A stretch of 64,000 nt of DNA from Cymodocea nodosa (taxonomy: Eukaryota; Streptophyta; Magnoliopsida; Alismatales; Cymodoceaceae): contig CM072335.1 of assembly GCA_036874045.1 (NCBI GenBank), forward strand, positions 13,288,001 through 13,352,000, given 5' to 3'. The translations under genes and the position numbers were made by a program. The notes under the pieces are model-generated. The model was not told the origin of the DNA. It worked only from the letters and a program-made list of their open reading frames with translations, and did no database searches. Of the stretch, positions 1 through 64,000 are shown piece by piece. How positions within the stretch are numbered: the stretch's first letter is position 1; every line of letters begins with the position of its first letter.

Positions 1-60
1 TTATTATGCACATGTAGAATGGAGAAGCCGGCATTTGAAAGCTTAAAAAGGAAAATCGAA

Positions 61-410
61 GAGTTAGATAACTATCCAAATTTTCAAAGAGAGTTTCGGT
101 AAGTTACAATTTAACTATCCGAAACCTAAGTTATTGAAATTGCCACGTGTAGAATTCCAGAAAGAAGATCATTTAAGTTTCCAGAGAGTTAGAAAGATGA
201 CTATCCGAAATCTCAAGAGAGTTTCGGTGAGTTACAGTTTAACCATCCGAAACTTAAGTGAGTGAATTTCCCACGTGCAAAATTCCAGATAGATGTTCAA
301 ATAGGTTTTCGGAAAGTTAGAAAGATAACTATTCGAAAAATGGGAAGGTTTCGGTGAGTTAAATTACTAACTATCCAAAACTTAAGTTATGATTTTATAC
401 ACGTGCAGAT
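61..410 (+). promoter_or_regulatory. tandem 128-bp U3 modules with G-box cores
   Basis: The palindromic G-box core CACGTG occurs at 144-149, 272-277 and 400-405, exactly 128 bp apart. Each is preceded by the same module: a GAGAGTTAGA...TAACTATCCGAAA stretch, then TTTCGGTGAGTTA...TAACTATCCGAAACTTAAG. The arms TTTCGG-AGTTA and TAACT-CCGAAA are complementary and could pair. The 3' LTR keeps the array (CACGTG at 23121, 23270 and 23405), with the next two cores decayed to TATGTG (23533) and CATGTG (23661). The array lies upstream of the TATA box. A role as bZIP/bHLH-responsive enhancer is inferred from the known plant G-box; no expression evidence is available. Confidence 0.6.
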
Positions 411-768
411 TTGAAAGGACAACTATCGGAGACTTAAATGAAACATCAGAGAGTTACAGTAGTTAACTATCCGAAAGTCAGGAGCTCATTTCGATAAGTT
501 AAATGCAAGACTCCGATCACTTGACATTACACATGAGCAGCTTAAAATCATCACGTGACTTAGATAATAGAATATGAGTGATGAATCGGTAAGTTATGAA
601 TACTTTTCGATAAGTTATTTTTGTAACCATCTGAAAGTTTGAGATTTTTGGAAGGTTACTTATTGAACATCAGACAGAACGTTAACTTAACATATTTAGG
701 TCTGATTATTTACCAAGTACAGCAGAATACATTCATTGAAAGAAAAGATATGATCGTTATACATTTGG

Positions 769-776
769 TATAAATA
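769..776 (+). promoter_or_regulatory. TATA box of the element A LTR
   Basis: TATAAATA lies downstream of the G-box modules and about 540 bp before the LTR end, the expected place for an LTR promoter. The other LTR has the same box at 24030-24037. Transcription would start near position 800. Confidence 0.6.
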
Positions 777-1316
777 TGAGGAGTTTAAGAGAGGAATAGA
801 CGGAGATAACATATATACCACATATAGTGAGCTACACTCCAATTCCAAATATACTTGAGTCTGCAAACAGTGAAGCATATTCTAAATATCTACTACAGAA
901 AAAGCTATGTGCACCAAAACCCTGATTGAAAGACTCAAATTGTTGGTTCGTGGCTTCAACTTGAAAGTTACATTCAGTTGTTGATTTGAGTTTCGACCTG
1001 AAAACTCTAGAGGTTGGTTTACTGAAGTTTATACCTGAAAACTTCTGTGTTGTTGGTTCTTGCTTTGTCTTGAAAGCAAGTGTGTAAGTGTTGAAACACT
1101 TAGTGAAGCCCAAGTGAATCTTGGGGGTGGACTAGCCAAATTGGTGAACGACTTAAAACTTGCTGTGTGTTATCTTTCTTTACTACTTTGCATTTGTTTA
1201 ATTTCATCTCATTTCATTTCTGTTGAATCATTGATTCAACAATTGAAAGAATATAAAAAAAATTACACACATTCACCATTCACCCCCCCTCTAGTGAGTC
1301 TACCGATCCTAGCAAT

Positions 1317-1329
1317 TGGTATCAGAGTT
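1317..1329 (+). other. primer-binding site (tRNA-iMet type), element A
   Basis: TGGTATCAGAGTT starts two bases after the LTR. It matches the initiator-Met tRNA 3'-end complement used by plant Copia elements (TGGTATCAGAGC), with changes at the end. Confidence 0.85.
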
Positions 1330-1365
1330 AGGTTAATCCTTCATAAGATTTAACCATCTAGATTT

Positions 1366-1570
1366 ATGGCTCAATTTGCTGAGGGACAAAACATCCACAG
1401 ACCTCCTCTATTCGATGGTTCCAATTATAACTATTAGAAGAATAGAATGGAGTGCTTCCTTAGGAGTTCTGATGTTAAACTCTAGAAGATTGTTGTTCTT
1501 GGAACTACACTTCCAACCAACGATGTTATGAACTGGTCTGAGGAGGATGAGAAACTCATCCAGTTGAATG
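1366..1570 (+). pseudogene. gag: gag N-terminus of element A, split by element B
   Basis: ATG at 1366 opens a frame with QNIHRPPLFDGSNY, the usual N-terminal signature of Copia gag. In-frame stops follow where a Trp codon of related copies has become TAG (near 1436) and again near 1482. The frame reaches EDEKLIQLN at 1570, where element B is inserted, and resumes at 17917 with the next residues of the same gag. Element C (minus strand, ATG at 28867) carries the uninterrupted version of this junction. Gag would form the virus-like particle; this copy cannot. Confidence 0.85.
1566..1570. repeat. left target-site duplication of element B
   Basis: GAATG precedes the TGTAGG end of element B, and GGATG follows its other end at 17917-17921. 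The 5-bp size is normal for Copia integrases, with one substitution between copies. Confidence 0.85.
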
Positions 1571-2696
1571 TGTAGGATCGTATGGCTACACAAGAGGGGG
1601 GGTGAATTGTGTATTTTTAATATTTTCTGAAATATAATTGAAACTTTAAAACTCAAAAACAAGTCGAGACATTGTTTTCATAAAATCATTTTTATTCAAG
1701 GTTTCAATTACAATATATAATTCAATTCTCCTCAGAAATTGTAGATGCAATTATAACTCGATACCATGTATCATCTAAACAATTTCATAACTACAAATAG
1801 AGAAAACTAATTTTTGAAATTTAAAATATTTCTCCCTGTTTGAGATTTTTCTTCTTCTTCTTTTTCTTCTTCAGCAATTCTTAAGTGACAAATATCTTGT
1901 CTTTCTCTACTTCACCAAATTTGCTTTCTTCTAATACTTTAAATCTTTAGTGACATAAATAATACCTTTTCTGCTTCACTGAATTTTCTTTCACCTGAGA
2001 GATTTTCCCAAAGAGGTGTTTTTAATCCCTGAAAAAGATTTTTCTTTTGGTGTGCAGGGATAGTTTGATCCCTGAAAAGATTTTCGTTTTGTGTGTAAGG
2101 ATAATTTGATCAACGAGAATTCTATGCCTTTTATACTGTATGTTAACTTCATACATATCCTCCACGTTTAATCACTACCAGTTTTCCACTTCTCTACGTC
2201 TTTTCTTTTTCCTTCATCGAAACACACACGTTTTGACCCATGTTTATATTTTGAATTTTCTTTAATCATCAGTCTTAGATCTCTGAAAAATTTCCTACAA
2301 AATAAACTTTCTCGTCCAAAGAATTTTCCATCGAGTTTAATAATAAGTCGTTACTTTAATGTTAACTAAACAAGTAACACAAGTATATATAACTTAACGA
2401 GTTCCTCATGTGCCATTTCACGTGACAATTACTGTAGCTAACTCAATGAACTAAGTCCGTGGTGTTATGCTAACTCAACGAACCAACTTAACCTTTCTTT
2501 CGGAAGGTTAAACGATAACTCACTGAAAATAGTTTAAGTTTCGAATAGTTAAGGTTGTAAGTCACCGAAAAACTCTTTATACCAAAAAACTAGTGAGACA
2601 CATGTCAAGTCCTGAAAACATGACTTAAGTTACCTTTCGGATAGTTACGACTGTAAGTCTCCGAAAAAACTTTAACTCACTGATTCAGTAATAAAC
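1571..2696 (-). repeat. truncated 3' LTR of element B
   Basis: This matches 16170-17310 and the LTRs of B2 from the TGTAGGATCG end, then breaks after AGTAATAAAC near 2696. The missing part is the U3 (about 600 bp), the PPT side, and the C-terminal part of the accessory ORF. A TATA box (TATAAAAGG, minus strand, 2127-2135) remains. The break is followed by a few bases of unclear origin before the accessory ORF sequence resumes near 2710-2733. Confidence 0.88.
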
Positions 2697-2732
2697 TCGA
2701 TGGAAAATATAGTTCTTTTCAACTTGCTGCAT

Positions 2733-3257
2733 AAAGGTTTTCTACTTTAATTCTTCTAAGGCACTTTCTATTGCAACAGCCTTTCGAAGACTGTCAACTT
2801 TTGTTTTGTCTACAGCAATATTTGATTCTACTTATTTTGAATATAAAGGGGTAGGGATAGCTGATTCATGCTCTTCCTCAAATGCATGTAATCTAGTACC
2901 ATTTATTGGTATTTGAGGAGTTCTAGTTGAAGAATCTACACCTTTTTCCAAATAATTTGCATACTGCTCGAGAAATGTAATCTCAGCACATTTCATTCTG
3001 TATTCTCTATCAAATTTACTACGAATACCCATGTATGTAATATTTGCATCATTATTTTGGAGTTCTTGTCTAACTTCATTTAGTATACCTTCAGGAAAGA
3101 AATATTCACTATAAATTTCTACTAACCTTTTGTCCACTCGAAATATTTTCTTGAACCAAGTGCATGGAACTTCATCATTCTCTATTTCTTTTCCTGTTGC
3201 ATCTCCTCTGCTTTTACCTTTTCCTTTGCCATGACCTTTGTAGAACTTAGAGACCAT
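2733..3257 (-). pseudogene. accessory ORF of element B (N-terminal part, truncated)
   Basis: ATG at 3257 gives a protein starting MVSKFYKG followed by a Gly/Lys/Arg-rich tract (GKGKGKSRG), then a mixed charged region with MGIRSKFDREYRMKCAEI. An in-frame upstream ATG at 3281 exists, but B2 and B share the start at MVSK. B2 has the same protein at 46806-49064, where it continues into a C-terminal domain lost here by the deletion at about 2700. It sits between pol and the 3' LTR in the same orientation, the place of the env-like ORF in Sireviruses. No signal peptide or membrane segment is visible. Its function is unknown. Confidence 0.7.
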
Positions 3258-4850
3258 CGTCGCAGGTTGTAACAACAACAAGCGGGAAAGATTTTCTTGA
3301 CAAAGTTTACAAATAACCTAAGTGCCTGTGTAATAAGTGTTTAAATAGGGTTTTTGGTGAATAACTCTATGTGAAGAGAAGTCAAGTTTAGATATTAAAT
3401 AAATATTAAATAAGGTTTATTCAATCAAGGTACCCGAAATATTCAAGTATAACTTGTTAAGTTAATTAACCTAACAAGTAAAACGCTATCTAGAGGTAGA
3501 TTTACACGTTACCTTATCTAACATAACGTCTAGTTAGTACACTTAAAACAAGTTTTGGATGCTTCCAACTAAAACATTCTGAAAACAACACACATGCTAA
3601 ACTTAACATTATCTTGAGAACATTTTAAACTATTTGAACATTTTTTTCCTTTGAATCTAAAATAGTTTGTTTGTCTTTTTAAATTATTTCATCAAGATTT
3701 TAAGAGGACATTAATTCAAATTAACCAATATTTGTATTTTGAATTATATTAATCTATTTTCGACATTGGTAATCTTCCCCCTACAAATATACTTCAAATA
3801 TATTCAATAAAAATACAAACTATACTTGTAGTGACAATAGATGTTAAGTATAACTATACTTTTAAATTTTCTTTTCAGAGACTTCCGTTATTCTGACATC
3901 ATCAAAAATGATTTCCAGAATCAATTCTTACTGTATATGAATCAAAACACAACTTTGAACTCAATGTGATTAATTCAAAGAGAATAAAAGAATGTATCTC
4001 AAATAAACATTTTCAAAAGTACTAATGTTGATTCAATAAATCAGTAGTCATATTGGTAGAAACTATATGTGATTCAAAAATATCTGTAATTAATGAAACA
4101 ACTTTTTTTAAAAAAAAAAAAGAAGTAAATATTGATAATTTTCTTTAAAAGTTAGTTTGAAAAGCTTGAATCATACAAGAGCTTTCTAATGTACCTGTGT
4201 AATGAGCTTTCAGTCAACAATCCCAGATTTGATCAGGACCTTAGGTTGCCAGATTTAAAGAATCTTTTTTCAGGACAACAATCCTTACATACCTATCTAC
4301 TCAAGTACAAAAGGCTTGTGATCAAACCGATCAACAAACTCTCAAAGATTTTCACTTTGTAAGTACTTTTCATTTTAAGCACAGTATATATGTATTCCAT
4401 TAATATAGATGCAATAAAACACAAATCTCATACAATTTTTACTTCTATGATTGTACTGAGAATATGAATCAGTTTCAATAAGCTTATACTTTTCATTAAC
4501 AGTTTAAGATGAGTTACATATAACTTATTCTACAAGTTTAATCAATTAAGTCAAATTTATGCATGATCATATGCATTTTCCTTGATTCAAAGAAAACATT
4601 TAATCAAAATTTCAGAATGTTAGAAGTATTTAATGTTTTTCATTTACACTTCCACTTAAAATTGTAAAAACCATTAAAATTGATAAACTACTTAAAATTA
4701 ATAAGATACTACTATGATTTTACAATAAATACATAGTATCTTAAGCAGCAGTTTAGATATTACTTTAGATATTTATAATAAGTATATAATATCTATGAGG
4801 TGAACAACATCATCAATAATATTTATCTTTTTATGTGGAGTTTAAGAATT
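3258..4850 (-). other. post-pol spacer of element B with TATA-like box and internal purine run
   Basis: This non-coding spacer lies between the pol stop and the accessory ORF start. It is conserved in B2 (49065-50652) and more distantly at 42453-43980. On the minus strand it contains a purine run GTAGGGGGAAG (3774-3784), LTR-like motifs such as TTAACCTAACAAGT (about 3465-3480), and a TATA-like CTATTTAAAC (about 3340-3349) some 85 bp before the accessory ATG. No gene is seen. Confidence 0.55.
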
Positions 4851-5641
4851 TTACACATCACATAGCCTACAAATACCTAAATTTAATCTAATGTTGTAGA
4901 ATGTATTTTCGTCTAGAGGTTTTGTAAATATATCAGCTAATTGATTTTTACTAGACACAAATTCTAATTTAATTTTTCCTTTAATTACATTATCTCTTAG
5001 AAAATGATGTCTAACCTCTATATGCTTTGCTCTTGAATGTAATACAGGATTTTGGAAGGATTTATTGCAGAACTACTATCGCAATAAATCTCAATTGTAT
5101 CATAAGATAATCCAAAATCTTCTAAAGTTTGCCTTATCCACAGAATTTGAGTGCAACATAGTGCAGCAGCAACATATTTAGCTTCTATAGTAGAAAGTGC
5201 TACACAGTTTTGCTTTTTACTAAACCATGACACCAAATTATTTCCCAATAATTGACATGTGCCACTGGCACTCTTTCTATCAGATTTAGATCCTGCATAA
5301 TTAACATCAGTATATCCTATAAGATCTATTGAACTATCCTTAGAATAATACAATCCAAAATTTTTAGTTCTTTGTATATATCTAAATATTCTTTTAACTG
5401 CAATTAAGTGCGATTCTTTAGGATAAGATTGAAATCTAGCACAAACACACACAGCAAACATAATATCAGGTCTATTAGCAGTCAAATAAAGTAAAGAACC
5501 AATCATACTTCTGTATTTTTTTTGATCTATAGATTTTCCTATGTCATCAATATCTAACTTTAAAGAAGTACTCATAGGAGTTCCTCGAATCCTTGTATCA
5601 TTAAAATTAAATTTCTTAAGCATTTCATCTACATATTTTTC
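4851..5641 (-). pseudogene. pol: RNase H domain of element B pol
   Basis: The frame contains the Copia RT-RNase H linker MIGSLLYLTANRPDI and RNase H motifs IGYTDVNYAGSKSDRKSASG, WFSKKQNCVALSTIEAKY (usual Glu-Ala-Glu changed to Glu-Ala-Lys) and YCDSSSAI. A frameshift near 5047 breaks it. The remaining tail ([16 protein letters not shown] type, ending GICRLCDV) can be read in another frame to a stop at 4851. The domain would remove the RNA strand during reverse transcription. Confidence 0.85.
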
Positions 5642-7259
5642 CTAATTTAAAAATATACTTTTTTCCATTTGCTTAATTTGAAGTCCTAGAAAATATGAAA
5701 GTTCTCCTATCATACTCATTTCAAACTGATTAGTCATCTCTTCAGAGAATATTTTTATCAACTTATCAGAGGTTGCTCTAAAGATTATATCATCCACGTA
5801 TATTTGAACAACAATCTGATCTTTACCATCTCTCTTAATAAATAGAGTATGATCCACTTTTCCCATGATATAGCCTTTTTCTATTAAAAAAGTAGACAAT
5901 CTTTCATACCATGATCTAGGTGCTTGCTTCAAACCATATAAGGCTTTCTTCAATTTATACACAAAGTCAGGATTTTTAATATCTTCAAATCTAGGTGGTT
6001 GTTTTACATAGACTTCTTCATTAATTAAACCATTTAGAAATGCACTCTTTACATCCATTTGATATAATTTAAAATCCATATAACAAGCATAGGCCAATAA
6101 TATTCTAATACTTTCTAACCTAGCCACAGGAGCAAATGTTTCATCATAATCTAATCCTTCTTCCTGTGTATACCCTTGTGCAACTAATCTAGCTTTATTC
6201 CTTATAACTTGACTAGTTTCGTTAGTTTTGTTTCTAAAGATCCACTTTGTACCTATTATAGACTGATTTTCTGGTGGAGAGACTAATTCCCATACATCAT
6301 TTTTGATGAATTGATTTAGTTCTTCTTGCATTGCCACTATCCAATTTTCATTAGATAATGCTTCTTGTATATTCCTTGGTTCCACTATAGAAACAAACAT
6401 ACACATACTATTTAAATTTACTGAAGCTCTTGTTTTAACTCCCTCATTAATATTACCAATGACTTGAGTAATGGGATGTGACGAAGAATAACGCCAATTT
6501 CTCTGATTTTCCTCAATATTCTCACCAACATCTAAAGGTACATTACTTTCATCATTAGTTTGATCATTTAAGTTCATATTTTTGATTTTCTCAGATAAAT
6601 CATCAATCTCTATTTTGAACTCTAACTCTTTTGGAAGATTGATCAAATCATCATTATCAGCTTTAGATTGAGATTCTCTAAAAGAATTTTCATTGAAGCT
6701 TACATGGAGGGTTTCTTCAATAGTCCTAGAAGTCTTGTTATATACTCTATAGGCTTTACTTCTAGTAGAGTAACCTACAAAAATTCCTTCATCTGATTTG
6801 GCTTGAAATTTATCCCTTTTATCCTTAGTATTAAGAAGAAAACACTTGCAGCCAAATGGTTTCATATAGGAAATTTTTGGAACCCTATTAAACATAATTT
6901 CAAAAGGAGTTTTATTAACATGAGGTCTTAAATGACTTCTGTTAATAACATAACAAGCTATATTTACTACTTCAGCCCAAAGTTTTTGAGGTAACTTATG
7001 TTCATTCTTTCTCTCAACAACACCATTTTGACACGGTACTCTTGGAAAAGAAAATATGTGATCAATGTCATGCTCATTACAATAATTATCCATTTGATCA
7101 TTATCAAATTTAGTTCTATGATCACTTCTAAGTTTTTAAATAGAGATACTCTATTCATTTTGAACAAAATTGCAAAACATTTTAAACTTTTCAAAAACTT
7201 CTGTCTAGAAAATATGCCCAAGTGTATCTAGAAAAGTCATCTACTAAAACAAATACATA
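5642..7259 (-). pseudogene. pol: integrase C-terminal half and reverse transcriptase of element B
   Basis: A long open frame (7093-5642, 483 residues) begins inside the integrase core (FSFPRVPCQNGVVERKNE, with the catalytic Glu). It runs through the integrase C-terminus (FGCKCFLLNTKDKRDKF, GIFVGYSTRSKAYRVYN) and the RT. RT motifs include GTKWIFRNK, KARLVAQGYTQEEGLDYDETFAPVARLE, MDVKSAFLNG, KALYGLKQAPRSWYERL and the catalytic VQIYVDDIIF. The upstream part of the integrase (7100-7259) is frameshifted. These motifs are of SIRE type. This is the best preserved RT in the window, but the flanking frames are broken. Confidence 0.88.
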
Positions 7260-8367
7260 TCATTTACCACCAAGACTCATAATTCTTGTTGGTCCAAATA
7301 GATCCATATGTATAAGTTCTAAGACTCTCTTGCTTGAAATATCAGTTTTGGATTTAAAAGAGTTTTTATGAAGTTTACCTAACTTACATGCATCACACAT
7401 AAAGTACTTTGAGTATTTAATCTTTGGTAAACCTCTCACTAAATATTTTTTTGATAGATTATGTAACAGTTTCATATTTATATGCCCAATCCTTCTACGC
7501 CACAGATATGTATCACTAGTTTCAACTAGCAAACATGAATTTAAATCAACTGCATCAAAAGGTAAAGATAAAATACATACAAAACCTTTTCTTTTAGCAA
7601 TAAACTTAATTTCATATGTATTTTTATCAATTATTTTGCATACATTATCTTCAAACACTACATAATATCCATTTTCAGTTAGTTTAATGACACTCAGCAA
7701 ATTAAATCCTAGGTTTTCTACATATAGTACATTCAAAATAACACAAGTGGGAGTTATTTGAACATTGCCCATACCTATGATTTTATCTTTGCTTTTGTTT
7801 CCAAATGTTACACTTCCTTTCATGGTATTTGTAAAATTTTGTAGTAGACTTTTCTATCCGGTCATGTGACTTGACGCTCTACTGTCCAAGATCCATTTTG
7901 ATGTTGTTTCCTCCTACAACACAAATTAAGAAAAACTTTTTCTTGGTACGCAATGTTGTTGAGGACCAAGTTCATTAAACGCATATTTCTTCTTTTTGTT
8001 TAAAAATAGTTTAACATTATCATTTAAATTCTTATTAGTTGTAAGTACTATTGATTTATTTTTAACATCATACTTACTTATACCATTATTGCTCTTATAA
8101 TCATTCTTTTTGTTTTCAAGTGTAGTATAATCAAGAACAAACAGATTTTTATCAGATGTTAATTTATTTTGGTCATGCTCATAGATTTCAGTAAGTTCAT
8201 ACCAAGATTTTGTACTTGTATTTTAATTTTCAGTGTATACAAAATCCTTTTCCGCACAAAAATTTTCAGATTTATCACATGCAGAATGAGTAATTGGTCT
8301 AATACCAGTGTATTGAATTACATGCTCAGGTTTCTGAATTTTCAGTTTACTACAATTATTTGAAATT
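7260..8367 (-). pseudogene. pol: protease and GAG-pre-integrase region of element B
   Basis: This is the stretch downstream of the Harbinger insertion. It carries a degraded protease site WILDSRASSHMTG (the Asp-Ser-Gly triad altered to Asp-Ser-Arg; B2 still has DSGA), the [15 protein letters not shown] region and the HHCC pre-integrase zinc-binding region (RRIGHINMKLLHNL...CDACKLGKLHK). Stops lie near 7905 and 8224. The open part, 7823-7260, is 187 residues. Normally the protease matures Gag-Pol and the HHCC domain supports integration. Confidence 0.85.
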
Positions 8368-8370
8368 TTA

Positions 8371-8386
8371 GGGGCTGTTAGTGCAC
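8371..8386 (+). repeat. left terminal inverted repeat of the Harbinger element
   Basis: GGGGCTGTTAGTGCAC pairs with the right end, with two mismatches in 16. The core TTAGTGCA recurs just inside at 8472-8479 and 8520-8527, each after a CC(T)AT-GGGGTTT stretch. These are candidate subterminal transposase-binding repeats. Confidence 0.85.
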
Positions 8387-9104
8387 GTTGGAAAGTTCAA
8401 ACGGAAAGGAAATGGAAAGTTCAGAAGGAAAGGAAATAGAATGTCTGGAATGTAAGAATTTCCATAGGGGTTTAGTGCATCTATCGGAAAGTTCAGAAAG
8501 TTAGAATTCCTATGGGGTTTTAGTGCACGCCAGAATGTTTGGAAATTGAAAAAATAATGAAATAAATTATAATACACTACTCAAAATTGTGTAATTGATA
8601 CATTAATTTGTAATTTTATATTTACACCTAAAAATAATATTAATTTATTTGATATTCAAATATAATTATGTACATTAAATGTTTTTAATTATACATTAGG
8701 AAATATAGAATAATAATCATCAAAATGCAAAAGGTCCCTAAAAGATAAGCATACTTAAGACCATTAAAAATCTACATCTTCATTTTTTCTTTGTAAATTA
8801 AATTTTATTATTATTTTTATTATTAATTCTTAGATATATATGTCTAATATTATTCTCTCTTTTTCTTAAATTTTTTATATTATTTTAATTATTATATTAT
8901 ATTTTATGTGTATTTATAATTTTTTTAAAAATAATATAAAGATGTTATATCATTATTAATCCATTGTTTACCATTATTATTTTAATATATATGTATGTAT
9001 ATTTACTTAACTTGGGAAAACCGAGAATGTATTTGTTGAGCAGAAGAATAAAATATTTAATGATATATTATTATTATTTACATATTTACTTATTGGAAAA
9101 CGGT
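8387..9104. other. subterminal and downstream non-coding part of the Harbinger element
   Basis: The first 150 bp hold GGAAAGGAAA/GGAAAGTTCAGAA repeats and the TTAGTGCA repeats. The rest is AT-rich. No gene is seen. Confidence 0.5.
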
Positions 9105-9900
9105 TGAACCGTAAATATATTGGTTCAAACGATAGATTATAAACTATTAATATTTATTAATATTGAAAACGGTTGAATCGATGATCTTTCGGTTCAACCG
9201 ATAATTTATGTTATATATATATATATATATTAATCGGTTGAGTAGAGGGCTTTGCATATTTGTAATTTTTTATGATATTTTTGAATTGGTTGAACCGAAC
9301 ATGTTCGGTTCAACCGATACTTTTTATATATATAAAGATATATATATATGTATAACATAAATTAGTATCGGTTGAACCGAACATGTTCGGTTCAACTGAT
9401 ACTTTTTATATATATAAATATATATATATACATATATAAGCATCGGTTGAACCGATAATGTTCGGTTCAACCGATACTTCTTATATATATAAATATATAT
9501 ATTTGTATTGGTTGAACCGAACATGTTCGGTTCAACCGATACTTTTTATATATATAAAGATATATATATACATATATATAAGCATCGGTTGAACTGATAA
9601 TGTTCGGTTCAACCGATACTTCTTATATATATAAATATATATATTTGTATCGGTTGAACCGAACATGTTCGGTTCAACCGATACTTTTTATATATATAAA
9701 GATATATATATACATATATATAAGCATCGGTTGAACCGATAATGTTCGGTTCAACCGATACTTCTTATATATATAAATATATATATTTGTATCGGTTGAA
9801 CCGAACATGTTCGGTTCAATCGATACTTTTTATATATATAAATATATATATATGTATATATATTTTTTCAATTGGTTGTTTAGGAAAACCGATACTTTAT
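9105..9900. repeat. array of CGGTTGAACCG palindromes with a 142-bp higher-order period
   Basis: Eight near-palindromic units of about 36 bp, each made of the arm TATCGGTTGAACCGAACA and its reverse complement, lie between about 9280 and 9830. AT-rich (TATATA)-type spacers of roughly 26-40 bp separate them. Two unit types alternate: a GAACATGTTC centre and a GATAATGTTC centre. Matching points recur at 9441/9583/9725 and 9505/9647/9789, all 142 bp apart. Looser copies of the half-site extend left to about 9105. Every unit could form a long hairpin or cruciform. The array lies downstream of the transposase gene inside the Harbinger element. Confidence 0.9.
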
Positions 9901-10241
9901 ATATATATAAATAAATATATATATATGTATATGTATTTTAAACTAAATTGTATTTAAAGATTAAAATAATAAGAATAATTTATAATCTATGGTTTGAACT
10001 AATAGATTTAAGATTTCAACCAAAATATATTATAAAACACTACCTAAAATTATGTAATTAATACATCAATCTGTAATTTTTTGAATTGAAAATGAAAATA
10101 ATATTAATGACTTGAAAAAGTATACATGCTCTAATTATTACAACATAAATTTAAAAAGTAGTCTAAAAGTACAAAGCATCCAAAGTTTTACGACATCAAT
10201 CTACACAATAGTCCAAAGATACAAAGCATTCTACTTATTAC
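9901..10241. other. non-coding AT-rich stretch, 3' side of transposase
   Basis: (TATA)n-rich sequence grading into the 3' untranslated part of the minus-strand transposase gene. Nothing else is recognised. Confidence 0.5.
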
Positions 10242-11648
10242 TTAAATAGTCCTTCCATCCCACATTGCCATCATCATATCCTCACGCATCTTATCAGCTA
10301 ATTCTTTTCGTTGTTCTTGACTCCTTCCAACCTGTGAATGACCATCCATATGCACTTCTCCTGTTGGTTGTATATCATCAGTAATATTTAATTCTTCTAA
10401 CTCATCTTGCAAATCTTCAAGTAAATCTTCTTTATCAGCCAATCGAATGAAATTGTGAAGTAAAAAACATGCGATCACAATCTTCACTTGTGTTTCATAT
10501 GGATATGGCATCTGACCTCGTAAGATTGAAAAACGATGTTTCACAACTCCAAATGTACGCTCAATGACTGTTCTTAGTTGTGAATGCCTGTAGTTAAAGT
10601 TTTCTACAGCATTACTAGAAAGTCTATCATTAACATAATCAGATAAATGATAGCGTACACCTCGAAATGGGCAAATATACTCTGGTCGATTGGGATATCC
10701 AGCATCTACCAAGTAAAACTTACCTATAGAAGAATAGAAATTAGTATTATAATGTGCATATTACTTGAAAATATACTAATTGCATTTACCTGGAGGAACT
10801 TTGAAACCATTAGGTCTACTAATTGCATCTTGAAGGATACGAGCATCAGCTGCTGATCCTTCCCAACCAGCTAAAATATATGTAAATCTCATATCAAAAT
10901 TACATGCTGCCATCACATTTTGAGACAATTCACCTTTCCTATTTCTAAATCTAGCTGTTTCTTGTCCAAAAATAGTTGCTTTGATATGAGTACCATCAAT
11001 AGCTCCAATGCAATCCTATACACATTAAACATCATTTAATTCCTTAAATAAGATAAAAACTGCAATATATATACAAAAGTGAATACATACCTTAAAATAT
11101 GGATAAACATTTACATCATCTGTAATTCGACTTGGTGTTGAAGATAAAGGTCTTGCTATAAGCACATGATGTAGACGTATTATAGCATTTAATACTTCAT
11201 TAAAGTATTTGCTAACACTCCAACTTGAACGACTAAATCGCTCAACTGTTACTCCATACCTTTGATTTTGCCCTACTGTGACAAGGAACATGGCAAATTT
11301 CTCTTCTACACTAATGTTGGCGGTATCAGCAATAACTCCTTCATTTCTCATTAAAGAACAAAAACTTTTAAACACACTTTGACTCATTCTGTAAATCTTT
11401 CGACAATTGTAAGCTTGATGAGGTTGACAAGGATCTAGTAATCTCTTAATGTAATCTGCACCTTCTTTACTATATATACGACTTGTGTTATTGTATAGTA
11501 ATAGTGACGTACTTGACATTTTCGCTAAAATTGTCCATGACATTAATAGACGTAGTCGCCTTCTTCTAGCCACTTCTTCTTCATCCAGTATGAATGAAAT
11601 TGCATTATCAACTGTAGTAGTAAACATGTCACTGGGATTCATCCTCAC
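10242..11648 (-). CDS. PIF/Harbinger transposase (HARBI1-like DDE nuclease), three exons
   Basis: The coding parts are 11648-11091, 11015-10790 and 10723-10242. The two short introns (75 and 66 bp) begin GTATGT/GTAAAT and end TATAG. Spliced in frame they give 421 residues with no stop in the parts read. The N-terminal helix-turn-helix-like region precedes the DDE_Tnp_4 catalytic core: first Asp in DCIGAIDGTHI, second Asp in FYLVDAGYPN, and Glu in RTVIERTFGVVKHRF. GWEGSAADARILQDA and CPFRGVRYHL are family signatures. The C-terminus is acidic. The enzyme would cut and rejoin the element ends at TTA targets, helped by the Myb-like ORF1 protein. Start chosen: the first Met of the open exon (MRMNPSD); an upstream exon cannot be excluded. 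Confidence 0.92.
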
Positions 11649-12122
11649 CTACAAAATAACAAGAATATTACGAATTTACCATTTCACATTTCAATATATA
11701 AAAGACATTTCACATTTTTAAGAAAATAAAAGACATTTCACATTTTTAAGCAAAAAAAAAAAACATTCGATGTTTCAACTAATAAAAAGCATTTTACATT
11801 TCATAATGATAAGTCATTTCACATTTCAATATATAATATCCATTTTACATTTCATCCATATATGACCTTCCACAAAAAGATTTCATCCATAAAAGATTAC
11901 ATTCACGAAAACACTTCATAAACACAAGAAGTTCAAGATTGGAAAGAAAGTGAATTCATGCACAAAACAAACATTCCATCCATTGTAACCATATGCTCAC
12001 TTTCTAAACCTCAACCATCCATAACGCATTTATGCTGGTAAACTTAAGAACATTTTACAAAATTCTGGCTTTTGGAATAACTCCATAGCTTCATATTATT
12101 CTTCTGTAGAAAGACCTTCAAT
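11649..12122. repeat. intergenic stretch with degenerate CATTTCACATTT repeats
   Basis: Between the transposase and ORF1, roughly 11680-11870 repeats the phrase (A/G)ACATTTCACATTT at irregular 25-45 bp intervals. It lies directly upstream of the transposase start, so it may belong to its promoter. The remainder is AT-rich without visible genes. Confidence 0.5.
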
Positions 12123-13034
12123 CTAAAGTAACGCTGCAACAGCATGATCTAAATAGTTTTTAGTCTTTTCTTTAATATCAACCAACCTTTCCTGTACTTC
12201 AACTAATTTTTTTTGTGTATCAACCAACTCTTTAAATTGCTCGTTCCGTGTAGTTTGATTTTGTTGATCTATTTCACACATATGCATAATGGCTTTTGAT
12301 GCATCTTTAAATGAATCTGATATGATTTGATGGGACACTGCATGAGGTCTTGCTCATCTCTTCTTCTTCTCAATTGCCACCCTTGAACTTCCTCCTGATG
12401 AAGGAGGTAAATCAGAATCCATGTCCATTGTTTCTTGAGTGGTATTGAAAGTGTTCATTTCCACATCATCATGCGTGTTTGGTACAAACTCTACCTCATC
12501 ACCTTGTTTAGCCATATTCCCAGTGGCCATACTACCTTCAAATATTTGTTGCAATTGCTCAAATATCAAGCATGGTTTGCCTTTGTAGCTTTCACACTCT
12601 GGATGTGCCTATAAAAAGAAAATTGTAGTCAAATGGAAAAAGATAAAGATTACAATATTTTATAAGTCATAAGTGATTAAAAAATTAACCTTAACGAACT
12701 CTTTCCAAATCTCATCATCAATGTCAGTGTAACCTTGGATGAAATTCCAACCCCATCCACTCTGGTTGGCAATTTTGGAGTAATTTTGATACATTAGTCG
12801 CCAAGTTTTTAAGCGACTTTCTACATTCTTCCTTGTGATACTTGTGTTTCTTCTAGTATTGTATTTTTCAATTACTTCATCCCAAGTGCTACCTTTGATT
12901 TTTCCATCATGAGTTTTCTTATTTCCTTCATTCAATACTTCTGCTAAAATATCTAAGAAATACGCATCTGCTTCAGCATTCCAACTAATGTAACTTCTAC
13001 CTCTACCTGTCCTTCCCTTATCAGGAGTACTCAT
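12123..13034 (-). pseudogene. Harbinger ORF1, Myb/SANT-like DNA-binding protein, one premature stop
   Basis: Exon 1 is 13034-12690, then an 81-bp GT-AG intron, then exon 2 from 12608 to 12123. Exon 1 carries the plant Myb/SANT-like domain (SYISWNAEADAYFLDILAEV, TWDEVIEKYN, NVESRLKTWRLMY, GWGWN, IWKEFVKAHPEC). Exon 2 adds KPCLIFEQLQQIFEG, an acidic Ser/Thr-rich linker, a basic KKKR tract and a C-terminal helix (FKELVDTQKKLVEVQERLVD) likely to be coiled coil. A single in-frame TGA at 12354-12356 follows KKKR. Because the frame continues with good coding character, it looks like a recent point mutation (for example from CGA). In PIF/Harbinger elements this protein recruits the transposase to the ends. 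Confidence 0.88.
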
Positions 13035-13704
13035 TTTCTACACAAGCACAGTTTCAACAACTACAATAAAACATATGGAATAACAACAATAATAAAAATA
13101 TTCGATGGAGTTAAAAGGTCGACTTCATGCTACGGTAATTAGTGAAGATGCACTGTGATATGAGAAAAACGAAAAAAGTCTTCATGGATGTATGATTGAC
13201 TTTCAAGGAATCAAGAACTATGTCAAATTTCAAATCGAAGAATTGCATAATGAGAGAAAGGCATGAAGTTTTTATATATCCTCTAAATAATAATCCTTGG
13301 TTCATTATTTGACATCTACTGACATTCTTTAACAAATATAAGCACGAATAAGCACCGTAAACTGGAACGATGACATTAGAATTTCCATCTGGCATGATTG
13401 TCATAAATCAGTAGATCAGCAACCACTTTATGGCATAAGCCCTAAGAGCTTCCCCCATCACATTAGCTGGTATCCTTCCTTTGGCTTAACTTCTAAAATT
13501 GGAAGGTTGCATTTATCTTGAAGGATCAACATTGCAACAACAGAAAATAGAAAGAGAATAATCACAATGGCTCTGCTTTTTGAATAATGGGAGTTATTGA
13601 ACAAGAGCTCTCTGTTAAGCTTGCTTTATGAGTTGATCATCTTTTATTATAATAAATATGTTTGATTAGTGCAAGATTTGTATCCTTAGGCCAAACCTAT
13701 TGGG
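13035..13704. other. unassigned block inside the Harbinger element, upstream of ORF1
   Basis: Moderate-complexity sequence unlike the AT-rich surroundings. On the minus strand about 13567-13450 reads as a hydrophobic segment (AIVIILFLFSVVAMLILQ) followed by polar residues. 13404-13111 is an open frame of 97 residues (MPDGNSNVIVPVYGAYSC...). Stops between them prevent a single frame. It could be ORF1 5' sequence or a captured host fragment. No family is recognised. Confidence 0.35.
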
Positions 13705-13990
13705 TGGGCAACGACAGGTGACAACAGCTTCGAGCGACAGCGGCAGCTTCAGGCGACAGCGAGGGCTTCAGGTGACAGCGGTGGCTTCAGGCGACAGCGA
13801 GGGCAGGGGTGGTTTCCGTGTGAGGAGGTTTCGACGGTGCTATGCGTAGGAGGCTTCCGTCAAGGCGAGCAGTGAGGGCGAGCAGTGAGCGCGACTGCCA
13901 GTGCGAGTACGACAACGACTGTGAGGGCGAGTGCGAGCGGCAACGGCGAGCGTGAGGGAGGGTGAGTGCGTGCGCGAGAGGGTGAAAATC
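13705..13990. repeat. GC-rich minisatellite-like tract
   Basis: From 13705 to 13810 a unit close to CTTCAGGCGACAGCGAGGG repeats about four times. From 13860 to 13990 it continues as shorter GCGAG/GTGAGGGCGAG repeats. The tract is strikingly GC- and CpG-rich in an otherwise AT-rich window. It lies between the right terminal repeat and ORF1, where a promoter for the two minus-strand genes would be expected. The open frame at 13840-14076 is repeat translation, not a gene. Confidence 0.75.
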
Positions 13991-14144
13991 GCGTGCGCGA
14001 GGGTGGAAAAATTTCCGCCAGAAATGGAAATTGAATCTTTATATGGACGGAAATGTGTAGAATTCCTTTCCGTCAATTGACATGCACACTAACGACTTAC
14101 AAAAGGAAAGTGCAAACTTTACTTTCCTTTCCATGAATTCCGGT

Positions 14145-14160
14145 GTGCACTAACCCCCCC
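14145..14160 (-). repeat. right terminal inverted repeat of the Harbinger element
   Basis: GTGCACTAACCCCCCC is the reverse complement of the left end apart from two bases, followed by the TTA duplication at 14161-14163. An inner TGCACACTAAC near 14083 repeats the core. Confidence 0.85.
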
Positions 14161-15968
14161 TTAGAAACATTAGAAATTGAATTTTCAAAACAAGAAACAA
14201 GATTTTTAGAAACATTAATAGTCATGTTAGAAGTACAATTTGACAAATCACATTGATTTATATTATTACTGCATGATTCATCCCTTGAAGTACCTACTTC
14301 TACATATTTATTACCTTGTTTCATAATAAAAGGAATTTTAATCTTAGATTTACTTGAACTGCAACTAATAAATCTTTTATTGGCTTGAGATTCAGGATAA
14401 TCAAATCCTAAGCCAAATTTATAAGACACTGTAGGGGTACTAGTTAGTTTGTCTAACTTAGTTTGACTTAAATTCCATTTCTCAAAGGTAGAATTTAAAT
14501 CTTGCTCTCTCAGTTTTAATTTATTTATCTCTAATTCAAGTTCATTTATATTGTTTCTCAACATTTCATTTTCAAATTCTATCGTTTATTTTTCAACATT
14601 TATATACTGTATTTGTTCATGCAAGATACATTCATTAAATCTAAAATTTTGCAAATCTCAAGCATGATTTTCATTATCACATTTAAACTTTTCTAAAGTA
14701 GTAGATAGGAAACAATTTTCTTCTTCCATAATGGATGAAGATTTTCTAATATTCTTATTTTCTAGTTTACATACTTTAAGTTTTTGTATTAATGCATGAT
14801 AAGCACATAATAATTCATCAAAGTTGAAATCTGAATGACTTTCAGGGTCATATATTACCTCAGACTCATCTGCCATGAAGCACACATGAGCAACGTCTTC
14901 TAACTCTTGTTCTCCTTCTGAATGTGAAGATTTTGATGATAATTTCTCAGATTCAGACTCTTCAGATGTGTCATCCCAAGTGACCTTCAAAGCCTTTTTC
15001 TTGTAAAACTTTTTCTGAGTTTTCTGAGTTGTCTTCTTCTGATTTGTCCTACTATGCTTTTTATTTTACCTCATAGGATAGTCTAGAGAAAGATGTCTAG
15101 GTTTCTTATAGTTGTAACATACATACTTTTTGGATGAAGAATTCTTGTCATTTAGTGATTTTGACGTTGAGGGTTTATCATTTTTGTTCCTTTGCTATTT
15201 CCTAGCTTTCCATGCTTTCTTGAATTTCCTAGTCGGCAAAATCAAGTCCTCGTCAAAATCAATAGATATATCAGAATCTGAATTAATTTCAAAGGCTATT
15301 TCTTTCTTCATTTTTAGTTTGTTATGACTCAGTGATTTATTTAATTGAACTTCATAAGCTGTTAAATTTCTTATAAGTTCATTCATAGTATAAACATTTA
15401 AATCTCGTGATTCCTCAATTGATGTTACTTTCTGAGACTATTTAGAACTTAGGGATCTGAGAATTTTCCTCACCAAATCCTTTTGTTCAAAATTCTTTCC
15501 TAAGCATTTTAAAGAGTGTATGATATCAAGAAATCTGGAAAACATCTCAGAAATACTTTCATCTTCATGCATCTTAAAGAGTTCATACTTATGAATCAAC
15601 ATGTTTATTTTAGTCTCTTTAACTTGAGAAGTACCTTCATGTGAAACTTCTAATGCATGCCACACCTCATAAGTAGATTTATATACCGACACTTTACTGA
15701 ACTATTCATAACTCAATGCACAAAATAAAATATTTAAGCCCTTAGCATTCAGAGTTTCATTTTCTTTTTTAGTAATTGTCCAAGTATTATAAGGAGTAGT
15801 TAATGGAGTATATGGTTTAGAAATCATGAACCACAACTTATGATCTATACTTTGAAGAAAAACAATCATCCTATATTTCCAATATTCAAAATGTATTCCA
15901 TCAAATAAAGGAGGACGATTAAGATTTTGGCCTTCATATAAAGAAAAATTACCATTTCTAGTAGCCAT
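14161..15968 (-). pseudogene. gag: gag of element B, 5' of the Harbinger insertion
   Basis: ATG at 15968 opens MATRNGNFSLYEGQNLNRPPLFDGIHFEYWKYRM, here cited by its key part RPPLFDGIHFEYWKYRM, the Copia gag N-terminus. Further pieces are VWHALEVSHEGTSQVKETKI (15692-15438) and an acidic segment at 15386-15195. A zinc knuckle near 15110-15070 reads CYNYKKPRHLSLDY, so its second and third Cys are lost (B2 keeps CYNCKKPRHLSPNC). Coiled-coil segments follow (14990-14658, 14564-14161). Stops and frame changes separate the pieces. Gag normally assembles the particle and binds RNA. Confidence 0.87.
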
Positions 15969-16156
15969 CTTACCTTAGATTTTTCAACCTATTTGATTTT
16001 AAACAGTCTAAAAACTTTAAAACAACTTGAGCCTTAAAATCAAGAAAGTTTAACGTATGCTTAGATATTAATGTCTGTTTTAAAACAATGAAGGCAGAAT
16101 AAGCAATGATATTAAATAAGTTGGTATCGATTTTATATCAAAGATTATTAACAAAG

Positions 16157-16169
16157 CTCTGATACCACT
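16157..16169 (-). other. primer-binding site of element B
   Basis: On the minus strand AGTGGTATCAGAGC follows the CGATCCTACA end of the 5' LTR. It fits the 3' end of initiator-Met tRNA. Confidence 0.88.
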
Positions 16170-17916
16170 TGTAGGATCGTATGACTACACAAGAGGGGGG
16201 GGTGAATTGTTTATTTTTAATATTTTCTGAAATATAATTGAAACTTTAAAACTCAAAAACAAGTCGAAACATTGTTTTCATAAAATCATTTTTATTCAAT
16301 GTTTCAATTACAATATACAATTCAATTCTCCTCAGAAATTGTAGATGCAATTATAACTCGATACCATGTATCATCTAAACAATTTCATAACTACAAACAG
16401 AGAAAACTAATTTATGGAATTTAAAATATTTCTCCCTGTTTGAGATTTTTCTTCTTCTTTTTCTTCTTTAGTAATTCTTCAATGACGAATATCTTGTCTT
16501 TCTCTGCTTCACCAAATTTTCTTTCTTGTGATACTTTAAATCTTCAGTGACATAAATAATACCTTTTCTGCTTCACTGAATTTTTTTCCACTTGAGAGAT
16601 TTTCACGAAGAGGTGCTTTTAATCCCTGAAAAAGACTTTTCTTTTGGTGTGCAGGGATAGTTTGATCCTTGAAAAGATTTTCGTTTTGTGTGCAAGGATA
16701 ATTTGATCAACGAGAATTCTATGCCTTTTATACTATATGTTAATTTCATGCATATCCTCCATGCTTAATCACTACCAGTTTTCCACTTCTCCATGTCTTT
16801 TCTTTTTCCTTCATCAAAACACACATGTTCTGACCCACGTTTATATTTCAAATTTTCTTTAATCATCAGTCCTGGATCTTTGAAAGATTTCCTACAAAAT
16901 AAACTTTCTTGTCCAAAGAATTTTCTATCAAGTGTAATAATAAGTCGTTACTTTAATGTTAACTAAACGAGTAACACAAGTATATATAACTTAACGTTTC
17001 TAACTTAACGAGTTACTCATGTGCCATTTCACGTGACAATTACCGTAGCTAACTCAATGAACTAAGTCTATGGTGTTATGCTAACTCAACGAACCAGCTT
17101 AACCTTTCTTTCGGAAGGTTAAACGATAACTCACCAAAAACAGTTTAAGTTTTGGATAGTTACGGTTGTAAGTCACTGAAAAACTCTTTATACCATAAAA
17201 CTAGTGAGACACATGTCAAGACCTGAAAACATGACTTAAGTTACCTTTCAGATAGTTACGACTGTAAGTCTCTAAAAAAACTTTAACTCATCGATTTAGT
17301 AATAAACAAATGTTTTTATAATAAGAATTTTACCACGTGCAAAAATAACAACTTAAGTTTATAACGCTAACCTAACGCGTTGCCTTAGTGTTCAATATAG
17401 CAACTCAACGCGTTTAGTTATGTTAACTTAACGAGTTAAACATATGTACCTCACATGATACAATACAACATTCGTAACTTATAATTTCACCACATGTATA
17501 ACACTAACTTAACGTGTTCGTCTCTTCTTTTACTCACTAACTTAACGACTTATCATGTGACCTATTTTAACCTTTAAGCCTCTAACTTAACGAGTTCTCA
17601 TGTGACCTCTATACAAACAAAACTCTAACTTAATGAGTTGTCTAAACATGCACTGTTCATGATACAGAAGATATAACTTTAAAACATATCATGCTTTTCA
17701 ATAAAAACACACGTTAACTTAACGTTTAGTCAAATGAGAAATTAATGCAACGAAATGACTAGTTATTAACTTTAGATCCAATACAGACAAGTATTTATGC
17801 TAGTAAGCTTTTTCTGTATTAATTGATAATTTTAATTTCTTTTCACAAGCAATAGTAATTAAGCAAATATGATTATTTTTCATTCAGCACACATCATTAA
17901 AACAAAATACTCAATA
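16170..17916 (-). repeat. 5' LTR of element B
   Basis: Full-length LTR of about 1.75 kb, ending TGTAGGATCG at 16170 and TCAATA at 17916 (CA mutated to TA on the plus reading). A minus-strand TATA box TATAAAAGG lies at 16724-16732. The U3 (about 16950-17750) is crowded with short motifs of the type TAACTTAACGAGTT and with CACGTG/CATGTG cores. It matches both LTRs of B2 and the solo LTR at 26401. Confidence 0.93.
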
Positions 17917-19256
17917 GGATGCTAGAGGGATGAATACCATTTATTGTGCACTAACTACTGATCAATATAATAAAGTATTTGTATGTAACTCTGCTCATGA
18001 GGCTTGGAAAATCCTTCAAGTTACTCATGAAGGTACAAGCCAAGTTAAGGATATAAAAATCAGTATCTTGTTGAGAAAACTAGAACTGTTTAAAATGAAT
18101 GATAATGAAAACATAACTGAAATGTTTTCAAGATTTACTGAAATCATTAACAATTTAAAAGGCTTGGGAAAGGAATTCTCTTCATGTGAATAGGTATAGA
18201 AGATCCTGAGGAGCTTAACTATTGAGTGGAAATAGATGTCCACATCTATTCAAGATTCCAAGGACCTTAGCAACTACACAGTTGAAGAACTATTGGGCAA
18301 TCTTCTGGCCCACGAAGTTCAGATGAAGGACTGGAAAGATCAAGAAGGAGTTGTTGAAAAGAAAAAGGAAATAGTATTTCCATCTACAGAAGAAGCTCCA
18401 AGCTCAGACGATGATGAGATCATGTTATTGGCAAGGAACTTCAAAAAGTTCATGAGGAAAAAGAATAAGCCCAGCTCCTCTAAAAGAACTATCCCTACAT
18501 GTTTCAAATGTAAAAGGCAAGGGCACATACAGACCTTCTGTCCATTTCAGACAGAAGAGGATCAAGGAGATAAGAAGAAGAGATTGAAGGACAAAAAGAA
18601 GATGACTCTCAAAGCTACGTGAGATGATAGTAGCTCTAGAAGCTGTTCATCATATTCTGAAGATGAAGCTACAGCCAACATGTGTTTTGCAGCACAAGAG
18701 GTATGCTCTTCTTTCTCTAGTTCAGAAAATGAGCATGATGATTTAGACATAAACAGTCTTCTGTCTACTGTAGATAATTTATATGTGAAGTGTAGAGAAT
18801 TTAAGAAAGAAATTAAAAGGTTAAATCATTGCTTAGAAAATTCATTTGCTGAATTAGAATCAATTATAGTTGAAAATAGAAATCTAAAATCAAATTTAGA
18901 TAAGTATAGTTGTGTTAACTGTGAATTAAAAGAAGAAAATAAAAATCTATTAACCACTATATCAAATTTGAAAGATACCATATGTAAATTTACTCAATGT
19001 CAAAAAGGATTAAATAAAATAATAAGATCTCAACGATCAAATGGGAATAAATATGGCCTAGGGTATGCTACACCATAGGAAATACCTTATTGTGGTGGAG
19101 TAATTCGATCTTATAGAGATGGCACCACTGTATTTGCCATCAAACGAAGATCAGGTCATATGTGGCTGCCAAGAGGTAATAGATTTAATGTTTTAAGGAC
19201 TAACTCTACTGGACCCAAGAAGATTTGGGTACCAAAAGCTTTAATTTCAGTATGAT
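17917..19256 (+). pseudogene. gag: gag of element A, main part
   Basis: After the 5-bp duplication (17917-17921), gag continues with MNTIYCALTTDQYNKVFV and HEAWKILQVTHEGTSQVKDI, ending in a stop at about 18191. A second piece (18236-18622) has the complete zinc knuckle CFKCKRQGHIQTFC (C-X2-C-X4-H-X4-C) near 18500. A third (18680-19078) is a coiled-coil region. Stops separate them and the sequence continues, still related to Sirevirus Gag-Pol, to about 19256. Confidence 0.87.
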
Positions 19257-20720
19257 TTGCAAGGTGACAAGGAGTTTCAAGCACGTTCAACTAAATGGAT
19301 TGTGGACAGTGGATGCTCAAAGCACATGACAGGTAAGAAAAGTTTTCTTGACTCTGTTAAAAACTTAACTTCAGGATATGTTAAATTTGGAAATAATGAA
19401 AAGTGTACAATAACTGCAATAGGAAATATTACATCTAAAAATGGTATAATTGAGAATGTCTTGCATGTAAATGGATTAAAACAAAATTTGTTAAGTGTAG
19501 GATAATTATGTGATAAAGGTTATACTGTTCCTTTTAATGCTGAAAATTACTACATTATTGATCCAACCATGAATGATACAAAATTTACTGGTATTAGAAA
19601 TTGCTCAATATATACATTAAATTTTCCATGTGAAAATTTTGCAATCAATTCCTGTTTGGTAGCAACTGGTGGAGAGATTGGGTGTGGCATAAAAGACTTG
19701 GCCACATCAGTATGAAGAATATCAGAAAGCTATCCACGGGTGATCTTGTCAGGGGTCTGCCTAAACTCACTTTTAAGAAAGATAGAGTGTATAGTGAGTA
19801 TATGCTAGGGAAGCAGAAGAGAACTGCTCTTCATAGTAAAAAAGTTTTTACCATCAAAAGGCCATTGGAACTGCTACATCTAGATTTATTTAGTCCTTCT
19901 CAAGTATCAAGTCTTGGGGGTTGAAAATTTACCTTTATTATTGTTGATTATTTCTCTAGATTAACTTGGGTAATATTTTTGACACATAAAAATGAAACGT
20001 GCAATGAGTTCAGGAATTTTTGCATAAGAGTTTAGAATCAGAAGGAATTAACAGTGAAGAAAATCAAAAGTGATCATGGAGGAGAATTTGAAAACTATGA
20101 TTTTGAAAATCTTTGCAATTCATTCGGAATTCTACATGAATTCTCCTATCCTAGAACTCCTGCTCAAAATGGAGTTATGGAAAGGAAAAATAGGACATTG
20201 CAAGAAATGACTAGAACTATGTTAAATGCTATGGATCTACCTAAATTTCTCTAGGTAGAAGTTGTAAGAATAGCTTGTCACATTTCCAATAGAACTCACA
20301 TTAGATCTATGTTGAATAAGACACCATTTGAAATTTGGTTTAATAAAACTCCAAATGTTGGCTATTTTAAGACATTTGGATGCAAATGCTTTGTCTTAAA
20401 TACAGGAAATGCTAAAGACAAGTTTGATGCAAAGTCTGAACCTACCATATTTGTTGGTTACTCCTCTAGAAGCAAAGCTTACAGGGTATATTTTGCTAAA
20501 GATAGAAGAGTAGAGGAGAGTATAAATGTTCAGCTTGATGAAGATATGATCCAAAATTTCAAAAATTTGGAGATTAAAAATGATAGTGAAAATGAATACT
20601 TTGAAGATGATAACTGCAAGCAGAAACTCATTTCACAAGTGTTAGATCAGAATCTCAACAATAGGTATCAGAATCATAACAGTTGGAAGTTTAGATCTGA
20701 TCATCCTGAGGAATAAATTA
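19257..20720 (+). pseudogene. pol: protease and integrase of element A
   Basis: Protease site KWIVDSGCSKHMTG (Asp-Ser-Gly intact) lies at about 19290-19330. The pre-integrase region VWHKRLGHISMKNIRKL follows at 19682. The integrase core reads FTFIIVDYFSRLTWVIF, then IKSDHGGEFEN and PRTPAQNGVMERKNRT, so the Asp-Asp-Glu catalytic set can be read. The C-terminal part (FGCKCFVLNTGNAKDKFDAKS, VGYSSRSKAYRVYF) ends near 20716. Stops occur near 19503, 19921, 20035, 20252 and 20714. Pol type and motifs agree with SIRE. Confidence 0.87.
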
Positions 20721-21650
20721 TTGGAAATATATATAAAGGGGTACAAACAAGAAGCAAAGCACAAGATATCTACAATTTTTATGCATTTGTGTTAGGAATA
20801 GAGCCAAAATCAGTAGATGAAGCATGTAAGGATACCTACTAGACAATGGCTATGTAGGAAGAATTAAATCAATTCTAGAAAAACAATGTTTGGGAACTAG
20901 TAGAAAAACCTATAGGAAAATCCATCATTGGAACTCAATGGATTTTCAAAAACAAATTAGATGAAGAAGGTAACATTCTCAGAAATAAGGCTCGATTAGT
21001 TGCACAAGGCTACAATCAGCAGGAAGGTATTGACTATGAAGAAACTTTTGCTCTTGTAGCCAGGATTGAAGCTATCAGAATGTTGCTTGCTTTTGCAAGT
21101 AGTATGAAGATAAGATTGTTTCAGATGAATGTGAAAAGTACCTTCTTAAATGGAGAAATTCAGGAAGAAGTGTTTTTTAAACAACCTCCTGGATTTGAAG
21201 ATGAATTCAAGTTAGATCATGTCTACAAACTAAGAAAGGCTTTATATGGTCTGAAACAGGCACCCAGAGCTTGGTATAAGAAATTGAAAAAGTTTTTAAC
21301 TAAAAACAATTTTTCTATAGGCAAAGTGGACAGCACTTTGTTTATCAAAACTTTTGATGTGCATATTTTGATTGTACAAATATATGTTGATGATATAGTC
21401 TTTGGAGCCACTTCAGAAGATCTCTGTCATGAATTTCAGATTTTGATGAAAAATAAATTCAAAATGAGCATAATGGGAGAATTGAAGTTTTTCTTGGAAT
21501 TACAGATTCATCAAGTGCATAATGGCATTTTTGTCAACCAAGAAAAATACTGCAAAGAGATGTTGAAGAAATTTGGTTATGAAAACATCAAACTTGCAAA
21601 TACTCCATTGAGTTCAAGCATTAAACTGGAAATGGATGATTCAAGTGTTG
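20721..21650 (+). pseudogene. pol: reverse transcriptase of element A
   Basis: Motifs in order: GTQWIFKNKLDEEGN, NKARLVAQGYNQQEGIDYEETFA, FQMNVKSTFLNGEIQEEVF, KALYGLKQAPRAWYKKL and the catalytic VQIYVDDIVFGA near 21375-21410. Stops near 20840-20880 break the 5' part; the frame is open from 21080. The family-typical MDVK is changed to MNVK, which replaces a conserved Asp of the catalytic centre. Confidence 0.88.
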
Positions 21651-22333
21651 TAGTGGATCAAAAGCAATATAGAGGTATGATTGGATCCTTGTTATACCTT
21701 TCAGCTAGCAGGCTAGATATTATGTTCAGTGTATGCTTGTGTGCTAGATTTCAAGCATCACCAAAGGAATCGCACTTGAAATCAGTCAAAAGGATTTTCA
21801 GATATCTACAAGGAACAAAAGATTTCGAACTATTCTACTCAGCTGACAGTAATTTGATTTTAACAGGCTATAGTGATGCAGATTATGCAGGTAGCAGATC
21901 TGACAGAAAAAGCACTAGTGATACTTATCAATTACTTGGAAATTCTTTAATCTCCTAGTTCAGTAGGAAACAAAATTGTATAGCTTTATCTACTACTGAA
22001 GTCGAGTATATTGTAGTAGGATTGTGCTGTGCTCAAATCCTTTGGATGCAGCAAACTCTAGCAGATTACAGACTGAAAATTCAAAATTCAATCATTTTTT
22101 GTGATAACAGCAGTGCAATCAGTCTATCTAAGAATACAGTACTTCATTCCAGAGCCAAGCATATCGAGATCAGACATCACTTTCTGAGAGATCATGTGGA
22201 AAAAGGGAACATCTCACTTAAGTTTGTGCCAACAGAAAATCAACTTGTAGATATTTTCACCAAACCTTTAAATGAATCAACTTTTAATCATATTAGAAGA
22301 AATCTAGGCATATGTTCTTTACTAGACCTTTAA
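21651..22333 (+). pseudogene. pol: RNase H of element A
   Basis: It continues the RT frame: YRGMIGSLLYLSASRLDIMF, LTGYSDADYAGSRSDRKSTS and, after a TAG at about 21956, LSTTEVEYIVVGLCCAQILW, FCDNSSAISLSKNTVLHSRA and KHIEIRHHFLRDH. It ends LADIFTKPL-like (LVDIFTKPLNES) and GICSLLDL at the stop. The domain would degrade template RNA during cDNA synthesis. No accessory ORF follows, unlike B and E. Confidence 0.87.
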
Positions 22334-22728
22334 ATAATTTTTTTCATCAAGCTCACCATATGGGAGCTTGTTTTCTAGTAACTTACTCGTGCAAGATATA
22401 TTCAATATCAGTTTTACAGTCCTCACCTTTTTATATAATGACAAAAAGGGGGAGAAGAATTTGGAAATTTGTGAAGTATATGGTCACTTACAGTATTTCC
22501 AGCAAGAACTGAAAGAGAATTATTAAAAGGTGAAGAAAAACTCAGCACACAGATAGGGGGAGAAGACAACACAAAGTCAAGGGGAGGAATCCCTCCACGT
22601 CAGTATAGTCTTGTTAAATTCCTATTTTATTTAGTTCTTTGTGTGACTGAATGTATAGAAATACACTAGGGAGTGAAATACATGTAAATAATTATAAAGG
22701 TTTTTGTCATTATCAAAAAAGGGGAGAT
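22334..22728 (+). other. 3' untranslated region and polypurine tract of element A
   Basis: The sequence holds three purine runs: AAAAAGGGGGAGAAGAA (near 22443), a weaker TAGGGGGAGAAGAC run (near 22554), and AAAAAAGGGGAGAT at 22715-22728, which abuts the 3' LTR and is the likely plus-strand primer. Repeated PPT-like runs are typical of Sireviruses. Confidence 0.75.
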
Positions 22729-24576
22729 TGTTAGAACCCGAGTATTTTGATAATGCAAAACCCATGTGAGGAAACATATTGTATTTCACATTTAAGTCAA
22801 TGCAACATTAGATCAGAAGGCAGATAGAACAAATTTCAAGCAGATGAACAAATGGAGAAGGTTTCAGATGATACTGCCTTCAAGTTACAAGAAAATTAGA
22901 TAGTTACAGGTCCAAGTATCTGAAGAGTAAAATAGCAGCAAGTCCATCGGACAATTAGAAGGATAACTATCTGATTTTACAAAGTCTTCAAAGAGTTATT
23001 TAATCAGATAGTTAAGTTGGTTGAATGATCGGAGAGTTATGGACTTAACTATCCGAAAGAAAAAGGAAAATCGGAAAGTTAAAAAAGCTAACTATTCGAA
23101 ACTTAAGTCATTCAATTAACCACGTGCAGAAATACAAAACAGAACCTTAAAGAACTTTTTTAGAGAGTTAGATAACTATCTGAGTTTTCTTTCAGAAAGT
23201 TAGATAACTATTCGAGTTTTTCAGAGAGTTACAGGTATAACTTTCCGAAAGTTAAGTCATCTTATTACACACGTGCAGAATGGAGAAGTCGGCAGTTGAA
23301 AGCTTAAAAGGGAAAATCGGAGAGTTAGATAATTATCTGAATTTTCAAAGAGAGTTTCGGTAAGTTACAATTTAACTATCTGAAACTTAAGTTATTGAAA
23401 TTGCCACGTGCAGAATTCCAAAAAGAAGATCATTTAAGTTTTCAAAGAGTTAGAAAGATAACTATCTGAAATCTCAAGAGAGTTTCGGTGAGTTACGGTT
23501 TAACTATCCAAAACTTAAGTTAGTGAATTTCCTATGTGCAAAATTCCAAATAGATGTTCAAATAGGTTTTTGGAGAGTTAGAAAGATAACTATCCAAAAA
23601 ATGGCAAGGTTTCGGTGAGTTAAATTATTAATTATCCGAAACTTAAGTTATGATTTTATGCATGTGTAGATTTGAAGGGACAGCTGTCGGAGACTTAAAT
23701 GAAAGATCGGAGAGTTACAGTAGTTAACTATCCGAAAGTCAGGAGCTCTTTTCGGTAAGTTAAATACAAGACTTCGATCACTTGACATTACATGTGAGCA
23801 ACTTAAAATCCTCACGTGACTTAGATAATAGAATATGAGTGATGAATCGGTAAATTATGAATGCTTTTCGGTAAGTTATTTTTATAACCATCCGAAAGCT
23901 TGAGATTTTCGGAAGGTTACTTACTAAACATCAGACAGAATGGTAACTTACCATATTTAGGTCTGATTATTTACCAAGTACAACAGAATACATCCGTTGA
24001 AAGAAAAAATATGATCGTTATACATTTGGTATAAATATGAGGAGTTTAAGAGAGGAATAGATAGAGATAACGTATATACCACATACAGTGAACTACACTC
24101 CAATTCCAAATACACTCAAGTCTGCAAACAGTGAAGCATATTCTAAAGATCTACCATAGAAAAAGCTCTGTGCGCTAAAACTCTAGTTGAAAGACTCAAG
24201 TTGTTGGTTCGTGACTTCAACCTGAAAAATACATTCAGTTGTTGGTTTGAGTTTCGACCTGAAAACTCTAAAGGTTGGTTTACTGAAGTTTATACCTGAA
24301 AACTTCTGTGTTGTTGGTTCTTGCTTTGTCCTGAAAGCAAGTGTGTAAGTGTTGAAACACTTAGTAAAGCCCAAGTGAATCTTGGGGGTGGACTAGCCAA
24401 ATTGGTGAACCACCTAAAACTTGCTGTGTGTTATCTTTCTTTACTGCTTTACATTCGTCTAGTTTCATCTCATTTTATTTTTGTTGAATCATTTGATTTA
24501 ACAATTGAAAGAATATAAAAAAAATTACACACATTCACCATTCACCCCCCCTCTAGTGAGTCTACCGATCTTAACA
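22729..24576 (+). repeat. 3' LTR of element A, full length
   Basis: It starts TGTTAGAACC right after the polypurine tract and ends CTTAACA at 24576, 1848 bp. It carries the G-box module array (23121-23666), a TATA box at 24030-24037 and the C-rich terminal block. To its right element C resumes inside the word LWAKAVN of integrase, so A inserted into C. Confidence 0.93.
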
Positions 24577-25324
24577 TTTACAGCTTTAGCCCATAAGAAC
24601 TTTGGTAGATTATATGCATTAAGAATTGTTCTTTCAATTTCTTGTACTGATCTATTTTTCCTTTCTACAACTCCATTCTATGCAGGAGTTTTTGGACATG
24701 AAAATTCATGTAGTATGCTAAAGGAATTACATATTTCTTCAAATTCACCTCCATGATCACTTCCGATCCTTTTCACAGTTGATTCTTTTTCATTTTGAAT
24801 TCTAATGCAAAGATGTTTGAATTCATAGCAAGCTTCATTCTTGTGTGCTAAGAAAATAACCCAAGTGAATCTTGTGTAATCATCAACTACCACTAAGGTA
24901 TATTTTCTTCCTCCTAAACTGGCCATTTGTGTAGGGCCAAACAGGTCCATATGCAGTAGATCTAGTGGCTGACTTGTGGTAATATCTTCAATACTCTTGT
25001 GTACTGATTTCTTTTGTTTTCCAATTGTATTATCGCTATAGAGTTTATTCCTCTTGAATTTGAGTTTAGGCACACCTCTAACAAGATCATGTTTGGTCAA
25101 TTTCTTAAGATTTTCATGTTCACATGATTTAATCTTTTATGCCATAACCATTCATCTTCATTAGAAGCAACTGAACATATATCACTTGATATATTATCAA
25201 ATGAAAATTCCAGTACATAAATTGAATTATCCTTATATCCAGTAAATTTGATTTCATGTGTATCTTGTTGTAACATAAAACAATTTTCAGCAGTAAAAAG
25301 TATATTGTAACCTTTATCACATAA
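24577..25324 (-). pseudogene. pol: integrase and pre-integrase part of element C
   Basis: The open piece 25100-24678 reads LVRGVPKLKFKRNKLYSDN, QPLDLLHMDLFGPTQMASLG, YTLVVVDDYTRFTWVIF, IGSDHGGEFEE and HEFSCPKTPA, with the first two catalytic Asp visible. It then continues through ERKNRSVQEI-like sequence to LWAKAVN at 24577. The pre-integrase stretch upstream (25320-25129) is frameshifted. Stops occur throughout. Confidence 0.83.
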
Positions 25325-26400
25325 TTAACCTACACTTAGCAAATTTTGTTTTAAACCATTTACATGCAAGACATTTTCTTTGTTTCTATTTTTAGATGAA
25401 ACATTTCCTACAGCAGTAATTCTACATTTTTCATTATTACCAAACTTAACAAATCCTAAACTTATTATTTTAACAGATTCTAGAAATCTTTTCTTACCTG
25501 TCATATGCTTTGAGCATCCACTATCAATAATCCACTTGGACGTTTGAGCTTCCTTGTCCATGCAGTCCTACAAATCATGTTGAAATTAAGACTTTTGGTA
25601 TCGATATTTTCTTGGGTCCATCAGTGTTAGTCCTTTGTATATTAAACCTATTGCCTTTTGATAGCCATATAGAAGTAGATCTCCTCTTAATGACAAAAAC
25701 AATTGTGCGATCTCTATAGGATCTAATTTTTCCACTACAGTAGGGAGTTTCCTATGATACAGCATACACTAGGCCAAATTTACTTATTCTTATTCTTTGG
25801 GATCCTATGATTTTGTTTAAATTGTTTTCACCTTTAGTAAATTTACATATAGTTTTCTTTAAATCAGTAATTTTAGATAATAGATTTTTATTTTCTTCTT
25901 TTAGATCAAAATTTTTACAACTATAACTATCCATTTTAGTTTTTAATTCCCTGTTATCAACTAGAGTTTGTTCTAATTCAGCAAAAACATCTTCTAGATA
26001 GGATTTTAAGCTCTTTAATTCCTTCTTATAGCTCTTACATTTTACATATAAGTTATGTACTGTACAAAGAAGACTATCTACATCTAGATCATCATTTTCC
26101 TTTTCAAAATTATAAGGGGATGTAGAACATACCTCTTATGCAGCAAAGCACATGTTTGCAGATGCCTCTTCTTCTGAGTCTGATGAGCTGTTGGATGAAC
26201 TACTGTCATCCCTTGTGGCTTTCAAGGCCATCTTCTTCTTGTTCTTCTTCTTCCATTTTTGTTTGTCCACCTCCTGTTGGAAAGGACAGTAAAGTTGAAT
26301 ATATCCTAGTTTCTTACACATGTAGCATGTGGGAATTTTTGATCTTGAGGAGCTGGCTTTGCCTCCTTATCTCATCATTTTTCTGAAGTTTCTAGCTAGC
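25325..26400 (-). pseudogene. gag-pol: protease and C-terminal gag of element C
   Basis: Protease: SKWIIDSGCSKHMTGKKRF (25561-25325), with the Asp-Ser-Gly site intact. Upstream come a coiled-coil segment (25934-25752 and neighbours), an acidic Ser-rich stretch, and the zinc knuckle CYMCKKLGYIQLYC (His changed to Tyr) near 26320-26285. The piece ends at 26400 in LARNFRKMMR, the point where the solo LTR inserted. Confidence 0.83.
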
Positions 26401-28140
26401 TATAGGAACGTATGGCTACACAAGAGGGGGGTGAATTGTGTATTTTTAATATTTTCTGATATATAATTGAAACTTTAAAACTCAAAAACAGGTCGAGACG
26501 TTGTTTTCATAAAATCATATTTTTTCAAGGTTTCAATTACAATATACAATTCAATTCTCCTCAAAAATTCTAGATGCAATTATATCTCAATACCATGTAT
26601 CATCTAAACAATTTCATAACTACAAACAGAGAAAACTAATTTGTGGAATTTAAAATATTTCTCCTATTTGAGATCTTTCTTCTTCTTCTTTTTCTTCTTC
26701 AGTAATTCTTTAGTGACGAATATCTTGTCTTTCTCTACTTCACCGAATTTGCTTTCTTCTGATACTTCAAATCTTCAGTGACATATATAATACATTTTCT
26801 TGCTTCACTGAATTTTCTTCCACTTGAGACATTTTCCCTGAGAAGGTGTTTTTGATCCCTGAAAGAGATTTTTCTTTTAGTGTGCAGGGATAGTTTGATC
26901 CTTGAAAAGATTTTTCATTTTGTGTGCAAGGATAGTTTGATCAACGAGAATTCTATGCCTTTTATACTATATCTTCATTTCATGCATATCCTTCACGTTT
27001 AACCACTACTAGTTTTCCACTTCTCCACGTTTTTTCTTTTTCCTTCATCGAAACACACACGTTCTAACCCACGTTTATATTTCAAATTTTCTTTAATCAT
27101 CAGTCCTAGATCTCTAAAAAAATTTGTGCAAAATAAACTTTCTCGTCCAAAATCTTTCATTAAGCGTAATAAGAAGTCGTTACTTTAATGTTAACTAAAC
27201 AAGTAACACAAGTATATATATATATAACTTAACGTTTCTAACTTAACGAGTTCCTCATGTGCCACTTCACGTGACAAGTACTGTAGTTAACTCAACGAAC
27301 TAAGTCCGTGGTGTTATGCTAACTCAATGAACCAGCTTAACCTTTCTTTCGGAAGGTTAAACGATAACTCACCGAAAACAATTTAAGTTTTGGATAGTTA
27401 CAGTTGTAAGTCATCGAAAAGCTCTTTATATCATAAAACTAGTGAGACACGTGTCAAGATCTGAAAACATGACTTAAGTTACCTTTTGGATAGTTATGAC
27501 TGTAAGTATCTGAAAAAACTTTAACTCATCGATTCAGTCATAAATAAATGTTTTTATAATAAGAATTTTACCACGTGCAAAAAATAACAACTTAAGTTTA
27601 TAACGCTAACCAAACACGTTGCCTTAGTGTTCAATATAGCAACTCAACGCGTTTAACGAGTTGAACATGTACACCTCACGTGATACAATATAACATTCGT
27701 AACTTATAATTTCACCATGTGTATAATACTAACTTAACAAGTTCGTCTCTTCTTTTACTCACTAACTTAACGAGTTATCACGTGACCTATTTTAACCTTT
27801 AAGCCTCTAACTTAACAAGTTCTCACGTGACCTCTATACAAACAAAACTCTAACTTAACGAGTTGTCTAAACGTGCACTATTCATGATACAGAAGATATA
27901 ACTTTAAAACATATCATGCTTTTCAATAAAAACACACGTTAACTTAAAGTTTAGTTAAATGAGAAATTAATGCAACGAAACGACTAGTTATTAACTTCAG
28001 ATCCAATACAGACAAGTATTTATGCCAGTAAGCTTTTTCTATATTAATTGATAATTTTAATTTCTTTTCACAACCAATAGTAATTGAGCAAATATGATTA
28101 TATTCATTCAGCACACATCATCAAAACAAAATACTCCACA
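26401..28140 (-). mobile_element. solo LTR of family B inside gag of element C
   Basis: It is a full-length B-type LTR (TATAGGAACG...ACTCCACA, both ends slightly mutated) without internal sequence. It is flanked by a perfect 5-bp duplication CTAGC (26396-26400 and 28141-28145). The gag of C reads across the site. Solo LTRs arise by recombination between the two LTRs of an element. Confidence 0.92.
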
Positions 28141-28867
28141 CTAGCAGTAATACTTCATCCTCATCCGAGCTTGGTTGGTCTTCTATTGAGGGAAAGGCTA
28201 GTTCTTTCTTTTTCTCAACCTTTCTTTTAGTGGCTCCTTCTTCTTTCTATTCCTTCATTTAGACTTCATGAACAAGAAGATTTCCCAGCAGATCTTCAAC
28301 TGAATAATTGTTTAAATCTTTTGAATCTTGTATGGAAGTAGATTTCTGCTTCCATTCAACTATTAGGCTTCTTAAGATCTTTTGTACCTATTTACGATTA
28401 GAAATGTTCCTTCCAAGGTCTCTCAATTCATTTATAATTTATGTGAATTTAGAAAACATTTCATTAATACTTTCTTTATCAAGCATTTTGAATAATTCAT
28501 ATTTTCTTAACAAAATGCTGATCTTTGTATCTTTTACTTGATTGGTTCCTTCATATGTGATTTGAAGGGTTTTCCAAGCCTCATGAGAAGATTTACAAGC
28601 AAATATTTTGTTATACTATTCACCAGTCAGTGCACAGTAAATTGAGTTTAGCCCACAAGCATTCATCTGGATGATTCTTTCATCCTCCTCAGACCAATCA
28701 CTTTCATGACTGATTGGAAGTGGTGTACCATGTACAACCATTCTCTAGAGTTTTACATCAGTACTCTTGAGAAAACACTCCATCCTATTTTTCCAATAGC
28801 TATAATTGCTACCATCAAAGAGGGGAGGTCGATGGATATTCTGACCCTCTGCAGTGTGGAAAGCCAT
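28141..28867 (-). pseudogene. gag: gag N-terminal half of element C
   Basis: ATG at 28867 gives MAFHTAEGQNIHRPPLFDG, then YWKNRMECFLKSTDVKL and a TAG. The Copia gag core follows: MNACGLNSIYCALTG, HEAWKTLQITYEGTNQVKDT, YELFKMLDKESINEMFSKFT. It is the intact counterpart of the gag junction where B entered A. Several stops are present. Confidence 0.85.
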
Positions 28868-28905
28868 GATCTCAAATGGTTAAATCTATTAACGAGATCA
28901 ACCTT

Positions 28906-28917
28906 GCTCTAATACCA
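28906..28917 (-). other. primer-binding site of element C
   Basis: Minus-strand TGGTATTAGAGC directly downstream of the LTR end; one change from the iMet-type TGGTATCAGAGC. Confidence 0.82.
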
Positions 28918-28919
28918 AT

Positions 28920-30092
28920 TGTTAGGACCTGATGGCTTACCAAAGGGGGGGGTGAATGGTAATAATATTTGTTTCTTAGAAATTGGAAGAATAATTGGCA
29001 ATGTAAAATAGTAGGCACACAATCAAAAGAATGCACACAAGATTTTTAGGTGGTTCACCACTAACAGCTAATCCACCCCTAAGGGATACTTGGGCTTCAC
29101 TAAACTTTCACAAACTTACAAACACTTGCTTTAATGTCAAAGCAAGAACCAACCAATCTGATTGAGCTTTCAGGTTGTAGCTCCAACCAACCTTTCACTG
29201 ATGTTTTCAATGAGTGTACTTCAGTAAACTCTTTCTTAAGGAAATTAGTTTCTATTTCATGAAGGGCTTGTGAAATTGAGTCTGTATTTGCTTATGATGA
29301 TTTGGTCTTCAAGACTTTCTATTGTTGAGCTTGGTGTATATATCTATATGAGCAAGAAGCTATCTGATTCTGTTTTCTATTGCTTGTATATATACTATTA
29401 TGTATAACGATCATATTTTCTTCTAACAGATGTATTCTACTGTACTTGGTAAGATTTCAGACCCAAATATGGTAAGTTACCATTCAGGGAGGTATTTCAA
29501 GATACCCTTTTGATTTTTTTGGGTTTTTCGAAGGTTTAACAATGTAACTCTCCGAAGAATACCTGTAACATATCGAAAAGTCACTTAAGTTTCTTTGCCA
29601 TGTAGGATTTCAAGTCATTCACCTAAGGTGTCATAAGATCAGATACTTGTAACTGTAACTCACCAAAATTCTTCAACTTTTGGATAGTTAGCTACAATAA
29701 CTCACCGAAAATCCACTTAAATCCTTTTGTCGCGTGAGATTTAAGTCATACACGTGACGTGTCTTAAGTTCAAATGGTTATAACTGTAACTCACCGAAAT
29801 TCTTCAACATTTATAGTAACTTTTTGATTCTTCTTTTAAGCTTCTATCTAGATTTTTACACATGGAAAAATTCAATGACTTAAACTTCGGATAGTTAGCC
29901 TTCCTAACTCTCCGAAATTCTATCTCTTCTAGATAGTTGAGCCTAGTAACCTTTCGAACTCCTTATTATTATTTGCAGCAAATTCTTAACTGTCTATATC
30001 ATCTTCTACTCTTTTGCTAATTGTTGTATCCGAGAAATACAATTTAAATCCTTACATTGATTTTTACATTATCAAAATCTAGAGGCCTTTCA
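28920..30092 (-). repeat. 5' LTR of element C
   Basis: The right boundary is inferred. On the minus strand TGAAAGGCC then TCTAGATTTTGATAATG aligns with the start of the A LTR (TGTTAGAACCCGAGTATTTTGATAATG type). The left end is TGTTAGGACC at 28920 with the C-rich block next to it. A TATA-like run TATATATAC lies near 29388. The usual AACTATCCGAAA/CTCACCGAAA motifs are present at about 29530-29960. At 1173 bp it is shorter than the LTR of A. Confidence 0.8.
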
Positions 30093-31330
30093 CAGCAATA
30101 CTTTGCAGCTTGGATCTCCAGCTAATTGCAGTACTTCCTATGCAAAAAACATAGCCTGAAGTACTTCTACTTTTATCCAACTCTCTTTCCAAATCAGCAT
30201 CACAGTAGCCAATCAATTCAATTAGTCCTTTCTTGAAGTTCAAATCTATGTCTAGGGAATATCTAAGATATCTAAGTATCCACAATACAGCAGACCAATG
30301 CTCAGCTCCTAGATCTACCATATATCTACTGACCACTCCTACTACATGAGATATATTAGGTCTTGTGCATATCATGACATACATTAAACTTCACACCACT
30401 GAAGCATATGGTATTCTAGACATTTTTGTCCTTTCTTCTTCAATCTTAGCTGACTGATCTTTAGATAACTTGAAGTGGGGTCCAAGAGGTAGTTCAGTTT
30501 TCCTCTCATTTGAGCTATTAAATCTCCTCAGTACCTTTTCTAGGTACTTCTTCTGATTTAATCTCAAAGTGCCTACCACTCTATCTCGGATGATTCTCAT
30601 ACCCAAGATTTGCTTGGATTCTCCCATATCCTTCATGTCAAATTCTTTTGATAGTTGTCTCTTTAATTGCTTAATCTGTTCCATACTAGAACAAGCAATT
30701 AGCATATCATCTACATAAATCAGTAGAATAATGAAGCAATCATTAAATAGTTTTATGTAGCAGCAATAGTCTGTATCGCATCTTTTGAAGCCTAGGGTAC
30801 AGATAAATGTATCAAATTTCTTATAACACTATCTTGGTGCTTGCTTCAAACCATACAAACCTTTTAGCAATCTACATACTGTCTTTCTTTTCTTGCTAGT
30901 TACTACAAATCTTTCTAGCTACATCATGTAGAGTTCTTCCTACAAGTCTCCATGTAGGAATGTTGTCTTTACATCCATTTGCTCTAGGAGCAAATTTTCT
31001 ATAGCAACAATACTTAAGATTATTCTTATAGTATTCATCTTCACAACAGGAGAGAATACTTTAGTATAGTCTATGTATTGAATTTGCTGAAAACCCTTGA
31101 CGACAAGTCTGGCTTTATATTTCTTATTGCCATTTGGTTGTTCTTTCATCCTGAACACTCACTTGTTTCCTAGGATTTTCTTTCTTTCTAGCAATGAAGT
31201 TAGCTCCCAAGTTTTATTCTTCTCTAGGGACTTCATTTCTTCTTTCATGCTAACTCCCATTTATGTGCATCACTTGCATAGATTGCTTCCTGATATGATT
31301 TAGGTTCACCATCATTTGTCAACAACAGAT
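30093..31330 (-). pseudogene. pol: RT and partial RNase H of Tork-type Copia element D
   Basis: RT motifs: KYKARLVVKGFQQIQYIDYTKVFSPVVKM, cited by its core KARLVVKGF and FSPVVKM, then MDVKTTFLHGDL, GLKQAPR and LLIYVDDMLIACSS. Linker and RNase H: MYVMICTRPNISHVVGVVSRY, LIGYCDADLERELDKSRSTS, and ISWRSKLQSIAV, where element C cuts it off. These motifs are of the Tork/Tnt1 lineage, different from the SIRE elements around it. Frameshifts and stops are present. Confidence 0.85.
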
Positions 31331-32300
31331 AATTGAATGATGGTACATACATTTCAGGTTGTCTGGAAACCCTTCCAGATCTTCTAAGATGTTTGGTGAC
31401 AACTTCATCTTCTTGATCATCTAGATGTTCTTGTTATTCAGCCTCTAGAAGCTGAATTTCTTTTACAGGTTCCTTCTGAAGTTGTTCAACATCATTATCT
31501 AGATTGATCTCAGTAGTACTTTCAGACTGAAGCTCAAACTGCTGTTCATCTGTACTTTCTTTGTGCTTATACATCTTGGATTCAATAAAGGTGACATCTT
31601 TTGCATAGATTATTTTCTTAGTTTCTTCTACCCAGAATCTGTAACCAAAATAATTCTTACCATAGCCAATGAAATAACATTTCTATGATTTTGAATCCAG
31701 CTTGTCTCTTTTGTCACTGTTCAAGTGGACAAATGACTTAGATCCAAGGACTTTTAAATGAGCATAGTTGACCTCTTTTCCTGTCCACAACTCTTCAGGG
31801 TTTTTGAGCCCCATTGGGACAGATGGTCCTTTATTTATTAGATAGGCAGCTGTATTGACAGCTTCTACTCAGAATGTCTTAGGAAAGCCTACATGTAGTC
31901 TCATGCATCTTGCCTATTCATTCAAGGTCCTATTCATCCTTTCAGCAACTCCATTTTGTTGTGGAGTTCCAACTATAGTCCTCTACCTTCTAATCCCTTG
32001 CTCCTCACAATAAACTTTGAATTCATGGTTATCATATTCCCCTCCATTATCTGACCTAATGGATTTGATTTTTCTTCCACTTTGATTTTCTACTTCTGCC
32101 TTCCATTTCTTGAAGACTTGGAAAACTTTAGACTTCTGTTTCAGAAAATAAACTCATACCTTCCTTGTACTATCATCAATGAAGGTGACATAATAGAGAA
32201 CACCTCCTAAAGAACTAATAGGGGCATGCCCCCACACATCCGTGTGAACTAGCTCCAATTTCTGTGACTTAGGATTATGAGGAGTCTTGGCAAAACTGAC
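31331..32300 (-). pseudogene. pol: integrase of element D
   Basis: Despite stops the order is clear: [61 protein letters not shown] (Asp-Asp-Glu set readable), LKVLGSKSFVHLNSDKRDKL, CYFIGYGKNYFGYRFW. An acidic linker leads into RRSGRVSRQPEMYVPS before the RT. This is Tork-type. Confidence 0.83.
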
Positions 32301-33669
32301 TTTCTTCTACTTTCCCTCAATGTAGTCCTCACATATCCTTAAATTGACACTCTTTAGCTTAGAGATTTTCCCCTCTGCCACTAAAACCTTCAATCCAGTC
32401 TCACTAAAGTGTCCTAGTCTTTTATGCCATAAGTCAATGCCTTCAGTATCACTAACTACTGTAATAGTGTCATCTTGATCCGATGTCAAATATAAGGTGT
32501 CAATCCTCTGTCCTGAGGCAACAATTCTAGCACCTTTGGTTACCTTCCATTTTCTTGCACCAAAGGCAATCTAATAACCATCATTGTTTAGGGAACTTAT
32601 GGAAATTAATTGCTTTGCAAGATTAGGAATATATCTAACTTCTTGCAATTTTCATATCCCTTGTTTTGTTTTAATGTGTACCTCTCCTATTCCTAACACA
32701 TCCAAATTTGTGTTGTTAGCTAGGTACACTTTCTTCACAGGAGTTGCACGATAATTGTGCAACAAATCCTTCCTATAGGTAGTGTGGAATGAAGCTCCTG
32801 AGTCCAGTACCCATGAGTTAATAGAACTGTCTACACAATATACTAGGGCATCATCTGAATCGTAGGAGACAACATTTGCACTTGCTCCTTCTGATTCCTT
32901 CCCTCTACTGTCTTTCTTTACTGTCTTTCTTGGGAGCCTTTCACTATGACTTGAAGTGCCCCCATTAATTGCAGTTCCAACATTTGATATTTGATCTCAC
33001 TTTACTGGTACCTCTAGATTTTGACCTTCCCTTGGATTTAAATTATTTTGATTTACTTCTCCCTCTACTTTCAACACTAAGGGCAGAAGTTGAAGCTGAC
33101 AATTCACTTTTCCTACGAATGTCCTCACTCAAAATTAAATCCCGAATGTCACTCATTTTGAGCTTCTCATGACCTAGTGAACTACTTACACTAGTCACGA
33201 CAAGAGACTAACTTTCTAGTAATGAGGATAATAAAATCAATGCCCTAATTTCATCATCAAATACTATATCTACTGAATGCAATTGATTCAAAATAGTATT
33301 TAACTCATTAACATGGTCTATAACATTTCCACTTTCATGCATTCTAAGATTAAATAATCTACACATGAGAAATACCTTGTTGTCGGTTGATGGCTTCTCA
33401 TACATGTTGGATAGTGCTTTCATCAAGTCAGTCGTTGTTTTCTCCTTAGCAACATTTGAATGAACATTCCTTGCTAGTGAAAACCTAACGAGACCTAGAG
33501 CTTTTCTGTCTAGCAACTCCCACTCTTCTTAATCCATCTTCTCTAGTTTTCCTCTAAACAAAGGTTGATGAAGACCATTCTGATACAAACAATCTTCTAT
33601 CTGAGACCTCTAGTATTTGAAATCTTTTCCATCGAACTTCTTGATCCTGAGCTTTCTATCGTCTGCCAT
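32301..33669 (-). pseudogene. gag-pol: gag, protease and pre-integrase region of element D
   Basis: ATG at 33669 opens MADDRKLRIKKFDGKDF. The gag core (33516-33208, 102 residues) reads LLDRKALGLVRFSLARNV-type sequence with KTTTDLMKALSNMYEKPS and MHESGNVIDHVNELN, diagnostic of Tnt1/Tork gag. A protease-like stretch with an aspartate near 32810 (SWVLDSGASFHTT) follows, then the pre-integrase LWHKRLGHFSETGLKVL. Stops are scattered. Confidence 0.85.
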
Positions 33670-33692
33670 TCTGTTAAACTGAAAAACCTTCG

Positions 33693-33706
33693 GCTCTAAT
33701 ATTAAT
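33693..33706 (-). other. primer-binding site of element D
   Basis: Minus-strand ATTAATATTAGAGCC follows the LTR end TCATAACA. It is a decayed iMet-type primer site. Confidence 0.65.
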
Positions 33707-34254
33707 TGTTATGATTAAAATCGATTGTTTAGTCAACTTACTATGGCACGATTCTGAAACACTCACCTGTTAACTCACTGAAACTAGAAAGTGAAGAGAA
33801 AGAGGAAGAAATAACACTGAAGACAAGGATTTACGTGTTTCAGCAACTGCCTACGTCCACGAAGAGTTGAGGGTTCTACTATGAGCTTCGGCACAATCAA
33901 CCACTATGTTTTACAACATCATAAAGGTTTATATACTACCCAACTTAGGGTTAATAAACCTTTAATTACATTCAAGCCATTACAGTAGAGAAATAATGCT
34001 TTAGAGAAGGGACTCTCAATTTTGGAGCCTTATCTTCCTAACTTTCCGAAAATTGCAACACTTCAAATAGTTACAGACTTAACTATCTAAAGAAATTCTT
34101 CTTTCTTCATTTATTGTAATAGGTGGTACTGTAGTAGGCTAACTATTCAAAGAGATTTCGTATTTCGGATAGTTACAAACTTAACTATCCGAAAACCCAC
34201 TTACTTCTCTTTCTATCCTTTCAGAAGGTTCTAATGTTAACTCTTCGAAAACTG
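33707..34254 (-). repeat. 5' LTR of element D (partial)
   Basis: It starts TGTTATGATT after the primer site and is cut at 34254 by the E LTR. A TATA-like box (minus strand, GTATATAAACC, 33926-33936) is present, and motifs such as AACTATCCGAAAA appear near 34180. No continuation of this LTR was found on the far side of E. Confidence 0.75.
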
Positions 34255-35431
34255 TGTAGGATCATTGTATCACAAGAGGGGAGGTGAATTGTGTCTTTAG
34301 TAATTAAAATTACCAGCAAATAAAACAAGAGCACAAAACACTTGTAAATAAAATTCTATTCTTTATAAACTTTAAAGACAGAATTTACACTATCTTTTCA
34401 GCTCAATTCCCTTCTTGATGGTTTTGATTCAGTAATGTCTGATATACAATTCAAATAGAAAATGAAGTCCTTATTCAAAACTAATTTTGAATTGTATAAA
34501 ACCTGATCTTTATGCACGTAGCTCCTTTCCTTCTTTTTGCTCAGCTTCTGTATCTCTTCTTCTCCAGTTGTCAAATTTCCAGACTTCTTGCGTTTGCAGC
34601 TCCTTTTCTAAAATTGCTTGGAATTTCGAACTTCTTCTGATGTTGGAGAATTTTTCTGGATATGAATATTCAAACTTAACTTTTCAATTAGGGATCTGAA
34701 TTGAATATTCAGACTTGGTTTTTGAGAGTTTGGATCCTAATTGTAATGTAGCTTGTACTCTCTATTAGTAATCAAACTCTATCTTCATATTTAGCATGTT
34801 CATCCACTTAATCCATAATCCACGTACTAATTTTTTATTTAATTCAAATTACTATCTTTTTGAATTTCCATTTTCTCCACTATCATTTTGAATTTCCACG
34901 ATCTCCACTCGTAGATTCACAGAAACTTTATCTTCCTGGAGACTTGTAGAATATCTTCTAAGTCTTCGTTTTAGTCGAACACTTATCCTTTAAGTCTTGT
35001 AAAAACTCGAACACTTATCTGTAACTCTTCAAGTTTTTGTACCTGCAAAACACGTGACTGAACTTAGAAAACTTATCTATATGTTAGTCATTTTATAAAT
35101 CTCGAACAGTTATCCAACTCTTCGATTTTCATTATTGAACGCACATGGAAAACACGTGACAACTTAAAACATTAAAAACACACTTGCAAATAACTTAACT
35201 ATATGAGTTTTTAACATAACTCTTCGACTAAATCGAAACGTTAACTATCTGAAAACTTTCACTATTCGAAAACTGTAACTATCTGAAAGTTAACTATTCG
35301 AAATTTTAAATGAAACTTTTCGATAACTTGTCACCATTTTATTAGTTGACTATTATACTTAGAAAATATTATTTAGACTTATTTATATAAACTTTAATAA
35401 AGAATTTATCATCAAAAAAAAGTTCCTAATA
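34255..35431 (-). repeat. LTR of family E, left copy
   Basis: TGTAGGATCA at the left end, CCTAATA at the right (CA changed to TA). It shares the CACAAGAGGGG/GTGAATTGTGT block with the B LTRs but is otherwise distinct. The U3 (34950-35340) is packed with AACTATTCGAAA-type motifs and has two AACACGTGAC G-box cores. Confidence 0.88.
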
Positions 35432-35758
35432 ATCTCCCCCTTTTTGATGATGTCAAAACCTAATAAGTCTAAATAATATATCTTCTCCCCCTTTTTGGCA
35501 TTATGAAAAAGTAAATAAAATGTGAGGAAGAAAAATTTGCTAAGTACATATCATTCAAAAAGATATTTTTAAACATACATAACTTTCATGGATAAGGATA
35601 AACTATTTAAATAAAAACTATTTTAAACATAAATTGTCAAAAACAAGTATATGATCATTAAATGCAATAAATAGTTTACATGATGCGAGTGCTTGACATA
35701 AGTAAGTTGTGATAACAAATTATAATAAATAAATCATGCAATACATAATTTGTATAAT
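35432..35758 (-). other. 3' non-coding part of E1 with polypurine tract
   Basis: On the minus strand it runs from the accessory ORF stop to ATCAAAAAGGGGGAGAT at the LTR edge, with a second purine run AAAAAGGGGGAGAAG near 35483-35498. Confidence 0.7.
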
Positions 35759-36650
35759 CACAAGCCTCTTTGTCTTCGAAAAATATTAATCAGAGTATTT
35801 GAAATTTGCCTTGAAATTTCTGTACTTACTCTATTGATCTGATCAATTATTGCTTCATCTAAATCAATTTGTGAAACTTGTGACGGTTGGTGTAAAAATT
35901 TAGTATTTATGTCTATATGTAAATCTGTATGTATACTTGGATTTGTATTTGTATGTATACTTGTATTTGTATCTGTATGTTGTTGTTGTTTTGAAAACTG
36001 TGTTGACTATTGCTGTTGTTCTTGTGACTGAGTTTGCCAATCCTATTGTTGTTGCTGCTGTCGAATTATAGGTGTATCTGCTTCTTAGTACTTTTAGAGT
36101 TCCTTTGCAGAGAAAGATCTTGATTTTAATCTTTTCTATGGCCAAGGTGTAATATCTGTTTGACTTACCACAATTCTCAAAATTGTATCACCATAAAATA
36201 ATTTACTCTGCAAGGTTAAGATATGAGAAACAAAAATATCATAACAGTTCACCTGTATATGGTTAATTAATGCATATGTAGCATAAAGACATCATTTGCC
36301 AACCTCTGCCAACCTGAAGCATGTAGTATTTTTGCAATAAAACGTGCTTGGCCATTTAAGTCATTTAGTAATCTCATTGGATTGTTGGTAGTCGGATCTT
36401 TGGCTAAACTTTTAATGTCTCATCCCAACTGATAAACCTATTTTCTTTCTGATAATTTAACTACTTCATTTTTCAGACCAAGTACTTGATAAAGTAATTC
36501 TAGAGTTAAATATATATCATAGTCTTATATATTGGAAACAAGAATACCTTCTTCCACTGTTAAGTTTAAGTAAAAACAACTTACAAGTTCTGGTATAACA
36601 AGATGGCCTGCCTATTGTAGAAATAGAGTCAACAAGCCTTGAAATGCAAA
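35759..36650 (-). pseudogene. accessory ORF of E1, C-terminal remnant
   Basis: It matches the E2 accessory ORF (38231-39130) with stops. Recognisable parts are FEFQGL-type sequence at the right end, the central LNGQARFIAKILHA region, a Gln-rich tract encoded by CAA/CAG repeats (about 36000-36060), a Tyr/Thr/Lys-rich simple repeat, and the C-terminus FRRQRGL before TGA at 35759-35761. At about 36650 it jumps straight to the primer-site region. Confidence 0.72.
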
Positions 36651-36690
36651 CTGTAGGTAATCTGACAATAATAAAAGCTCTGATACTAGT

Positions 36691-37935
36691 TGTAGGATCG
36701 TTGTATCACAAGAGGGGGGGTGAATTATGTCTTTAGTAATTAAATTACCAGCGGATAAAACAAGAGCACAAAACACTCGTAAATAAAATTCTATTCTTTA
36801 TAAACTTTAAAGACAGAATTTACAATATCTTTTCAGCTCAATTCCCTTCTTGACAATTTTGATACAGTAATGTCCAATAAACAATTCAAATAGAAAAATG
36901 AAGTCCTTATTTAAAACTAATTTCGAATTGTATAAAACCTGATCTTTATGCACACAGCTCATTTCCTTCTTTTTGCTTAGCTTCTATATCTCTTCTTCTC
37001 TAGTTGTTGAATTTCAAGACTTCTTACATTTGCAGCTCCTTTTTCTAAAATTGCTTGGAATTTCAAACTTCTTCTGATGTTGGAGAACTTTTCTGAATAT
37101 GAATATTCAAACTTAACTTTTCAGTTAGGGATCTGGATTAAATATTCAGACTTGGTTTTTGAGATTGGGATCCTCTTTTGTAATGTAGCTCGTACTCTCT
37201 ATTTGTAGTTGAACTATGTCTTCATGTTCAACATGTTCATCCACTTAATCCATAATACATAATCCATGTACTAATTTTTTCTTTAATCCAAATTACTATC
37301 TTTTTGAATTTTCACTTTCTCCACTATCATTTTGAATTTCCACGATCTCCACTCATAGATTCACCGAAACTTTATCTTCCTAGAGTCTTGTAGAATATCT
37401 TCTAACTCTTCGTTTTAGTCGAACAGTTATCCTTTAAGTCCTGTAAAAACTCGAACACTTATCTATAACTCTTTGAGTTTTTGCACTTGCAAAACATGTA
37501 ACTGAACATAGCAAACTTATCTATTTGTTAGTCATTTTATAAAACTCGAACAGTTATCTATCCATACATATAAAAACTCGAACAGTTATCTAACTATTTG
37601 ATTTTCATTACCAAACGTATATGGAAAACACGTGACAACTTAAAACATTAAAAACACATGTGCAGATAACTTAACTATACAAGTTTTTAACATAACTATT
37701 CGACAAAAATAAAACGTTAACTATCTGAAAGTTTAACTATCAAAAATCTAACTATTCGAAAACTTTAACTATTCAAAAACTTTAACTATACGAAAGTTAA
37801 CTATCCGAAATAAAAATGAAACTTTCCGATAACCTATTAACATTTAATTACGTGGCAATTATTCTTAAAGAATATTATTTAGACTTATTTAAAAACTTTA
37901 ATAAAACATATATCATCAAAACAAAATTCCTAACA
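36691..37935 (-). repeat. LTR of family E, right copy
   Basis: It starts TGTAGGATCG after the primer site of E1 and ends CCTAACA. The next bases, ATCTCCCCCTTTTTGATG, are again the PPT side of an internal region, so this LTR serves as 5' LTR for E1 and 3' LTR for E2. Confidence 0.9.
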
Positions 37936-38230
37936 ATCTCCCCCTTTTTGATGATGTCAAAACCTAATAAGTCAAATAATCTATCTTGTCCCCCTTTTTG
38001 GCATTATAAAAAAGTAAATAAAATGTAAGGAAGAAAACATTGCTAAGTATATATTAATCAAAAAGATATTTTCAAACATGCATAACTTTCGTGGATTAAG
38101 CATAAACTGTCAAAAACAATCACATGAGCATTAAGTGCAGTAAATAGTTTACATAATGCGATTTCTTTACATAAATAATTTTTGGTAACAAATTACAATA
38201 AATAAATCATGCAATACATAATTTGTATAG
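37936..38230 (-). other. 3' non-coding part of E2 with polypurine tract
   Basis: Same layout as 35432-35758: PPT at the LTR edge, a second purine run near 37985-38000, and no gene. Confidence 0.7.
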
Positions 38231-39798
38231 TCACAAGCCTCTTTGTCTTCGAAAAAGATTGATCAAAGTATTTGAAATTTGCCTTGCAATTTCTATACTT
38301 ACTCTGTTTATCTGATCAATTACTACTTGATCTAAATCATTTTGTGAAACTCTTGACGGTTGGTGTAAAAATTCAATATGTATGTCTATATTTAAATCTA
38401 TATGTATATCTGTATTTATACCTGTATTTGTATCTGTATGTTGCTATTGTTCTGAAAACTGTGTCGACTATTGTTGTTGCTGTTGTGACTGATTTTGCCA
38501 ATCCTGTTGTTGTTGTTGCTGTCGAATTACAGGTGTATCTGCATCTTGGTATTTTGTAGTTCCTTTGCAGAGAAAGATCTTGACTTTAATCATTTCTATG
38601 GCCAAGGTGTAATTTCTGTTTGACTTGCCACAATTCTCAAAAGTGTATCACCGTAAAATAATTTACTCTACAAGTTTAAGATATGAGAAATGAAAATATC
38701 ATACCAGTTCACTTGTATATGGTTAATTAATGCATATGTAGCATAAAGACAACATCTGCCAACTTCTGCACCATGACCAAACCTTTGAAAGAGTGAAGCA
38801 TGTAGTATTTTTGCAATAAAATGTGCTTGGCCATTTAAATCATTTAGTAATCTCATTCGATTGTTGGTAGTCGGATCTTTGGCTAAACTTTTAATGTCCC
38901 ATCCCAACTGATACACCTGTTTTTTTTCTGATAATTTAACTCATTCATTTTTCAAACCAAGTACTTGATAAAGTAAATCTAGAGTTAAATATATATCGTA
39001 ATCTTGTATATTGGAAATAGGAATACCTTCTTCAACTGTTAAGTTTGAGTAAAAACAACAAATAATTTTTGGTATAACTAGATGGCCTGGCTGTTGTGGA
39101 AGTAGAGTCAACAAGCCTTGAAATTCAAACATACTTTCCGACTATATGCTTGTAGTGTTTCTGGTTGTTCAGGAGGTTCTAAAGTTTTCTTAATTTCTTC
39201 TGTTAAAAACACCTGTGGTCTTGAAGGTCCTTCACCATGATGCCTACGTTGTAATAATGGAATATAGAGTTTTAAGCTCTCAACCTTTGCCATTTTTAGT
39301 TGATAAACCTTTTGTTCTTCACTTCGAAGGCCTATTTTTCAAATGGTAGTTTTTTATTCATCAATAAATTGTTGAATGTCGTCTAAAACAGTTGGGGGAA
39401 AATAATTTTGGAAATACAAAGACTCTAATTCCTTGTTGGCATTTTCTATCATTGGTCCCCCATTTCTTTCCATAATAAGTGATAGACTGTACCAATTTTT
39501 TAGGTACATGTCTAGAACTTGTAACAATTGCAAGGTTAGGTTGTAAAGTTCGTTTTCATAGTTGTAATGTGAAAAGTTCGATCTATTTTAGTCTAAACTA
39601 TGTTTCAACATAATTTCGGATAAATTTCCAATAGAAATTTTTCTCGTCTTGAACAGCTTTTCTAATTTCATGTAGTACTTCATTAGAAAAAGTATACCTT
39701 GTGTAGATGTCGTTGATTTCATTTTCTATCTTTTGAAGTTCCATCTCTCTTTTCTACACTTTTATCATTCTACCACGTCCTCATCCATGTCCTAACAT
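38231..39798 (-). pseudogene. accessory ORF of element E2
   Basis: ATG at 39798 opens MLGHG with a Gly/Arg-rich start like that of B2, followed by charged helices. Later parts are RPQVFLTEEIKKTLEPPEQP (39293-39108), FEFQGLLTLLPQQPGH with FYSNLTVEEGIPISN and YQVLGLKNE (39132-38941), and then LNGQAHFIAKILHASLFQRF, CLYATYALINHIQVNW (38916-38668). The end is Gln-rich and finishes FRRQRGL. Stops and frameshifts break it. The central part is clearly homologous to the Gypsy protein at 58943-59845. From memory it resembles the region called putative plant transposon protein in annotations; its function is unknown. Confidence 0.78.
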
Positions 39799-41736
39799 TG
39801 TCGATTAATCATCACTGTTCACTGTAGAACTTAGTGGAAGTAAAGATTGTGAAACTAGGGTTTTACCAAGGTAAAAACATGAAAGGTTAACAGTAAAACA
39901 TTTATAACTCTTCGAGTTTATAAATAGATAAACAGATTCAATCATTGAAATCATAAATATAAGATCCGTTACTGATAAATAACTCGAATGCTTACAATAA
40001 TTGTATGAGTTTTACAATCGACAAAAGTAGAATACTTAGCATAACTGTTTGTGTAAAGAAAAGAACTACGGGCTAAGTGAAAAGTGAGAAACCTCGAAGA
40101 CTTATGATAACTATTTGAGTTTTGAGAGTAGTAAAGCACATAACTATACGACAAACTAGAATAGTTATTGTCATAGTTTAAGTCTTTCAGAAAAATATAA
40201 TAATATTAAGTTAACTGTTTGAGTTTCTCGGATGGATATGCGTAAAAGTCGAAGACTTAAGCATAACTATTCGAGTTTCAACATGAGATATAATAAAGCA
40301 TTGAAATTCAACACATGCATAATTCTAACTTAAGGAGTTCAGATATTTTCAAATACTTATAAACCTAACTATCTGATGCTCAGATGCATTTCAGACAGTT
40401 ACTAGATAACTTACCGAACATTCACTTAAGATATGCATTAAGGTTTCAACACGTGTACTTCAGGAAATAATAAAATATTCTTTTAATCGTTTAAAACATA
40501 ACTGTCCAATATATACAATATAACCTTCCGAAATAACAGAAAATTTGGATACTTAAGAACTAAAAAGCTTGTATTTCACTGATAGTTCAGAAATGTACTT
40601 AAATAATGTTAATTTCCTAAAATTATGTAGATTCTTTCATTAAAGCATATAATAGTTCATAATGGTTGAATTATTATATGAGAAATTGCTCCCCCTACAT
40701 AAATGTAGTCTAAAGAATCTATGACGTACTTAAACTAGGTTGCCAAGTCCTAATAGATTTGGCATTAAAAGGTCAAATAGCTGACTTAAGTTGGTTACTA
40801 AGCCTTAAATAGATTTGAGTCTCTCTCTCTTATTATTATTATTAATTAAATACAGAAATAAGTAGTAGATTTAACAATTTAGACTTTCTAGCTTTTATCT
40901 TATTCAGTTTACAAAAGATAATTCATAGAGATATACTTTCAGGTAAGTTAAAAGAATTCAATAAGGAGTATACGAACTTAAGAAAATAAATATAGTACAT
41001 TATGTGTAAAGAGTAGTTAATAACAAAGAGAAATAACAAAGATTATATACATAAATTATGGCAGGATTGTTATAACACCTGTAAAATAAATTAAGCTTGA
41101 GTACATTGCCCCCCTTCTTTTTTTCTTTTGTTTATATTCATATATATATATATACTTTATGTATTACCTCCCACAATATCATCTTTTTACATGATCACAA
41201 TCCCTTGCTTAGTAAATTTTTTTTTTTAAAATATAATCTGAATTATTTGTAAAATGAGTTTTCAGTCAACACATCCCAAATCAATTGGTTTAAGTGACTA
41301 GGGTTTAAGATCCCCCAACGGACTTAATTACTTAAGCAATTATAGATAAACAATAAAATAAGACAGTAAATTAAATAAGAGTCAACTGCAAGACTTAATT
41401 TTTCTAACAGTTTGTTAATAACTTTCCTTTAATAAATAGTACATACTTTCTATGTATTTTCTAGTTAAAATCTTTGTAATAGCATATACATAAGTAACCA
41501 AAATATAGTTGGTACTCACATTGAATCAAATTAACTTTCAATTAGTAATCTTTTCTAAATTTTTCTTAAATAAATTAACTTCAATAAAAATCAAAATTTC
41601 ATAAATTCTTAACTACTAGAAAATAGTAGTTCGAAAATAGATATTTTGTTAGTTTTCTTTTTTTTTAATAATAATGAAATTAAATTCTAAAACTACCTTT
41701 TAACAAACCAAAATGTAATGCAATGAACAAGACAAT
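39799..41736 (-). other. post-pol spacer of element E2 with promoter-like array
   Basis: Non-coding, between pol stop and accessory ATG. Minus strand: TATA-like CTATTTATAAAC at about 39917-39928, some 120 bp before the ATG. Upstream (39935-40560) is a dense array of AACTATTCGAG/CTCGAAGACTTA motifs like those in the E LTR. An internal purine run GTAGGGGGAGC lies at 40688-40698 and another near 41105. Microsatellites lie at 40815-40850 and 41138-41155. Confidence 0.55.
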
Positions 41737-42452
41737 TTAAACATCAGATAACCTACAGATACCAAGTTCTAATCGTAATTTTGAAAAGGTATTCTCATCT
41801 AAGGGTTTTGTAAATAGATCTGCTAATTATTCTGTGATAGGAACAAAATTTAATACTATTTTTCCTTTTATAACATTATCTCTTAGAAAATGATGTCGAA
41901 CTTCTATATGTTTAGCTTGTGAATGTAAGATAGGATTTTTAGACAAACTTATTGCAGAACTACTATCACATAAAATCTTAGTTGGTTCATAGGTTAAATT
42001 AAAATCTTTTAAAGTTTATCTGATCCATAGGATTTGAGTACAGCAAAGTGTTATATTCAGCTTTAGTTGTAGATAATGCTACACAATTTTGCTTTTTGCT
42101 AAACCATGACACTAAAGAATTTCCTAATAATTGACATGTGCCACTAGTGCTTTTTCTTTCAAACTTACATCCTACGAAATCAGCATCACTATAACCTATT
42201 AAATTTAGAGAACTGTGTTTAAAGTAAAACAATCCAAAATTGATGGTTCCTAATAGATATTTAAAAATTCGTTTAACAGTAAGTAGGTGTGATTCTTTAG
42301 GATTAGATTGATATCTAGCATAAGTACACACACTAAACATAATATCTGGTTGGCTAGCTGCTAAATAAAGTAATGAACCAATCATACTTCTATATTGTTT
42401 TATATTTACAGTTTTTCCAAAGTCATCTTTATCCAACTTGGTGACACGCATT
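41737..42452 (-). pseudogene. pol: C-terminal pol (RT end and RNase H) of element E2
   Basis: The frame 42451-41999 has YRSMIGSLLYLAASQPDIMF, NLIGYSDADFVGCKFERKS and WFSKKQNCVALSTTKAEY. A frameshift follows, then the remainder to GICRLSDV at the stop at 41737. It is SIRE type. The 5' end is cut at about 42452, in front of TKLDKDDFGK, where sequence homologous to the post-pol spacer begins instead of RT. Confidence 0.83.
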
Positions 42453-44552
42453 ATGATTTCGACATGTGTACTTTAGGAAATAATAAAATATTCTTTAAAA
42501 TATAACTGTCAAGTACATTACACATAACTCTCTGAAATAATAGAAAATTTGGATACTTAAGAATTTCACAGCCTACAATTTACCGACAGTTCAGAAATGT
42601 ACTAAATTAACATTAATTCCCTGAAATTATACAGATTCTTTCATTAAAGCATATAACAGTGCAATTATAACATAATGGCTTAATTCTCATATGATAAGCT
42701 AAATATTATGCAATTAACCATCATTTAACCGTTAATATTATGCACTTTTTCATTCTAAACACTTCCCCCATACTTAAATTTTGCTAGTCCCTTAGCAAAC
42801 TAAGATCTAATTAATTGGTTTTTCTAAAGTGCTAGAATTAATTCTTCCTTTTGTTCTTCTTTTTAGCATAAGAACTTATATTATTATATAGATATTCTGT
42901 ATGTTTCAGTAATATATTTTAATATTGTTTTCTCCTCTTCAACCTACAAATATTCATAGAATATATGTAAATTACATACAAAATATATTAGCATCACATA
43001 AGTGTTAATTATATTATCATTTATTCTTCTTTTCATCATCTGTCATCCTGAATTTTCCAATAAGATTTCCAGAATAAATTTCAACAACATACGAATCAAA
43101 ACACAATCCAATTCAATATGATTAAGATAAGTAAAATAAAGAATTGTATCTCAAATAAACAACTTCAAAAGTCTATTCTAGATTCATATTTCAGCAATTT
43201 TAGATAACATAAAATATACTCGATTCAAAAGATATCTGTATTTCACAAAACACTTGTATCTTTTCAGAACAATATATGTATATTTGTACTTTAAAAGTTA
43301 ATTTGACAAGCTTGAATTATACAAGAGCTTTCTAGTGTACCCATGTATCGAGCTTTCAGTCAACAATCCCATATCTGATTAGGATCTTAGGTTGCCAGAT
43401 TTAAAGAGTCCTTTTTCAAGTCAACAATCCTTACATACCTATCTGCTCAAGTATAAAAGGCTCATGATCAAATAAGTCAATAAACTCTTAAAGTTTTTCT
43501 CTTTTTTTTTTTTTTTCTTTCTTTTCAACACAGCATATGTACGTATTTTATTAATACAGATGCAATAAAACACCAATCTCATATAGTCCTACTTCTATTA
43601 TTTACTGAAAATATGAATCTATATCAATAAGCTCATACTTTTTCTGTAGTTTAATAAGATCTACACATAAATCATTCTACAAGTTTAATCAGTCAAATTA
43701 AATGTATCTTTAATCATATGTGTTTCATTTAATCTAAAAATCAACATTTCAGCTCTTTTAGGACTTCAAATAATTTACTAAGTTTCGGTTAAGCATTCTA
43801 ATTTCATTTTAAAATCGTGAAATTGTTAAACTCATAAAATTCAACAACATAAGATACTATATCTAGATTTGTATAAATAGTAAATTCTATAGCATCTTAT
43901 ATAGCATTCTAAATATAACATTCAAGCAATTACAGTTCTTAAAAAATTTACAGTCTCAATTATCGGATAGCTATAGCAAGTTCATAAAAATTTTCAATTT
44001 CCACAAAACTTTGCAATGCCATTCTAATTCCTTTAATTAACAAACTTACTTAGCTGTTACTTTAATTACCTCCCCCCCATATCTATTTTTTTGCATTGTC
44101 CTCAATGTAAAAGATTTGACAATAAATACAGTAATTGTTAGTAGGCATGAATATTATTTCATTGACTTAGCATCTAACTCAACGAACTTAATTCGTTGAG
44201 TTAATGAATAACTCCACGAATTGAGTTTAAATCTAAATTCAGGATAAGTAATCAATTACATACCTTGTTTTGTTTATATCTCCTTCTATATATTCTGATT
44301 TTTGATTCTGAAAAACTTTTCATTCATAGATAAAAGCAGAATATATAACAAAATAACATTTAACAGATATTGATAAATCAATGTCTTGTGTGGAACCTAG
44401 GCTCCTATGCCTAGGTTCTCATAAGCAAGCTAGTTGGTTTCCCAGAATAGATACCAACAAACTGGATTGATATTTTGTTTGTTTGTTTTTTTTTCTAAAA
44501 ATAAATGCAAAATACACAACATTAAAAGCACAAAATTATAATTTAAGAATAT
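42453..44552 (-). other. second post-pol spacer fragment and downstream flank of the F-box gene
   Basis: 42453-42650 repeats 40436-40640, and 43260-43980 matches the post-pol spacer of B (4140-4800), so this is another Sirevirus spacer. It contains purine runs (minus strand) at 42762-42773 and 44069-44079. From about 44040 the sequence differs, with CATTGTCCTCAATGT, a TAACTCAACGAACTT motif pair (44174-44220) and a perfect inverted repeat GAACCTAGGC/GCCTAGGTTC (44393-44418). No coding region is seen. Confidence 0.55.
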
Positions 44553-46304
44553 TGTAGGATCGTATGGCTACACAAGAGGGGAGTGAATTGTGTATTTTTA
44601 ATATTTTCTGACATATAATTGAAACTTTAAAACTCAAAAATAAGTCGTGACATTGTTTTCATAAAATCATATTTATTCAAGGTTTCAATTACAATATACA
44701 ATTCAATTCTCCTCAGAAATTGTAGATGCAATTATATCTCGATACCATGTATCATCTAAACAATTTCATAACTACAAACAAAGAAAACTAATTTGTGGAA
44801 TTTAAAACATTTCTCCTTGTTTTAGATATTTCTTCTTCTTTTTCTTCTTCAGTAATTCTTCAGTGACGAATATCTTGTCTTTCTCTGCTTCACCGAATTT
44901 GCTTTCTTTTGATACTTTAAATCTTCAGCGACATATATAATACATTTTTCTACTTCACTGAATTTTCTTCCACTTGAGAGATTTTCCCTGAGAAGGTGTT
45001 TTTGATCCTTGAAAGAGATTTTTCTTTTGGTGTGCAGGGATAGTTTGATCCTTGAAAAGATTTTTTGTTTTGTGTGCAAGGATAGTTTGATCAACGAGAA
45101 TTCTATGCCTTTTATACTGTATCTTCATTACATGCATATCCTTCACGTTTAACCACTACCAATTTTTCACTTCTCCATGTCTTTTCTTTTTCCTTCATCG
45201 AAACACACACGTTCTAACCCACGTTTATATTTCAAATTTTCTTTAATCATCAGTCCTAGATCTCTAAAAAATTTCCTGCAAAATAAACTTTCTCGTCCAA
45301 AGAATTTTCCATTATGTGTAATACGAAGTCGTTACTTTAATGTTAACTAAACGAGTAACACAAGTATATATATATAACTTAACATTTCTAACTTAACAAG
45401 TTCCTCATGTGCCATTTCACGTGACAAGTACTGTAGCTAACTCAACAAACTAAGTCTGTGGTGTTATGCTAACTCAATGAACCAGCTTAACCTTTCTTTC
45501 GGAAGGTTAAACGATAACTCACTGGAAACAGTTTAAGTTTCAGATAGTTACGGTTTTAAGTCATGGAAATACTCTTTATAACATAAAACTAGTGAGACAC
45601 GTGTCAAGACCAGAAAACATGACTTAAGTTACCTTCCGGATAGTTACGACTGTAAGTCTCCGAAAAAGCTTTAACTCACCGATTCAGTAATAAATAAATG
45701 TTTTTATAATAAGAATTTTACCACGTGCAAAAAATAACAACTTAAGTTTATAACGCTAACCTAACGTGTTGCCTTAATGTTCAATATAGCAACTCAATGC
45801 ATTTAGTTATGTTAACTTAACGAGTTAAACATGTGCACCTCACGTGATACAATACAACATTCGTAACTTATAATTTCACCACGGGTATAACACTAACTTA
45901 ACGAGTTCGTCTCTTCTTTTACTCACTAACTTAACGAGTTATCACGTGACCTATTTTAACCTTTAAGCCTCTAACTTAACAAGTTCTCATGTGACCTCTA
46001 TACAAACAAAACTCTAACTTAACGAATTGTCTAAACGTGCACTGTTCATGATACAGAAGATATAACTTTAAAACATATCATGCTATTCAATAAAAACACA
46101 TGTTAACTTAACATTTAGTTAAATGAGAAATTAATGCAACGAAACGACTAGTTATTAATTTCAGATCCAATACAGACAAGTATTTATGCTAGTAAGCTTT
46201 TTCTGTATTAATTGATGATTTTAATTTCTTTTCACAAGCAATAGTAATTGAGCAAATATGATTATATTCATTCAGCACACATCATCAAAACAAAATACTC
46301 AACA
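44553..46304 (-). repeat. 3' LTR of element B2
   Basis: TGTAGGATCG to ACTCAACA, 1752 bp, followed by the PPT complement. TATA box TATAAAAGG (minus) at 45108-45116. Short frames inside (44849-45146) are LTR translation, not genes. Confidence 0.93.
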
Positions 46305-46805
46305 ATCTCCCCCTTTTTGATGATGACAAAACCATATTAAATCAATTATGAAATATGTTTAACTCAACAAAGTACCTTCGTTGGGTTAACTTTTAATTTA
46401 ACAAACTTGTTTGTTGACTTAAGTTCACTTAAGTTTATTTCTATTGTTTGTGTAAATTTTACCTCTCAGAAATAAAACTCTCAGATGTCAATAATTATAT
46501 AAGTATCAATTTTCTAATTATCATCTGTCGAATTACAATAACCATTTAAATAGCATCTCCTTTTATAATATATATATGCAATTAAGATCATAATCATCTT
46601 TTTATAATATTTCTGCCCCTTTTTGTCATTAATTAAAAAGATAATTATAGAGAATATATATATATATACGAGATATAATTACAACAACACTTTCTATAAA
46701 CAAGAATAATAATTGAACATTTTTACAGAAAAATGTATTATTCAATGAATCAAATAAGTAATACAAACATTACATTTTGTATTCAGAAACAAACAAAAAC
46801 AGTTA
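46305..46805 (-). other. 3' non-coding region and polypurine tract of B2
   Basis: On the minus strand the run ATCAAAAAGGGGGAGAT (46305-46321) abuts the LTR. A second, weaker purine run AAAAAGGGGCAGAAA lies near 46613-46627. No gene is seen. Confidence 0.75.
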
Positions 46806-49064
46806 TCAACCCCTCCTAAGTATATCACTTATAACATTATATATTTTATCTCCTAGATGCCTAATATCATTTCTGATGTCGTTAAGTAGTGCATCTAAGT
46901 CAAGAGGTAGCTGGGTTTGCTGTTCTGCTTGAACTGAATAACTTTGTTATTGTTGTATATGGTCTGTATAATTAGGTTGTTGTTGATGTTGTCGTTGAGG
47001 TTTATGCATGGCCTAGAATTTTTGCAAATCTTTAATACTAAATGCTCTCATGCCTTTAGTTTCAAAGGGCTAGTCGGATAAAGTCAATTGGCTTGCAAGG
47101 ATTCTACATACAGCATCACCATAAAATAACTTAGAACTCATATGCTGTAGTTGAGACATAAAAGCATCAAACCAATTTATTTCAATTCTATTTAGCTAGC
47201 CATAAGTTGCATATAAATAACTTCTGCTGACTTCCAAATTGTGTCCAACTTTCTGAAATAAATTTGCATGCAATATATTTGCAATAAACCTTGCCTCTAC
47301 ATTCAGATTTTCCATTAATCTCATTTCAGAATATACATCTAGAATTTTTGATAAAGACTGAATGCTCCGTTCTAGTTGTCTTATCATGTCAAATCTGTTT
47401 GTAACAACAACACCGTCATTCTTTAATACTAAAACTTTAAAAATTAACTCAGGAGACAACATAAACTCCTATTCATTTATTTGAGCTTTCAAAAAATTTC
47501 CATTTTTGACCAGATTGCTATAAAAAGCTGCAATAAGCTCTATGTATTGCTTTCATTTCGTTCCTACTGGCAAGAATTTAATGAGGCCTTGAAACTCAAA
47601 CAGATCTCTTATTTCCATCAAATTTCTGAACTTTATTGAACGAGCATGCAGAATTTGACATGTAATCAGATTATTGTATTTTTGCAATGCTTCTTCAGAT
47701 CTAAAATGAATTGTATTACCTTGAATTTGTAATATTGTACACAAAGAAGGTGATACCTGAAGCTGTGATTTAGAGTTTAATTCATCTTCAGGAACTTCTT
47801 CAAAATGAATGTCATGTTGTTCCTCTTCCAAAATATTATCTTGAAGCTGCTAAGTAAGCTTGATTCTTCAGCTTCAACAGTGTTAGAAACATTGTTAATA
47901 TACTCAACATTCATCTGTTCAGTCTCTATAGAATGTTCAGAGTTCAATTTTTCCACAAATTCTACAGCTAGTGTATCTATCTGTAATTGTTCATTTTGTT
48001 CAACAGATATTTCCATTGATTCATGCTGTGAATTCTCAGACTCTGCTTCTATAGATTCTGAAGATGACTAGTTAACTTTTAGCTCTTCTGGAGTCTTAAC
48101 ATTTTCAATATCTGCTACTCCAGACAATTCAGCCTATGAACTAGTTAATACCTCAACATTGTCAATTATATTTGCAATAACTTGTTCAATGTTAGGTGCC
48201 TGATGCTCTGATTTGTCAATTTCTACATCATCAGGATTTGTTCTAATAGAAAAACTTGAGCTTATATTTGACTTGTATTTCTTCTCAAGCTTTCTAGCAA
48301 GGGAAAATAAAGTCTCATTATCTTCATCAGTTTCAGTGTGTTCGAAAATGATGAGTTTATCAGATGCACAATACGGTACAATGTCTAAACATACATTGTC
48401 CTTTGGAAATAAATTTTCATCTGATTGTCCTTTTCCAATAGACTTTTTTTCTTTAGACATAATTTTTTTGATTTTTCTTCTTCTATAACATTTCTGTTTC
48501 TCCTCTTCAAGTATTGCTGTTTTCTTTTTAGATTGCTCTATAAAAGTTTTCTGCTTTAATTCTTCTAAGACACTTTATTGCAACGGCCTTTTGAAGACTG
48601 TCAACTTTTGTTTTGTCTACAGCAATATTTGATTCTACTTGTTTTGAATATAAAGGAGTAGGGATAGTTGATTCATGCTCTTCCTCAAATGCATGTAGTC
48701 TTGTACCGTTTATAGGAGTTTGAGGAGTTCTATTTGATGAACCTACATCTTTCTCCAAATATTTTGCATACTATTCCAAAAATGCAATCTCAGCACATTT
48801 TATTCTGTATTCTCTATCAAATTTACTTCGAATCCCCATGTATGTAATACTAGCATCAGTATTTTGGAGTTCTTGTCTAACTTCATTTAGTATACCTTCA
48901 GGAAAGAAATATTCACTATAAATTTCTACTAACCTTTTGTCTACTCAAAATATTTTCTTGAACCAAGTACGTGGAACTTCATCATTCTCTATTTCTTTTC
49001 CTTTTGCATCTCCTCTACTTTTGCCTTTTCCTCTGCCACGACCTTTGTAGAACTTGGAGACCAT
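46806..49064 (-). pseudogene. accessory ORF of element B2 (most complete Copia copy)
   Basis: ATG at 49064 (MVSKFYKG, then a Gly/Arg/Lys tract) and a stop at 46806 (end ISDILRRG) frame about 750 codons with several stops. Parts in order: charged N-terminal domain (MGIRSKFDREYR), Ser/Glu/Asp-rich linker (48460-47777), FRNLMEIRDLFEFQGLIKFL (47831-47553), VLVLKNDG, then LNVEARFIANILHANLFQKV and YLYATYG (47462-47196), and a His/Gln-rich tail. The C-terminal half matches the E2 and Gypsy proteins. It sits after pol, where Sireviruses carry an env-like ORF. No transmembrane segment was noticed, so an envelope role is not supported. Confidence 0.78.
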
Positions 49065-50652
49065 CGTCCCAGGTTATAACAACAACAAGCGGGAAAGATT
49101 TTCTTGACAAAGTTTACAAATAACTTAAGTGCCCATGTAATAAGTGTTTAAATAGGGTTTTTAGGCGTATAACTCAACGTGAACAGAAGTCGGATTTAGA
49201 AATTAAATAAATATTGAATAAAATTTATTCAATCGAAGTGCACGAAATATTCAAGTATAACTCCTTGAGTTAACTAACCTAACGAGTAAAACGCTATCTA
49301 GAGGAAGTTTTACACGTTACCTTATTTAACATAACGTCTAGTTAGTACACCAATTTTCGGATGCTTCCAACTGAAACGTTTCAAAAACAACACACATGCT
49401 AAACTTAACATTATCTTGAGAACATTGTAATCTATTTGAACATTTTGTCCTTTGAATCTAAAATAGTTTGTATGTCTTTTTAAATTATTTCATCAAGATT
49501 TTAAGAGGACATTAATTTAGATTAACTAAGACTTGTATTCTAAATTATATTAATCTGTTTTCGACATTGTGAATCCTCCCCCTACAAATATACTTCAAAT
49601 ATATTCAATCAAAATACAAAATATGCTTGTAGTGACAATAGATGTTAAGTATAACTATACTTTTAATTTTTCTTTTCAGAGACTTCCGTTATCCTCACAT
49701 TATCAAAAATGATTTCCAAAATAAATTCCTACTATATATGAATCAAGACATAACTGTGAACTCAATGTGATTAATTCAAGGAGAATAAAAGAATGTATCT
49801 CAAATAAATGTTTTCAAAGGTACTAATGTTGATTCAATAAATCAGTAGTCATATTGGTAGAAACTATATGTGATTCAAAGATATCTGTAATTAATGAAAC
49901 AACATTTTTTTTTTTTTTTCAAAATAGTGAATATTGATAATTTTCTTTAAAAGTTAGTTTGAAAAGCTTGAATCATACAAGAGCTTTCTAATGTACCTAT
50001 GTAATGAGCTTTTAGTCAACAATCCCAAATCTGATCAAGACCTTAGGTTGCTAAATTCAAAAAATCCTTTTTCAGGACAACAATCCTTACATACCTATCT
50101 ACTCAAGTACAAAAGGCTCGTGATCAAACTTATCAATAAACTCTCAAAGATTTTCACTTTGTAAGCACTTTTCATTTTAAGCACAGTATATATGTATTCC
50201 ATTAATACAGATGCAATGAAACACAAATCTCATACAATTTTTACTTCTATGATTGTACTGAGAATATGAATCAGTTTCAATAAGCTTATACTTTTGATTA
50301 ATAGTTTAAGATGAGTTACATATAACTTATTCTACAAGTTTAATCAATTAAGTCAAATTTATGCATGATCATATGCATTTTCCTTGATTCAAAGAAAATA
50401 TTTAATCAAAATTTCAGAATGTCAGAAGTATTTAATGTTTTTCATTTTCACTTCCACTTAAAATCGTAAAAACCATTAAAATTGATAAACTACTTAAAAT
50501 CAATAAGATACTACTATGATTTTACAATAAATACATAGTATCTTAAGCACCAGTTTAGATATTACTTTAGATATTTATAATAAGTATATAATATCTATGA
50601 GGTGAACAACATCATCAATAATATTTATCTTTTTATGTGGAGTTTAAGCATT
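49065..50652 (-). other. post-pol spacer of B2 with promoter-like elements
   Basis: Closely matches the B spacer (3258-4850). Minus strand: TATA-like CTATTTAAAC near 49146-49156, about 85 bp before the accessory ATG; LTR-type motifs (GAGTTAACTAACCTAACGAG) near 49260-49290; purine run TAGGGGGAGG at 49575-49584. No coding region is seen. Confidence 0.55.
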
Positions 50653-51300
50653 TTACACATCACATAGCCTACAAATACCTAAATTTAATCTAATGTTGCA
50701 GAATGTATTTCGTCTAAAGGTTTTGTAAATATATCAGCTAATTGATTTTTACTAGAAACAAATTCTAATTTAATTTTTCCTTTAATTACGTTATGTCTTA
50801 GAAAATGATGTCTAACCTCTATATGCTTTGCTCTTGAATGTAATACCGGATTTTTGGAAAGATTTATATACCCAATCCTTCTATGCCACAGATATGCATC
50901 ACTAGTTTCAGCTAGCAAATATGAATTTAAATCAATTGCACTAGAAGGTAAAGATAAAGTACATACAGAACCTTTTCTTTTAGCAATAAACTTAATTTCA
51001 TCTGTATTTTTATCAATTATTTTGCATACATTATCTTCAAACACTACATAATATCCATTTTCAGTTAGTTTTATGACACTCAGCAAATTAAATCCTACAT
51101 TTTCTACATATAGTACATTCGAAATAACACAAGTAGGTGTTATTTGAACATTGCCCATACCTATGATTTTATCTTTGCTTTTGTTTCCAAATATTACACT
51201 TCCTTTCATGGTATTTCTAAAATTTTGTAGTAGACTTTTTTGTCCGGTCATGTGACTTGACGCTCCACTGTCTAAGATCCATTTTGATATTGTTTCCTCC
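50653..51300 (-). pseudogene. pol: protease/pre-integrase fused to RNase H tail by deletion, B2
   Basis: An open frame of 188 residues (51251-50685) reads [62 protein letters not shown], then jumps in frame to [20 protein letters not shown] and [11 protein letters not shown], the last part of RNase H. The protease site [13 protein letters not shown] starts just upstream. In B about 2.4 kb of integrase and RT lie between these parts. The fusion lies in an ATTTAT shared by both sides. The natural pol stop is at 50653. Confidence 0.85.
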
Positions 51301-53551
51301 TACAACACAAATTAAGAAAAAAATTTTCTTGGTACCCAATGTTGTTGAGGACCAAGTTCATTAAACGCATATTTCTTCTTTTTGTTTAAAAATAGTTTAA
51401 CATTATCATTTATATTCTTATTAATTGTAAGTACTATTGATTTATCATTAGCTTCATACTCACATATAGCATTATTGCTTTTACAATCATTCTTTTTGTT
51501 TTTAGATGTAGTATAATCAAGACCAAATGGATTTTTATCAGATTTTAATTTATTTTGGTCATGCTCATACATTTCAGTAAGTTCATACCAAGATTTTGTA
51601 CTTGTATTAACATTTTCCGTAATTACAAAATCTTTTTCTGCACAATAATTTTTAGTTTTATCACATGCAAAATGAGTAATTGGTCTAATACCAGTGTATT
51701 GAATTACATGCTCAGGTTTCTGAATTTTAAGTTTACTACAATTGTTTGAAATTTTAGAAACATTAGAAACTGAATTTCCAAAACAAGAAACAAGATTTTT
51801 AGAAACATTAATCATGTTAGAAGTATAATTTGACAAATCACATTGATTTATATTATTACTACATGATTCATCCCTTGAAGTACCTACTTCTACATATTTA
51901 TTTCCTTGTTTCATAATAAAAGGAATTTTAGTCTTAGATTTACTTGAACTGCAACTAATAAATCCTTTATTGGCTTGAAATTTAGGATAATCAAATCCTA
52001 AGCCAAATTTATAAGACACCGTAGGGGTACTAGTTAGTTTGTCTTACTTAGTTTGACTTAAATTCCATTTCTCAATGATAGAATTTAAATCTAGCTCTCT
52101 CAGTTTTAATTTATCTATCTCTAATTCAAGTTCATTTATATTGTTTCTCAACATTTCATTTTCAGATTCTATCTTTAATTTTTCAGCATTTATATTCTGT
52201 ATTTGTTCATGCAAGATACATTCATTAAATTTAAATTTTTGCAAATCTCTAGCATGATTTTCATTATCACATTTAAACTTTTCTAAAGTAGTAGACAGGA
52301 AACAATTTTCTTCTTCCATAATGGATGAAGATTTTCTAATATTCTTATTTTCCAGTTTACATACTTTAAGTTTTTGTAATAATGCATGATAAGCACAAAA
52401 TAATTCATCAAAGTTGAAATCTGAATGACTTTTAGGATCAAATATTACCTCAGACTCATCTGCCATGAAGCACACATGAGCAACGTCTTCTAACTCTTAT
52501 TCTCCTTCTGAATGTGAAGATTTTGATGCTGATTCTTCAGATTCAGACTCTTCAGACGTGTCATCCCATGTGACCTTCAAAGTCTTTTTCTTGTAAAACT
52601 TTTTCTGAGTTTTCTAAGCTGTCTTCTTTTGATTTGTCCTACTTTGCTTTTCATTTTTCCTCATAGGACAATTTGGAGAAAGATGTCTAGGTTTCTTACA
52701 GTTGTAACATACGTACTTTCTAGATGAAGAATTATTGTCATTCAGTGATTTTGACGTTGAGGGTTTATCATATTTGTTCCTTTGCTGTTTCCTAGCTTTC
52801 CATGCTTTCTTGAATTTCCTAGTCAGCAAAATAAAATCCTTGTCAGAATTAGTAGATATATTAGAATCTAAATTAATTCCAAAGGCTATTTCTTTCTTCA
52901 TTTTTAGTTTGTTGTGACTCAGTGATTCATTTAATTGAACTTCATAAGCTGTTAAGTTACCTATAAGTTCATTCATAGTATAAACATTTAAATCTCGTGA
53001 TTCCTCAATTGATGTTACTTTCTGAGACCACTTAGGGATCTAAGAATTTTCCTCACCAAATCTTTCTATTCAAAATTCTTTCCTAAACATTTTAAAGAGT
53101 TTATGATATCAAGAAATTTGGAAAACATCTCAGAAATATTTTCGTCTTCATGCATCTTAAAGAATTCATACTTATGAATCAACATGTTTATTTTAGTCTC
53201 TTTAACTTGAGATGTACCTTCATGTGAAACTTCTAATGCATGCCACACCTCATAAGCAAATTTATATGCCGACACTTTACTGAATTGTTCATAACTCAAT
53301 GCATAAAATAAAATATTTAAGCCCTTAGCATTTAGAGTTTCATTTTCTTTTTTAGTAATTGTCCATGTATCATAGGGAGTAGTTATCGGAGTATATGGTT
53401 TAGAAATCATGAACTACAACTTATGATCTATACTTTGAAGAAAAACAGTCATCCTATATTTCCAATATTCAAAATGTATTCCATCAAATAAAGGAGGACA
53501 ATTAAGATTTTGGCATTCATATAAAGAAAAATTACCATTTCTAGTAGCCAT
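51301..53551 (-). pseudogene. gag: gag of element B2
   Basis: ATG at 53551 (MATRNGNFSLYECQNLN). A stop near 53417 precedes the open piece 53410-53066 (VWHALEVSHEGTSQVKETKI). 52976-52614 carries an intact zinc knuckle CYNCKKPRHLSPNC. 52475-52044 and 52019-51312 are long coiled-coil and Asn/Lys-rich regions up to the protease. The uninterrupted sequence at 51745-51775 is the empty site of the Harbinger insertion in B. Frames are broken in about four places. Confidence 0.85.
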
Positions 53552-53751
53552 CTTACCTTAGATTTTTTAACCTATTTGATTTTAAACAGTCTAAAAACTT
53601 TAAAACAACTTGAGCCTTAAATCAAGAAAGTTAAACGTATGATTAGATATTAATTTCTGTTTAAAAACAAGGAAGGTAGAATAAGCAATGATATTAAATA
53701 AGTTAGTATCGATTTTATATCAAAGATTATTAACAATGCTCTGATACCACT

Positions 53752-55473
53752 TGTAGGATCGTATGGCTATACAAGAGAGGGGTGAATTGTGTATTTTTAA
53801 TATTTTCTGACATATAACTAAAACTTTAAAACTCAAAAACAAGTTGAGACATTGTTTTCATAAAATCATATTTATTCAAGGTTTCAATTACAATATACAA
53901 TTTAATTCTCCTCAGAAATTGTAGATGCAATTATATCTCGATACCATGTATCATCTAAACAATTTCATAACTACAAACAGAGAAAACTAATTTGCAGAAT
54001 TTAAAACATTTCTCCCTGTTTGAGATCTTTCTTCTTCTTCTTTTTCTTCTTCAGCAATTCTTCAGTGACGAATATCTTGTCTTTCTCTGCTTCACCGAAT
54101 TTGATTTCTTCTAATACTTCAAATCTTCAGCGACATATATAATACCTTTTTCTGCTTCACTAAATTTTCTTCCACTTGAGAGATTTTCCTCGAGAAGGTG
54201 TTTTTGATCCCTGAGAAAGATTTTTCTTTTGGTGTGTAGGGATAGTTTGATACTTGAAAAGATTTTTTGTTTTGTGTGCAAGGATAGTTTGATCAATGAG
54301 AATTCTATACCTTTTATACTGTATCTTCATTTCATGCATATCCTTTACGTTTAACCACTACTAGTTTTCCACTTCTCCATGTCTTTTCTTTTTCCTTCAT
54401 CAAAACACACACATTCTAACCCATGTTTATATTTCAAATTTTCTTTAATCATCAGTCCTAGATCTCTGAAAAATTTCCTGCAAAATAAACTTTCTCATCC
54501 AAAATCTTTCATTAAGCGTAATAAGAAGTCATTACTTTAATGTTAACTAAACAAGTAACACAAGTATATATATATATAACTTAACGTTTCTAACTTAACG
54601 AGTTCCTCATGTGTCATTTCACGTGACAAGTACTATAGCTAACTCAATGAACTAAGTCTGTGGTGTTATGCTAACTCAATGAACTAGCTTAACCTTTCTT
54701 TCAGAAGGTTAAACGATAATTCACCGAAAACAGTTTAAGTTTCGGATAGTTACAATTGTAAGTCATCGAAATACTCTTTATAACATAAAACTAGTGAGAC
54801 GCGTGTCAAGACCTGAAAACTTGACTTAAGTTACCTTTTAGATAGTTACGACTGTAAGTCTCCGAAAAAGCTTTAACTCATCGATTTAGTAATAAACAAA
54901 TGTTTTTATAATAAGAATTTTACCACGTGCAAAAAATAACAACTTAAGTTTATAACGCTAACCTAACGCATTGCCTTAATGTTCAATATAGCAACTCAAT
55001 GTGTTTAATTATGTTAACTTAACGAGTTAAACATGTGCACCTCACGTGATACAATACAACATTCGTAACTTATAATTTCACCACGTGTATAACACTAACT
55101 TAACGAGTTATCACGTGACCTATTTTAACCTTTAGGCCTCTAACTTAACGAGTTCTCATGTGACCTCTATACAAACAAAACTCTAACTTAACGAGTTGTC
55201 TAAACGTGCACTGTTCATGATACAGAAGTTATAACTTTAAAACATATCATGCTATTCAATAAAAACACACGTTAACTTAACGTTTAGTTAAATGAGAAAT
55301 TAATGCAACGAAATGACTAGTTATTAACTTCAGATCCAATACAAACAAGTGTTTATGCTAGTAAGTTTTTTCTGTATTAATTGATGATTTTAATTTCTTT
55401 TCACAAGCAATAGTAATTGAGCAAATATGATTATATTCATTCAGCACACATCATCAAAACAAAATACTCAACA
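53752..55473 (-). repeat. 5' LTR of element B2
   Basis: 1722 bp, TGTAGGATCG to ACTCAACA, next to the primer site ACTGATACCACT complement. TATA box (minus) at 54310-54318. Its U3 has the same TAACTTAACGAGTT motifs and CACGTG cores as other B LTRs. Confidence 0.93.
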
Positions 55474-56608
55474 AACATGATTGAAAAGTAGTAACAAATG
55501 GAATAAACGTGTTAGTCGAAGCAAACTTTTTAAGCATAATTCTTCTTGCTATTAATTCTATTTTAATGTAGTTTGTGTTCCTTCTTAATTTGTAAACTTG
55601 CAGTATGTTATCAATACTAAATACAAGTGTATTACCATTAATGAAATGAAATGCAGAAAGGGATCCTTTTCGATTCCAAGATAATGTAGCTGTTATTATT
55701 TCTACATCTATTTCAATATATTCTTCTTCCCACTTCCATTCATTTATGTCTTTCATAATCCATATTTGAAATTTCATCAATTCATCCCACCATCTTATTA
55801 GACATAAAGTAGTATCATCATATTCATTATACCACATCCCTATTTGAATTTTATCATATTCTGCAGATGGTGGTTTAGCTATTTCTCTCGGTATAGGCAA
55901 AATTTCTATATAGTCATTATCATAACTATCTATGCTTACTATGTATAAATCAGATTTAAATGTAATTGATATATCTATGACTAGATATATATATCCATCA
56001 AGTATGACATGTATGCTGTTAATTAATGATTTCTGTCCTAGATATATCATAGTGTTTTCAGTCCAAGATATATTCAGAAAATTATACACACTTAAGCATA
56101 AATCTTTATCCCAATTTCCAATAGGTCTCCAATAATATAATTTTTCAGGAATGGTCAAATTTTTATCAGAAAACATTAAAGATGACCCACAATTTTCAGT
56201 TGGTACTTCATATCTATTAGGCCTTCCTATATTTCATTCTTCTCTTGTGAGAGGATTTCTAATCAAAATATCATGTAACAGAATTGCATACCTTGGTTTG
56301 GTTCTGTATATAATTAATCCTTCATCCATCCCCATAATATGATCTATTCCTACTAATGTATTAGGTGGAATTCCAACAGTTTCTTCCATATTCAGATATT
56401 CATAGCTAATTGAACTACGATTAAATAACTTCCATAAAAATCCATCTCTAATCTTAGTCATTTTTGCAGCTTGTAGTCTATGAAAATATTTTTCTCTAAC
56501 ACAGTCTTTAATATCCTTTGATACACAACACAATCTACATAGATCTTTAGCTGACAAGTTACTCAGTACTTCCCTTAGTGCATTCAGCGGTAATTTTATA
56601 AATTCCAT
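55454..56608 (-). pseudogene. F-box protein gene, one premature stop, 3' end cut by B2
   Basis: ATG at 56608 gives an N-terminal F-box (LPLNALREVLSNLSAKDLCR, LCCVSKDIKDCV). A long C-terminal part has the pattern of an F-box-associated domain (YDKIQIGMWYNEYD, LCLIRWWDELMKFQIWIMKD, SWNRKGSLSAFHFING, ILQVYKLRR). A single in-frame TGA at 56234-56236 splits it; after it the same frame continues to 55480. B2 enters at 55474-55478; reading across the empty site the protein would end two codons later (FQSYS then TAA). With B2 present it ends a few codons inside the LTR at 55454. F-box proteins give substrate specificity to SCF ubiquitin ligases. No introns. About 376 codons, normal for this class. 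Confidence 0.8.
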
Positions 56609-56811
56609 TTGTTGATTCTGTATAACATAAACAAAAATTCAGTAAAGACAAAAATTAACATAACTACTTCACACCCTCGTGGAGATAGGTCATAACTCAA
56701 CAAATTAAATTCGTTGAGTTAAGGAATAACTCTACGATACTATTAACTATAAGTAAACTTACATTTTTTTTTTCTTACTATATTATACATAGTTACTTCA
56801 GTTATACTACT
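56609..56811. other. short spacer between Gypsy gag and F-box gene
   Basis: About 200 bp with a TAACTCAACAAATTAAATTC motif (56692-56738) very similar to 44174-44220 on the other side of the F-box gene. No gene is seen. Confidence 0.45.
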
Positions 56812-57804
56812 TCATTCAACTACTCTTCTAGAGGAGGTATCAATTTCATTAACAGTTCTATTGACAGGGTTAGGTATTACTTGTATTGGCAATCCTTCAA
56901 TAGGTCTAACTTCCATTGATTCCTTCTGTCTAAGTGGTATGTTTCTATTTTGATTTTGAATTGTAGCATTTCCAAATACAAGATCTAGACGATTGTTTAA
57001 TTGTTGGATTATCTTTTCTAATTTCTCTATTCTAGATCCTTGTTTAATTAATACTTCATAACTTATATTCTTGTCATTTATATTTTCTCCTCCCTAGAAA
57101 TTGTTATTTCTCTATTCTAGATTCTTGTTCAATTAATACTTCATAACTTATATTCTTCAGCCAAGTTTTCCCACTGTGTAGTTCTTTTTGCAAAGTTTTC
57201 TAAATATGCCCATGCTTCTTCGCTACATAATTTTAAAAATCCATTCTGACAAGTAGATTCTAATAAAGATTTTGTTGAAACAACTATGCCTTCATAAATT
57301 ATACCTATTAATTGTGCTTTACTCATTGCATGATGTGGACATTGAGTTAGTAAATCTTTAAATCTTTCAAAATATTTCCAGAATGATTCTCCCTGTTTTT
57401 GGCTACACATTAATATTTCTTTTTTCTTTTTAATCATCTGATGTGTTGGATAATATTTTTCTAGAAAAACAGAGCAAAATTCAGTCCATGCAGAAATTGA
57501 ATCAGGCGACAGAGTATATAACCATCTTTTAGTTGTGTCTTTTAAAGCAAAAGGGATATATCTAAGTTTAATAGCATTTATACTCATGTTTGACATTTTC
57601 ATCATTTGACAAACTTCGTTAAATTCTCTAAGGAAATAATAGGCATCCTCTCTTTCTAATCCATGAAAATGTGGCAATTAACTAATATAATTAGATTTCA
57701 GTTCAAACTTATCTCCCTCAAAGTTTGGCAATCATACATGAAGGTTCATCAACTAATTCAGGATACAAAATTTTCCTTCATGGTTTTTCTATTGGAGCAG
57801 CCAT
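56812..57804 (-). pseudogene. gag: Gypsy-type gag fragment
   Basis: The 178-residue open frame (57677-57141) has the retrotransposon gag core: PHFHGLEREDAYYFLREFNE, IKLRYIPFALKDTTKRWLYT, FLEKYYPTHQMIKKKKEI, SFWKYFERFKDLLTQCPHHA, LIGIIYEGI. It is the Athila/Tat type of plant Gypsy. Upstream (to ATG 57804) LYPELVDEPSCMIAKL and FELKSNYIS form the N-terminus with stops. Downstream a coiled-coil (GSRIEKLEKIIQQLNNRLDL) leads to a stop at 56812. An 85-bp tandem duplication (57024-57157) shifts the frame. Pol does not follow; the F-box gene does. Confidence 0.82.
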
Positions 57805-58942
57805 ATTTTCATTCTCTTTTAAAGAAAGGTTAGCTACACCCCTAAGGATTTCGTTAAAGTCCAATTCAGAAAATGTTTCAGTACGCCTCTATGTTGAATA
57901 CTCCTAGGTAGGTGTTCTTACTAATCATTTAATGCTAAGAGAATGAGTCCATGTGCTTATAAACTCTTAACATATAGTAAAATAGCAGAAGATTAATTAC
58001 ATATCAGTCTGAAGCTTTCTATTCAGTAAATAGTTGTTGACAGATGAAGTTGAATCAGCTGCTTCTCCTTCCAGTTCCCCAATGAATTCTCTTTTCTTTC
58101 AAAAGTGCAGGTAACTAATAAATAACATTCTGTTCTATATTTATAATGCACGTCCGTAAAGCAAATAAATCTCGTTGCAAGAACGTGTCTTGTAATGTGC
58201 AGTGTGGTTCCTATTTTTCTAGGTACGTGTGCCACTTATAATCTCAAATTTTAGTAATTGCTAAACCCACGAAGTTTTATTCGTGGTTAAAAAGAATAAC
58301 TGTTTAGCTTAATCCACGAACTAACCTCGTTGAGTTACAGTTAACTCAACGGACTAGCTCTGATTACTATTGCTAACTCCACGGACTAACTTTGTTGTGT
58401 TACAGATAACTCAATGGAGTGACCTTATATTATATTATTGACCTCGTGGAGTTAAGTTTAACTCAACGAACTAAGTTCGTTGAGTTAACACTTGGCAAAT
58501 TTCTAAAACTCACTCCTCGTACTAACTTCTATGTTTTTCTCTCCTACATTCTATTAACTTAAATAAAGTTCAATACATGTCATTAATGCAGCATTCTAAT
58601 TAAAACTCATTTAAATCTAAATATTATATAAATATTTAACTTGCAGTTCATTTCATGTTTTGCAAAATTTATATTTTACTTTGCAGCATGCAGATATTTT
58701 CAAGCATTAATCAATTATCTTTCATTTAATCCTGTCATTCAACAAATTGTAAATCTTTTAAATAATCTTGCATAATGTTCCACAAATTATATAATATTCA
58801 ATATAGTTCATCTATTTCATCATTCTCAAACACGAATGAAAAATATATCTGAAAAACATATATTCATTAATATGAATAATTTACATTACAATTAATCAAA
58901 TATTTTTCATACAAATATATACAAGTAGACGAACAATACAAT
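57805..58942 (-). other. non-coding region between Gypsy gag fragment and Gypsy accessory ORF
   Basis: About 1.1 kb, probably LTR and untranslated sequence of Gypsy elements, though no clean LTR ends or primer site were recognised. 58280-58500 holds a cluster of GTTGAGTTA/TAACTCAACG motifs, including the palindrome AACTCAACGAACTAAGTTCG with its partner strand continuing to 58490. The open frame 58235-58023 shows no family features. Confidence 0.45.
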
Positions 58943-61133
58943 TTAGTCTCTTCTCCTAAGTTCATCTACTTCCTTCTGAAGTCTTTCTACTTGTTGCTCT
59001 AATTGGTTAATCCTTTCTACAGCTCCTGACATTCCTCTAGAAGGTTCAACAATCTCTACAGCAACATAATTTCTATACTCTTTCACTAAAATGGTTCTTG
59101 ATCTTATCCTTTTGGATGCCCATTTAGTGAAATTGATATAGTCCACCATTAGTAGTGGAATCAGATCTCCATAAAATAATTTCTTCTTTATTGTTCTCAG
59201 CTTAGAGATAAAAACTTTAGACCAATTTATTTGAATTCTATTCACAACTGCATATGTGGCCCATTTAACAAATTGACTCAGTTCTATATTGTGACCTTGT
59301 CGTTGGTAGACATTCTTAATCAAAATGTTAGCTATCATGCGTGCTTTACCATTTAATTGTTTTAATCTATTTAATAATGGTACACAAAAATTGATAGCCA
59401 AACAATCCTTTATGGTCTGTTCTGTCCACTCGACTATAGTTGTGTCTTCTAGAATTTTTAGTCCTTCATTTTTCAATCCTAGAATGTTGTGGAGAAGCTC
59501 TGGTGTTATCTGTACATCAACTTCCTCCACGTTGGAAATTAATCCTCCTTCTCCTTCTCTTAAGTTTGCATAAAAGTAGGGCACTAGATTTTCATATATT
59601 GCATGCCCTCTTTCTTGAGAAATATATCGCAGTAGACCTTGGAATTCAAATAAATCTTTAATTTCCTGTATTCCATCCCAATTTACTGGTCTAATGTATA
59701 TGATATCATAACCCCTGATCTCTTGGTATTTATTATGAGCTTCCTGACTCCAAAAGTGTACTTCATTTAGAATTATTGTTTCAGTCGGGTCAGAAATGTG
59801 AATTTGTTGCTCTAGAGGGGTTTGTTCTTGAACTTCCTCTTCCATATGCTGAACGTGAACTTGCTAAAAATGCTTTAAGGATTCCTGAATATTTGCTTTT
59901 GCTTCTGTTTATGGTGGTGAGCTGGTAGAACTCTCCACTCTATCTTGAATTCTTTCCATAAATTGCTGAAGAGTTTCTTGCTCTTTAGTGGAATCTGCAA
60001 AGTCATTTCTTTCCATATGGACTTGTTCAGCTTCTTGTTCAGTTTCTGTTCTTTCTTCTTCCTCCTGACTACCAATCTGCATTGTCACTGTTCTTTCTGA
60101 TTTTGTGGCAGATTGAGATGGAGTTACGGGCAAATCAACTTCTACCCTAATTTCTGTTTCTTCTTCTTGTACAGGCTGCAGACTAGTTTCAACTTGTTTT
60201 TCTTCTTCTCTTTGCTTTTGCTGCTGCTCTTGCTTCTCGTTAGAATCGAATAGTAGGTTTACAAAAATTGGCACTATAGGCCCTATTGATATTGGTACTT
60301 TAGATTTAATCTTCTCTTGATATTCAGACACTATCTCTTTTCCTTTCCTTCTTCTGATTAATTGTGTCTGGTCTTCCTCTTCTTCTAAGATTAAATCTAC
60401 AAACATAGGCTCTACACGCCTTTGAGCCATAGGTACTAGCTCTTCCTGTTTAACTTTTTTGATAATTGCTGGTCTCGAAGGACTAGCTTCAGCTCCTCTT
60501 GCAGTAGGTCTAGCAATAGCTTCTTGATGTTGTTCCACTTTGATTTTATATTGAGTTTTCAACTTTTCTATAGCCCTCTTTTTGTAAAGTGCATTGAACA
60601 CTAGGTGTGCTTTAGCCACTACCAAATCTTCTGATTCTCCTTGGTTTTTCCCAACTCGAACCAGTTCTTCAAATTTCCCTTAATTCTTCTTCATTTGAAG
60701 GCCCCATAACTACCACCCTTTCTAATGGTTTAGGAGGTGGAATTGAAGGTCCTGGCTGCTGTTCCTCAAGAACAGGTCTTTCAGCAGTCAATTCCTCTTG
60801 TTCTTCCTTTTCTTTCCTTTGTTGCTTCCGTCTAATTTCTCCTCTTGTACAACCAACAATGTTCCTTTTGAACCATAATCGGGACTTACGTTGGATTAGT
60901 TCTAGGGCAACTTCATTATTTGGCCTGATTTTTCTCTCTTTACTTACAACGATTTTTGTTGCTACTTTGATTCTAGTTTCCATTATTTGAGGGATTTGTA
61001 TACCCATATCTACTAACTCTTTCCTCCAATAAAAAAGGTCAGATTCTACCTTTTGTACCTCTTTTTCCCTCATCGTATTTCTGATTTTCTGCCTTGTGTG
61101 CCATTCCTCTGAATCATTTAGAAATTCTGACAT
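58943..61133 (-). pseudogene. accessory ORF of the Gypsy element (three open pieces)
   Basis: Piece 1 (61133-60669): charged N-terminus with GIQIPQIMETRIKVATKIVV and a basic/Glu-rich tail. Piece 2 (60625-59909, one frame away): MVVAKAHLVFNALYKKRAIE, then Glu/Gln-rich. Piece 3 (59845-58943, same frame as piece 2 after two stops, 300 residues): IKDLFEFQGLLRYISQERGH, PYFYANLREGEGGLISNVEE, LLHNILGLKNEGLKI, LNGKARMIANILIKNVYQRQ, WATYAVVNRIQINWSKVFIS, and a C-terminal coiled coil ending DELRRRD. One frameshift and two stops would give a single ORF of about 730 codons, the size of the B2 protein. Piece 3 is homologous to B2 47831-47196 and E2 39132-38668. Its function is unknown. Confidence 0.8.
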
Positions 61134-61823
61134 GTCAATTGCCTTTTCCTAGAACTCAGGTGTCATCTTCCTCATCGTGAAGTTATACAACAGCACGGAG
61201 TCACTCTGATCTCTACTGTTCTAAGTTCTAAATGATTCTACGGATAATGCCCCCAAAAACCCTAAGTTTAAGTATAAATAAGCCCTAAGTTTAGGTGGGT
61301 AATCGGGTCATTTCCCATACAAAACACTCGCTCTCTAATTCGTGGAATTACAGTTAACTCCACGGACTAAGTCTGTGGACTTAACTATATAGTACTCCGT
61401 TGAGTTATAGTTAACTCAATGGCGTAAGTTCATTAACTAATCCTAGACTCAACGGAGTAAGTTCATTGAGTTAAGCATAACTCAACGGACTTCCCGTAAA
61501 GTTATATTGAATAAAAATACTTAAGATAATAATTTTTCTTTGGTCAAGACTAAAGAGTTTCTGGTCTAACTGCTCTTACTTTTTCCATATTTTAAAAATT
61601 CTTCGATCAAATTGTTATATTCCTCGGTTGAATCGAAATTAAATATTTTCTTTCTTTCTTCATTTTTTCTACCAGTTGAACCGATACTATGCTTCGGTAA
61701 AACCGACATTTTTACTAAATAATATATAGATTTTTTTATATTTTTATGTTTCGATCAAATCGATGGATCCTATCGGTTGAACCACAATGATTTTTTTTTA
61801 TATTAAATAAAAATGATTTCTTA
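61134..61823 (-). promoter_or_regulatory. pol-accessory spacer of the Gypsy element, promoter-like
   Basis: On the minus strand a TATA-like TTATTTATAC lies at about 61272-61282, 140 bp before the accessory ATG. A purine-rich run TTTTTGGGGGCATTA is next to it (61245-61260), and an array of CCGTTGAGTTA/TAACTCAACGG motifs lies at 61340-61500. Between 61600 and 61790 CGGTTGAA(C/T)CGA half-sites recur, the same motif as in the Harbinger palindrome array. Confidence 0.5.
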
Positions 61824-63146
61824 CTAATTAAAGCTCGAGTAGTCCTCTACTTTTACTTCTTCTATAATTCCAAAAGAACTTTTTAGTATTTTCAAAATGG
61901 GTCTAAGTCTTTGTCCATTTACTTTAAATATATTCTGATTTTTAAGATTTTCAATCTCAATAACTCCATAGGGATAAATATTTTGAACTATGTAAGGTCC
62001 TGCCCATCTAGATCTTAATTTTCCTAAATGGTTATGAAGTCTAGTCATGTAAAGATATACTTCTTGTCCTATTTCAAAGATTTTTAGAATAATTTTCCTG
62101 TCATGCCAGAACTTCATTTTTTCTTTTTCTTTTACAGTTTTTGAATAAGCTTCATTCCTAAATTCTTCTAATTCAATCTATTATATTTTCCTATTTTCAG
62201 CAGCTTGATTTAAATTAGTATTCAGAGTTTTTAATGCCCAATAAGCTTTATGTTCAATTTCAGTTGGTAAATGACAACTTTTTCCATATACTAGCCTAAA
62301 AGGTGGCATACCTAAGCTTGTCTTATAAGCAGTTCTATAAGCCCAAAGTGCATCTATCAATCTATTAGCCCAATCTATTCTAGTAGGATTTACTACTTTT
62401 TCTAAGATTAACTTAATTTGTTTGTTGGCACTTTCTACTTGTCCACTTGTTTGCGAATGATATGATGTTGCAATTTTGTGGTTCACTCCATATTTCTTCA
62501 TTAAGGCTTCAAAACTTCTATTACAGAAATGAGTTCCTCTATCACTAATAATAGCATTAGGTATTCCAAATCTGGCAATTATATTAGTTCTTATAAAATG
62601 TATTACCACTTTGTTGTCATTAGTTTTTGTAGGAATAGCTTCTATCCATTTATATACATAATCCACCCCCAACAATATATAATTAAATTGATTAAACATA
62701 GGAAATGGACCCATAAAATCTATTCCCCATACATCAAAGATTTCAACCTCAACAATAGGATTAAGAGGCATCATATTCCTCTTTGATATTCTTCCTATTT
62801 ATTGAAATTTTAAATAACTTAAGAAATATTTATGAGCATCTTTGAATAGTGTTGGCCAATAAAATCCACATTGTAGAATTTTTGCAGTAGTTTTCCCTGA
62901 ACCAAAATGCCCTCCACATGCTTGGTCATGATAGAAAAATAATATGCTCTGATAATCAGTTTCTGGAACACACTTCCTTAAAACCAGATCAGGACATTTC
63001 TTAAATAAGTATGGGTCTTCCCAATAGTAATATTTTACTCTTGAGAAAAATAATTTCTTATCCTGTCTATTCCAATCCTTAGGTGTTAAACCAGTAACTA
63101 AGTAATTAACTATGTTTGCATACCAAGGTATTGTTTTGATGGTCAT
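61824..63146 (-). pseudogene. pol: Gypsy integrase with degraded zinc-binding region
   Basis: The zinc-binding stretch (63146-62799) retains both His (YHDQACGGHFGSGKT) and FYWPTLFKDAHKY, but the usual two Cys are lost and a stop follows. The core (62774-62181) is open for 197 residues with the three catalytic residues: Asp in [10 protein letters not shown], Asp in [12 protein letters not shown], Glu in [13 protein letters not shown]. Then come [20 protein letters not shown] and [16 protein letters not shown]. The C-terminal piece (62117-61824) has FEIGQEVYLYMTRLHNHLGK, WAGPYIVQNIYPYGVIEI and KVNGQRLRPI. Integrase would insert the cDNA copy into chromosomes. Confidence 0.88.
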
Positions 63147-64000
63147 TAATTGTTCATCAAGAAAATTATCCTTAATTTCAATATTTGATTTTTGTATTTG
63201 TAATCTTGATAAATGATCTACTGCTACATTCTCACAACCTTTTTATCTTTAATTTCTAAATCAAATTCTTGTAATAATAATATCCATCAAATCAATCTAG
63301 GTTTAGTCCTTTTTTTTCTATTATGTGTTTTAAAGTTGAATGATTCGTGTATACTATTACTTTAGCTCTAATTAGATACGATCTAAACTTCTCTAAGGCA
63401 AACACAACAGCTAATAGTTCTTTTTCAGTAGTTGTATAATTAACTTGAGTATCATTTAAGGTTTTGCTTGCATAATGAATCACTCTAGGAGATTTTTCTA
63501 TCTTCTGTCCTAACACTACTCCTATAGCAAAATCAGATGCATCGCACATTAATTCAAATGGATGACTTCAATCAGGTGCTTGAATTATAGGAGTTGAAAT
63601 TAAGCTAGTTTTAAGTTTGAAAAATCCTTGCAATTTTTATCAAAGTTGAATGGGACATCTTTTAATAGATTAGTTAAAGGTCTAGCTATTTTGCTAAAGT
63701 CTTTAATAAATCTTCTATAAAAACCAGCATGTCCTAGAAATGATCTAATATCTTTCACTGATTTAGGTTCTGGTAAATTAGAAATTACTTCTATTTTAGC
63801 TTTATCTACTTCCACCCCTTTCTTTGAAACATGCCTTAAGCCTATTCCTTGCTTAACCATGAAGTGACATTTTTCCCAATTTAGAACCAGATTTTTTTCC
63901 ACACAACGTTTTAATATTTGGTCTAAATTGTTTAAACACACTTCATATGAAGTGCCATAAATAGTAAAATCATCTATAAATATTTTTAAAGAATCTTTAG
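63147..64000 (-). pseudogene. pol: Gypsy reverse transcriptase end and RNase H
   Basis: The minus strand from 64000 begins at the RT catalytic strand (IFIDDFTIYG), followed by LNLDQILKRCVEKNLVLNWE-type sequence, CHFMVKQGIGLRHVSKKGVE, IRSFLGHAGFYRRFIKDFSK and IARPLTNLLK (63941-63600). RNase H (63549-63292) has MCDASDFAIGVVLGQ, HYASKTLNDTQVNYTTTEKE, LLAVVFALEKFRSYL and VYTNHSTLKHI; its catalytic Asp in the usual YTDH is Asn here. Stops at about 63571 and 63289 break it. Confidence 0.87.

Follow-up and report, generated by a model that had tools for sequence, protein, structure and literature searches.

A PF20167-like accessory reading frame behind pol is common to Gypsy and Copia retrotransposons of Cymodocea nodosa

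An accessory open reading frame (ORF) that follows pol in sense orientation is common to a Gypsy family and to the Copia families B2 and E of Cymodocea nodosa, and we consider it probable, at roughly 0.7, that this shared gene moved by exchange between the two superfamilies. The window that we analysed is the whole stretch of 64,000 nucleotides from contig CM072335.1 (positions 13,288,001 to 13,352,000). Exchange is supported because the core of the ORF is homologous in elements whose pol genes belong to different superfamilies, and because each linkage is found again in other copies (Table 1). In the proposed sequence of events, the ORF would be a PF20167-like accessory gene carried in sense downstream of pol by Athila-like Gypsy and SIRE-like Copia elements. 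Its core domain would have been transferred once between the superfamilies, or have come to both from one common source, and B2 and E would then have inherited the core together with a Copia-specific N-terminal domain. The transfer may have occurred through template switching or recombination, with co-packaged RNAs or nested copies as the partners.

Table 1. Features of the Gypsy unit and of the Copia elements in the window
Feature	Position	Strand	Remark
Gypsy accessory ORF g3	58943..59845	minus	300-aa open frame without a stop
g2 and g1	59909..61133	minus	rich in Glu; upstream of g3, also present in other Gypsy copies
Gypsy pol part: RT, RNase H, integrase	61824..63998	minus	Pfam rve in 62181-62774; rest named by reading
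gag-like ORF (Retrotrans_gag)	57141..57677	minus	downstream of g3, same Gypsy unit
F-box protein ORF	55454..56638	minus	of g3's Gypsy unit; truncated by Copia B2 insertion at 55474
Gypsy continuation behind the F-box ORF, beyond the B2 insertion	42445..44547	minus	91.5% to the L028 region after the F-box ORF; repeat with Copia linker DNA, in L028 at 4593-8388
5' LTR of Copia B2	53751..55474	minus	PBS-like motif at 53738
Copia B2 accessory ORF, acidic N-terminal part, broken	47856..48770	minus	assigned by reading, against the open copies L013 and L017
Copia B2 accessory ORF core	47034..47849	minus	stops in the window copy; open in several fetched copies
3' LTR of Copia B2	44552..46305	minus	92.6% to 53751-55474
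Copia E RT end/RNase H	41830..42472	minus	precedes the E accessory ORF
Copia E2 accessory ORF, N-terminal pieces	39108..39753	minus	without the middle part found in other copies
Copia E2 accessory ORF core, broken	38551..39141	minus	tblastn
Copia E1 accessory ORF core	36100..36650	minus	second unit of the E 3'-end tandem duplication

The Gypsy ORF, g3, has a PF20167-like core at about residues 27-265 and ends in DELRRRD. With the low-complexity filter on, a tblastn search of the window with its 300 amino acids found the ORFs of Copia B2 (47804-47034, E 6.2e-41, 32% of 257 residues), E2 (39138-38551, E 1.6e-38, 38% of 199) and E1 (36650-36288 and 36285-36100, E 4.4e-27). The homologous span is about 230 residues long, and the best of 300 shuffled controls scored 30.4 bits against 147, 141, 74 and 62 bits for the real matches. 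The similarity that the initial annotation had reported between the Gypsy and Copia ORFs is therefore real and far above chance. The words it had listed in a common order are kept when 11 unbroken copies of four types from the same genome are aligned over the core of about 230 residues: QGL, FYxNL, LGLKN, LN, A--IA-IL, Q--GH, ATY and NW are invariant or at least 90% conserved, with invariant positions in FY..L, W, LN, A.IL, Q..GH, ATY and NW. A profile-profile comparison, which it had suggested, gave hhalign E-values of 3.1e-35 for Gypsy-B2, 8.3e-37 for Gypsy-E and 3.6e-44 for B2-E, from profiles of open copies with only three to four close sequences each. Similarity confined to low-complexity sequence, the outcome it had named as contradicting the claim, is excluded by the filtered search, the shuffles and the hhalign values. 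In the window self-comparison at E 1e-10 the Gypsy ORF and the Copia ORFs do not match as DNA, and their relation is therefore old.

The linkage of the ORF to each kind of pol was followed through the genome of 374.6 Mb in 28 contigs. Scored matches numbered at least 131 for g3 (of 12547 candidates, 81-100% identity), at least 150 for B2 (of 8994, 86-100%), at least 150 for E (of 9329, 86-100%) and at least 150 for a further type, X (of 10509, 71-100% among the matches listed). Integrase, g1, g2 and g3 stand in this order in five of the six Gypsy copies whose upstream side was fetched; on C10 only the end of the integrase precedes g1, and on C15 the integrase is interrupted by a nested insertion. 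The sixth copy, L031, has only the end of g2 and g3, without integrase and g1 upstream or the gag-like ORF downstream. A 3.66-kb B2 query that runs from the RNase H tail into the ORF core was matched over its full length in 29 of 40 scored places, counting the window. The E query, from RNase H into the ORF, was covered from base 1 or 2 to base 3166 in 15 of 40 places, again with the window among them, and the break at 3166 falls where the window copy lacks a portion of the ORF present in other copies. The Copia E segment from the RT end and RNase H to the ORF N-terminus is thus kept in other copies; at a distance of 1.18-1.23 kb beyond it, the E core follows in at least 10 other places of the 40 as well as in the window, 10 being a lower bound since the E cores compared were the best 150 matches. 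Because the linkage to the Gypsy and to the Copia pol each recurs in other copies, it is not a local accident of nesting.

All three Copia copies of the ORF in the window are broken. Two of them, E1 and E2, had been taken for separate copies and turn out to be the units of an 85% tandem duplication of one Copia 3' end (34255-36651 and 36691-39130); E1, given earlier in ascending coordinates (35759-36650), lies on the minus strand. Every copy had also been placed between pol and the 3' LTR. This is shown for B2, whose two LTRs are delimited; in the Gypsy family other sequence follows g3, as described below. Copia subfamily A does have nothing at this place, and its empty site is best read as a deletion of about 0.6 kb of LTR end together with the ORF, not as ancestral absence: the match of A to the B2 LTR stops at B2 45694, leaving the last 611 bases of the LTR unmatched, and the next match resumes at B2 48522, only 17 bases further on in A. 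We describe these Copia families as SIRE-like on partial criteria and a PBS-like motif. The features in question are RVT_2 in the sister copy A (the RT of B2 is deleted), LTRs of 1.72-1.75 kb, a sense ORF after pol, and the motif TGGTATCAGAGC at 53738 and 16156, which we take to be a tRNA-Met-type PBS motif. Elsewhere in the window, a tandem array at 9101-9939 repeats every 142 bp, with a sub-period of 65 bp.

Behind g3, the Gypsy unit continues with about 1 kb of sequence, the gag-like ORF, the F-box ORF and a repeat of several kb. Seven of the eight mapped units have the gag-like ORF after g3 (the window, C5, C7, C10, C15 and two in C19); in the remaining one, L031, the F-box ORF comes after g3 without a gag-like ORF between them. 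The 1-kb segment behind g3 has 40 scored places, and among the eight fetched loci all have g3 upstream, seven have the gag-like ORF downstream and none is a solo copy. We had considered that the Gypsy ORF directly abuts the 3' LTR and dropped this placement, because the segment never stands alone in these loci and the gag-like ORF lies downstream. A gag-like ORF thus sits behind both pol and the accessory ORF in this unit, and L032 shows a zinc-knuckle-like gag end (seen by eye, without a Pfam match) before the protease. The F-box ORF is present in the mapped Gypsy copies L026, L028, L030, L032, L033 and L035 and in L031, and in L032 (5632-6525, minus strand) it matches PF00646 with 38.7 bits. 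An F-box gene in a high-copy retrotransposon is unusual; a narrow literature query combining F-box with other terms returned no paper. The similarity of the repeat in L028 to L035 and to L031 ends at almost one point, L028 8388 and 8381, within 8 bases. One of 65 loci contains the PBS-like sequence GCGTCGTTGCCGGGGA, presumably an Athila-type PBS, behind the repeat (L032 3822-3837). The closest matches listed for the Gypsy integrase are mostly unnamed or plant polyproteins, with up to 75% identity, and none is labelled Athila. We call the family Athila-like on the basis of these partial tests and the PBS-like motif.

A second piece is common to the Gypsy and Copia elements, in this case at the DNA level. 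In all four Gypsy copies tested, the repeat behind the F-box ORF matches the post-pol linker of Copia A and B2 over 0.73-0.95 kb at 74-77% identity and the Copia LTR over 0.15-0.29 kb at 70-75%. An insertion interrupts the linker-like stretch on C7, and none of 50 shuffled linker sequences gave a match. Because this similarity is still visible in the DNA, the mosaic is probably younger than the relation between the ORFs. It supports the view that modules may be exchanged between these elements.

Within Copia, the ORFs of B2 and E also have an N-terminal domain in common (33% over 75 aa, E 4e-11); a comparison of the Gypsy frames g1 and g2 with Copia N-termini found nothing at E ≤1. In the core tree, which is unrooted and holds four lineages and 216 columns, B2 and E form a group with a support of 94; the AU test gives p 0.94 for this grouping, 0.039 for E with Gypsy and 0.085 for B2 with Gypsy, the last of which is not rejected. 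Core identities of chosen open pairs are 41-44% for B2-E, 37% for Gypsy-B2 and 37-39% for Gypsy-E, and with X they are 33% (Gypsy), 31% (E) and 26% (B2). Raw identities among the degraded window copies had led us to place the E ORF closest to the Gypsy ORF, a placement that we gave up once open copies had been put into a tree. The accessory ORF evolves faster than pol, because Copia RNase H is 69% identical between A and E (129 aa) and 77% between B2 and E (53 aa). Since B2 and E share the N-terminal domain and group in the tree, repeated capture within Copia appears unnecessary, and one event between superfamilies followed by vertical descent would suffice. The initial annotation had left the choice between exchange and repeated capture; exchange, or acquisition of a single source gene by both superfamilies, gains support, and only repeated capture within Copia is not needed. 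Type X is a fourth type of the same core, found in L034 (3171-4037) nested inside a Gypsy integrase. The sole upstream piece of an X-type copy, L066, has no pol match, and four X-type matches with an exact spacing of 1762 bp form a tandem array on C14 (G000 C14:8946311-8952211).

The suspicion that the ORF belongs with the "putative plant transposon protein" family was the right lead, as the Gypsy and B2 proteins match Pfam PF20167 (Transposase_32, Putative plant transposon protein), though always below the curated cut-off. For g3 the match has an E-value of 6.6e-8 and 33.1 bits against a cut-off of 45 and spans profile positions 13-167 of 177. B2-type proteins searched alone gave E 1.1e-4 and 2.6e-4 (21.4 and 22.5 bits, profile 16-143), the X-type protein of L034 gave E 8.6e-4 (19.7 bits, profile 17-150), and two frames of E-type protein gave no match. 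The gathering cut-off of 45 bits was reached neither by the window ORFs nor by the tested B2-, E- and X-type copies, and seven of the 11 aligned members match at E ≤0.1. Run against the whole genome, the PF20167 model found 14 places among 31 candidates, with a best score of 45 bits; in 14 control genomes it found none. Of these 14 places, 10 were fetched, and nine of them (L057-L065) hold diverged Gypsy-family copies. A protein of another type, in L056 (1023-2079, minus strand), is the only match that reaches the curated 45 bits, and an overlapping RVT_3 RNase H-like frame lies behind it. Outside the genome, g3 had no homologue in the protein collection at E 0.001. A search with the piece alignment recovered one 115-aa B2-like fragment, the sole outside plant homologue. 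Solved structures gave four matches, to cadherin, all at E 1.3 or worse, and a plasmid search gave none.

The principal alternative to exchange is independent capture, in which each superfamily took the domain at a different time from the same kind of host PF20167 gene. The unrooted core tree leaves room for such a history, and so do the 14 PF20167 matches in the genome, one of which is of another type and sits beside an RNase H-like frame. Still, we judge it unlikely, because nearly all of the fetched matches are Gypsy copies with no clear host gene among them, the orientation and the place behind pol are alike in both superfamilies, and a separate Gypsy-Copia DNA mosaic exists. The idea that the likeness arises by chance, from Glu/Gln-rich linkers of low complexity, or from a Gypsy fragment nested in Copia has in its favour that elements are densely nested in the window and that its three Copia copies are broken; we give it practically no weight, given the filtered core similarity, the 300 shuffles, the recurrence of the linkage in many places on many contigs, and the lack of the ORF DNA match at E 1e-10 that a recent nested fragment should produce. 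A wider reading goes beyond exchange of a single gene, and we offer it only as a speculation with the odds against it: the superfamilies might take their accessory modules from one shared pool, with the PF20167 protein acting in trans and an F-box partner turning over host silencing proteins. The modules listed for that pool in the Gypsy family are the PF20167 gene, the gag-like ORF, the F-box gene, and the Copia linker and LTR DNA.

What the protein does can be approached from its composition. Each ORF family is under coding constraint, with pooled dN/dS of 0.34 for g3, 0.33 for B2, 0.40 for E, 0.47 for the F-box ORF and 0.59 for the integrase, the last from only five copies, and the differences between these values should not be over-read. 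The Glu content is 16-21% in g1 and g2, 13% in a B2 N-terminus and 7-9% in E N-termini, and B2 copies have a Q-rich C-terminal end with Arg-rich last residues. An AlphaFold run on 11 sequences gave an unusable model with a mean pLDDT of 35; its only long stretch above pLDDT 50 is a helix at the end of g3. An envelope-like role in fusion or movement is suggested by the position after pol, by the use of the term env-like for SIRE and Athila ORFs in the literature (PMC7264820, PMC2829016), and by hydrophobic stretches of borderline hydropathy in three E-type N-termini (KD19 1.56, 1.68 and 1.36) and in g2 of the window (1.58, with 0.70 for g2 of L006). We nevertheless think this role improbable, and favour a soluble factor, because hydropathy shows no strong candidate for a transmembrane segment in the shared core or in the g3, B2 and X proteins (KD19 maxima of 0.78-1.33) and because the PF20167 ORF of a sunflower Athila element is predicted to be nuclear (PMC11728184). 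Our tentative suggestion is a soluble, oligomerising accessory protein, not Env, that would act in trans on the element ribonucleoprotein (RNP) or in the nucleus. A charged N-terminus, a compact core and a helix-prone or Q-rich C-terminus would make up such a protein, which may work inside the cell, for instance against silencing.

That SIRE and Athila elements carry sense ORFs behind pol is well established, and an Athila ORF with PF20167 has been described (PMC11728184). That ORF, the 3' ORF(+) Transposase_32 of sunflower Athila 14, is like the one described here in lying in sense after a Gypsy pol and in matching PF20167 in part; unlike it, it is described from a single superfamily as one frame of 487 aa with a predicted nuclear signal, and the accessible part of the article contains no mention of a Copia homologue. 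The eORF-3'F of SIRE elements or Sireviruses, termed "env-like", is likewise a sense ORF after a Copia pol, but the surveys, as far as their accessible text goes, count the eORFs of the two superfamilies apart (45 and 314 groups) with no shared group (PMC6317226, PMC2829016). Neumann et al. (PMC6317226) distinguished 19 SIRE groups with no or very little similarity at their threshold, and the presence of SIRE ORFs in many groups is read in that paper as fast evolution or independent acquisition. A parallel comes from bdelloid rotifers, where ORF3 types occur in LTR and Penelope-like elements, one ORF with unrelated polymerases, and are read as exchange or a common pool (PMC5408684); those ORFs are enzymatic, coiled-coil or transmembrane and belong to animals, whereas ours is a plant PF20167-like gene. 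The Transposase_28 (PF04195) ORFs of Retand elements are antisense and of a different Pfam family (PMC11963269). Our literature search, mostly of papers available without subscription and in part of their text, found no statement of an ORF shared by plant Copia and Gypsy elements. As far as that search reached, the sharing of a PF20167-like ORF between Copia and Gypsy elements of plants would be new, and PF20167 in Athila and ORF sharing in rotifers had already been published.

The same extra gene in two superfamilies suggests that these elements swap accessory genes, and its occurrence with both types of pol implies a function that is independent of pol type. Together with the DNA-level mosaic, it indicates that plant Copia and Gypsy elements can have sequence in common. 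By tying a SIRE-like ORF to the PF20167 family of Athila elements, the finding provides a testable origin for the extra ORFs of plant retrotransposons.
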